Below, piece by piece: positions 1 through 45,909 of a stretch of DNA of 45,909 nucleotides. Made by a program: the position numbers and the translations under genes. The stretch is taken from contig QHVM01000108.1 in assembly GCA_003223555.1 (NCBI GenBank), forward strand, positions 1 to 45,909, in the 5' to 3' direction. The DNA is from Acidobacteriota bacterium (GTDB taxonomy: Bacteria; Acidobacteriota; Vicinamibacteria; Fen-336). Below the pieces are notes generated by a model that did no database searches, was not told the DNA's origin, and saw nothing but the letters and a program-made list of their open reading frames with translations. The stretch's first letter is position 1. The number at the start of each line of letters is the position of its first letter.

Positions 1-1137
1 GGACTCGGAGCCGGAGCAGCCGGCACCCAGCAGCTGTCCGGCGGTCTGGAAGCTCCGGTCGGGGACGACGATCGACGGGAAGGTCTTGGCGACGTACGTC
101 GACACGTTGTTCGGCCGGGCCTGCTGCATGAACTGGATGAACTGGGGCGTCAGCACCGAGGCGGCCTTGCTGAAGGCCACGTTCGAGCGCAGCACGTCCC
201 CGGAAAGGAAGAAGAACGTGTGGTCCTTCCGGATCGGCCCTCCCAGGCCCCAGGCATACTCGGTCCGCTTGAAGTTCGGGATCGAGCTCTGGAAGACGTT
301 CTTCTCCTGCAGCGAGTCGTTCGAGTAGTACGTGCCCACGCTGCCGTGCCAGTCGTTGGTGCCGCTCTTGGTGATGATGTTCACGAGGGCGCCGGCGTTG
401 CGGCCGTACTCGGCGGAGAAGTTGTTCACCGAGACCCGCACCTCCTGGACGTTCTCGGTGTTCGGGTTGACGTTGGCGACGCCGTTGCGCTGGCTCGAGG
501 TGACGGACTCCGAGTCCACCAGGAAGCTGTTGGACTCGGTCCGCGCCCCGTTGGCGTGCATGTTGACGCCGAACTCGTTGTTGTAGATGTCGCCCGTGGC
601 CTGCGCGTAGGCGTTGCCCCCGCCACTGGCCAGGCCGGTCACCCCCGGGGTCAGCACGACGAGGTTGAAGAAGTTCCGGCCGATGAGGGGGATGTCCTTG
701 ACCTGGTTCTCCTCGATCAGGCCCGACACCCGGCCTTCGGCCGTCTCGACCAGCGGCGCCTCCGCGGTGACCGTGACCTGCTCGGCCCCGGCCGCCCCCA
801 GCTCGAGAGCGACGTTGACGGTCTTGGTCTGCGCGGCTTGCAGCCGCACGTGCTCCAGCACCTTCGTCTTGAAGCCGGTCACGGCCACCTTCACGGTGTA
901 GGGCGAGGCCGAGAGAGACGGGAACCGGTAGTAGCCCGCGGTCGAGGTCTGGACGGTCTGGGAGATGCCCGTATCTTCATTTGTAATGGTGACGGATGCC
1001 CCGGGCACCACGGCGCCGCTGGGATCCGTGACGGTGCCGTCGATCGAGCTGGTGAACTGGGCCCACGCTTTCGGAGAGTCGAGGCTGACCGCGATCAACA
1101 GCCCCAATGCGAGCGCGAGTCTCCTGCCGGTCGGCAT
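1..1137 (-). CDS. TonB-dependent receptor, Oar-like (N-terminal part, cut by window edge)
   Basis: Reading the minus strand from an ATG at 1137 gives 379 codons that stay open to base 1, so the gene continues outside the window. The start has an AGGAGG at 1146-1151. The protein begins with a signal peptide, followed by a carboxypeptidase-like regulatory (CnaB-type) domain at about residues 27-110. A TonB plug-like domain follows, with the motifs LIGRNFFNLV and EYGRNAGALVNIITKSGTND that are typical of Oar-like receptors. These are large outer-membrane barrels, usually of about 1,000-1,200 residues, common in Acidobacteriota and thought to import or bind macromolecules or complexes. The substrate cannot be told. 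The upstream promoter overlaps palindromic operator-like boxes. Confidence 0.9.
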   Translation of the reverse strand, partial: MPTGRRLALALGLLIAVSLDSPKAWAQFTSSIDGTVTDPSGAVVPGASVTITNEDTGISQTVQTSTAGYYRFPSLSASPYTVKVAVTGFKTKVLEHVRLQAAQTKTVNVALELGAAGAEQVTVTAEAPLVETAEGRVSGLIEENQVKDIPLIGRNFFNLVVLTPGVTGLASGGGNAYAQATGDIYNNEFGVNMHANGARTESNSFLVDSESVTSSQRNGVANVNPNTENVQEVRVSVNNFSAEYGRNAGALVNIITKSGTNDWHGSVGTYYSNDSLQEKNVFQSSIPNFKRTEYAWGLGGPIRKDHTFFFLSGDVLRSNVAFSKAASVLTPQFIQFMQQARPNNVSTYVAKTFPSIVVPDRSFQTAGQLLGAGCSGSES

Positions 1138-1185
1138 AGCTTTCGCCTCCTAGGTCTGCGTGCCCCTAAACCATTGTGTGGATGA

Positions 1186-1259
1186 GATATCTGTCCGCTT
1201 CCTTGATTTTATATGATATATGATCCGGCTATATGATATATCAGTAGGGAATTTGTCAA
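1186..1259 (-). promoter_or_regulatory. Promoter and operator-like palindromes of the TonB receptor gene
   Basis: On the minus strand a perfect TTGACA -35 lies at 1254-1259, and a -10 (TATCAT or an overlapping variant) lies within 1230-1238. The -10 region overlaps the perfect palindrome TGATATATCA at 1234-1243. A near copy, TGATATATGA, lies exactly 20 bp away at 1214-1223, and a further GATATC occurs at 1186-1191. This AT-rich block stands out from the GC-rich surroundings. Boxes overlapping the -10 and the transcription start suggest repression. The regulator is unknown. Confidence 0.55.
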
Positions 1260-1265
1260 GAGCTT

Positions 1266-2463
1266 TTTTTGGGAGCGGCCACCTGTGCCGCTGTGCCACG
1301 TACGTCCGCATCCGCGAGGCGATTCACAAGGCGGCCGGGATGATCTCGACGGCCAGGCCGACCTTCCCGACGATCCTGGCCGAGGAGCTGGACGTCGACT
1401 GGAAGAGCGTCCGCATCGAGCAGAGGACAGCGACGAGGCGAGATACGGGCGGCAGGTCGCCGGGGGCAGCACGTCGCGCTCGGGGCCAAGGCCGCCACGC
1501 TCGCTCCGCCCGACCCGGCCTCGGTGACCTTCAAGGACCCCAAGGAATACAAGCTCATCGGCCAGCCGATGAACAACATCGACGGCCCGTCGATCGTGAG
1601 CGGCCGGCCGCTCTTCGGCATCGACGTGAAGGTGCCCGGCATGCTCTACGCGGTCTACGAGAAGTGCCCCGTCTTCGGGGGCAAGGTCGCGACCGCGAAC
1701 GTGGACGAGCTGAAGTCGCTGCCGGGGGTGCGGAACGCCTTCGTCGTCGCCGGGGGCACCCGGCTCGATGGCCTGCTCGGCGGCGTGGCCATCGGGCCGT
1801 TGCGGGCGCCCGGCAGCAACGCGTTCGCGTTCGTGTTCCAGTCCTTCATCGACGAGGTGGCCCACGCGGCGGGGAAGGACCCGGTGCAGTTCCGGCTGGA
1901 CCGCCCCGCGCCTCGTCAGCAACCCGGACGGCAAGGCGGGCTATCATGCGGGCCGCATGGGCGGCGTCCTGGAGCTGGTCGCCGAGAAATCGGGCTGGGG
2001 CCGGCGACCGGCGCCGGCCGGGGTGGGCCGCGGCGTGGCGTTCCACTTCAGCCACGCCGGCTACTTCGCCGAGGTCGCCGAGGCAAGCGTCGATCCCCAC
2101 GGGCGGATGAAGGTGCACAAGGTCTGGGTGGCCGGCGACGTGGGGCGCCCGATCATCAACCCGCTGAACGCGCTGAACCAGGTGCAGGGACAGGTCATCG
2201 ACGGGCTCGGCGAGGCGCTGGCCCAGGCGATCACGATCGACCGGGGACGCACCGTCCAGTCGAATTTCCACGAGTACCTGCTGCCGCGCATCACCGATGC
2301 GCCGCCGGAGGTGGAGGTGGACTTCCTGCAGACCGAGAACCCGCCGACCGGTCTCGGCGAGCCGGCCCTGCCCCCGGCCATCCCCGCCGTTTGCAACGCG
2401 ATCTTCGCGGCGACCGGCAAGCGCGTGCGGACGCGGCCGCTCACCAAGGGCCTGAAGGCGTAG
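1266..2463 (+). pseudogene. Remnant of isoquinoline 1-oxidoreductase-type molybdenum hydroxylase (IorA tail fused to IorB)
   Basis: Homology runs through at least four pieces in shifting frames. At 1266-1335 there is the C-terminus of a 2Fe-2S small subunit (GHLCRC, YVRIREAIHKAA). It joins directly to large-subunit sequence (ILAEELDVDW) near 1350-1425, followed by a short piece in another frame (ARYGRQVAGGSTS). From about 1476 to 1905 a third frame reads VTFKDPKEYKLIG, then GIDVKVPGMLYAV, then jumps to [17 protein letters not shown], which marks a large internal deletion. From about 1910 to 2463 a further frame carries an intact C-terminus ending at TAG 2461. Intact large subunits have about 700 residues, so more than half is lost. 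The enzyme family hydroxylates N-heterocycles or aldehydes with a molybdopterin cofactor. This copy cannot be functional. Confidence 0.85.
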
Positions 2464-2498
2464 GAGGGGCTCTGGAGCGCCGCGGTTTTCTCCATGGC

Positions 2499-3386
2499 AT
2501 GCTGGGGATCACCGTGGCCGCCCGGAACTCCGACTCCCTGGCCTCGCGCGTCAGCGAGCGGCTGAAGCGCTGCGACGCGGTGATGGGCGTCGCGGCGAAG
2601 AGCCTCGCCAGCGGCGAGGCGGTCCTCGTCGATGCCGACCGGCGCTTCCCGACCGCCAGCGCCATCAAGACCGCGGTCATGGTGGAGGTCTTCCATCAGA
2701 TCGCGGAGGGCCGCTTCGACCGGGACAAGGAGGTCGTGCTCACCCGGGAGGAGAAGGTCGATGGCTCCGGCGTCCTGCAGGACCTGCACGCCGGGCTGCG
2801 CCTGACCGTGGGCGACCTGCTGTCGCTGATGATCAGCGTCAGCGACAACACCGCCACCAACCTCCTCGTCGGCCTCGTGGGCACCGCCAGCGTCGACCGC
2901 CGGCTCGAAGGCTACGGGCTCGTCGACACGAAGCTGTTCCGGCCGACCTTCCGGGACGGGAAGGCCGACGTCCATCCCGAGCTGGAGCGGGAATTCGGCC
3001 TCGGCATGAGCACGCCGCGAGAGCTCGTCCGGCTCATGGAGCTGATCGCGGAAGGCCGGGTGGTGAGCCGCGCCGCCTGCGACGAGATGCTGGCTCTCCT
3101 GCGCGCCCAGCAGTTCCGCACGATGATCCCGCGCCGGCTACCGGAAGGAGACGAGATCAAGGTCGGGGACAAGCCGGGCTGGGACGAGGAGAAGCGGCCC
3201 GGGCCCGACGGCATCCGCCGCCATGTCCGGATCGACGCGGGCGTGGTCGAGACGCCGAGGACGCGCTACGTCATCGCCATCTGCGCGCGCCAGGTACGGG
3301 ACACGCGATGGGGGATCGACAACGACGCCCTCGTCACCGGCGCCGACGTCGCCCGTCTGATCCACGACGATTTCGACCAGCGGTAG
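2499..3386 (+). CDS. Class A-like serine beta-lactamase family protein
   Basis: The protein has about 295 residues counted from ATG 2499. It shows the penicillin-interactive serine-hydrolase signature: S54-A-I-K57 (SxxK), S115-D116-N117 (SDN) and K225-P-G at the place of the KTG box. The length and motif spacing fit class A beta-lactamase (Beta-lactamase2 family). The usual KTG is KPG here, so activity on beta-lactams is uncertain and a different hydrolase role is possible. The frame stays open upstream: a CTG at 2472, just after GGAGGGG, would add LERRGFLHG, which resembles a Tat-type leader (RRGFL). The true start may therefore be CTG or a mutated ATG. It follows the pseudogene stop by only a few bases. 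Confidence 0.8.
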   Translation: MLGITVAARNSDSLASRVSERLKRCDAVMGVAAKSLASGEAVLVDADRRFPTASAIKTAVMVEVFHQIAEGRFDRDKEVVLTREEKVDGSGVLQDLHAGLRLTVGDLLSLMISVSDNTATNLLVGLVGTASVDRRLEGYGLVDTKLFRPTFRDGKADVHPELEREFGLGMSTPRELVRLMELIAEGRVVSRAACDEMLALLRAQQFRTMIPRRLPEGDEIKVGDKPGWDEEKRPGPDGIRRHVRIDAGVVETPRTRYVIAICARQVRDTRWGIDNDALVTGADVARLIHDDFDQR

Positions 3387-3440
3387 CCCGGTCACCAGGC
3401 CGCGCGGTGTGCGCCTTCGCGCGCTCCGTCCTGATCTCCA

Positions 3441-3590
3441 ATCGAGCAAGGGGGTGCTAGCGGCGCACCCCCCAGACCCCCCGCTCGCTACGCGGGAGTG
3501 AATCCCGCTCCGGTCCTCATCGAGCTGGGGGGTGCTAGGGGCGCACCCCCCAGACCCCCCGCTCGCTACGCGGGAGTGAATCCCGCTCCG
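3441..3590. repeat. Tandem pair of a 72-bp palindromic repeat (78-bp period)
   Basis: Copies at 3441-3512 and 3519-3590 differ at about three positions. Each contains a GC-rich hairpin (GGGGTGC ... GCACCCC) and a second dyad, CGGGAGTGAATCCCG. A diverged, inverted relative lies at about 21900-21975, so this is a dispersed element rather than a local duplication only. There is no spacer diversity, so it is not a CRISPR array. Confidence 0.8.
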
Positions 3591-3599
3591 CTCGCAGCT

Positions 3600-3688
3600 G
3601 TGGCTCTTTGCGCGCTCTCCCGTTACTGTCTGTTTTACTTCCTGTCCGTTCTCTGCGGCCTCTGCGGCCTCGGCGTTCAGAGGCAACG
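3600..3688. repeat. CTCTGCGGCCTCTGCGG-type dispersed repeat
   Basis: The sequence TTCTCTGCGGCCTCTGCGG and its flanks up to about 3686 resemble low-complexity repeats found between and inside genes of many soil bacteria (recollection, not searched). A second, more diverged copy appears inside the TPR gene at about 7600-7712. It ends at the stop codon of the adjacent amidohydrolase gene. Confidence 0.55.
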
Positions 3689-5344
3689 TTAGCGTTTGGC
3701 GCGTTCGTAGACGACCTTGCCGGCCAGGATGGTCATGTCCGCCTTGGTGTCCCTGATCCGCGACGGCGGGATCCGGAACAGGTCCTGGTCGAGCAGCACG
3801 AGGTCGGCGTACTTGCCGGGCGTGAGGGATCCGGTCTTGGCCTCCATGAACGCGGCGTACGCGTTCTCGAGGGTGTAGGCCCGCACCGCCTCCGCGACCG
3901 TGATTTTCTGCTCCGGGAACCAGCCGTCCGGGTTCTTGCCGTCGAGGGTGGCCCTGTTCACCGCGGCGTCGATGCCGAGGATCGGGTCCAGGGGCGCCAC
4001 CGACCAGTCGGAGCCGAAGTTCATGTGGATGCCGTGGTCGAGGAACGTCCGGAAGGCGTAGGTCGTCATGCAGCGCCGCCGCCCGATGCGTTTCTCCACG
4101 AAGCGCCCGTCGTCGATGGCATGGTAGGGCTGGACCGACGCGATCGCCCCGACGTCCAGGTGGCGGGCGAAGTCGCGCGGGTGCGTGTGCTGGTCGTGCT
4201 CGACGCGGGGACGGCGGTCCCGCGCGCCGTTGGTGCGCTGCATGCGGTCGAAGATGTCCAGCGTCTCGTGGATCGCCCGGTCGCCGATCGCGTGGATGCT
4301 GATCTGCAGGCCGGCCAGGTCGGCGGCCACCGACCATTCGGGCAGGCGGACCCAGTGGTCGGAGGGCAGGCCGAAGTTCTTCGGCTCGCCCACGTAAGGC
4401 TCGTAGAAGAGAGCGGTGGACGATCCGACGGACCCGTCGGCGAAGCCCTTCAGGCTGCGCAGCGTGAAGAGGTCGTCGCCCATGCCGTGTGCCCGTACGC
4501 GCTCGGCCAGCCACTTCCAGTCCGCGATCGGCCAGCGGCCGTACACGCGGGCGGTCAGGCCGCCCTCGGCGCGCACCGTCTCGTAGGCTCGAAGATGAGC
4601 CGGGCCGGCGAGCATGTCCTGGACGGTGGTGAGCCCGAGCCGGCGCGCTTCCGCGAACGCCTTGCGCGTGCCGTCGGCCAGCTCCGCCGGGCTCGGCTCG
4701 GGGATGGCTTTCGCCACGAGCGCCATCGCCGCGTCCTTCAGCCCACCCTCCGGCTCGGCGCGGCCGGGCTTGCGGACGATCGCGCCGCCCTCGGGGTCGG
4801 GAGTGTCGGCGGAGACGCCGCCCGCCTTCAAGGCGGCGGTGTTGGCGACCGCCATGTGACCGTCGTACCGGCCGACGAAGACGGGATGGTCGGAGACGTA
4901 GCGGTCGATCAGCTCCGCGGTGGGGAGCCGGCCGCCCGGCCATTTGTCGTGGTCCCAGTTCCCGCCCGTGATCCACGCGCCGGCCGGCTTGCCCCGGGCG
5001 TACTCCGCGATCCGGCGGCCGAACTCCTCCGGGCTCGCCGCGTCCTTCAGGTCGAGCTGCCCGACCTCCATCCCGCTGGTGATGAAGTGCGTGTGTCCAT
5101 CCTGGAAGCCCGGCAGGAGCAGTCGCCCGCGCGCGTCGACGACGCGGGTGCCGGGCCCGACGAGCCGCCGCGCCTCCTCGCTCGTGCCCACGAGCACGAT
5201 GCGCTCCCCGCGCACCGCGACGGCCTGCGCCTCGGGCCGAGCGTCGTCGACCGTCCACACGTGCGCGTCGACGATGACGAGGTCCGCGCGCTCGGGCACC
5301 GGCGCGCCGGCGAGGCACAGCAGCGCAAGGAAGACGGGCCGCAC
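3689..5344 (-). CDS. YtcJ-type amidohydrolase (amidohydrolase family 3)
   Basis: This 551-residue protein starts at GTG 5344 with a short signal-like segment (MRPVFLALLCLAGAP), suggesting export. It has the metal-dependent amidohydrolase pattern of the YtcJ/N-substituted formamide deformylase group: GFQDGHTHF near the N-terminus, GFADGSVGSSTALF, the metal ligands in IHAIGDRAI and RVEHDQHTHP, and FGSDWSV near the C-terminus. The length fits the family (about 530-570). The substrate cannot be read from sequence; family members act on formamides and other small amides. No good Shine-Dalgarno precedes the GTG, so the start is tentative. It lies 54 bases downstream of the L,D-transpeptidase and may be co-transcribed with it. 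Confidence 0.88.
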   Translation of the reverse strand: MRPVFLALLCLAGAPVPERADLVIVDAHVWTVDDARPEAQAVAVRGERIVLVGTSEEARRLVGPGTRVVDARGRLLLPGFQDGHTHFITSGMEVGQLDLKDAASPEEFGRRIAEYARGKPAGAWITGGNWDHDKWPGGRLPTAELIDRYVSDHPVFVGRYDGHMAVANTAALKAGGVSADTPDPEGGAIVRKPGRAEPEGGLKDAAMALVAKAIPEPSPAELADGTRKAFAEARRLGLTTVQDMLAGPAHLRAYETVRAEGGLTARVYGRWPIADWKWLAERVRAHGMGDDLFTLRSLKGFADGSVGSSTALFYEPYVGEPKNFGLPSDHWVRLPEWSVAADLAGLQISIHAIGDRAIHETLDIFDRMQRTNGARDRRPRVEHDQHTHPRDFARHLDVGAIASVQPYHAIDDGRFVEKRIGRRRCMTTYAFRTFLDHGIHMNFGSDWSVAPLDPILGIDAAVNRATLDGKNPDGWFPEQKITVAEAVRAYTLENAYAAFMEAKTGSLTPGKYADLVLLDQDLFRIPPSRIRDTKADMTILAGKVVYERAKR

Positions 5345-5398
5345 GGGAGGCGCTCAAGCTACGCCCGCGTTTCCGGCGGGTCAAGTCGGCGCTCGAGG

Positions 5399-7075
5399 TC
5401 AGGGTCTGAGGTCGTCGGCGGCGGCCACCGACGGCAGGACCGGTGAGGGCGGCCGGCCGCGGGGCAGGAACGGCATCTGCGCGGCGTCGTGGCCGTAGAC
5501 GTCGGGCCAGAAGAACACGGTGCCGTCGTCGCCGGCCTCCACGGTGTGGTAGGCGACGTAGACCGGGATCGGCTCGGGCAGCGGGAGCTGACGCTCTCGT
5601 CGGCCCTGCATCGCGGCCTGGATCGCCGGCGGCGTCCACTGCGGCAGTCCGCTCAGCACCCACCGCGCCATCGCGAGCGGCTTCTCGATCCGGATGCACC
5701 CGTGGCTGAAGGCCCGGCGCGGGCGCGCGAAGAGCGCCTCGGCCGGCGTGTCGTGCAGGTAGACGTTGAAGGGATTGGGGAAGACGAACTTGATCAGCCC
5801 GAGCGAGTTCTGCGCACCGGGACGCTGCCGGATCTGGACGTCGCCCCGCCCCGACAAGGCGGCCGGCCCCACGACCCGGGTCCCGCGGACGAGCTCGAGG
5901 TTGTTGCGCCTCAGGTAGCCGGGGTCCCTCCTCACCGCGGGGATGATCTCGTCCTCGGCGATCGTGGGCGGGACGTTCCAGTACGGGCTGAACACCACCG
6001 TCGTCATGTCCTCTCCGAAGATCGGGGTCGGGCGGTCTGGCTTTCCGGTCACGACCTTCATCGCGAGGGCGGACCGGCCGTTCTCGTACGCGGTCAGCTC
6101 GAAGGAGGGCACGTTGACGATCACGTATCGCCGGCCGAGGTCGCGGGGAAGCCAGCGCCACCGCTCGAGGTTCAGCTCGATCTGCCGGATCCGCTCCCCG
6201 ATGGGCACGTTCAGGGCGGCCATCGTCGCCGGGCTCAACACTCCGTCAGCCGCCAGGCCGTGGCGGCGCTGGAAGCGCTTCACGGCTTCGGCGAGGGCGG
6301 AGTCGTAGACGCCGGAGCCGCCGGCGGCGGGCGTGGCGGGAAAGTCGCTTTCGATCGCCAAGCGGGCCCGGAGCCTCGCGACGTGCGGGCTGCGTGCTCC
6401 CCGGCGCAGCGCGAGCCGGGCCGGCAGCTCCGGCCAGCCTCCCTCGCGCTCGATCGCACGGTAACGAAGGAGGGCTTCCTTCAAGGCCCCGTACCCGGGA
6501 TGCGCGGGCGCGAGCGCGGCGAAGGCCTGCGCGACGCGCCGCGTCCTCAGCGCCTCCTCCAGCCACGGCGCCAGCTCCCGCGGCTGCGGACGCGTGAGCC
6601 AGAAGGGCCCGGCGGCCTTGGGGTCGAAGCGGCCCGCGAGGTCCGCCGCATACTTCAGGAAGTTGTATGTGATCTGGACGTCCTGGATGGCGTCAGCGTC
6701 GGCCTCGCGGTTCCAGTCGGAGGTGAGGGTGACCGTCTCCGGGGCGGGGGGCAGGAGCCGGTAGCGCAGCCCGTCCAGGCCTTCCGCCGGGGCCCGGGCC
6801 ACGATCCGCCCGACCGCTTCCGCGTCGCGCGACGGCTGACCGCCGCCCATCCAGGCGAGCCGGTAGTCCCGGGCCCGGTAGAAGGACTGGAGGGCACTCC
6901 ACACGGCCAGGTCGCGGGGATCGTGCTCCACGTAGGCGGGCCGCGACCGCGTGGCGAGATAGAAGCGCGCGTCGACGTGCGCGTCAGCGGCCGGGTTGTC
7001 TCCGGCCACTGCGGCTGGGCCGACTGCACCCACGAACGCCGCGTAAGAAAGTACACGACGAATGAAGCCGAACAT
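5399..7075 (-). CDS. L,D-transpeptidase with peptidoglycan-binding domain (YcbB-like)
   Basis: The protein has about 558 residues from ATG 7075; a GTG at 7087 is an alternative start. A signal/anchor segment (FIRRVLSYAAFVGAV) is followed by an N-terminal scaffold region, then a PG_binding_1 domain at about residues 220-290 (AVKRFQRRHGLAADG). The YkuD catalytic domain follows, with the signature FSHGCIRIEKP and catalytic Cys460. The order and length match LdtD/YcbB-type enzymes, which form 3-3 crosslinks in peptidoglycan in the periplasm. The beta-lactamase-like gene and the GT51 transglycosylase elsewhere in the window also act on peptidoglycan, but there is no clear operon with them. Confidence 0.92.
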   Translation of the reverse strand: MFGFIRRVLSYAAFVGAVGPAAVAGDNPAADAHVDARFYLATRSRPAYVEHDPRDLAVWSALQSFYRARDYRLAWMGGGQPSRDAEAVGRIVARAPAEGLDGLRYRLLPPAPETVTLTSDWNREADADAIQDVQITYNFLKYAADLAGRFDPKAAGPFWLTRPQPRELAPWLEEALRTRRVAQAFAALAPAHPGYGALKEALLRYRAIEREGGWPELPARLALRRGARSPHVARLRARLAIESDFPATPAAGGSGVYDSALAEAVKRFQRRHGLAADGVLSPATMAALNVPIGERIRQIELNLERWRWLPRDLGRRYVIVNVPSFELTAYENGRSALAMKVVTGKPDRPTPIFGEDMTTVVFSPYWNVPPTIAEDEIIPAVRRDPGYLRRNNLELVRGTRVVGPAALSGRGDVQIRQRPGAQNSLGLIKFVFPNPFNVYLHDTPAEALFARPRRAFSHGCIRIEKPLAMARWVLSGLPQWTPPAIQAAMQGRRERQLPLPEPIPVYVAYHTVEAGDDGTVFFWPDVYGHDAAQMPFLPRGRPPSPVLPSVAAADDLRP

Positions 7076-7200
7076 GGATCCGGGCACCCTGCGGCGTCAG
7101 GCCCCCTGCGAATGAACGAGATGAGGGGATGAAGAGGAAGCGAGGGCCGAATGAGGCCGTCATGCCCGGCGGAGGTGCAAGCGGCATGCCGAGACCCAGC

Positions 7201-8562
7201 TCAGTTCAAGTCCAAGCCCTTGCGGTGCGCTGCGTCCTGAAGCTCCTCGAGCCGCCGCTGGGCGCGGGCCAGCCGCTCCTGGGCCGCGTCGAGGTCGTTG
7301 AGCGCGTCGGTGAGCTGGCGCTGCCGCTCCTGGTTCTGGCCCTCGTCCGTCTGCCCGGTCGCCTGGCGCTGCAGGTCCTGGACCCGGGCGCTCAGTGTCG
7401 CGACGGTCTTCTGCGCCGCGCGCAGCGCCTCGGTCCGCTCCGCGGCCTTGCGGCGCCAGCTCGCCTCGTCTCCACCCGCAGAGCTGGGCGCGACGTTGAC
7501 CGCGGGCCGCACGACGAGCGGAGGCGGCTGGGGAGGCGCGGAGCCTGGGGTCCGCCCGCCCCCCGCGCGCCGCAGGTCGTCGTTCGTGTAGACGACCCCC
7601 GCGGACGAAGCAGAGGGCACCGAGGACGACGCAGAGAGCGCGGAGGAGGCAGGGACGGCAGGGGGACGTGAGACCAGGGACGAAGCAGATAGCGCAGAGG
7701 ACCCGGAGGGCGTATAGCTGACCGCCGGACGCACGTCGGCGTCCGCGGTATCCGCCAGGCGGTGCATGATCTCGGGGTCGTTGGGCCGCAGCATGGCCGC
7801 CCGCTCGAGGAGCACGCGCGACTCGGCGCTGTTGCCGGCGCGGGAGTAGAGCGACGCCAGGGCGGCGACGTTGTCCGCGTTGCCGGGGTCGATCGAGACC
7901 GCCGCCTCGTACTCCCGGATGGCCTCCCGCGTGCGCCGCAAGGCGGCCAGCGCCCGCCCGAGTTCGATCCGGTACGCGACGTTGCCGGGGTCGATCCGCG
8001 CCGCGCGCTCGAACTGGGTCACCGCCCGGTCTCGCGAGCCGGTGCCCCAGAGCGCGCGGCCATAGGCATGCGCGACGACGGCGCTGTCCGGCTCCGCCTG
8101 CGCCACCGGCGCCAGCCGCCGCAGCGCGCCCTGGGCGTCGCCGCGGTCGAGCAGCGCGCGGCCCTGCTCGAAGTCCTGGCCGCCGGGAGGCGGTGGCGTG
8201 GCGGCCACGGGCGCGGCGGAGGCGGAGACGGAGGGCTCGGCGACCGGCTCGGTAGCCGCGGGCGGCTCCAGCGACGCGCCGCGGAAGGTCTGACGCACCG
8301 CGAGCCCGACGCCGAGGGCCCCGATGATGCCGGCCACGATCACCAGATTGGAGAAGGAGCGGCCGGCGCGGGCGGCCGCTGCCTCGGAAAGCGACGGTTC
8401 GGGACGCGCGACAGGAATGCCGAACAGCGGACGGGCGCACTGCACGCAGTGGGCCTCCGTCGCCTTGTTCCGCGTGCGGCACCGCGGGCAGATCCGGAAT
8501 TCGCCCGTACGCATCCAATGGCCGATATGCAAGTCCCACGCCACCGTCAAGACAGCTTCCAT
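7201..8562 (-). CDS. Zinc-ribbon, membrane-anchored TPR protein with coiled-coil tail
   Basis: This 453-residue protein has a four-cysteine zinc ribbon at about residues 25-43 (CPRC ... CVQC), one transmembrane helix at about 71-90 (LVIVAGIIGALGVGLA) and TPR repeats at about 128-265. A Ser/Ala/Pro-rich linker spans about 283-320, and a glutamine-rich coiled coil reaches the C-terminus. The layout implies a cytoplasmic zinc ribbon and an extracytoplasmic TPR/coil scaffold. The serine-rich linker is encoded by a CTCTGCG-type dispersed repeat (about 7600-7712). The gene diverges from the TPR gene at 8643. No Shine-Dalgarno is evident at ATG 8562, and ATG 8514 (MRTGEF) is an alternative. The specific function is unknown. 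Confidence 0.8.
   Translation of the reverse strand: MEAVLTVAWDLHIGHWMRTGEFRICPRCRTRNKATEAHCVQCARPLFGIPVARPEPSLSEAAAARAGRSFSNLVIVAGIIGALGVGLAVRQTFRGASLEPPAATEPVAEPSVSASAAPVAATPPPPGGQDFEQGRALLDRGDAQGALRRLAPVAQAEPDSAVVAHAYGRALWGTGSRDRAVTQFERAARIDPGNVAYRIELGRALAALRRTREAIREYEAAVSIDPGNADNVAALASLYSRAGNSAESRVLLERAAMLRPNDPEIMHRLADTADADVRPAVSYTPSGSSALSASSLVSRPPAVPASSALSASSSVPSASSAGVVYTNDDLRRAGGGRTPGSAPPQPPPLVVRPAVNVAPSSAGGDEASWRRKAAERTEALRAAQKTVATLSARVQDLQRQATGQTDEGQNQERQRQLTDALNDLDAAQERLARAQRRLEELQDAAHRKGLDLN
7600..7712. repeat. CTCTGCG-type repeat embedded in a coding region
   Basis: The plus strand here reads GCAGAGGGCACCGAGGACG, then GCAGAGAGCGCGGAGGAGG and, after a break, AGCGCAGAGGACCCGGAG. This is the same style as the intergenic repeat at 3600-3688. 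It is translated in frame as the Ser/Ala-rich linker of the TPR protein. Confidence 0.5.
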
Positions 8563-8591
8563 TTGACGATGCCACGGCCGGGGCCTAGCAT
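8563..8591 (+). promoter_or_regulatory. Promoter for the TPR/lipoprotein pair
   Basis: TTGACG (8563-8568) and TAGCAT (8586-8591) are separated by exactly 17 bp, a good sigma-70-type arrangement. They sit in the 80-bp gap between divergent genes and about 50 bp upstream of ATG 8643, which has a GGGGAGGG ribosome site. Confidence 0.5.
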
Positions 8592-8642
8592 CGAGTCAGC
8601 CCTTACAGTTGTCGGTGCGCGTCTTGCGCGGGGAGGGTTCCA

Positions 8643-10160
8643 ATGAAGCCGCTGGTGGGAGTCCTGGTCGTCCTGGCCCTCGCGGCGCCGGCCGCGGCCC
8701 AGGAGAAAGGCAAGAAGAGCGAGAAGAAGCCCGCCCCGGCCGGAGCGGCGGTCTCGGCCGACGAGCTGATGCGGCAGGCCGAGCAGAAGGCGGCGGCCGG
8801 CGACAAGGACGGCGCCGCGGAGCTGCTGCGGCAGGCGGCGGCGGTGCCGACCGCCACCGGCGAGCCGTCCCTGCGCCTCGGCCGGCTGCTCGAGGGCAAG
8901 TACGAGTTCGATGCCGCCATCGACGCCTACAAGGCCGCCGCGGACAAGCTCACCGGCCCGGCAAAAGGCGAGGCCCTCGGCCGAATGGCCGTCCTCCAGC
9001 AGGTCCGCGGTATGGCCGCCGCCTCCGCCACGGCGGAAGCGGCCGCCGCCGCCGACCCGGAAGGCGTCTGGCCGGTGATCGCCCAAGCGCGCGCTCGCGC
9101 CCGCGAAGGCAAAGGCGACGAGGCGATCGCCCTCGCCCAGAAGGCCGCCGCCTCGGGCGGCGCGGCGGCTTCGAGCGCGCTCGGCTACGCGCAGGAGGCC
9201 AAGGGCGACCTGCCCGCGGCCGAGGCCGCCTACCGGTCGGCCATGAACGACCCCGAGCAGCGGGCGATCGCGAGCGTGGGCCTGGCCCGCGTCCTGCGCA
9301 AGACGGGACGCGCGTCGGAGGCGGAGCCGATCCTGAAGAAGGCGATCGAGGATGCGCCCGGCGCGGTCGAGGCGTACAAGGAGTCGGCCCGGGTGAAGAT
9401 CGCCCTCAACCGTGCCTCGGAGGCCGTGGGCGACGCCTCCACCGCCGCCGCGCTGGCCGAAGGCGACACCGAGGCCCAGCGTCTCGTCCAGGAAGTGACG
9501 GTGGCCCAGGCCCTTGGCTACCTGGCCAGCAACCAGCCCGACCTCGCGATCCAGGACCTGACGAAGCTCCGCGACGAGCACCCCGACTCGGCGCCGATCC
9601 GCGTGGGCCTGGCCCGGGCCTACATCGCGAAGCGACAGGCGGACCTCGCGCTGCCCGAGCTGCAGAAGGCGGTGGAGCTGGACCCGGGGAGCGCCGAGGC
9701 CCAGTACCAGCTCGGTTTCGTGCAGCACATGCTGAAGCGCAACCCGGCCGCGGCGATCCCCGCCTACGAGAAGGCGGTCGCCGCCGACCCGGCCAACCTC
9801 GAGTATCGGGCGCAGCTCGGCGCGGCGCTGGCGGCGGCCAACCAGTCGGACCGCGCCATCGCCGAGCTCACCAGGGTCACCGGCGCCCCGGGATACAACC
9901 GGGCGGACGCCTGGATCTACCTCGGACAGGCCGACCTGGGGGCGAAGAAATACCGGGATGCGATCGCGGCCCTCGACAAGGCCGCGGCGGCCGCACCCAA
10001 CAACATGCAGATCGAGACCTTCCTGGCCTGGTCCTACTTCGGCCTCAAGGACTCCAAGAACTTCCTCGACCACGGACGCAAGGCCAGGACCCTCGGCCAG
10101 AAGGACTCCACGCTGCTCGACTACCTGGCCCGCGTGGAGAAGGGAGAGCCCATCAAGTGA
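8643..10160 (+). CDS. Exported tetratricopeptide-repeat protein
   Basis: The protein has 505 residues with a clear signal peptide (MKPLVGVLVVLALAAPAAAQ) and a lysine-rich stretch after it. The remainder is TPR repeats (for example ELQKAVELDPGSAEAQYQLG and AIPAYEKAVAADPANLEYRA). ATG 8643 follows a strong GGGGAGGG. TPR arrays are protein-protein scaffolds, and no catalytic domain is seen. It is probably periplasmic. The stop codon overlaps the GTG start of the lipoprotein gene (GTGA), so the two are co-translated and may work as a pair. Confidence 0.88.
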   Translation: MKPLVGVLVVLALAAPAAAQEKGKKSEKKPAPAGAAVSADELMRQAEQKAAAGDKDGAAELLRQAAAVPTATGEPSLRLGRLLEGKYEFDAAIDAYKAAADKLTGPAKGEALGRMAVLQQVRGMAAASATAEAAAAADPEGVWPVIAQARARAREGKGDEAIALAQKAAASGGAAASSALGYAQEAKGDLPAAEAAYRSAMNDPEQRAIASVGLARVLRKTGRASEAEPILKKAIEDAPGAVEAYKESARVKIALNRASEAVGDASTAAALAEGDTEAQRLVQEVTVAQALGYLASNQPDLAIQDLTKLRDEHPDSAPIRVGLARAYIAKRQADLALPELQKAVELDPGSAEAQYQLGFVQHMLKRNPAAAIPAYEKAVAADPANLEYRAQLGAALAAANQSDRAIAELTRVTGAPGYNRADAWIYLGQADLGAKKYRDAIAALDKAAAAAPNNMQIETFLAWSYFGLKDSKNFLDHGRKARTLGQKDSTLLDYLARVEKGEPIK

Positions 10161-10516
10161 GGCGATCAGCCGCGGGCGCCCTGCTGGCGCTCTTGCTGCT
10201 CGGCGCGCCGGCCCTGTCCGGCTGTGGCGGTGAGCAACGCAACAAGCGCCAGGAGGCGGTGGCCAACATCACCTCCGACACTGCCGTGCTCGAGGAAGCG
10301 TCGGCGGCGGCGAACGCGGTCATCCGCAACAACATGGACTGCGACACCGTGAACGCCGCGCTGCCGGAGGCCAACCGCAAGCTGGACGAAGCGGCGGGCA
10401 AGATCCGCACTCCCGCCGGCCGCGCGACCCTGGAATCGCTGAAGGCGCAGGTCCGCACCGCGGCCCAGAACTGCCCTCCGGGCGACGTCGTGCGGCAGCA
10501 GCCGCCGCCGCCCTGA
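10157..10516 (+). CDS. Small lipoprotein coupled to the TPR protein
   Basis: The 119-residue frame starts at GTG 10157, overlapping the TGA of the preceding gene (GTGA). Its N-terminus, VRRSAAGALLALLLLG, followed by the lipobox ALSGC, marks a bacterial lipoprotein cleaved before Cys. The mature part is helical and charged, with two further cysteines (NMDCDT and AAQNCPPG) that could form a disulfide, and it ends in a proline run. No family is recognised. The coupled translation suggests a membrane-anchored partner of the TPR protein. Confidence 0.8.
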   Translation: MRRSAAGALLALLLLGAPALSGCGGEQRNKRQEAVANITSDTAVLEEASAAANAVIRNNMDCDTVNAALPEANRKLDEAAGKIRTPAGRATLESLKAQVRTAAQNCPPGDVVRQQPPPP

Positions 10517-10520
10517 CGCG

Positions 10521-11978
10521 TCAGCCCTTCCGCATCAGGAGCACGTAAACCGCGAAGGCCACCCCGAAGCCGACGAACCACGCGTAGTCGTAGAGCGGCT
10601 TCAGCGGGGGAACGACGAGACCGCCCCAGGCCAGCGCGCAGCCGAGGAGCGTGGCGGCCACCGCGTTCCCGTTCCATCCGCCGCGGTAGCGGTACGCGCC
10701 GCCGGTCAGGTACAGGTCCTCCAGCTGTAGCCGTTTTCGCCGCACGATCCAGTAATCCGCGATGAGCACGCCCGCGATCGAGCCCAGCCCGCCCGAGTAG
10801 CCGAGCAGCCACGTGAAGATGTAGCCCGAGGGATCGGCCAGCAGCCGCCAGGGCTGCATCAGGATCCCGAGCAACCCGGTGACGAGCCCGCCGGTCTTGA
10901 AGGAGATGAGGCGCGGGAACGCGTTGGCGAAGTCGTTGGCGGGCGAGACGACGTTGGCGGCGATGTTGACGGCCAGCGTCGCCACCACCGCGGTGAACAT
11001 CGAGATCGCCACCACGACCGGCGCCTGGAAGCGGCCGACGAGCTGCACGGGGTCCCAGATCGCCTGCCCGTAGATGATCACCGTGGCGCTCGTGATCATC
11101 ACTCCCATGGCCGCGAACACCGACATGGTCGTGGGCAGCGCCACCACCTGGCCCACCATCTGCTCGCGCTGGCTTCGCCCGAAGCGCGTGAAGTCCGGCA
11201 TGTTCAGCGAGAGGGTCGCCCAGTACCCGATCATCGCGGTCAGCGACGGCACGAAGACCGGGAGGAACTCGCCGAGGGTGGGGAGGCGCCCCGGCTGATG
11301 GAGCAGGGGACCCAGCCCGTGCGCCTGCTTCACCGCCCAGACGAGGAGCACGGTCGTCATCACCAGCACGAAGGGCGCCGCCCAGTTCTCGACCTTGCGC
11401 AGGAGGTCCATGCCTTCGTAGATGATGAAGACGTTGATCCCCCAGAAGAGCAGGAACGAGAGCCACTCGGTCGTGGTGTGGCCGCCGAGACCGGCGCCGA
11501 GGAGGGTCGGCCAGGAAGGCAGCAGGCTGGTGAAGAAGGTGTGGAGGGCCTCGCCGCCGATCCAGGACTGGATGCCGAACCAGCCGCAGGCGACGAGCGC
11601 CCGCATGAGCGCGGGCAGGTTCGAGCCGATGGTCCCGTATGAGGCGCGGGCGAAGACCGGGAACGGGATGCCGTACTTCGTGCCCGGGTGGGAGTTGAGG
11701 AGGATGGGGACGAGCACGATCGTGTTGCCGAGGAGGATCGTGAGCAGGGCCTGCCACCAGTTCATGCCGGTCGTCATGAGCCCCGAGGCGAGCATGTAGG
11801 TCGGGATGCAGTGGGCCATGCTGATCCACAGCGCGGCATAGTTGTAGGTGGTCCAGTTGCGCCGGCTCAGCGGCACCGGCGCCAGGTCGCGGTTGTAGAG
11901 CGGGCTCGCCTCGATCCGGCGGGGGTCGGACAGCTCGACCCGGCCGTCGGGGTGATGGACCTCGGCGGCCTCGGCCAT
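10521..11978 (-). CDS. NCS1-family nucleobase/hydantoin:cation symporter
   Basis: This 485-residue inner-membrane transporter has the NCS1 N-terminal signature NRDLAPVPLSRRNWTTYNY, then WISMAHCIPTYMLASG. It also has CGWFGIQSWIGG, where the Trp and Gln match substrate-stacking residues of Mhp1, and ANVVSPANDFANAFP in the second half. About twelve hydrophobic segments are visible. NCS1 proteins import uracil, thymine, allantoin, hydantoins or purines with Na+ or H+. Given the dihydropyrimidinase and PreA genes on the same strand downstream in the window, pyrimidines or hydantoins are the likely cargo (inference). It is convergent with the lipoprotein gene with only 4 bases between. Confidence 0.93.
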   Translation of the reverse strand: MAEAAEVHHPDGRVELSDPRRIEASPLYNRDLAPVPLSRRNWTTYNYAALWISMAHCIPTYMLASGLMTTGMNWWQALLTILLGNTIVLVPILLNSHPGTKYGIPFPVFARASYGTIGSNLPALMRALVACGWFGIQSWIGGEALHTFFTSLLPSWPTLLGAGLGGHTTTEWLSFLLFWGINVFIIYEGMDLLRKVENWAAPFVLVMTTVLLVWAVKQAHGLGPLLHQPGRLPTLGEFLPVFVPSLTAMIGYWATLSLNMPDFTRFGRSQREQMVGQVVALPTTMSVFAAMGVMITSATVIIYGQAIWDPVQLVGRFQAPVVVAISMFTAVVATLAVNIAANVVSPANDFANAFPRLISFKTGGLVTGLLGILMQPWRLLADPSGYIFTWLLGYSGGLGSIAGVLIADYWIVRRKRLQLEDLYLTGGAYRYRGGWNGNAVAATLLGCALAWGGLVVPPLKPLYDYAWFVGFGVAFAVYVLLMRKG

Positions 11979-12000
11979 CAGCGTCCGGGACCGAGGTCCA

Positions 12001-13641
12001 TCAGCTCAGGCCGACGCGGCGCAGCATGCCGGCGAAGCGGGGGTCCGACCGCAGCGGATCCCAGTGCGGCTCGACCTTCAGGTAGGCGAGGAAGTCCGAG
12101 CGCTCCTCGAACGCGCGCTCCAGCTCGGCGAACGCTCCGTCGATGTCGCCCAGGCTCGCATGAACCACCGCGAGCTGCCACGGGGACGCTCCGGCCGAGC
12201 GCGCGCGCTTCTGCAGCTCGGCCAGCCCCTGCTTCGCCCGCCGCGTTTCGCCCGCTCGCGCGTGATGACAGGCCCGGAACGTGATGCCGACCGCGCTGAC
12301 GCCGCGCAGCCGGTCGTAGGCGCCGTACTCCCGGAGCGCTTCCCCCGCGTGGCCCATGAACGAATGGACGGCGGCCAGGAGGATGTGGGTCACGGCAAAG
12401 CCGGGGTTGTCCTGCCGCGCCCGGACGCCGTGCTGCAGCGCGCGCGCGTAGTCACGGCCGAGGTAGTGGATCCAGGCCACCGCATAGTCGACGACGGAGG
12501 ACAGGACGTCGATCTCGCGCGCCTGCGCGATCTCGGCCAGCGCGTCGGCCGAGCGCCCCTGCAGGGCCAGACATACGGCGTACCACTGGCGGCCGGTGGC
12601 GTAGCTGGGGTTCAGCTCCAGGGCCCGCCGGAAGGACCGCTCGGCGGCCGTCCAGGCCCAGTCGAACTCGTAGTCCAGGAAGCCTCGCGTGGCGTAGGCC
12701 TCGGCGAAGCCGGGGTCGAGCCGCAGCGCCCGCTCCGCCGCCGGCCGGGCGATGCGTGACGCCTCCGCGGGGGCCAGGATGCCGTAGCCCCAGAAGCCGA
12801 GGAGCGCGTAGGTATCGGCGAGGCCGACGTAGCCGGGGGCGAAGCCGGGGTCGAGCTCGATCGTTCGCTGGAAGTGGGCGAGCGCCTGGCGCAGAGCGTC
12901 GGGTGTCCTCTGGTTCCACACGTACCGTCCCTTCAGGTACTCGTCACGCGCTTCCGGGGTCGTCTGGCGGGCCTTGGCATGGGCGACGTGCCGGTCTGAA
13001 AGCAGCTCGAGGCTCAGTGAGTCGCCGACGCGCTCCGCGATGGCGGTCTGGATCTCGATGACGTCGGTGAGGTCCTGCTCGTACGTGTCCGCCCAGATGT
13101 GGGTGCCGTCCGAGGTCTGCACGAGCTGCGCGGTGACGCGGAGGCGGGCGCCCGCGCGGCGGACGCTGCCGTCCAGGACGTAGGCGACTCCCAGCTCGGC
13201 GCCGATCGAGCGTACGTCCTTGGCGGTGTGGCGGTACTGCATGGCCGAGGTGCGCGCGACGACGGCCAGGCGATCCGGCCGCAGCCGAGCGAGGTGGGTG
13301 ATGAGTTCCTCGGTGAGGCCGTCGCTGAAGAAATCCTGGTCCGGGCTGCCACTCAGGTTCTGGAAGGGGAGGACGGCCAACCGTATGCGGTCGCCGACCG
13401 GCACGATCGCAGGCGCCGCGGCGTGGCTGCGGGTCTCGTACCACGCATCCAGCTCGGTGGTGGTCGCATAGACGCTGCCCAGCCTGGCGTGGGCGATCCG
13501 GTGCACGGGCAGCCCCTCGTGCTTCTCCCAGCGCTGGACCGTGCTGACGCTGCGGTGCAGGTGCGCGGCGATCTCGCCCCAGGAGTCCAGGTGACGGCCA
13601 GCCTGGGCGGCGCCGGGCGGAGGGGATCCTTGCTCGCGCAT
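12001..13641 (-). CDS. Winged-HTH / TolB-like / TPR regulatory protein
   Basis: The 546-residue protein has an N-terminal MerR/excisionase-like helix-turn-helix at about residues 18-70 (WGEIAAHLHRSVSTVQRWEK, then ELDAWYETR). It is followed by a TolB-N/FlgO-like domain (IRLAVLPFQNLSGSPDQDFF, VLDGSVRRAG, GTHIWADTYEQDL) and at least six TPR-like units to the C-terminus. This architecture, often annotated as adenylate cyclase-like or TPR protein, is abundant in Acidobacteriota. No cyclase catalytic domain is present. It probably senses or scaffolds and may bind DNA through the HTH. It sits 22 bases upstream of the NCS1 gene on the same strand, so it could be co-transcribed with it. Confidence 0.85.
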   Translation of the reverse strand: MREQGSPPPGAAQAGRHLDSWGEIAAHLHRSVSTVQRWEKHEGLPVHRIAHARLGSVYATTTELDAWYETRSHAAAPAIVPVGDRIRLAVLPFQNLSGSPDQDFFSDGLTEELITHLARLRPDRLAVVARTSAMQYRHTAKDVRSIGAELGVAYVLDGSVRRAGARLRVTAQLVQTSDGTHIWADTYEQDLTDVIEIQTAIAERVGDSLSLELLSDRHVAHAKARQTTPEARDEYLKGRYVWNQRTPDALRQALAHFQRTIELDPGFAPGYVGLADTYALLGFWGYGILAPAEASRIARPAAERALRLDPGFAEAYATRGFLDYEFDWAWTAAERSFRRALELNPSYATGRQWYAVCLALQGRSADALAEIAQAREIDVLSSVVDYAVAWIHYLGRDYARALQHGVRARQDNPGFAVTHILLAAVHSFMGHAGEALREYGAYDRLRGVSAVGITFRACHHARAGETRRAKQGLAELQKRARSAGASPWQLAVVHASLGDIDGAFAELERAFEERSDFLAYLKVEPHWDPLRSDPRFAGMLRRVGLS

Positions 13642-13677
13642 CGTCGGGACGGATGAGATCGACCGAGAGATGACCCC

Positions 13678-13706
13678 AGCCTAACCGAGCCCACCCGGGT
13701 TTTCAA
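13678..13706 (-). promoter_or_regulatory. Promoter of the HTH/TolB/TPR gene
   Basis: On the minus strand TTGAAA (13701-13706) and TAGGCT (13678-13683) are separated by 17 bp, about 40 bp upstream of ATG 13641. Confidence 0.45.
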
Positions 13707-13735
13707 CCCAGGCGGACCGGATGCAAACCGCATCA

Positions 13736-13768
13736 AAGCACGTCACCGGAGCGTGTCGAAGCACGTCA
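13736..13768. repeat. Direct repeat AAGCACGTCA with 23-bp period
   Basis: AAGCACGTCA occurs at 13736-13745 and again at 13759-13768, in the 212-bp divergent gap upstream of the HTH regulator promoter. The spacing of about two helical turns fits an operator pair, possibly autoregulatory. The binding protein is unknown. Confidence 0.35.
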
Positions 13769-13853
13769 TTCATCCCTGACGTTGTTTGAGTCTTGTCACT
13801 GATTTACAGGGAGCAGACAGTGCGCGCCGGGTTCTCGACCAAGGAGGTTGAAA

Positions 13854-15893
13854 ATGAGAATTCGGTCAATTGCTCGCTTCGTGATGGCGGCTTCCTTCGC
13901 ACCGCTGGGCGCCGGATGGGCGGGGGCGGACATCGAGCTGAGCGTCGTGAGCACAGCTCCGGCCCGCCCGCACTTCGTCGCGGCCGGCCTCGGAACGACT
14001 TTCGTCATCTCCGCCCGGAATACGGGCCTCCTGCCCGCGACTGTGTCTCTGACCATCCGCAACTCAGCTGGGCCGTCGGCCGCCTGGCAGGCGCTCCTCT
14101 TCCAAGCGGATCCCCTCTTTCTGCGGGTCGGAAACGGATCCGACCAGATCGTGGTGACGATCCCCGCCCTGAGGAACGTCCGTGCGGTAGCCCAGCTCAC
14201 GGCCGGCCCATCACTCGTCGACGGCGCGGGGGGCGGCGCCGTGGTGAGCGCATGGCGGCAAGGCACTCTCCGGAGCAGCCTGGAGCTGCGCGCCACGGTC
14301 AGGAACCGGCCGAAGATCTACTACGTCGCGATCGATGGCGGCGGCCGGAGATACCTCGATCTCAACCGGAAAGGCACGCGGTTCGATGGCTCCGGCGAGC
14401 GGCTGATGCCGAGGGCCCTGTCCTTCACCTCCCGGGGAGCGCGAATGTCCAGCGCATCCAGCGTGCTGCCTGCGGTCACCGATCCGAACCATACCGCTGC
14501 CTTGACCGGATCATGGGCCGGTACAGTCGGACTGTACTCGGTCGACTACCAGTACCTGGGGCTGGATGCCGAAGGGGACCCGGTGATGGAGCAGGGCTCC
14601 CGCGATCTGCTTCGATGGGGACCGGACGGCGAACGAGTGCAGACCGTCTTCGACGTGAACAAGGATCCCGCCTCGGGCGGCGCCGCCTCCACGTACAACG
14701 CGATCATCAGCGGAAAGGTCTGGCTCGCCGAGCTCTTTCGGGACGGGGCCGTGGACCTGGTCGTGCACGGCAAGGACTACCCGGACTACGTCCCGGCTCC
14801 GCGGTCGTACCGGCTCGGCGACCCGCCAAGCGACGACGACGCCGATCAGGACCAGGAGGGGACGAACCCCGGTCCGCCGGCGCTCCGGCACCAGTGGAGC
14901 CTCGGGACCGCGTTCTTCGGGTCCTTTCCCGGGGAGTTTCCCGAGGACCGCTGGATTGCCGAGGCGGCGATCCGGATCATCCAGGCCGAAGACCCCGACG
15001 TGCTCTACGTCGATCTGGCCAACTCCGACAGCGCCCAGCATATCTTCGGCGCCGCCGACCGGCCCGACGAGTGGGTCGATCCCGGAACGCCTGACCTCCT
15101 CTGGGACGACGAGAACATCTACAACCCGAAGGCGAACCGCGACCCCGTGCTGGACGTGATGCACGAGGCGGATTGGGACTTCGGCCTCATCGCGGACACC
15201 CTGGATTCTCGCCACGCCCTCGGCCGTTCGTTCCTGGTCCTCCTCTCCGACCACGGCCTGATCACGGCGATGAACGACACGCTCGATCCCGGACAGGTCC
15301 TGCTGGAGAGCGGCTTCACCGATAACGACATCGAGAGGATGTCCAACCGGGGAGAGATGTCCTTCCTCGCGCTGGCCGATCCTTCCAAGAGCCGCCAGGT
15401 CGAGGCGGTCCTGGAAGCGTACCCGGCGTTCGATCCCGTCGAGGGCAAGATGGTGAACCCGTTCATCGTGATCAACCGCGAGGAGATGGACAGCGGGATC
15501 GACAACGTCGAAGGGCCTTTCGCAAAGGACGCCGTGCCGGGCAACCGCGAAGGAGAGCTCTACAGCGAGTGGTGCATCGACGTGCCTGCCCTCGACAACT
15601 CCAAGGCCCGCTGGCCGGACCTGTTCGTCTTCACCCGGAGCCATTTCCGGACCGTGCTTTCGACGAGCAGCCTTTCGTCCAGCAGCTTGTCGGGAACGCC
15701 CATGACCGGTGTCCACGGCTCGCGGCGCAGCGCGGAAGTGATCCTCGTCATGAGCGGCCCCGGGATCCAGCCGGGCGTCTACGGCAGCGAAGCCAGCCTG
15801 GCGGACATCGCCCCCACCCTTTACCGCCTGCTGGGCGTCACCGCACCGGGGAACGTGAACGGGCGGGTTCTCGACGAAATCCTGGGCCGGTGA
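13854..15893 (+). CDS. Exported alkaline phosphatase-superfamily phosphodiesterase/pyrophosphatase-like protein
   Basis: The 679-residue protein starts at ATG 13854, six bases after AGGAGG. A signal peptide (RFVMAASFAPLGAGWAGA) precedes an Ig-like domain of about 120 residues. The catalytic fold shows the nucleotide pyrophosphatase/type I phosphodiesterase layout: KIYYVAIDGG (first metal Asp), AVTDPNHTAALTG with T209 as likely nucleophile, VLYVDLANSDSAQH, VLLSDHGL and GVHGS. A domain of the alkaline phosphatase superfamily hydrolysing phosphodiesters or pyrophosphates outside the cytoplasm is the best guess. A DDDADQDQ acidic stretch could bind calcium. The substrate is unknown. Confidence 0.8.
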   Translation: MRIRSIARFVMAASFAPLGAGWAGADIELSVVSTAPARPHFVAAGLGTTFVISARNTGLLPATVSLTIRNSAGPSAAWQALLFQADPLFLRVGNGSDQIVVTIPALRNVRAVAQLTAGPSLVDGAGGGAVVSAWRQGTLRSSLELRATVRNRPKIYYVAIDGGGRRYLDLNRKGTRFDGSGERLMPRALSFTSRGARMSSASSVLPAVTDPNHTAALTGSWAGTVGLYSVDYQYLGLDAEGDPVMEQGSRDLLRWGPDGERVQTVFDVNKDPASGGAASTYNAIISGKVWLAELFRDGAVDLVVHGKDYPDYVPAPRSYRLGDPPSDDDADQDQEGTNPGPPALRHQWSLGTAFFGSFPGEFPEDRWIAEAAIRIIQAEDPDVLYVDLANSDSAQHIFGAADRPDEWVDPGTPDLLWDDENIYNPKANRDPVLDVMHEADWDFGLIADTLDSRHALGRSFLVLLSDHGLITAMNDTLDPGQVLLESGFTDNDIERMSNRGEMSFLALADPSKSRQVEAVLEAYPAFDPVEGKMVNPFIVINREEMDSGIDNVEGPFAKDAVPGNREGELYSEWCIDVPALDNSKARWPDLFVFTRSHFRTVLSTSSLSSSSLSGTPMTGVHGSRRSAEVILVMSGPGIQPGVYGSEASLADIAPTLYRLLGVTAPGNVNGRVLDEILGR

Positions 15894-15899
15894 GATCCC

Positions 15900-16296
15900 A
15901 TGAGGATTCCGAGGCGGGGCTGTCTCGAGCGCGTCGATCCGGGGCGGCCGGGGCCGTCGGAAGCGGCCTACGCGCCGGGCGCGGTGCTGGTCGTCCCGAT
16001 GCGCGGGGAGGTGAGGGGCTCGGAGGCCATCCGGCGGTATGAGGACGGCATCCGGTCGGCATTTCCGCAAGCGACGCTGCGGCTGTCATGCCTCATCGCC
16101 CGCGGCCGTCGAATGGGAATACAGCGGGACGAACACCGGTCCCATGGTCATGCCGGGTGGAGTAGTGGCCCCTACGTACCGGCGCCTCACCCTCCGGGGC
16201 GCGAGCTTCCTGCGCTACACCGCACGCGGTCTCATCGCCGAGGAGCGCCGGTACTACGACGTAGGCGACGTGCTCGAGCAACTGGGAATCTCTTGA
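15900..16296 (+). pseudogene. Frameshifted SnoaL-like (NTF2-fold) polyketide cyclase-family protein
   Basis: From ATG 15900 the first frame reads GSEAIRRYEDGIRSAFP, typical of SnoaL/ester-cyclase proteins. It loses homology near 16100, and the next frame continues with VEWEYSGTNTGPM, then YRRLTLRGASF and a plausible C-terminus ending at TGA 16296. The two halves together give a protein of about 130 residues, the normal family length. A one-base indel near 16100 therefore broke the gene, or the assembly has an error there. The N-terminal part is also weakly conserved. Confidence 0.7.
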
Positions 16297-16384
16297 GGCT
16301 GCCCAGATCCAGGCTGAATGGAGTTCCTGGCTGAGCCCGAAGCGTTACTCGAGCTGCGAAAGCCGCCGACTGGTTAGGCCGCGG

Positions 16385-17785
16385 CTAGGCCACCAGCGGC
16401 CGGCCCGGCTGGCGCTTGACGAACTGGCCCCGGCCCTTGCCGCCCTTGAACTCCCCGTGGTCGACGACGACCTCGCCCCGCGACAGGACCATGGCCGGCC
16501 CGCCCCGCACGACCCGGCCCTCGTAGGGGTTGTAGTCCACCTTCATGTGGTGGGTCTTCGACGACAGGGTCGTCTCCCTCTCGGGGTCGAAGAGGACCAT
16601 GTCGCCGTCCGAGCCGACCGCGATCGTCCCCTTCTTCGGCCATAGCCCGAACATCTTGGCCGGGTTGGTGGACACGATCTCCACGAAGCGGTGCATGTCG
16701 ATCTTGCCCGCCCGCACGCCGCCGTCCCAGACGAGCATGAGGCGCGTCTCGATGCCGGGGGCGCCGTTGGGGATCTTCGAGAAGTCGTCCTTGCCGATCT
16801 GCTTCTGGGGCGGCTCGTTCATGCAGAACGGGCAGTGGTCGGTCGAGACGACCTGGAGGTCGTTCTTGGCCAGCCCCTTCCAGAGCGCCTCCTGGTTCCA
16901 CTTCTCCCGCAGCGGCGGCGACATCACGTACTTGGCGCCCTCGAAGCCCGGCCGCTCGTAGTCGTCATAAGAGAGGAAGAGGTACTGGGGGCAGGTCTCG
17001 GCGTAGGCGGGCAGGCCCATGTCGCGCGCCTGCTTCACCTTCTCCAGCGCGTCCGAGCAGGACAAGTGCACGATGTAGATGGGCACTCCGGCCATCTCGG
17101 CCAGCGCGATGGCCCGACCGGTCGCCTCGCCTTCCGCGCGCGTCGGCCGCGTGAGCGCGTGATATTTCGGCGCCGTCTGTCCCTTGCGCAGCGCCTCCTT
17201 GACGAGGGTGTCGATGACGCCGCCGTTCTCGGCGTGCATGCAGATGAGGCCGCCGTTGTCGCGCGTCTTGAGCAGCGCCTTGAAGATCGTGGCGTCGTCC
17301 ACCATGAAGACGCCCGGATAGGCCATGAACAGCTTGAACGACGTGATGCCCTCGTGCTTGACCAGCCGGTCCATGTCGCCGGCGACCTGGTCGGTCAGCT
17401 CGCGCACGATCATGTGGAAGGCGTAGTCGACCACGGCCTTGCCCTCCGCCCGCTTCATCCAGCCTTCGTAGGCCGGATAGAGGCCCTCGCCGAAGCCCTG
17501 GATGGCGAAGTCGACGAGCGTGGTGGTGCCCCCGTGGGCGGCCGCGATCGTGCCCGTCTCGAAGTCGTCGGCGGACGTCGTGCCGCCGAAAGGCATGTCG
17601 AGGTGGGTGTGGACGTCGATGCCGCCCGGCATGACGAGCTTCCCCGACGCGTCGATCACCGTCTGCGCGGGCAGGTTCAGGCCCTGGCCGATGAGGGTGA
17701 CCACCCCGCGGTCGACATACACGTCGGCCTGGTAGCGGTCGGCGGCGGTGACGATGGTGCCGTTCTTCACGAGGGTCGTGGACAT
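16385..17785 (-). CDS. hydA: Dihydropyrimidinase / D-hydantoinase
   Basis: The 466-residue cyclic amidohydrolase starts at ATG 17785 behind GGAGG. The binuclear metal site is complete: H59 and H61 in GGIDVHTHLDMPFGG, the carboxylated Lys K151 in TSFKLFMAYPG, H184 in CMHAENG, H240 in IVHLSC and D316 in STDHCPF. The length and motif numbering match D-hydantoinases. It opens 5,6-dihydrouracil or dihydrothymine (or 5-substituted hydantoins) to N-carbamoyl-beta-amino acids in the cytoplasm. PreA upstream on the same strand and the beta-ureidopropionase at the window end supply the flanking steps. It is divergent from the GT51 gene across 78 bases. Confidence 0.95.
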   Translation of the reverse strand: MSTTLVKNGTIVTAADRYQADVYVDRGVVTLIGQGLNLPAQTVIDASGKLVMPGGIDVHTHLDMPFGGTTSADDFETGTIAAAHGGTTTLVDFAIQGFGEGLYPAYEGWMKRAEGKAVVDYAFHMIVRELTDQVAGDMDRLVKHEGITSFKLFMAYPGVFMVDDATIFKALLKTRDNGGLICMHAENGGVIDTLVKEALRKGQTAPKYHALTRPTRAEGEATGRAIALAEMAGVPIYIVHLSCSDALEKVKQARDMGLPAYAETCPQYLFLSYDDYERPGFEGAKYVMSPPLREKWNQEALWKGLAKNDLQVVSTDHCPFCMNEPPQKQIGKDDFSKIPNGAPGIETRLMLVWDGGVRAGKIDMHRFVEIVSTNPAKMFGLWPKKGTIAVGSDGDMVLFDPERETTLSSKTHHMKVDYNPYEGRVVRGGPAMVLSRGEVVVDHGEFKGGKGRGQFVKRQPGRPLVA

Positions 17786-17863
17786 GGGGCCTCCGGCGCG
17801 CGATGCCGGGAAGATGATACAGCCTGCGATCGCGGCGGCGCATCGGCGGTGTAGGCTAGAGCC

Positions 17864-19615
17864 TTGACGACCCGCCGCCTCGCGGCCCTCCTGCCATTCG
17901 GCCTCGCCGGCCTGGCCGTGGCACTGGCGCCCGCCGCGCAATATCGCCGGCACGCGCTCGAGAGCCAGGTCCGGGCGCGCATCCTGGCGGAGGCGGCCCG
18001 GCGCGGCCTGGTGGCGCAGATCGACGAGGTACGCGTCGGGCTCCAGCCACCGCTCCTCGTCACCGGGCTGCGCGTGGCCCGGCCAGGGAAGTGGTCGCTC
18101 GCCGCCGAGTCCGCCGCGCTCGGGCTGCGACCGCGAGGCGAGGGGCTTCTCTCGGGCGCGCGCCTGGCGCTCGGTCGTGTCAAGGTCACGGGGCCGGGCG
18201 GCCTGGCCATGGACGTCGTCCCTACGGCCTGGGACGTGTCCGCCGACCGTTCCGGAGAGCAACGGCTGGAGCTGCGCGCGCCGGCCACCGGCCTCTCGCT
18301 GACGCGCCGTCCCGGAGGAGAAGGCACGGCTCTCGAGGCGCGGGCGACGAGGACGCCCCTCGGCTCGCTCCTCACGCTGCGCCGGGACGGGGTGCGGCTC
18401 CTCGACGCCGGTGTGGTCGACGGCCGGCTGAGCCTGGAGGACGTGCCCGATTCGACCACCTTCGACGTCGACCTGGAGGCGCGCGGCACGCGCGTGGCCG
18501 CTCTGGACCACGTGGGCAATCCCGAGGGCGAGGCGGCCGAGAGCGAAGCGCCCTTCGCGCCGCCGGCGGATCTACGGCTGCGGCTGGGCGGCTCCTGGCG
18601 TCCGGCGGCCGGCCGGCTGGACCTCCCGAGCTGGCGGTTGGTCACGGACGGGTTGTCGCTCTCCGGCTCCCTCTCGATCGTCGGCGTGGCGCGCGAACCC
18701 CGGTTGACGCTGGCCTTCCAGGCGGAGCGCGTCGACCTCGCGCGCCTGCTCGCCCTGTCGGCGCCGGAAGCCCCGTCGCCCGTCGTCGCCTCGATAACGC
18801 CCAGCGGCGGCGGCGCCGGCGAAAGCCTGGGGTCGGCGTCGCTCTCGGTCCGCGTCACCGGCTTGCTCTCCGACGCTGCGTCCCTCGGCGTGGACCAGCG
18901 GCTGGACTTCAGCCCGCCCCGTCGGATCCCACCTCCGATCGAGAGGCTGCGGCGCGATTTCGTCCACGAGGTCACGCTGCCGCACGGCGGGCGCCGCGCC
19001 ATCGACGTTTCTCCCGCCTCGCCGGACTTCGTGGCCTTGCCCGAGGTGCCGCCCCTGCTGGTGCGGACGCTGCTGCTCGGGGAGGACGCGGGGTTCTTCG
19101 GGCATCGCGGGATCGACCTCGCCGAGGTTCCCTCCGCGATCCTCACCGACTGGAGCCGCGGCACCGCCGTGCGGGGCGCGTCCACGATCACCCAGCAGCT
19201 CGCCAAGAACCTCTTCCTTTCGCGCGAGAAGCGCCTTGGCCGCAAGCTGCAGGAGGTGGCTCTCGCCCTGCTGCTCGACAGCGCGCTCGGCAAGAAGCGG
19301 ATCCTGGAGATCTACCTGAACGTGATCGAGTGGGGGCCGGGCCTCTACGGCCTGCGGCCGGCGGCGCGGCGCTACTTCGAGAAGGAGCCCCGCGACCTCA
19401 CGCCGGCCCAGATGGCGTTCCTGGTCGCCCTCATCCCCGGCCCGGTGAAGTACCAGCGCTCGATCGCGAGCGGCACTCCGTCACCGGGCTTCCGCCCGCT
19501 CGTCGACCGCCTGCTCGCCAAGCTGCGCTCGGTGGGCGCCCTGAGCGAGGATCAGTACGAGACGGCCCTGGCCGACGACCTCCACGTCGCCCCGCCGCCG
19601 GGCGCCGGCGAGTAG
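17864..19615 (+). CDS. GT51 peptidoglycan transglycosylase with AsmA-like N-terminal region
   Basis: The 583-residue protein has an N-terminal membrane helix (LLPFGLAGLAVALAPAA), then about 320 residues of beta-rich sequence resembling AsmA/DUF748-like domains (LLVTGLRVARPGKWS, LLSGARLALGRVKVTGPG). The C-terminal 220 residues are a GT51 domain with E407 in LGEDAGFFGHRGID, RGASTITQQLAKNLFLS, and ILEIYLNVIEWGPGLYG. It polymerises lipid II glycan chains and lacks a transpeptidase domain. The fusion to an AsmA-like region is uncommon compared with the roughly 240-residue MtgA. The start is a TTG with a weak ribosome site, so it is tentative. It ends 4 bases before the convergent PreA stop. Confidence 0.85.
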   Translation: MTTRRLAALLPFGLAGLAVALAPAAQYRRHALESQVRARILAEAARRGLVAQIDEVRVGLQPPLLVTGLRVARPGKWSLAAESAALGLRPRGEGLLSGARLALGRVKVTGPGGLAMDVVPTAWDVSADRSGEQRLELRAPATGLSLTRRPGGEGTALEARATRTPLGSLLTLRRDGVRLLDAGVVDGRLSLEDVPDSTTFDVDLEARGTRVAALDHVGNPEGEAAESEAPFAPPADLRLRLGGSWRPAAGRLDLPSWRLVTDGLSLSGSLSIVGVAREPRLTLAFQAERVDLARLLALSAPEAPSPVVASITPSGGGAGESLGSASLSVRVTGLLSDAASLGVDQRLDFSPPRRIPPPIERLRRDFVHEVTLPHGGRRAIDVSPASPDFVALPEVPPLLVRTLLLGEDAGFFGHRGIDLAEVPSAILTDWSRGTAVRGASTITQQLAKNLFLSREKRLGRKLQEVALALLLDSALGKKRILEIYLNVIEWGPGLYGLRPAARRYFEKEPRDLTPAQMAFLVALIPGPVKYQRSIASGTPSPGFRPLVDRLLAKLRSVGALSEDQYETALADDLHVAPPPGAGE

Positions 19616-19618
19616 GGA

Positions 19619-20743
19619 TCAGGCCCGGGCCGGCTCCGCGTAACCCTCCTGCGGCTCGTGACCGCCCTGGTAGTCGGAGTCGGCCGGCCGGCGGATCTGC
19701 GAGTGGGCCACGATGCGGTCGCGGCGGATCCCGCGGAAGTCCTCCAGCCGCTTCCAGCCTCGGTGGGCGTTCTTCTCCAGGAACTCGCTCATCCCCTGCA
19801 CGAGCCGCTTGATGACGTTGGGGCCGACGGCGTGGTCGAGCATCGCGGCCGTGCACACCTGGACCGTGCCGCAGCCGAGGAGGAGGTAGTTGAGCGCCTG
19901 GTTGAAGTCGGAGATGCCGCCGATGCCGGAGAAGCTCCTCTCGGGGAAGGCCCTCGTCATCTGCGACATCTTCGCGAGCGACTGGGGCAGGATGGCCGGC
20001 CCGCCCAGCCCGCCGCTCGAGACGTACCCGTCCACGTTCATCTCGAACTCGAGCGTCTCGGGGTCGACGAGCGGGATGGAGGGGAACGTGTTCGAGGAGA
20101 CGACCGCGTCGCCGCCGCCGGTGAAGACCGCGCCCGCCTCGAGGACGATGTCGGTCGTGGAGGGCGTGAGCTTGGCCCATACCGGGACCTTCGCCACCCC
20201 CTTCACGACCTGGGTCACGCTGGAGCAGAGCTTCTGGTCCTTGCCGATGTTGGAACCCATGTCCTCGCGGTCCATGTGCGGGCAGGACAGGTTCAGCTCG
20301 AGGCCGTCCGCGCCCTGCTCCTGGCAGGCGGTGGCGAGGCTCCGCCAGTGGTCCAGCTCCTTGTCGCTGCCCGAGCCGGCCATGATCGAGGCGATCAGCA
20401 CCCGGTCCGGGAACGCCTTCTTGATGCGGCCGATGCGCGGGACCCACCAGTCGAGCGTCTTGTCGGAGATGAGCTCCCAGTTCCAGGAGGACTGCAGCAC
20501 GCCGCCGCGGCCCTTGTTCATCGACGAGACGCCCAGCTCCGGGTAGTAGCGCAGGAACTTCGTCTTCGGTCCCGCGACGTTGACGACCGGATGGAGGCCG
20601 ATCGTCTTGGTGACGACGCCGCCCCAGCCCGCCTCGAAGGCCCGCACGATGTTGCTCTCCGACTCGGTGGGAGGGGCCGAGGAGAGCAGGAACGGGTTCG
20701 GGAACTTGATCCCGGTGAACGTGGTGGACAGGTCGACGCTCAT
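19619..20743 (-). CDS. preA: Dihydropyrimidine dehydrogenase catalytic subunit, PreA-like, without ferredoxin domain
   Basis: The 374-residue protein starts at ATG 20743 behind GGGAGGA. It has the FMN TIM-barrel of dihydropyrimidine/dihydroorotate dehydrogenases: FPNPFLLSSAPPTES, GWGGVVTKTIG, VLIASIMAGSG, the catalytic LELNLSCPHM with C154, KLTPSTTDI, and SGIGGISDFNQA. E. coli PreA (411 residues) and mammalian DPD carry two 4Fe-4S clusters at the C-terminus. Here the protein ends about 60 residues after the barrel with no CxxCxxC motif, and the next gene converges 4 bases away. Electrons must come from elsewhere, or it is a DHOD-like offshoot. It likely reduces uracil or thymine to the dihydro form. 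Confidence 0.87.
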   Translation of the reverse strand: MSVDLSTTFTGIKFPNPFLLSSAPPTESESNIVRAFEAGWGGVVTKTIGLHPVVNVAGPKTKFLRYYPELGVSSMNKGRGGVLQSSWNWELISDKTLDWWVPRIGRIKKAFPDRVLIASIMAGSGSDKELDHWRSLATACQEQGADGLELNLSCPHMDREDMGSNIGKDQKLCSSVTQVVKGVAKVPVWAKLTPSTTDIVLEAGAVFTGGGDAVVSSNTFPSIPLVDPETLEFEMNVDGYVSSGGLGGPAILPQSLAKMSQMTRAFPERSFSGIGGISDFNQALNYLLLGCGTVQVCTAAMLDHAVGPNVIKRLVQGMSEFLEKNAHRGWKRLEDFRGIRRDRIVAHSQIRRPADSDYQGGHEPQEGYAEPARA

Positions 20744-20823
20744 GGCTTCCTCCCCGCAGGCGCGGATGGAAGCCAAGCGTAGCGCCGTTTGTCGAGGACG
20801 GAAAGAAGGGAACCGGCAGGGCC

Positions 20824-20870
20824 TTGACGCCGTAGATATCTTTGTGATATTTTACTGATATCACAGGAGG
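20824..20870 (+). promoter_or_regulatory. SPFH/RHH promoter with three GATAT boxes in helical phase
   Basis: TTGACG (20824-20829) and GATATT (20846-20851) with 16 bp between form a promoter. GATAT occurs at 20835, 20846 and 20857, exactly 11 bp apart, one helical turn each. The second and third also form the dyad GTGATAT-N7-ATATCAC (20844-20864). The array overlaps the -10 and touches the AGGAGG at 20865-20870. This fits cooperative repression, plausibly by the ribbon-helix-helix protein two genes on. Confidence 0.6.
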
Positions 20871-20876
20871 ATGATC

Positions 20877-21746
20877 ATGATCCGGGAGAGACAGCGGTCG
20901 GCGGTCTCCGGCTGGCTGATGCTGCCGGTCCTGCTCGCGCTGGCCGCGGCGGCCCTGCGTTCCCTGTTCCTGGCCTTGCAGGCGCAATCCATCGTGTGGG
21001 TGCTGGCGAGCGTCCTGGCCGAGGTCGCCACGGTCGTCGGCCTCGGCGGGTTCTTCGTGGTCAACCCGAACGAGGGACGCGTGCTGCAGCTCTTCGGCGC
21101 CTACCGCGGGACCGTCCGCACGGCCGGCCTGCGGTGGGCGAGCCCGTTCTTCACCAAGAAGGCCGTCTCGCTGCGCGTGCGCAACTTCGAGAGCGGAAAG
21201 CTCAAGGTCAACGACCTCGACGGCAACCCGGTCGAGATCGCCGCGGTCGTGGTGTGGCGGGTCGTCGACACCGCCGAGGCGGTCTTCGAGGTCGACAGCT
21301 ACGAGGACTACGTCAAGGTGCAGACCGAGTCCGCGATCCGCAACCTGGCCACCCGCTACCCCTACGACACGCACGACGACGAGAAGGTGTCGCTGCGCGG
21401 CAACACCGCCTCGGTGGCCGGCGACCTCAAGCACGAGATCCAGGACCGGCTGGCCAAGGCGGGGGTCGAGGTGATCGAGGCCCGGATCAGCCACCTGGCC
21501 TACGCGCCCGAGATCGCCGCGGTGATGCTCCGGCGGCAGCAGGCGGCGGCCATCATCGCCGCCCGGGCCCGCATCGTCGAGGGCGCGGTGGGCATGGTCG
21601 ACATGGCCCTCCAGCTCCTGTCCAAGAGCAACGTCGTGCAGCTCGACGAGGAGCGCAAGGCGGCCATGGTGAGCAACCTGCTCGTGGTGCTGTGCGCCGA
21701 CCGCGAGGCGCAGCCGGTCGTGAACACGGGCACGCTGTACCAGTAG
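20877..21746 (+). CDS. SPFH/Band 7 (stomatin-like) membrane protein
   Basis: The protein has 289 residues from ATG 20877, six bases after AGGAGG; ATG 20871 is too close to the ribosome site. Two hydrophobic helices near the N-terminus ([14 protein letters not shown] and [20 protein letters not shown]) are followed by an SPFH domain: [46 protein letters not shown], and the helical stretch [20 protein letters not shown]. Stomatin-type proteins oligomerise in the membrane and organise microdomains or regulate proteases. The RHH gene follows 6 bases later, so they form an operon with the GATAT-box promoter. Confidence 0.9.
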
Positions 21747-21752
21747 GGAGAC

Positions 21753-22016
21753 GTGGCCGAGCGCAAGCCCTTCCTGCTCCGGATCGACCGCGCGGTGCTG
21801 GACGGCCTGCAGCGCTGGGCGGGTGACGACCTGCGCAGCCTCAACGCGCAGATCGAGTTCGTGCTGCGTCGGGCGCTGGAGCAGGCGGGGCGGCTGAAGC
21901 CCGGCCGGGGGGGTCTGGGGGGACCGGAGGGTCCCCCCAGCTCAAAGAGCGAGCGCGGATTCACTCCGCGCGAGCGAAAGACCGGTGAGGCGGAGCCCCC
22001 CGGCCCGCGCCGCTGA
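21753..22016 (+). CDS. Arc-like ribbon-helix-helix DNA-binding protein with a repeat-derived tail
   Basis: The 87-residue protein starts at GTG 21753 after GGGAG. Residues 4-48 form an Arc-type ribbon-helix-helix: a short beta strand (KPFLLRID), helix 1 ([13 protein letters not shown]) and helix 2 ([16 protein letters not shown]). Such proteins bind as dimers by inserting the strands into the major groove. Residues 49-87 are glycine/proline/arginine-rich and are encoded by an inverted copy of the palindromic repeat seen at 3441-3590, so this tail is not native sequence. The pairing with the SPFH gene and the boxes upstream suggest it represses its own operon (inference). Confidence 0.8.
21900..21975 (-). 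repeat. Inverted, diverged copy of the 3.4-kb palindromic repeat
   Basis: Read on the minus strand, this has the same order as the 3441-3590 copies: GCGGAGTGAATCCGC dyad, GAGCTGGGGGG, a loop, then CCCCCCAGACCCCC. It overlaps the 3' end of the RHH gene and supplies its last 39 or so codons. Confidence 0.7.
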
Positions 22017-22062
22017 CCTGGCCCCCGAAGCGGGTGAAGCTTCTCGCTACATTGCCGGCCTT

Positions 22063-22335
22063 CTACGTCAGCGCCACCACCTCATAGTCCACGACGCCGG
22101 GGACCTCGAAGCGCACGCTGCGGCCCTCCTGCCGGAAGGGCAGCGCGCGGGCGCCGGTAGACCATCTCTCGCAGTAGCAGACGGTCAGGGGACCGGTGCT
22201 CGGCCAGCCGTTGGTGAAGAAGCCGTCCGGCGCGTAGCGGCGGCCCATCTCCCGGTAGATGGCCGGCATCTGCCCGGCGAAGTAGGGGCTGAACATGCAT
22301 GTCTTGTAGAGCCAGGTGGCACGGGCGCATCCGAT
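22063..22335 (-). pseudogene. Remnant of a second glycosidase-like paralogue
   Basis: The minus-strand frame reads WLYKTCMFSPYFAGQM, YAPDGFFTNGWPST and CYCERW, matching the DVDGIFSNRWSGSGMCYCE region of the intact neighbour. It then jumps to [15 protein letters not shown], which matches that neighbour's extreme C-terminus (ELAVPSILDHEVVAI). Some 400 residues between these regions are missing, and the N-terminal third is absent. It directly abuts the intact gene, so a tandem duplicate was largely deleted. Confidence 0.75.
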
Positions 22336-24570
22336 CTAGAGGTCGATGGCCACGACCTCGTGGTCGAGGATGGAAGGCACGGCCAGCTCCACGTACGTGG
22401 CCGTGATACGCGTCTCCGGCGATCGCTCGCTCACCAGCAGGTGCACGCCCTTGACGGTCCGGCCGTCCGGGATCCGCACCCGCACGCGCTGCTCGCCGAC
22501 GGGCAGCAGCTCCCGGAGCGGGCCCTTCATCATCATCGGGTTGGTGAGGTTGACGAGGTGCACCGTCATCGAGTCGCGCTGCCGCCACACGGTGACGTCG
22601 ACGATGCCCGGCCCGGTGACGACCGCCGGGGGCTCCTCGTTCACCGCCCACGTCACGGCGTTGCGGAGGAGCCGGCCGTGGTCGACCGCCAGCACCTCCC
22701 AGAACGTGCGATCGACGTCCCACGGGAAGTAGACGATGCGGCTCCGGCCGAGGTCCCGGACGTAGACCCCGGGGATGCTCGTGTGCGGCACGCGCGGGAA
22801 GACCTTCTCCATCGGCAGGTCCGGGTATGAAGGAATCAGCGTGAGCGGCGCGGGGGTGTACGGCTCGCGCGGCGTGACGTCCACGCGCCAGACGCCGTTC
22901 ACGATGCGTGCCGCGTCCTCGAGCCCGGCCAGGATCGCGTGGTGACGGCCCGTGGCCGGGTCCTTCTCGACCGTGAGGTAGGAGTTCCGCATCGGCCCCT
23001 CGACCCGTCCGGCGAGCCGCGCCCCGAAGAGGTCGCCGAGGCCGAAGTCGGGCCGCCGCGCGCCGGCCTCGTCGTACAGCGACGTCTCGAACGTCGCGAT
23101 CAGGCTGCCCCCGCGCTCCACGTACCGGCGCAGCTCGTCGCACTGGCGGCCGGACAGCGCGGCGACGTTGGGCAGGACGAGCAGCTTGAAGCGGCCGACC
23201 CGGTCGGGATCGACGAGCCCGTCGTGCACCATCTCGAAGGGAATGCGCGCCTCGACGAGCGCCTGGTAGAAGCCGAGGATGTGGTCCTCGACCTTCTCCC
23301 GGGCGCGCTCGCCGCCGTAGAAGGCCGCCGTCTGCTGCGAGTAGACGAGCCCCACCCGCGCCAGCGGCTCCTCGTTCCGGAGGTAGCGCTCGGTGCGATG
23401 GTGCCAATCGTAGATGCGGGCGACCGGCTCGAGCCACCGCCGGTCGTGGAGCGTTCCGCAGAACTTGGTGAACCACGGGCGCAACCCGTTCGCCGTGCCC
23501 TCCGCGACCCACAGCCGCATCTCCGGCTCGCTCTGCACGGAGTCCTTCCAGCGATACACCTCCTCGAGGCCCACGCTGAAGATGCCGCCGATCGCCTTGG
23601 CCCCGAGCGCGGCGCGATACTCCTTGGCCGCCTTGCCGTTCTCCCAGGGCGCCATCAGGCCCCGCCGGGCCTGGCGATCGGCGAAGAGAGTCGGAGCCAG
23701 CTCGCCGACCGTCTTCATGTCGAGCAGGCTGAGCGCGCCGCCCCCGGTGTTGGGGATGAAGCACACGTTGGGCTTGATCGCCCGGATCGCGTCGGCCCAC
23801 CGGCGCCACAGCTCGAAGAGGCGCTGCTGCTGCCAGGAGATGAACGCCCGCCGGGCGGGGTCGCCCGGATCGAGGGTGCGTGGCAGCTCGAAGCCCGTCC
23901 CCGCCCGGAAATTGCGCCGGCAGTGCTCGCAGTAGCACATCCCCGAGCCCGACCACCGGTTGCTGAAGATGCCGTCGACGTCGTAGCCGGACACGATCTC
24001 CTCGTGCACCGCGGTCATGAACTCGAAGTTGTACGGCCCGAGCGCGCACGTGACCCACATCTCCGGCGAGGCCCAATGGCGCCGCGGCCGGCCCTCGGCG
24101 TCGACCGCGATCCAGTCCGGGTGGGCCTCCCGGACGTCGTCGTACGTCGCGTGGGGATCCGTCCGCGCGATCACGACCATCCCGAGCTTCCGGCACCCGG
24201 CGAGGAGCTCGCCGAACGGGTCGCGGTCGCCCATCCAAGCGCTGCGGTGGTGCAGCGGCACCCGGGTCGGGTAGTACGCGACGCACCCGCCCGCGCTCAG
24301 GCAGGCGGCGTCGGCATGGACGCGCTCGAAATAGTCCAGCCAGAACTGCGGGTCATATTGGCCCGGATCGTCCTCGACCAGGGTGAGCTGGGCCCAGCGC
24401 ATCGGCCGGTCGAACACGGATCGCGCGGCTGCTCCCGCTTTGTCGGGGAAGGGCTGGCCGGATTCGGGGCCGGGGCCGAGGGCCCACGCGGGAGCCACGG
24501 CGAGGCTGGAAGCTCCGGCCAGCGTTCCGGCCAGGAACCCGCGGCGGGACAAGCGTCCACCATCGGCCAT
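22336..24570 (-). CDS. Tat-exported glycoside hydrolase-like protein (TIM barrel plus beta-galactosidase trimerisation-type domain)
   Basis: The 744-residue protein starts at ATG 24570 with GGAGG upstream. The leader has a twin-arginine signal, SRRGFLAGTLAG. A TIM-barrel-like region follows (MRWAQLTLVEDDPGQYDP, DVDGIFSNRWSGSGMCYCE, with PNTGGGALSLLDM further on). Next comes a class I amidotransferase-like/beta-galactosidase trimerisation domain (RVGLVYSQQTAAFYGGE, KLLVLPNVAALS, ECGG-like YVERGGSLIATFETS) and a beta-rich C-terminus. Such proteins are annotated as glycosidase-like and often found in Acidobacteriota and Planctomycetes. The catalytic acids are not certain and the substrate is unknown. 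A wrecked paralogue lies immediately downstream. Confidence 0.75.
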   Translation of the reverse strand: MADGGRLSRRGFLAGTLAGASSLAVAPAWALGPGPESGQPFPDKAGAAARSVFDRPMRWAQLTLVEDDPGQYDPQFWLDYFERVHADAACLSAGGCVAYYPTRVPLHHRSAWMGDRDPFGELLAGCRKLGMVVIARTDPHATYDDVREAHPDWIAVDAEGRPRRHWASPEMWVTCALGPYNFEFMTAVHEEIVSGYDVDGIFSNRWSGSGMCYCEHCRRNFRAGTGFELPRTLDPGDPARRAFISWQQQRLFELWRRWADAIRAIKPNVCFIPNTGGGALSLLDMKTVGELAPTLFADRQARRGLMAPWENGKAAKEYRAALGAKAIGGIFSVGLEEVYRWKDSVQSEPEMRLWVAEGTANGLRPWFTKFCGTLHDRRWLEPVARIYDWHHRTERYLRNEEPLARVGLVYSQQTAAFYGGERAREKVEDHILGFYQALVEARIPFEMVHDGLVDPDRVGRFKLLVLPNVAALSGRQCDELRRYVERGGSLIATFETSLYDEAGARRPDFGLGDLFGARLAGRVEGPMRNSYLTVEKDPATGRHHAILAGLEDAARIVNGVWRVDVTPREPYTPAPLTLIPSYPDLPMEKVFPRVPHTSIPGVYVRDLGRSRIVYFPWDVDRTFWEVLAVDHGRLLRNAVTWAVNEEPPAVVTGPGIVDVTVWRQRDSMTVHLVNLTNPMMMKGPLRELLPVGEQRVRVRIPDGRTVKGVHLLVSERSPETRITATYVELAVPSILDHEVVAIDL

Positions 24571-24633
24571 CGGAGCACCTCCGGCGGGATTCTGTACTAC
24601 TCGAGGCGTCCGTTTGCAGCAGGCGGGAACGAT

Positions 24634-25122
24634 CTATTCCGCGATCCACGATAGCAAGATGGACTTGACCGTCCTCGTATCGGCGGGGACGCCGTCGACC
24701 TTCCATTCCATCCCGCGGTCCCGAATCCCCACCGCGGTGGGTGCGCCCTTGATCGCCAGGGCGGCGAAGGCGCTTCGCTCGGGGTCGGCGTACCAGGCCG
24801 CCCGGGCCAGATCGGGGAAGGCATCGCAGACGGCCCGGGTCTCGGCCAGCGAGCCGCCGACGACCACCACCATGCGCGCCGCGGCATTGCCATCTTCATG
24901 CTTCTTGACCAGCCGGAGCAGCCGCTCGCTGGCCTGTGACTGCGGCGTGACGTACAGGAGCAGCCATCCACCGGCCTGACCGAGCCCGCTACTGGCCACG
25001 GTCTGACCGTCGAGGCTCTTCACCTCGAAGGCGGGCAGGGGAGCGCGATCCATGGCCGGCACGGGGACGGAGGCCAGCAGCAGGGTGAGGCCACCCAGGG
25101 CGGACGCGAGCGAGGTCTTCAT
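24634..25122 (-). CDS. Exported thioredoxin-fold protein lacking CxxC
   Basis: The protein has 162 residues from ATG 25122 (GGAG upstream). A signal peptide (TSLASALGGLTLLLASVPVPA) precedes a thioredoxin/AhpC-like fold: LPAFEVKSLDGQTV, then GGWLLLYVTPQSQASERLLR where CxxC would normally stand, and the cis-proline loop KGAPTAVGI. Without redox cysteines it cannot act as a classical thiol oxidoreductase and may be a binding or chaperone-like protein. It begins 16 bases after the stop of the giant repeat protein, as the last gene of that operon. Confidence 0.75.
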   Translation of the reverse strand: MKTSLASALGGLTLLLASVPVPAMDRAPLPAFEVKSLDGQTVASSGLGQAGGWLLLYVTPQSQASERLLRLVKKHEDGNAAARMVVVVGGSLAETRAVCDAFPDLARAAWYADPERSAFAALAIKGAPTAVGIRDRGMEWKVDGVPADTRTVKSILLSWIAE

Positions 25123-25138
25123 CGGTCGCTCCATCATC

Positions 25139-28100
25139 CTACGGCACCACGAAGTTCGTGACCTGCGCCCGTTCTGCGGCACTCATGCCGGCCAGGGCGT
25201 TGGCATCGGTCAGGTTCACGAGCGCCTCGGCCTGCGATTGCGCTCCGGCGGTATCGGTGAGGCCTCGCTGCACCGCGAAGTGCATCACGATCGCGGTTCC
25301 ACCGGCGGGAACCGTCACGCTCCACCGGTAGAAGATGTCGTCGTTGCCGTTCGTGAACTGGACCGCGCTCAGGCCGGTCGGGGCGCCCGGGCCCTCGAAG
25401 ACGTGGGCGAGCGCGGGATCGCAGCAGAAGCCCTGCTGGTCGGTCACCGCGAAGCTGTTAGCCGTCAACGACGGCGGCACGACGACGCGCGTCGAGCTGT
25501 CGGAGCCGAGGTTGCTCTCCACCTGAACGGTCACGGTCTGGTTGGCGGCCGTGGGGTTGGACAGGATCTCCAGGTAGCGCGCGAAGCCGCCCCCGGCGGG
25601 CACGAACACCTTCCGGGTCACGCTGAGCCCGCTCATGCTCGCGGAACCGATTGAGATCTCCCGGCCCCCGTCCTCGAGCCGCCCGAAGGAGAAGCAGGGG
25701 AAGAACTGGCCATTGATCTTGAGGAAGTACGCGCCGTCGTAGGCGTCGTTGAGGCTCCGGCTCACCGTGCCCCCATCGTTCAGTTGACCGGTGCAGTCAA
25801 CGTCGTAGCGGAAGCCGTCAGCCCCGTCGAGGTTGAACCTGAAAAACGCGATGGGCTCGAGCGTCACGTCGATGGTCGCCGGCGTGCCTTCGGTGAGCGT
25901 CCCCTCCGCCGAGCCCATGCGCCGGGAGTCGCTCGGGTCGCGGGCGGACACGCTCACCGTGCCGACCGGGATGCCGCTCGCCTCGTAGTGGCCCGTCGCG
26001 TCGGCGGTTGTGCTGTGGCTGAAGAAGCCCAAGGGCCCGCTACCGCCCATGTTCTGCAGCGTCACCGGGGCGCTCGCGACGGGCGTCACGCCGTCCGCGG
26101 CGAAGATCGTGCCCATCACGGTGCCGGTGGCGGGGAAACTCAAGTCGATGGTGGCCGTGTCGCCGTCTGCCGCGAGGGTTCCGCCGGCGGCCGCCGTCAG
26201 TGCGGTGGCGCTGTCCCTGGCCTGGACCGTGAAGTCTCCGAGGGCGACGCGCTCGAAGCGGTACCCGCCCTGGTCGTCGGCCTGGCCGAAGCGGTCGAAC
26301 GGCAGGCCGGAGCTGGTGAGGGCGACGTCGGCGAAGGGCACCGCCACCCCGGCGGCATCCCGCACCGTCCCGGTCACCGTCCCCGAAGCCTGCAGCAGCA
26401 CGTCCAGGTCGACCGGCACCGCGACGTCGGCGACCGTGCCGGTGGCGGTGCCGCGCAGACCGGAATTGCCGTCCTGGGCGGTGACCGTGAAGCTGCCCAC
26501 GCCCGCGCCGAACACGCGGTAATGGCCGCCCGCATCCGTGAAGCTCGCATAGAACGTCCGGGATCCCTCGCCACTACCCTGGGTGACGAAGACGTTGGGG
26601 AAGGGTACTGTCGTCGTTCCATCCGAGAAGAAGACGGTGCCGCGCACCACCGAAACAGGCAGCGTCAGGTCGAGCGTGATCAGCTGGCCTTGCGCGGTGA
26701 ACGCCCCTGTCCCCTGGACGGTGGTTTCGAAGTCAGGTGAGTAGGCCACGATCCGGAAGCCCTGGTCTCCCGGATTCAGGCCGGCGAACCGGTACGACCC
26801 ATTCCCGTCTGCATAGAGCGCGGCGAGAGAGGCGCCGGTGGCCACGTCGTAGGCCTGGAGGTAGGCGTTGCTGACGCCGGTCTGCCCGTCGGCCGCGAAC
26901 ACGGTGCCCTGCACGTCGCCCGAGAAAGGAGCGGTGATGGTGGCGAGGATGGTGCCGGCGTCGTCGGCCGCGGTCACGACGCCGGACGTGCTGCCGGCGA
27001 AGGCTCCGTTGCCCGGGTCATACGCCTGGAGGCTGAACGCGCCCTCGGGGACGTTGGAGATGAACAGCATCCCGTCGACGTCGGCCGTCCCGGCGAAGAA
27101 GGAGCGCGCGCTGTCCTGGATGTACACGTAGGCCCCGCTGTAGCGCGAGCCGTCGCCGCGGAGCACGGTGACCTGGACCGTGGCCGTGGCGGGCAGCGTG
27201 ACGTCTACCGTGCGTGTCTCCCCGTGACTCGTGAGGACCACTCCGGTGACGTCGCGGAAGAGGGCGCCGTCGCTCGGGTGGTAGGCCCGGACGGTCAGGC
27301 TGGGACCGACCGGCACCTGGCTGAACGTGTAGGTGCCCGCCGCGTCGGTCTGGGCGAAGCGATTGATGCCCGGGCCGAACACCTGGACGCTGGTGAAGGG
27401 CGCCGGCGTTCCGCGCGCGAAAGCAACCTGGCCGGTGATCGTGCCGACCTGGGGCAGCCGGATGTCGGCCACGACCGTGTCGTCGCGATTGGGCACGTTG
27501 CCGGTGGCGCTTCCCAGCACCTGCGCGTTCGCGTCGAGCGCGGACGCGGTGAAGCCACCGAGCGCGCCGAAGGGTACTCCGGTGACGGTGTAGAGCCCGT
27601 CGGTATCGGTGGAGACGTTGGCCACCAGCCGCGGCCCGTTGCCCGTGCTCAGCCGGACCCTTGTGTTGGGGAGCGGAGTGACGCCGTCGCCCTGGTACAC
27701 ATGGCCGGTCACCGTACCACCCGGGAACGGCTGCGGCACGACCGTCGTGCCGTTGACGGTGACCGTGATGCGGTAGCCGCCGGTGTAGGCCTCGGCATAC
27801 GCAGTGGCCACGACCACGTGCCGGCCGGACTGCGTGAGGGTGCCCTGGAAGAGGGAGTTGAGGTTGCCGCCGCTGTCGTCGTTGGCGCCGAGGAAGGATC
27901 CGTCGGGGTTGTAGGCCTCGACGAACGGATCAGGCAGGGCCGGGTAGCCGCCGTTGGCGAGCTTGTCCTCGGCCACGCGGACGCTGTCGCCGGCGTTGGC
28001 GGTGAAGACCCACAGGTCGCGCTCGCCCCGGAAACGCAGGACGCCGAGGCCGGCCTCGACGAGGTTGACCGTCAAGGACACCGTCTGGCCGTCCTGCGCG

Positions 28101-28723
28101 GCGGTGATCGTGCCCGAGACCTCGCCCAGCAGGCTCGTGACGGGATCGATGGCCTGCACGGTGAAGGCTCCCTCCGGCACGCTGGCGATCACGAGCTGGC
28201 CGGCGCTGTCGGTGGTCCCGACGAAGCGATCGCCGGTCGCGTTGTGGACGGTGACCTGCACGGAGGCCATCGCGGGCAGGGTGAGGGCCACCGGCACGAT
28301 CCCGCCCACGGCCGGCATGCTCCCGCTAGCGTCGCGGAAGACGGCGAAGTTGACGGGATGGAACGCCCGTACGGTGAAGGCGCCGGTAGGCACGTTGACG
28401 ATGTCGAGCCGCCCGCTCGCGTCGGTCGTGCCGGCGAAGCGGAAGAAGCCGCGCGCAGCCTCGAGGATGTTGACCTGGACGCCCGCGGCCGGCCCGCCGG
28501 CGGCGAAGCTCACCTGGAGCCGGACCGTTCCGAGCGCGACGAGGGTCAGGTCCTGGGTCGTCGTCTGGTCCTGGCTCACCGTGACCACGGCCGACGACGG
28601 CACGTTCGTGTTCGGCTCGTAGGCGGTCACGGTGAAGCTTCCCACCGGCACGTCGGAGAAGGTGTAGCGGCCAGTGCCGTCGGTCTGCGTCGAGCGGCTC
28701 GCGCCCGACCCGTTGAGGCTCAT
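25139..28723 (-). CDS. 3' part of split giant CnaB-repeat surface protein
   Basis: The frame opens at an internal ATG ([12 protein letters not shown]) in the middle of a CnaB/carboxypeptidase-regulatory unit that begins in the upstream frame, so this is the continuation of the gene at 28326-36557. It has about 1,194 residues of repeat units (for example [18 protein letters not shown] and [19 protein letters not shown]). One unit near 27700-28000 resembles a pre-peptidase C-terminal-like domain ([20 protein letters not shown]). It ends with the third copy of the unknown module ([20 protein letters not shown] to AQVTNFVVP). On its own it has no signal peptide and would not be exported, so it is probably a fragment unless the frameshift is an assembly error. 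Confidence 0.8.
25142..25840 (-). repeat. Module copy 3 (C-terminal)
   Basis: A roughly 230-residue segment shares the core of copies 1 and 2: GREI...[33 protein letters not shown], and an ending TNFVVP like IRNFAVP. It is the most diverged copy and contains extra cysteines (FCCDP). Confidence 0.7.
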
Positions 28724-31700
28724 GAAGACGTTGGCCGGTTCCGGACACGGCGCCGGTCGGCTGGATGGTGACGTTGGCGACCGTGACCTGTCCCGCGGTC
28801 ACCGACGCGGAAGTGGTGCCGGTCAAGCTCGAGCCCTGGGGCACGAACGCGATTCCCGTCACCGTGTACGACCCGGGCGGCACGACCGTCAGGACGTAGC
28901 TTCCGTCGGTCGCCAGGTTGGCGGACTGGAAGACCGGGCCCGAGGCTTGCACCGCGCCCGAAGTCACGGCCGCGCCCGTGTGGCGGCGCACCGTGCCCCG
29001 CAGCACCCCGGTATTGCTGAAGACCGCGTCCTGGGCGGCGCTCGTCTGGCCTTCAGGGAAGCTCCCCAGCGCGTCGGGAGCCTGGAAGAACGTCTGGGGA
29101 TGGAACGCCTGGAGGACGAAGCCGTCCACGGGGATCGGCCGCGAGGAGCCGAAGTCGTTGAATGTGGAGGTGAAGGAGAACGAGCCGTCGGCGCCGGCAT
29201 TCAGGGACTGCGTGCGCCCATAGAAGATGTTGCGGCTGCGGAAGCGCACCAAAGCGCCGGCCACCGGTGTGGTCCCGTCACCCGCCAGCGCGCGCCCGCT
29301 CACGGCGCCATTCAGCGCGGGCAGCGGCGTGAGGGCGCTCGTCCCGTCGGAAGGCACCGCGAAGTTGCGGATCCAGCCGATCTCCTGCGGGCTGAGGCCG
29401 GTCAGCGCCTCGGGCGGGAGCTGGACCAGCCGCTCGGCCGACGCCCGAGCGGCCACCCGGCTCGTCTGCTGGAGAGCGAAGTGCAGGAAGGCGACCGTCC
29501 CTCCGGCGGGAATCGTCACGCCGTTCCAGCCGTAATGGAGCTGGCCATAGTTGCCGGGCGTCGCGAAGCTCGCCTCGCCGGCGCGCAAGGGCGCGCCCGG
29601 ACCGTCGAAGGCGAAGGCGGAGGCGGGCAGGGTGGAGACGAGGAACGGATCGCCGTCGTTGCCGTCGTCGACGGCCACCCAGCGGTCGGGATTGAGAGGA
29701 TCGGAGACGTTCAGGGTCGTGTCGCCGCTGGAGGTGGCCACCACGCGAGGTGGCCCGTTGAACTGACGGAGGTTGCTCAGCAGATGCACGTCCACCGTGA
29801 CGGGATCGGCCGTGGGGTTGCTGAGGATCTCCAGGTAGCGGGCGAAGTAGCCGGTCCGCGGCACGAACACCTTGCGGGTGACGTCGAGCCCGGCCAGGCC
29901 CGTCTGCCGGAGCGCGACCTCGCGGCCCGACTCCTCGGTCGTCCCGATGGTTCCCCCGGTGAACCGGCTCGGCGACCCGCCGCTCACCACGTCGAGCAGC
30001 AGTCCGCCCCGGTTGGAGGCGAAATCGCCCTCGAAGAGGCTGTTCGTCCCGTCGGGGATGGAGCCGTCGCCCTGCAGGTTGAAGAAGGAGTTGTTGGCGT
30101 CGTAGAAGTTCACCGGCAGGTTGATGGCGTTGTCGAGGAGCTGGATGTTGGCCGTCACTTGCTGGCCGTCGCTGTCGATGCGTCCCGACGTCTCCCCGCG
30201 GGTCTGGGCGCTGGCCGCCGTGGCGACAAAGCCGCCGACGAGCACACCGTCGATCTCGAAGCTTCCCTCGCCGTCCGTAGTCGCGGTGAAGAAGCCGCCC
30301 AAGGCGTTCGTGCTCTGGACCGTCACTCCGACTCCCGGCGCGGCCGTGCCGTCGGGGTTCAGGACGTGGCCGATCACCGAGCCGAGGCCGACGAGCTTCA
30401 AGTTGCGGACGACGACGTCGCCGTTCTGGGCCACGCCGATGCCGGTCTCGCGGGCGCGGAGCCGGCCGTTGGGCACGGCCTCCAGCGTGTACGTCCCCAG
30501 GGGCACCGCATTGAAGCGGAAGCTGCCGTCGGCGCCGGACGTCACCTCGCGGAAGAGCGCGTAATTGCTGAGGCGGATGGGCACGCCGACGACGGGACTG
30601 CCGCTCGGTGCGAAGACCCGGCCGAGGACGGAGCCAGCCGGCTGCAGGTTCACTGTGACGTTCGATGTGGCCCCAACCGCCACGCTGCCGCTGGCCGACC
30701 CGCCGAGCAGCGTCACCGGGTCGGTGGCCGAGACGGTGAACGGCCCGGCGAGCACGCGCGGGAAGGTGATCGTGCCGTCGGCTCCCGTGGTCCCCGTCTG
30801 GATGTCGTAGAACACCGAGCTGAAGAGCGTGACGCTCGCTCCCGTGATCAGGTTGCCCGAGGCGTCGCGCACCGTCACCACCACACGGCCCTGGCCGTTG
30901 AGGGTGACGTTGACCGTCCGGACCTCGCCGTTGACGCTCACCTGGTTGCTGGCCCGGCCGCGGTCGCCGGTGGCGAGATCGGTCACGTCGAGATTGAACG
31001 CGCCTACGGGGACCGGGTCGAACGAGAACCGGCCCTGGAGATCCGTGGTCACGCTCGACGGCACTCCGGGCAGGAAGCGGTCGATGCTCACCACCGCGCC
31101 CGGCACCGGCACCGCACCGCCGAAGCGGAAGACGGTGCCGTTGACCGTGCCCGAGGCGAAGAGCGTCACGTTGAGGGTGAGCGTCTGGCCGGACAGGCCC
31201 AGGCTGCCCGCGGCGCGGCCCCGGAGCCCGCTGGCCGGATCGGTGACCTGCACCGTGACGTTGCCCGGGTTGACGTGGTCCACCCGGTATCGGCCGTCGG
31301 CGCCGGTGGTGGTGGTGAAGGTTCCGTTGCTGGCCACCAACGTCACCTGGGCCCCGCTCACCGGCTGGCCGCTCGGCAGCGTCACGAGGCCCGCCGCGGA
31401 GCCGCCCACGGCCAGGATGAGGTCGACGTCCGTCGTCTGGTCCTCGATCACCGTGGCGACGAGGCTGGCCGCGGTGTTGCTCGCGGGATCGAAGGTCTCC
31501 AGCGTCACGGGCCCGACCGGAACGTCCGAGAAGACGAACCGCCCGCCGGTGTCGGTGTCGGTGGAGCGGGACAGGCCGCCGGCACCGCGGAGCTCCACCC
31601 TCACGAACACCACCGCCTCGCCCGAGCCACGGTGCACGAACCCGCGCACGATTCCCGTGGGTCCGATGGTGATCTCGGTCGGGCTGATCTCGCCGACGCG

Positions 31701-34700
31701 CACGACGGTCGAGGTGGCGGCGATGAGGGGCGTGCCCTGCGGATGCGGCACGGTCGCGGTGAGGAGGACACTGCCCGCGGGCAGGCCCGTGAACACGTAC
31801 GTGCCGCCGGTCCCGATGGGAACCGGGACGTCGCGGAGGAGAGCGTCGCCGCTCGCCACGACAGTGCCGGAGCTGACCACCGCCTGGTTGAACCGGCGCA
31901 CGGTGCCGGTGACCATGCCGGTGTCGCGGAACACCACGTCCTGGACGGCGGTGGTCAGGCCCGGCTCGAAGTCGCCGGACGCCGGCGGTGACGTGAGCAG
32001 CGTCTGCGGATGGTCCGCCCGCAGCGTGAACGGGGCCACCGGCACTGCGACCGAGGTCCCGCTGGTGTTGAAGGCGGCCGCGAGGTGGAAGGCGGCGCTG
32101 CCGTCAGCGCTGAAGAAGAACGTGCGCCCGAAGAGCGGGTGGTCGCTGCGGAAGCGCACCCCTGCGCTCGGCACCGGAGTGACCGCGTCAGAGGCCAGCA
32201 CGTGGCCGTCAACCGAGCCCGTAAGCGCCGGCAGCGGAGGCACCGGGCTCTCCCCGTCGGGGGGAGCCGCGAAGTTCCGGATCGCCGTCCGCTCCTCCGG
32301 GCTGAGGCCGGTCAGGGCCTCCGGCGGGAGTTGAACGAGCCGTTCGGCCGAGGCCTGGGCCGCCGCCCGGCTGGTCTGCTGCGACGTGAAGTGCAGGAAG
32401 GCGACCGTCCCACCCGCGGGCACGGTCACCTGGCTCCACTGCTCGGTGAGCCGGCCGAAGCGGTTCGTGAAGTCGTCGACGAGCCGAGCCGAGGAGGCAC
32501 CCTGGGCGCCGCTCGGGCCATCGAAGACGTGAGCCACCGCGGGCAGCGTGTTCACCAGGAAGGGGTCACCGTCGTCGTCGTCGTCCACGACCAGCCAGCG
32601 GTCCCGGGCGTCGGGGTCGGACACGTCCAGGTTGGCGTCGCCGCTCGAGGTCGCGATCACCCTCGGCTCGCGGTCGAACGTGAACCCGTTCTGGACCTTC
32701 CGGATGAACCGGAAGTTCGTGGTGAGTCGCACGTCGACGGTGACGGGCGAGGCGCTCGGGTTCGAGAGAACCTCGAGGTACCGCACGAAGTATCCGGGGG
32801 CAGGCACGAACGCCTTGCGCGTCACGTCGAGGCCGCCCAGACCCGACTGCACGAACGTGATCTCCCGTCCCGATTCCTCGGTGAGACCGAGACCGCCGGT
32901 GAACCGCTGGGGGGCGCCGTCCACGACGATGTCGAGGATCGAGGCCCCGCGGTTGCCGGCCGAGTCGCCCGCGAAGACCTGGGCCGTGCCGTCCTGGATG
33001 GAAGCGCCGTCGCGCAGGAAGTAGGAGAAGTTGCTGGCGTCGAACAGGTTCGTCGCCGCGAGCAGGAGGTTCACGGTCACGCTGGCGCCGTCGGAGAGCA
33101 GGGTCCCGGTGTTCTGGGCGAAGAGCTGGCCCTGCGGGCCCTGACCATTGGCGGTCACCACCACGTTGCCGACCGGGACGCCGCCGACGGAATAGAAGCC
33201 GTTGAGGTCTGTCTGGGCTCCGAAGCCGCGGCCGAAGCCGGGGTTCTGGCTCACCACGTAGACGCCGATCCGGGGAGCTGGCGAGCCGTCGGGCAGGAAC
33301 ACCTGGCCTTGCACGGTCCCCACTCCGACCAGGGTCAGGTTGCGCGTCACGAGCTGGCGGTGGCTCGTGAGCGCGACGCCCGTGGCGCGGGCCCGCACGC
33401 TGCCCGCCCCGTCGACGGCGGCGAGCGTGTACGAGCCGGTGGGGACGATGTCGAAGCGGAACGATCCGTCGGGCCGGCTCGTCGTCTGGCGGAACACGGG
33501 CCCGGTGATCTGGACGGTCATGTTCGCCACCGGTGTCGTGCCGTTGGGAGCGAACACGACGCCGGCGATGCTGCCGGCGGGCTGCAGGTGGACGGTCACG
33601 CTCTCGGTGGCATCGGCCGCCACGCTCCCCGACGCCCCGCCCCGGAGCTGTGTCGCCGGATCGACCGCGGACACGTCGAAGGAGCCCGCGAGGATGCCTT
33701 CGAACGTCACGGTGCCGTCGCTCTGGGTGACGCCCGATTGGCCACCGTCGAAGATGGTCCGGCCGATGACGCTGACCTGGGCCCCGGGCACGAGGTTCTC
33801 GGCCGCATCGCGCACCGTCACCACCACGCGGCCGAGGCCGTTGAGCGTGACGTTGACGGTGACGACCTCGTCCTGGTGGCCGACCGATCCTCCCGCTCGC
33901 CCGCGGTCACCGGTCGCTGGATCAGCGGCATCGATCGTGTAGCCACCGACGGGCAGGAGATCGATCCGGTAATGGCCGGCGCTGTCGCTCACGTCGCCCA
34001 GCCCCGCCTCGAGGGCGACCACCTGGACGCCGGGCGCGGGAACGGTTCCTCCGTGCCGGAACACCGTTCCCGTGATCGTCCCCGACGCGAGCAGGGTGAT
34101 GTCGGCCGTCACGACCTGGCCTTCGTGCTCGACGGTCCCGCCGGCGCGGCCGGCCAGCCGCTCGAGCGCAGCCCGGGCGATGACCTGGAAGCCTCCCAGG
34201 AAGACGTTCGGGATCAGGTAGCGCCCGGCGCCGTCGGTGTGGACCGTGAAGGACCCGCCGAAGATGCTGAAGCTCTGGAAGCTGACCGAGGCGTTCGCGG
34301 CGGGGTTGCCGCTGCCGTCCCTGACCAGCCCCGTGACCGAGCCCCGGGCCAGGAACGTGACGTCCGCGACCACGACCTGGGAGGTCGCAGTCAGGTTGCC
34401 GGTGGTGCGGCCGTGATTGCCTGCGGAATCGACCGCGTCCACGGTCACCGTGCCCAGGGACACGAAGTCGAAGGCGTAGCGGCCGGCGGGGTTCGTCTGG
34501 GTAGTGAGGCCGCCCAGGGTCACGGTGACGCCGCCGCCGACCGGGGTCACGCCGTCGCGGCCGAAGACCATGCCGACGACGCTCCCCCACGGACCGAGAC
34601 GCAGATCGATGTTGGCCGAACCGTCGAGCGGCAATGACCCCGTCCCGCGGGCGCGCAGCAGGGTGCGCGGGTCGAGAGCGGTGGCCACCAGCGTGCCCGT

Positions 34701-36557
34701 GACCATGTTGGTCACGCGGTAATGGCCGGTGGCGTCGGTGACCGTCGTGCGCACGTCGTTTCCCACGGCGAGCGTGACCTGGGCCCCGGCCACGGGCTGG
34801 CTCAGCGGGTCGGTGACGAGCCCGGTCACCGTCCCGGCGTTGGAGCCGATCTGGATCGTGCCCACGTCGGTGAGGCCGCCCGCTACCGGAGCCACCGCGT
34901 TCGAGGTGCCATCCGCGATCCGTCCGGACCGGATCAGCCGGGCGAGGACGGAGACGGGACCCAGGGCCACCGGCACCCTCGGGATCGAGAAGAAACCGGT
35001 GCCGTCGGCGGTTGCGGTGAAGACGTTGAAAGCGATGGCCGAGGCTCCGGCCGCCGGAGCACCGCCTTCGTCCACGATCCGGCCCTGCACGCTGGTCACG
35101 GCGTCGGGCACCAGCGGGTTCAGGCCCAGAGCGACCTCCAGGCCGTCGGGCAGCCCGTCGCCGTCGGTGTCGGGGTTCAAGGGGTTCGTGTGGCGGAGGA
35201 GCTCCTGCCCGTCGCTCAGCCCGTCCCCGTCGGTGTCGGCCCGCAGGGGATCGGTGCCGCGCCGGACTTCCTCGCCGTCGGGGATGCCGTCGCCGTCGGT
35301 GTCGGCCACGCGCGGGTTCGTCCCGAGGCGGAACTCCTGGAGGTTGGTCAGGCCGTCGCCGTCGCTGTCCAGCGCCGCGTCGGTGGCGTCGTTCGGGTTG
35401 AGGCCGTACGCCCGCTCGTACTCGTCGGTCATGGCGTCGCCGTCGGCGTCGTTGGGGACGAGGATGTCGATGGTCGCCGACCCGATCACTCCTTCGTTGC
35501 GGGCGGAGATGATCGCTCGGCCGCGCGCCAGGGCGGTGACGAGGCCGTCGGCCCCGACAGTCGCGATGCGCGGGTTGCTGGTCGCGTAGAAGGTGCCCTG
35601 GGACTGGGCAGTCACGTCCTTGAGGCTGCCGTCGGGGAGCAGCGCGTTGACCAGGAGCTGGGCCGTCTGGCCGCGGGTGGTGAGCTGCGAGAACGACGAG
35701 CTGACGGTCAGGGAGACCGGGATCGGATCCACTGCCCCGAAGGCGATCGGCCCCACGTCGGTCGGCAGATTCGCGGGGGTCAGGACGATGAAGCCGGACT
35801 GGCCGGTGAAGGTCGAGTTGTCCGGCCGGCGGCAGACCACCCGGACCCTGTACAAGCCCTGATCGACGGGGATGTTCGCGAAGGCAAAGGTACCGTCGTG
35901 AGCCACCTGGACCGTGCGGTTCTGGAGGCTCGCCGTGCAGTTCTCGTCGAGCTTGGGTGGCGGCGGCGGAGGCGGCGGCGAGTTGGGGTCGAGCGGGTTC
36001 GTCCCCGTGGCCACTTCGAGGCCGTCAGGAATCCCGTCGCCGTCGGTGTCGGTCTTGTGCGGATCGGTTCCGAGCTGGTACTCCTGCAGGTTCGTCAGGC
36101 CGTCCTGATCGGGGTCGGAGCCCGCGTCCGAAGGATCGGCGGGGTTGAGCCCGTGGGCGATCTCGTAGGCGTCGGGGATTCCGTCTCCATCCTGGTCGTT
36201 CGGAATGCGGACCGCAATCACGATTGAGGCCGCCAGGTTCTGGTTGACAGCGATAACGGTGACCTCGCCTCGGCTGACGCCTTGGACGAGCCCCGAGGAC
36301 CCGACCGAAACGACTCCATCGGGAATCACGGAATACGAGGTGCTCGGGTCGGAAGCCAGCTCCTGCTCGGAGCCATCGGCGAAGTGGCCTCGCACGGAAA
36401 GCTGCAGGCTTCCTCCCACCAGCACAGTGCTGGCGGGAGCGCTGATGCTCAGGGAGTCCAGCGGGTTCGCGGGGGCGACGTCCCCGCTGGCCAGGCGCGA
36501 CAGGGCGAACCATCCCAGCACCATCACGGCGCGCGTGGTGGCCGCCCGTGGTCTCAC
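28326..36557 (-). CDS. 5' part of giant CnaB/thrombospondin-3 repeat surface protein (frameshifted near 28.74 kb)
   Basis: The start is GTG 36557, overlapping the TGA of the HEAT gene (GTGA). A signal peptide ([16 protein letters not shown]) is followed by a Big_2-like Ig domain (about 30-118) and calcium-binding thrombospondin type 3 repeats ([19 protein letters not shown]; about 36200-35945). A polyproline stretch, a second Ig domain, a second TSP3 block (35465-35110) and a long CnaB/carboxypeptidase-regulatory array come next, with two copies of an unknown module (33055-32260 and 30125-29345). Real homology ends at about 28740; the last 138 residues up to 28326 are out-of-frame. It is probably an extracellular stalk or adhesin. 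The intact gene would span 25139-36557, about 3,800 residues. Confidence 0.85.
29345..30125 (-). repeat. Module copy 2
   Basis: Encodes about 255 residues with [58 protein letters not shown], and [15 protein letters not shown] ending in IRNFAVP. DNA identity to copy 1 is visibly high near the C-terminal end of the module. Confidence 0.75.
32260..33055 (-). repeat. Module copy 1
   Basis: Encodes about 265 residues with [38 protein letters not shown], an acidic DDDDDGDPF loop, [19 protein letters not shown], and [17 protein letters not shown] ending in IRNFAAP. No family is recognised. Confidence 0.75.
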
Positions 36558-37357
36558 GGCTTCCCTGCCTTGCGCCGGGCCTCCTCATCCCATTGGATGA
36601 GGTCGAGTCGCGCCATCTCGCGGATGTCGGGATCCGGGTCGGACCTCGCCATCGTCTCCACGACGGGGCGGTACGTCGCCAGCGGAGCACCCTTCACGAC
36701 GGCGGTCGGGATGTTGATCAGGGCTTCCCGGCGGATCCTGGGGTCCGCATCCTTGGCCAGCGCCAGCAGCCGGTCCACGGGATCGATGAGGATGCCGACC
36801 TGGCGACCCTGGAAGGGGACGAACGGCACCAGGCTGGCGATGCTGAGCAGCTTGAGCTGCGCATTCTCGCCCGCGGTCGCCTCGGCCACGAACCGATATC
36901 CGGCCGGCTCGTTCAACTCGGCCAGGCGCGCGGCCAGGTAGGTACGGCGGTGCGGCTCCGCCGTTTCCATGAGTTCCTTGAGGGCGGTCAGCCCTTCCTG
37001 GTCTCCCAGCCGCGCGAGGGCCAGCGCCGCGGTCTCGCGTACGAGCCGCTCCGGGTCGCTCTGGACCACCTGCTTCAGGATCGGTCGCGAGGCCTGGTCG
37101 CCGCGCAGGCCCAGGACCTCGACCGCCATCCAGCGCACGCCGAGGTCCGGGCCCGAGCGTGCGGCCCCGCGGAGGGAGGCCAGGTCCGTCTTCACTCCTT
37201 CCCGCTTGAGCATGCTCTCCAGCTCGACCCACGGCTCCGGCCTGCCCACTCGATCCGCTCCACTCGCGGCCCGGTTGCCGCCCACGACCCCCAGCGTCAT
37301 GCCGATGCCGCCGAGAGCTGCCAGAGCCTGGGCGAGCCAGCGACCTCTCACTTGCAT
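36554..37357 (-). CDS. Exported HEAT-repeat protein
   Basis: The protein has about 267 residues. An N-terminal hydrophobic leader ([20 protein letters not shown]) precedes HEAT/PBS-lyase-like helical repeats ([62 protein letters not shown]). ATG 37357 overlaps the previous gene by 10 bases. GTG 37351 is an in-frame alternative that would give a GTGA overlap with the TGA at 37350-37348, as at the next junction. The stop overlaps the GTG of the giant protein gene. HEAT arrays bind other proteins, so it may assist assembly or export of its giant neighbours (inference). Confidence 0.82.
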
Positions 37358-40300
37358 GCGGCCGGCCATCCTGCCCCCGGGGGTGCGGCATTCGCCCTCG
37401 CCCGGATCGCGGCGATGAGGGCGCTGTACATCGGATTCGAGAAGTTGTGCGCGCGGACCTCGGCACCGCTCAGATACGTCGGGACATGAGAGTTCCAGCT
37501 CGTCACCATCTTGGCGTTGAAGGCGGCGGGCGGGCTGCTCTTGCACGTGGTGCAGTTCGCAGCCCCGGCGACAAACGTCGAGAGATCATTGAACGTCGGC
37601 GTCACCATGAGGGTCCCGCCATCGGTGACGTGGAAGTTCTCGTGTGCCAGGGTGATGGAGCTGGACCAGTAGGTTCCCCGGGGAGGACCGGAGCCCGTTC
37701 CAGCCGCCGGCGGAGTGAGGTCTGTGATAATGGCCGCACACGTGAGGGGCGTGACGGCGGGGTCGTTGGCGCCGGTGACGTCGGTCCTGCCCAGCGAGTG
37801 CACGCCGAGACCGTGGTCCTCTTTCAGCTCATCGAGCCGGAAGCACCACTTCCCCCCGTCCACGCAACCCTTGTAGGTCGCGCTCAACGAGCGGCCCTGT
37901 TCCGTGTGCCCAAACTCCGTGGCGGACGGCGTCCAGGCCGACTGGGTGCGGGTCAACTTCGGGACGATGCCCGCGCAGCTCGGTCCTACTGTGACGGCCT
38001 GGGTCTTCGAGCTGGGTCCGCACGCGGCGGTGACGACCTGGCTGCCTTCGGCCGCATAGCTCACGCTGATGGACGCGCCGGTTGCGCTGGCCGGGCTCCC
38101 CCCCGGCGCCGTCCACTTGACCTTGTCGGGAGCGTTCGAGGTCGCGGTGAACGTCGCCGCCATCCCCACCGCCGCCACACACGGCCCGGTGATCGAGTTC
38201 ACCTGGACGGGGTCGGCCTTGCACGCGCCGGCCATGCACTTGCCGTTGATCTCGCACTCGTTCCCGGTGTCGCAGGCGGTGCCGTCGGCGACGTTGGCGT
38301 GCTGGCAGCTCCCGTCCACGCAGGAGTCCGTGGTGCAGGCGTTCTTGTCGTCACAGCCTCCGACGCACTCCTTCTTGGGCGGCGGAGGCGGCGGGGGCGC
38401 CCCGCCCCAGCCGGACTTGGTGATCCCAAAGCCGGGGTCGGAGATGATGACCGAGCCATCCTCGCTGACGCGGGCCGGCCCCGTCGACACGAACTGCTCG
38501 ATGTCGTGGTCGAACTGGAAGACTTCGATGACCTGTCCCGGGGGCAGCGCGTCCGCGTTCGGGAGCTGCACGCGGACAGGCGGGTCGAAGTGCACCCCGG
38601 CCGGCTGCAGCGTCCACACGATCCGCGGCGCCGTCCCGTAGGGAGGAGGCATCGGCACCTTGTCGGCATGGACCTGGCTCACGGTCAGGCGGCCGGTCTT
38701 CGACCCGTCGGGGAACGTGGTCGAGTGGGGGAACACGGTGAAGACCAGCCCCGGCACGCCGGGCATGGTCAGCGTGACCTCCTGGTCGCCGCCGACAACC
38801 TGCGAGCCAGCGGTATTGAGGGGAGGCAGGTAGATGGGCATGCCGATCGTGTTGTCCTGGCCGGCGATCGTCATCATCTGGAAGGCGAGGAAGGGGAACG
38901 TCTCGGGCCGCGTGCTCGTGCGCCCGTCGACGATGAGCGTGATCGTCCCCACCGGGGCGCTTCCGATCGAGAACTGTCCGTGATCGTTCGTCGTCGCCTG
39001 CAGCGGCGTGCCCACGATCTTGGCGGTGGCGTTGGGAACCGGGTGGTCCGTGTTGTCGAGAACCACCCCGCTGACCCGGGTCTGGGCGGCGGGGCCGGAC
39101 GCCACACCGGTCGCCTTGAACACGACCGGGACGCCCTCCATGTTCTCGAAGGCCGCGGCCACGATGTTGTTGGAGATGCCCGGCTGCTCGGAGAGAGTCA
39201 GCGTCACCGCAGCCTTGCCGTCGCTGTCGGTCGGCATCGTGACCGTCGTCCGGCCCTCGCCGAGGTGGCCTCCCCCTTGCGCGGCGAACGTCACCGGCAC
39301 TCCCGACACCGGGTTGCCGCCCGCGTCGAGGACGATCACCACGAACGGCATCGACAACGGGCTGCCGACGATGCCGACGAAGGTCTCTCCCATTACCGCC
39401 GCGGGGTTGATGTGGACAGGCGGCCCCACCGTGGCCGAGGCGCAGAACATCAGCTCGCCCACGAATCCGGGGGACGTCACGGATACCTGGTTGTTGCCCG
39501 CCCCGGTGCGGGTGCCGAGCTGGAATATCGCGCTGGCCTGGCCCCGATCGTCGCTCACGACCGAGACCGACCGGCCCTCGTCCGGGAAGGCCTTCACGAC
39601 TCCGTCGGTGCGGGCGACGGTGAAGGTCACCGGCCGCCCCGGCAGCGGCCGCCCGAAGGCGTCCTGGATCGACACGACGAGCGGCTCGGGAAGCGTGGTC
39701 CCGATCATCCCTGACTGGTTGTTGCCGGACAGCATCACGATCCGCTGCTGGCCCGCCACGTCCTGGAACGTCACGTGGATGCTGGTCTGGCTCTGGTTGC
39801 CGGCCCGGTCGCGAGCCACCGCCGTGATGGTGTTGAGGCCGCGGGCGAGCAGCAGGTCGCCGACCACGAAGCTGCGGTTTGAGACCGCGGCCGGTACGCC
39901 GTTCACCGTGACCGTGGCCTGCTCGGCGTTCACGGTACCGGTCACGATGTCGTTGATCATGCCGGTGACCGTGACTTGAGCGGTGGTCAGGATCGCGCCC
40001 TCGGTGGGGGCGTCGATCCGGATCGTAGGCGCGGTGGTATCCAGCGTGACCGTGACGCTTCCGCTGCCCACGGCGCCGCCGGCGTCGGTGGCGGTGGCGG
40101 TCAGGAGGTTGTTGCCTTCCCGCAGCGGCACGCCCTCGGCCGTGAAGCTCTGGCCACCCACCACCGCCGCCACGCCGTTGACGTCGACGGACACCACGGG
40201 TCGATCGACGGTGCCCGTGACGGTCACCGGCCCCGAGCGGAAGAGCGCGAGCGAAGCCGGCGAGGTGATCGTGACCAGCAGGCGCTGCACGGCGTTGAAG

Positions 40301-42078
40301 TTGACGGTGATGCTCCGGGTCGCCGCGTTGCCGGCGCGGTCGAGCGATTCCACAACGATCGGGTTCGCCCCCTGGCTCAGCATGACCGGGCAGGAGAAAG
40401 ACGATCCCGTCACGAGGGCCGGCATGCCATTGCAAGAGAGATGGTCCAGCCCGGAGAGGCTGTCATCGCTCGAGCCGGTGACGCTGATGGCGGATTCGCT
40501 CGTCGACGTCCCATCGGCGGGAGACGTGATGGTGAGGCTCGGCGGCGTCTTGTCCAGGCTCACGCTGGCGCTGGCGGACGAGCTGTTGCCCGCCTGGTCC
40601 GTAGCCGTGCCGGAGGCGGTCTGGTTCTCCCCGTCGTTGCTTATCGTGACCAGCGGCGGGCAGCTCTGCACCTGCGATCCCGCGTCGGAGCAGGTGAAGG
40701 TGACGGTCACGTCCGCGTTGTTCCACCCGTTGGCGTTTGGCGCGGCTGACCGCGTCGCGGTGATGACGGGCGGCGTCCGGTCGATGCGGAAGGAAATGCT
40801 GGTCGAGGCCTGGTTTCCGGCCCGGTCCACCGCGGTGCCGGGAACGCTTTGACTGCCTTCGGCCCCCACCGTGACCGGAGCCGGACACGTCGCCACCTGC
40901 GACAGGCCGTCTGCGCACGTGAAGGTCACCGTGACGTCGGTGTTGTTCCAGCCGTTCTCGTTGGCCGGCGGCGCGGCGGCCCCGCTGATCGTGGGCGGCG
41001 TCTTGTCGATGCTCACCGTCACGCTGGCCGAGGCGGAGTTGCCCGCCCGGTCGGTGGCGGTGCCCGAGACGACCTGGCCCTCGACTTCGCTGCTGACCGT
41101 GACCGGGCCGGGGCAGGAGGCGATCTGCGATCCTCCGTCGGAGCAGGTGAACGTCACGACGACGTCCGTGTTGTTCCACCCGTTGGTATTGGCTTCCGGC
41201 GAGCGCGTGGCGGTGATGACGGGCCCCGACTTGTCGATGCGGACGGTGACGCTGGTGGACGCCTGGTTACCCGCCCGATCGACCGCGGTGCCGGAGGCGC
41301 TCTGGGTCCCTTCGGCGGTCACGCTGACCGGAGCCGGACACGTCGCGACCTGCGACAGCGCGTCGGCGCATGTGAACGTGACGGTCACGTCGCTGTTGTT
41401 CCAGCCGTTGCCGTTGGCAGGCGGAGCGGCGGTCTGCGTGATCGTGGGCGGGGTCTTGTCGATGTTCAGGGTGACGCTGGTCGAGGCGCTGTTGCCGGCC
41501 TTGTCGACGGCGGTGCCGCTAACGACCCGGCCTGCCCCCTCGGCGCTGACGGTGACGGGCGGGCTGCAGCTCGCGATGCCCGAGGTCGCGTCCGCGCACG
41601 TGAACGTCACCGTCGGGTTGGCCTGGGCGGTGATCGTCGGCGCGTCGTTGTCGGTCCCGATGATCTCGACGACGATGCCGGCCCCCTGTCGGCCCCGGAC
41701 CAGCACCGAGATCTGGTTGGAGGCCTGGAGCGTGACCGGCTTCTCCACGAGCTTGTCGGTCAGGTTCAGGTCCCGGGGTCCCAGGACCTGCGTGCCGTTG
41801 ATCAAGATGTTCCCGCTCAGGACCCTCGGGAATTCGCCGCTCAGGCCGCCGTTGTGCACGCGGATGACGTAGGCCGCGGCAGGATTCAGGACGGAAAAGC
41901 TCTTGACGACGGGAACCGGAGTCCCGGGTCCCCGCAGGTAGGTCTCGGGCCCGAAGGCCTGGAACGTGCCGGCGGCAGCGGGCACACCGGTCGCGACGAT
42001 CATGCCGCCCGCGGCGGCGATGGAGAGCAGGAGGGAGGGGGCTCTCCAGCCGGATAGAAGCCTGCACGAAGACGACAC
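37348..42078 (-). CDS. Giant Ig-repeat surface protein with C-terminal HENFH zincin-like domain
   Basis: The 1,576-residue protein starts at GTG 42078 with GGGAGGA nine bases upstream. After a signal peptide (LLLSIAAAGGMIVATGVPAA) comes a beta domain, then four to five near-identical Ig-like units of 75-76 residues (GWNNTDVTVTFTCADG, AVDRAGNQASTSV). Further Ig-like domains follow (SPADGTSTSESAISVTGSSD, and two Big_1-type units), then a CnaB unit and a cysteine-rich segment (CVGGCDDKNACTTDSC). The C-terminal 200 residues contain H1479-E-N-F-H1483 (37630-37644), the HExxH pattern of zinc metalloproteases, and a later GAEVRAHNFSNPMY segment that could supply a third ligand. It is first gene of the operon and likely extracellular. 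Confidence 0.82.
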   Translation of the reverse strand: MSSSCRLLSGWRAPSLLLSIAAAGGMIVATGVPAAAGTFQAFGPETYLRGPGTPVPVVKSFSVLNPAAAYVIRVHNGGLSGEFPRVLSGNILINGTQVLGPRDLNLTDKLVEKPVTLQASNQISVLVRGRQGAGIVVEIIGTDNDAPTITAQANPTVTFTCADATSGIASCSPPVTVSAEGAGRVVSGTAVDKAGNSASTSVTLNIDKTPPTITQTAAPPANGNGWNNSDVTVTFTCADALSQVATCPAPVSVTAEGTQSASGTAVDRAGNQASTSVTVRIDKSGPVITATRSPEANTNGWNNTDVVVTFTCSDGGSQIASCPGPVTVSSEVEGQVVSGTATDRAGNSASASVTVSIDKTPPTISGAAAPPANENGWNNTDVTVTFTCADGLSQVATCPAPVTVGAEGSQSVPGTAVDRAGNQASTSISFRIDRTPPVITATRSAAPNANGWNNADVTVTFTCSDAGSQVQSCPPLVTISNDGENQTASGTATDQAGNSSSASASVSLDKTPPSLTITSPADGTSTSESAISVTGSSDDSLSGLDHLSCNGMPALVTGSSFSCPVMLSQGANPIVVESLDRAGNAATRSITVNFNAVQRLLVTITSPASLALFRSGPVTVTGTVDRPVVSVDVNGVAAVVGGQSFTAEGVPLREGNNLLTATATDAGGAVGSGSVTVTLDTTAPTIRIDAPTEGAILTTAQVTVTGMINDIVTGTVNAEQATVTVNGVPAAVSNRSFVVGDLLLARGLNTITAVARDRAGNQSQTSIHVTFQDVAGQQRIVMLSGNNQSGMIGTTLPEPLVVSIQDAFGRPLPGRPVTFTVARTDGVVKAFPDEGRSVSVVSDDRGQASAIFQLGTRTGAGNNQVSVTSPGFVGELMFCASATVGPPVHINPAAVMGETFVGIVGSPLSMPFVVIVLDAGGNPVSGVPVTFAAQGGGHLGEGRTTVTMPTDSDGKAAVTLTLSEQPGISNNIVAAAFENMEGVPVVFKATGVASGPAAQTRVSGVVLDNTDHPVPNATAKIVGTPLQATTNDHGQFSIGSAPVGTITLIVDGRTSTRPETFPFLAFQMMTIAGQDNTIGMPIYLPPLNTAGSQVVGGDQEVTLTMPGVPGLVFTVFPHSTTFPDGSKTGRLTVSQVHADKVPMPPPYGTAPRIVWTLQPAGVHFDPPVRVQLPNADALPPGQVIEVFQFDHDIEQFVSTGPARVSEDGSVIISDPGFGITKSGWGGAPPPPPPPKKECVGGCDDKNACTTDSCVDGSCQHANVADGTACDTGNECEINGKCMAGACKADPVQVNSITGPCVAAVGMAATFTATSNAPDKVKWTAPGGSPASATGASISVSYAAEGSQVVTAACGPSSKTQAVTVGPSCAGIVPKLTRTQSAWTPSATEFGHTEQGRSLSATYKGCVDGGKWCFRLDELKEDHGLGVHSLGRTDVTGANDPAVTPLTCAAIITDLTPPAAGTGSGPPRGTYWSSSITLAHENFHVTDGGTLMVTPTFNDLSTFVAGAANCTTCKSSPPAAFNAKMVTSWNSHVPTYLSGAEVRAHNFSNPMYSALIAAIRARANAAPPGAGWPAACK
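40547..41461 (-). repeat. Tandem Ig-unit repeats, 228/225-bp alternating period
   Basis: The boundary sequence for DKTPP/DRTPP falls at 40547, 40775, 41000, 41228 and 41453. The spacing therefore alternates 228, 225, 228, 225 bp (76 and 75 residues). Odd and even units also differ in sequence (TITQTAAPP or TISGAAAPP against VITATRS), so the array grew by duplicating a two-unit, 453-bp block. Confidence 0.8.
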
Positions 42079-42161
42079 CAGTCAGTCCTCCCTTCGGGGT
42101 GCAAGCAAGACCCCGGGGCGACTCAGGCTCCCTTGAGCTCAGCAGTCCAGATTGGGAACGA

Positions 42162-42189
42162 AAATTAGACGAGAATGGCGCGTTGTCAA
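42162..42189 (-). promoter_or_regulatory. Promoter of the surface-protein operon
   Basis: Minus-strand TTGACA (42184-42189) is followed after 16 bp by TAATTT (42162-42167), with an A-tract just upstream of the -35. The predicted start lies about 75 bases before GTG 42078. The A-tract plus TTGACA layout is the same as at the TonB receptor promoter. Confidence 0.55.
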
Positions 42190-42223
42190 GGGTTTTTTTA
42201 ATGGAGTTTTTGTCAGAACGCTC

Positions 42224-43519
42224 TCATGGCCGCCTCGCCACCTCGGCGAGCGCCTTGTCGAGGACGTCGGCGGCCTGGTCCGCGTCCTCGGTCGTGACCG
42301 TGAGCGGCGGCGAGATCCGCAGCACGTTGCCGTAGAGGCCGCCCTTGCCGATGATGAGGCCGTGGTCCTTGGCCGACTCCATGACCGCCGCCGCGGCCTG
42401 GGGGGCGGGTTCCTTGGTCTGGCGGTCCTTCACCAGCTCCACGCCCTGCATGAGGCCCATGCCGCGGACCTCGCCCACGAGCGCGTGCTTCTCGCCCAGG
42501 CCATCGAGCCGGGAGCGCAGGTGGCCGCCCACCACCGCCGCGTTGTCGGCCAGGCGGTCCTTCTCGATGACGTCGACGACCGCCCGGCACACGGCCATCG
42601 TCACCGGGTTGCCCCCGAAGGTGGCGATGGTCGAGCCCTTGAACGAGTCGGCGACCTCGGCACGGGCGACGGTGGCCCCGATGGGGTGGCCGTTGCCCAG
42701 GCTCTTGGCGGCGACGATGATGTCCGGCTTGACGCCGTACTGCTCGATGCCGAACCACTTGCCTCCCGTGCGCCCCCAGCCGGTCTGGACCTCGTCGGCG
42801 ATGAAGAGCGCGTCGTGGCGGCGCGCGATCTCGGCCACCCGGGGGTAGTAGTCCTTCGGCGGCGTGATGAAGCCGCCGACACCCATGATCGGCTCACCGA
42901 TGAAGGCCGCGGGCCGTCCCGAGGTGGTCGTCCGGATGACCTCCTCGACATCCTGCGCGCACGCCGTCCCGCAGCTCTCCGGCTTCAGGCCGAGCGGGCA
43001 GCGGTAGCAGTAGGGCGCCATCGCGTGGCGGATCGACCCGTCGTGCACGCCGCCCAGCCGCCAGTTGGCATGCGCGGTCAGCGACATGGAGAGCATCGTC
43101 CGGCCGTGATAGCCGTGGCGGAGCGCCACCACCTCCGTGCGCTGGGTGTAGACGCGCGCGGTCAGGATGGCGGTCTCGATCGCCTCGGTGCCGCTGTTGG
43201 TGAAGAAGCTCTTGGCCGGCTTGTCCCCGGGGAAGATCTCGGCCAGCTTCTCGGCCAGCTCCACGATGGGGATCGTCGGGAACAGCGTCGAGACGTGCTG
43301 GAGCGTCCGGGCCTGCTTCTCGAGGGCCGCCACCACCCGCGGCTCGCAGTGGCCGAGGGCGACGGTGACGATGCCGCCGAAGAAGTCCAGGTAACGCTTC
43401 CCGTCCGCGTCCTGCAGCCATTTGCCCTCGCCGCGAACGAAGGGCAGCGGCTCCTTGTAATAGGGCGAGAGGCCGTAGAGGTACTTGCGGTACTTCTCGT
43501 TGATCTCGGCTCGGTTCAC
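42224..43519 (-). CDS. Class III PLP aminotransferase (AGXT2/beta-alanine transaminase-like)
   Basis: The 431-residue protein starts at GTG 43519 with AGAGAGG upstream. It has the class III fold: FFTNSGTEAIE for the phosphate cup, FIADEVQTGWGRTG with D242 for the pyridine nitrogen, and the Schiff-base lysine K272 in VAAKSLGNGHPIG. The length is typical. It belongs with the omega-amino acid transaminases that move the amino group of beta-alanine or beta-aminoisobutyrate to pyruvate or glyoxylate. Four cysteines at 171, 174, 183 and 187 form a C-x2-C-x8-C-x3-C cluster. In context it takes the product of the beta-ureidopropionase and hands the semialdehyde to the aldehyde dehydrogenase. Confidence 0.9.
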   Translation of the reverse strand: MNRAEINEKYRKYLYGLSPYYKEPLPFVRGEGKWLQDADGKRYLDFFGGIVTVALGHCEPRVVAALEKQARTLQHVSTLFPTIPIVELAEKLAEIFPGDKPAKSFFTNSGTEAIETAILTARVYTQRTEVVALRHGYHGRTMLSMSLTAHANWRLGGVHDGSIRHAMAPYCYRCPLGLKPESCGTACAQDVEEVIRTTTSGRPAAFIGEPIMGVGGFITPPKDYYPRVAEIARRHDALFIADEVQTGWGRTGGKWFGIEQYGVKPDIIVAAKSLGNGHPIGATVARAEVADSFKGSTIATFGGNPVTMAVCRAVVDVIEKDRLADNAAVVGGHLRSRLDGLGEKHALVGEVRGMGLMQGVELVKDRQTKEPAPQAAAAVMESAKDHGLIIGKGGLYGNVLRISPPLTVTTEDADQAADVLDKALAEVARRP

Positions 43520-43626
43520 GGGGACCTCTCTCGCTTGCGCGGATGTGGCCTCAAGGCATTCATCAACGAGTCACGCGCTCCGCGAGACACGCGCGCCCTC
43601 GACGTGGCTCTCCGACATCCGACACT

Positions 43627-44235
43627 CTAGCGGGGGAACTCGATCTGGGTCACCTGGTGCTCCGGCGTCTCCCCGCACTCCACCAGGCTCGTATAGCTGA
43701 GCAGGCAGACGTCCATCTTGGTGCCGGTGAGGCTCTCGCCGCGCAGGTCCAGGCTGCGGGCAACGACCATCATCTTCTTGTCGACCGAAGGCGCCATCAG
43801 CTCGCGGTGGGGGGGATCCGGCTTGAGGGACGTCGTCTTGGCACCCTCGACGAGCTTCAGCGCGTGGGGCGACGGGACCTTGACCGTGCGTGTCTCGCCA
43901 TCGACATCGCGCTCGCGCTCCACGGGCTCGTACTCGATTTCCAGCGTGCTCCCGCGCAGAGGCACCATCTTCTTTCCCACCCACAGGTCCGCGCTCGAGC
44001 GGCGGCCCGCGGTGCCCTCGACCTGCGAGCCTCCCTGGGGCCAGGAGAAGTACTCGTAGGAGAGCGTCCACTGCCGCAGGGGCACGCTGCTGCCATCGGC
44101 GAAATGCACGACGATCGGCGGCCGTTCGACGCTCTCCTGCGCGGCGCAGAGCGTCGTCCCCGCCAAGACGGCCAGGGCCGCGAAGACCGTGCTAGTACAT
44201 GCTCGACTTGCGTGCCTGACCGGTGTAGTCGACAT
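43627..44235 (-). CDS. Small exported protein of unknown function
   Basis: The 202-residue protein has a signal peptide (TVFAALAVLAGTTLCAAQ) and a beta-rich mature part (IVVHFADGSSVPLRQWTLSY, MVPLRGSTLEIEYEPVE) with two cysteines near the C-terminus. No family is recognised. ATG 44235 lies inside the 3' end of the aldehyde dehydrogenase gene, overlapping it by 44 bases in another frame. No later start keeps the signal peptide. It sits between the aldehyde dehydrogenase and aminotransferase genes on the same strand, so it is probably co-transcribed with the pyrimidine-catabolic block, although its role there is unclear. Confidence 0.7.
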   Translation of the reverse strand: MSTTPVRHASRACTSTVFAALAVLAGTTLCAAQESVERPPIVVHFADGSSVPLRQWTLSYEYFSWPQGGSQVEGTAGRRSSADLWVGKKMVPLRGSTLEIEYEPVERERDVDGETRTVKVPSPHALKLVEGAKTTSLKPDPPHRELMAPSVDKKMMVVARSLDLRGESLTGTKMDVCLLSYTSLVECGETPEHQVTQIEFPR

Positions 44236-45715
44236 AGACCGTCTTGACCTCGGTGAAGAACTCCAGCGCCGTCGGCCCCTGCTCCCGGGGACCGACGCCG
44301 GTGGCTTTCGTCCCCCCGAAGGGAAGCTGCGCCTCGCCGCCGGGAGTGCCGCTGTTGATGTGGACGATGCCGGCCTCGATGTCGTCCACGAAGCGGAAGA
44401 CCGACGAGGCGTCGCGGGTGAAGATCGAGGCCGACAGCCCGTAGCGGACCTGGTTGGCGGCGGCGAGCGCTTCTTCGAACCCCTTCACCCGGATGACCGA
44501 TACCACGGGCCCGAAGATCTCCTCCTGGGCGATCCGCATCGTCGGGGAGACGTGGTCGAAGACCGCGGGCTCCACGAAGTGGCCGTGGGCCAGGGCGCCC
44601 TCCTCCAGCTTCCGCCCGCCGCCGCACAGCCGGGCCCCCTCTTCCTGCCCGATGGCGATGTACTTGAGGTCGGTCTCGAGCTGTGAGCGGTCCACCGCCG
44701 GACCCATCTCCGTCGCCGCGTCGAGGCCGCTGCCCACCCTGACCCTCTTCGCCCGGGCCACCAGGCGCTCGACGAAGGCATCCGCTATACCCTCCTCGAC
44801 GACGACCCGCGACGTGGCAGTGCAGCGCTGGCCGGTCGACCCGAAGGCGCCCTGCGCGCTCGACTCCACGGCCAGTTCGAGGTCGGCGTCGGAGAGGACC
44901 ACCACCGGGTTCTTGCCTCCCATCTCGCACTGCACGCGGGCCATGCGGCGGGCGCCGCGGGAGTAGATCTCCGCCCCCACGTCGTTGCTGCCGGTGAAGG
45001 AGATGGCCCGCACGTCGTCATGGTCGACGAGCGCGTTGCCGACCGTGCCCCCCGACCCCAGCACCATGTTCAGCGCGCCCCGGGGCACCCCCGCCCGCTC
45101 GAAGATCGAGACGACGGCGCTGGCCGTCTCGGGCGTCAGCGTGGCCGGCTTGAAGACGACCGTGTTGCCGCTGACGAGGGCGGGGGCCATCTTCCAGACC
45201 GGGATCGCGACCGGGAAGTTCCAGGGCGTGACGCACACGACGACACCCAGCGGCTGCCGGACGGTGTAGCAGAAGTTGCTCGGCAGCTCGGAGGGGACCG
45301 TCTGCCCGCCGATGCGCCGGCCCTCGGCCGCGATGTACTCGAGGATGTTGATCGTGCGCTGGATCTCGCCCAGCGACTCCTTGACCGTCTTGCCTTGCTC
45401 GCGCGTGAGCAGCCGGGCGACCTGCTCCTTCTCCGCGTCCATGATCGCCATCGCCTTGAACAGGATCGCGCCCCGCCTGGGAGCGGGAGTCGAGCGCCAG
45501 GCCGGCCAAGCCGCCCGCGCGGCCGCCACCGCGCGCCTCGCGTCCTCGGCGGTCGACAGCGGCACCTGGCCCAGCACCTCCCGCGTGTCGGCGGGATTCA
45601 GGTTCGGCGTGGTGCGGGCGGACTCGGAGGCCACCCACTCCCCGCCGATGAAGTTGCGGTAGACCTGGCCGCCGCCCTGGGCGCGGGGATCGGGACGGGC
45701 GCCGGCGGCGCTCAC
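44192..45715 (-). CDS. NAD(P)-dependent aldehyde dehydrogenase (semialdehyde dehydrogenase type)
   Basis: The protein has 507 residues from GTG 45715, which overlaps the TGA of the upstream gene (GTGA). The ALDH signature is complete: [47 protein letters not shown] with the general-base Glu, and [13 protein letters not shown] with the nucleophilic Cys. It also has [13 protein letters not shown] and [15 protein letters not shown]. The C-terminal pattern resembles alpha-ketoglutaric-semialdehyde/succinic-semialdehyde dehydrogenases rather than CoA-acylating methylmalonate-semialdehyde dehydrogenase. In this context malonic or methylmalonic semialdehyde from the aminotransferase is a plausible substrate (inference). 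Confidence 0.93.
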
Positions 45716-45909
45716 GGCTGCACCAGCGGAGCGTAGGCGTCGGGGCGGCGGTCGCGGAAGAACTGCCACACCGCGCGCACCTCCTCGATCAGGTCGAGGT
45801 TGAGGTCGGCCGCGACGACGGCATCCCGGTCCCGCGGCCCTTCGGCCAGGATCTTTCCCCGGGGATCGCAGAAGTAGCTCTGGCCGTAGAACTCGCCGAT
45901 CTTCCACGG
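45712..45909 (-). CDS. Beta-ureidopropionase / N-carbamoyl-beta-alanine amidohydrolase (C-terminal part, cut by window edge)
   Basis: The last 65 codons of a nitrilase-superfamily protein are present on the minus strand, reading GEFYGQSYFCDPRGKILAEG, then AVVAADLNLDLIEEVR and [19 protein letters not shown] before TGA 45712-45714. The sequence GQSYFCDPRG and the WQFFRDRRPDAY tail are typical of beta-ureidopropionases, which release beta-alanine, CO2 and ammonia from N-carbamoyl-beta-alanine. The catalytic Glu-Lys-Cys triad lies outside the window. The stop overlaps the GTG of the aldehyde dehydrogenase. Confidence 0.85.
   Translation of the reverse strand, partial: PWKIGEFYGQSYFCDPRGKILAEGPRDRDAVVAADLNLDLIEEVRAVWQFFRDRRPDAYAPLVQP

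Follow-up and report, generated by a model that had tools for sequence, protein, structure and literature searches.

A short PreA-type protein without iron-sulphur motifs in Acidobacteriota: a candidate stand-alone uracil reductase of reductive pyrimidine degradation

Reductive pyrimidine degradation begins with the reduction of uracil. In E. coli, this step is carried out by the PreT + PreA complex (PreTA), which uses NADH and not NADPH (available part of PMC7332683). According to the same part of that paper, PydAc of Clostridium reduces uracil without a FAD/NAD(P)H module; it is fed by ferredoxin and keeps both ferredoxin domains. The survey of bacterial dihydropyrimidine dehydrogenases (DPDs) reported there demanded a ferredoxin domain and could, therefore, not list short forms. 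Plant enzymes without Fe-S clusters, the DHPD/PYD1 of rice and Arabidopsis, have already been published. They have around 400 residues, with an FMN and a uracil site and no Fe-S, FAD or NADPH sites, and their electron donor is left unidentified in the available part of PMC9930899. The recombinant rice enzyme was found to be inactive with both NADPH and NADH, and no partner was found; the authors mention truncation and the tag as other possible causes (same part of PMC9930899). Mutants of Arabidopsis have also been described (PMC2713857, available part). A mechanistic model is provided by the tRNA-dihydrouridine synthases (Dus), in which an FMN barrel with a conserved Cys reduces the uracil ring and NADPH acts directly on FMN (available part of PMC9176250).

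The window, i.e., the whole stretch of 45,909 nucleotides analysed here (contig QHVM01000108.1 of an Acidobacteriota bacterium), encodes a protein of the PreA type (Table 1). Immediately 5' of its ATG lies GGGGAGGA, and on the other side a convergent GT51 ORF ends at 19615 on the plus strand, only 3 bp from the stop. The PreA profile NF006183 matches residues 3-350 of the 374 with its positions 2-329 of 422 and gives 299 bits, which is below the cut-off of 335 bits; other members of the same clade (B, described below) score 285-300. DHO_dh is the sole Pfam domain above cut-off, no Fer4 domain was found in the Pfam scan, and the top hit among PDB sequences lies in pig dihydropyrimidine dehydrogenase (residues 531-820). 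The protein contains five cysteines (140, 154, 173, 291 and 297), and their positions do not allow a CxxCxxC. Both 4Fe-4S motifs of the C-terminal domain of PreA are, thus, absent, with the profile match ending well before position 422, and by Pfam and cysteine positions there are no two ferredoxin domains as in PydAc. In its size and in the absence of Fe-S, FAD and NADPH domains, the protein resembles the plant-type short DHPDs. Two other identities were considered and rejected, namely Dus (PF01207, 15.5 bits against a cut-off of 20.4) and biosynthetic DHOD (TIGR01037, 125 bits against 270). A separate DHOD (L002) is encoded in the genome of the window, with 353 bits for TIGR01037 and 398 bits for NF005574 (cut-off 269).

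In the joint alignment, the protein is identical to pig DPD at S550, K574, N609, E611, I613, N668, S670, C671, H673, K709, N736 and T737. Cys671, which aligns with Cys154, is the catalytic cysteine of the pig enzyme. All 12 are also unchanged in the 49 B rows and the four rows of the A type, another short form; the DHOD L002 departs from pig DPD at E611, I613 and H673. The best of five AF2 monomer models has a mean pLDDT of 85.1 and a pTM of 0.86 (the other four reach 73.8-76.3), with residues 357-369 below a pLDDT of 50, so that the placement of the tail is uncertain. The nearest structure to this model is that of pig DPD (1gth_A, Z 43.2, 4.4 A over 353 residues; 1gt8_C, Z 42.5, 1.9 A over 322 residues), followed by DHODB with a best Z of 36.9; these ranks hold among the best 50 chains, which are all DPD or DHOD and leave other families possible. 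The conserved tail occupies the place where Fe-S PreA runs on into the 4Fe-4S domain. Together with the insertion at residues 58-79, it is peculiar to B and sets it apart from plant PYD1. The sequence-only reading had described an intact FMN barrel with its active-site Cys154, the loss of both 4Fe-4S motifs and a lack of space before the GT51 gene, and all of this is borne out by the above results. It had also named PreT/NADPH as the electron source of the usual enzyme; PreT is right, but NADPH is not, going by the available data on E. coli PreTA (PMC7332683).

Table 1. Features of the short enzyme and of the surrounding pathway genes in the window.
Feature	Position	Strand	Basis
Short PreA-type FMN uracil reductase (predicted), 374 aa, without Fe-S domain; ATG at 20743, stop end at 19619	19619..20743	-	ORF call, PreA/Pfam profiles, alignments, AF2 model
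Codon of Cys154	20282..20284	-	Alignment with Cys671 of pig DPD
Residues 58-79, B-clade insertion with K60, T61, R65	20507..20572	-	Gaps in nearly all Fe-S PreA rows
Residues 341-368, conserved tail (R341, R352, Y358, G361)	19640..19723	-	Alignment, AF2 model
Dihydropyrimidinase (HydA/PydB), 466 aa	16385..17785	-	TIGR02033, 633 bits, cut-off 393
NCS1-family nucleobase:cation symporter	10521..11978	-	TIGR00800, 410 bits, cut-off 353; PF02133
Class III aminotransferase	42224..43519	-	PF00202; no NCBIfam cut-off reached (25 models shown)
Aldehyde dehydrogenase	44192..45694	-	PF00171; no NCBIfam cut-off reached (25 models shown)
Carbon-nitrogen hydrolase, broken off by contig end	45733..45909	-	tblastn, 90% to L011 hydrolase

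The relatives without Fe-S domains form the B clade. Its core, B1, has an identity of 68-94% and is present in Acidobacteria, Gemmatimonadetes, Chloroflexi and one Wallbacteria MAG, while the B2 branch (52-54%) occurs in Rhodobacterales and on a plasmid of Rhizobium sp. ACO-34A (53%). Among 396 genomes of the phylum, 86 have a match at 1e-40 or better, 26 of them with an identity of at least 69% and 60 with no more than 44%. Of the latter, four (G087, G038, G394 and G209) are of the A type; the other 56 are in the identity range of Fe-S PreA, part of these sequences having been inspected. In named GTDB genomes, at least 80 loci were found. Among the matches listed, 18 are at 69-76% (Acidobacteria, Gemmatimonadetes/Gemmatimonadota, Chloroflexi/Chloroflexota, Candidatus Sulfopaludibacter and one Wallbacteria), 10 are at 52-54% (Rhodobacterales), and the remaining 52 do not exceed 43%. 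Two Fe-S motifs each are present in all 52 of these last loci and in none of the 28 short loci listed, two of which have broken frames. Orthologues with the full ferredoxin domain, which the sequence-only reading had named as the mark of a simple truncation, were sought; every inspected relative at 68% identity or more is without an Fe-S motif, and Fe-S PreA was seen only at 44% identity or less to the window protein. The phylogeny which it had suggested gives a single short clade, with genes of pyrimidine degradation as conserved neighbours.

In both trees, the B clade forms one side of a branch, with a support of 100 in the quick tree and 100/100 in the careful tree, the pig and E. coli rows being long branches. 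Residues R341, R352, Y358 and G361 of the tail are common to the clade. The careful tree covers 15 of the 38 B1 rows and excludes L002 and L077. The quick tree contains 31 of the Fe-S rows at hand and is without L006, L021, L029, L035, L088, L089 and L094. Two MAG copies of the short enzyme (L034/L062/L100, from one genome, and L091) have broken reading frames, caused by decay or assembly error. They were excluded from the trees and from row sets A1 (additionally without L006) and A2 (26 short and two Fe-S relatives).

The presence of PreT follows that of the Fe-S domain. Of the 68 Fe-S PreA loci, 64 were found to have a PreT, within 100 bp in 46 of them, as against none of the 61 short loci (46 B1, 11 B2 and 4 A); the four Fe-S loci without it are L076, L077, L081 and also L152, which lies at a contig end. 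This count keeps L062 and L091 as short loci, removes L100 and L094 as duplicates of L062 and L065, and relies on tblastn at 1e-15, with which a GltD-like protein could pass as PreT. The Fisher P for the association ignores kinship, and only a few independent losses can lie behind the counts.

A similar picture emerges for whole genomes. The genome of the window (G000) has no protein with Fer4_20 (PF14691), which is present in 9 of 14 control genomes, and the E. coli PreT query finds nothing in it at 1e-5. Of 50 further genomes, the six free of Fer4_20 all have short enzymes (G002, G003, G304, G079, G038 and G209), G079 giving a partial match in the protein comparison. When a PreT of the same phylum is the query, the matches in six Fe-S control genomes have 40-49% identity and E of 2.8e-76 or better, versus at best 36% and 4.5e-58 in 30 B1 and four A genomes, eight of which (G000, G002, G003, G137, G304, G087, G038 and G209) show no match at 1e-20. 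Most B1 genomes contain some other Fer4_20 protein. A PreT match at 1e-30 is absent in six of the eight named B1 genomes. A PreT-like protein with 38-42% identity is found in four of nine B2 genomes, so B2 can coexist with an apparent PreTA.

Neighbours of the enzyme were compared at 40 loci, including Fe-S loci, as ORFs of at least 40 aa located up to 7.5 kb from PreA, and no redox-partner or ferredoxin family is conserved near the short enzyme. The families that recur in at least three loci include a TonB/carboxypeptidase-regulatory-type protein (7 loci) and one resembling the 2Fe-2S subunit of xanthine dehydrogenase (4 loci, including one with Fe-S PreA), both named by eye; nine more occur in three loci each, and some of these are antisense shadow frames. 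A CBM9-like gene upstream in a sister genus was considered as a redox partner and rejected, as its product is no redox protein.

Of the pathway genes in the window, a curated cut-off is reached only by the dihydropyrimidinase and the NCS1 symporter. From their context, the aminotransferase, aldehyde dehydrogenase and hydrolase would act as beta-alanine aminotransferase, malonic semialdehyde dehydrogenase and beta-ureidopropionase, respectively. The hydrolase of the sister genus (L011) belongs to PF00795, with N-carbamoylputrescine amidase as the nearest NCBIfam model, below its cut-off. At this locus, the hydrolase, aldehyde dehydrogenase, aminotransferase and short enzyme share a strand and a span of 8 kb, other genes being interspersed, and at L013 and L014 the hydrolase, short enzyme, dihydropyrimidinase and permease follow one another head to tail. 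Among the 46 distinct B1 loci, 36 have at least two pathway genes and 31 have a dihydropyrimidinase; six have none of the genes sought, and some of these sit on short contigs. B2 loci share no common cluster, and the dihydropyrimidinase is present in 2 of 11.

Some other features of the window were also observed. A 202-aa ORF without a Pfam match (43627-44235) lies between the aminotransferase and the aldehyde dehydrogenase and has a counterpart in the sister genus (L011, 10499-11113). The divergent neighbour of the short enzyme encodes an SPFH/Band 7 protein (20871-21746), a BLAST relative of which also adjoins the Fe-S PreA of L017 (1116-2039). A 744-aa protein (22336-24570) combines GHL6 glycosyl-hydrolase-like and beta-galactosidase trimerisation domains. 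Very long ORFs are found on the minus strand at 25139-28723 (1194 aa, with tandem carboxypeptidase-regulatory repeats as judged by eye), 28326-36557 (2743 aa) and 37348-42078 (1576 aa). In a 620-aa ORF (1524-3386), the second half resembles class A beta-lactamases, with scores that stay far under the cut-offs of the models (NF033103, 89 against 200 bits); a distant relative of the serine hydrolases is a likelier identity than a resistance gene. Scans for Rfam families and tRNAs in the window were without a match.

In the family to which the genome of the window belongs, 8 of 14 genomes have a match, six with the short and two with the Fe-S form. In the two Fe-S genomes (G004 and G008), PreT and PreA adjoin a dihydropyrimidinase that shares 91% and 87% identity with that of the window, whereas the dihydropyrimidinases of three short-enzyme genomes in the same family are only 84-86% identical to it. 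Since two genera of one family thus hold PreTA next to a dihydropyrimidinase this close to that of the window, the short enzyme seems to have taken the place of the PreT and Fe-S PreA pair. None of the 86 matching genomes has two matches, against a chance expectation of 4.2 shared genomes (P = 0.009); for this count, no more than five candidates were scored in each genome.

The A type is made up of L072 (9228-10325) and L163-L165, with 366 aa and pathway genes around. These loci have no Fe-S motif and no PreT in the locus, and the A-type protein of L072 passes the NCBI PreA cut-off. A provisional version of the Arabidopsis PYD1 sequence was used as a query. Over its residues 51-426, the identity is 52-54% to the A type, 45% to the Fe-S PreA with the best score and 39% to the best B1 match, so the plant enzyme would be nearer to the bacterial A type than to B1; on such a provisional sequence, this likeness serves as a lead. 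The AU test does not reject A and B as one clade, with a p-AU of 0.88 for the quick tree and 0.18 (p 0.177) for the careful tree, in which A stands apart from B in 200 of 200 bootstrap trees. The deep branching of the quick free tree is not relied on, because the constrained tree scored better.

Our main reading, to which we give a probability of roughly 0.65, is that the short protein acts as a stand-alone FMN uracil reductase at the first step of pyrimidine degradation, fed by a housekeeping donor of either kind discussed below. It would stand in for the PreT + PreA complex, with which it shares the FMN barrel, the uracil site residues and the place in the pathway of PreA/PydA2, and from which it differs in having neither the C-terminal 4Fe-4S domain nor a PreT in its locus or genome. 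The protein would bind FMN, and uracil, probably also thymine, would be reduced with Cys154 as the proton donor; the FMN would in turn be reduced by a donor encoded outside the cluster. What points to this role at the level of sequence is the barrel, the residues of the uracil and FMN sites, the conserved short clade, the pathway neighbours and the exchange with PreTA within one family. Against it stand the inactive rice DHPD, the B1 loci without pathway genes, the position of B2 outside clusters, the PreT-like proteins of some B2 genomes and the other Fer4_20 proteins in most B1 genomes. As for the donor, the first choice would be NAD(P)H docking directly on FMN, which we put a little short of an even chance. 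Two points favour it: Dus, which are similar in fold and chemistry, have their FMN reduced by NADPH, and the neighbourhood contains no conserved redox gene. The inactivity of the recombinant rice enzyme speaks against it. The fuller proposal, by which the barrel alone reduces uracil with a hydride passing from NAD(P)H straight to FMN, the Fe-S relay was lost more than once (in B and in the plant-like A) and the bacterial enzymes answer the donor question of plants, seems rather unlikely as a whole.

The second choice of donor, tentative but not far behind the first, is a soluble ferredoxin that would dock at the place of the lost 4Fe-4S domain and give single electrons to FMN, the relay having become a separate, shared protein. 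A DPD fed by ferredoxin does exist in Clostridium (available part of PMC7332683), the genome of the window contains an ORF of 119 aa that has the cysteine motifs of a ferredoxin (Fer4, 2.3e-9), and among the 34 B-specific residues there are six Lys or Arg that could provide a binding site for an acidic ferredoxin (or NADPH). However, both ferredoxin domains are retained in PydAc and neither in the B clade, so PydAc, as described in that part of the paper, sets no precedent for a barrel alone, and the 40 loci compared have no ferredoxin gene conserved near the short enzyme. Another electron donor and a separate ferredoxin were the first two options of the sequence-only reading, and both are retained here. 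It is very improbable that the enzyme depends on a distant PreT-like or GltD-like flavoprotein from another part of the genome, for which many B1 genomes would offer a Fer4_20 protein, with no more than 36% identity to a PreT. The short enzyme has lost the Fe-S domain on which such a partner docks, and PF14691 is missing altogether from G000 and the six further short-enzyme genomes named above (with the partial protein match in G079).

That the gene is merely truncated or decaying is scarcely credible and was rejected: a domain of E. coli PreA and of the Fe-S relatives is indeed missing, but 28 aligned B1 sequences and named genomes from several phyla keep the same length range and tail, the dN/dS against the nearest relative is 0.10 and the short forms make up one fully supported clade. 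Another reaction, either the oxidation of dihydrouracil with O2 or the reduction of another ring, is improbable. Fungal dihydrouracil oxidases of the superfamily oxidise dihydrouracil with O2 (available part of PMC9585004) and are presumably Fe-S-free, judging by their likeness to class I DHOD, and B2 lies outside pathway clusters; yet the neighbours of B1 need dihydrouracil as substrate. The unchanged uracil site, this neighbourhood and the exchange for PreTA speak against the different reaction that the sequence-only reading had listed as its last option, as far as B1 is concerned. For B2, neither a pathway cluster nor an exclusion of PreT-like proteins argues so. This branch (L080, 8001-9107; L101-L110) has the same active site, no pathway cluster and sometimes a PreT-like protein encoded in the genome, and its substrate may be different.

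Returning to the stand-alone uracil reductase, the Fe-S-free enzymes of plants are already known; new here are a bacterial short clade and its exchange with PreTA, neither of which was found in the open-licence literature searched. The finding also bears on annotation. The A type, at 437 bits, would be called NAD-dependent, yet the NAD-binding partner is missing from its locus, while the B type falls under the PreA cut-off and is a 'hypothetical protein' in Rhizobium sp. ACO-34A. How a uracil reductase functions without an Fe-S chain is an open question in plants, going by the available part of PMC9930899. Bacterial short forms that sit in pathway clusters, some in genomes without any Fer4_20 protein, narrow down the candidate donors and would offer a simpler test case.
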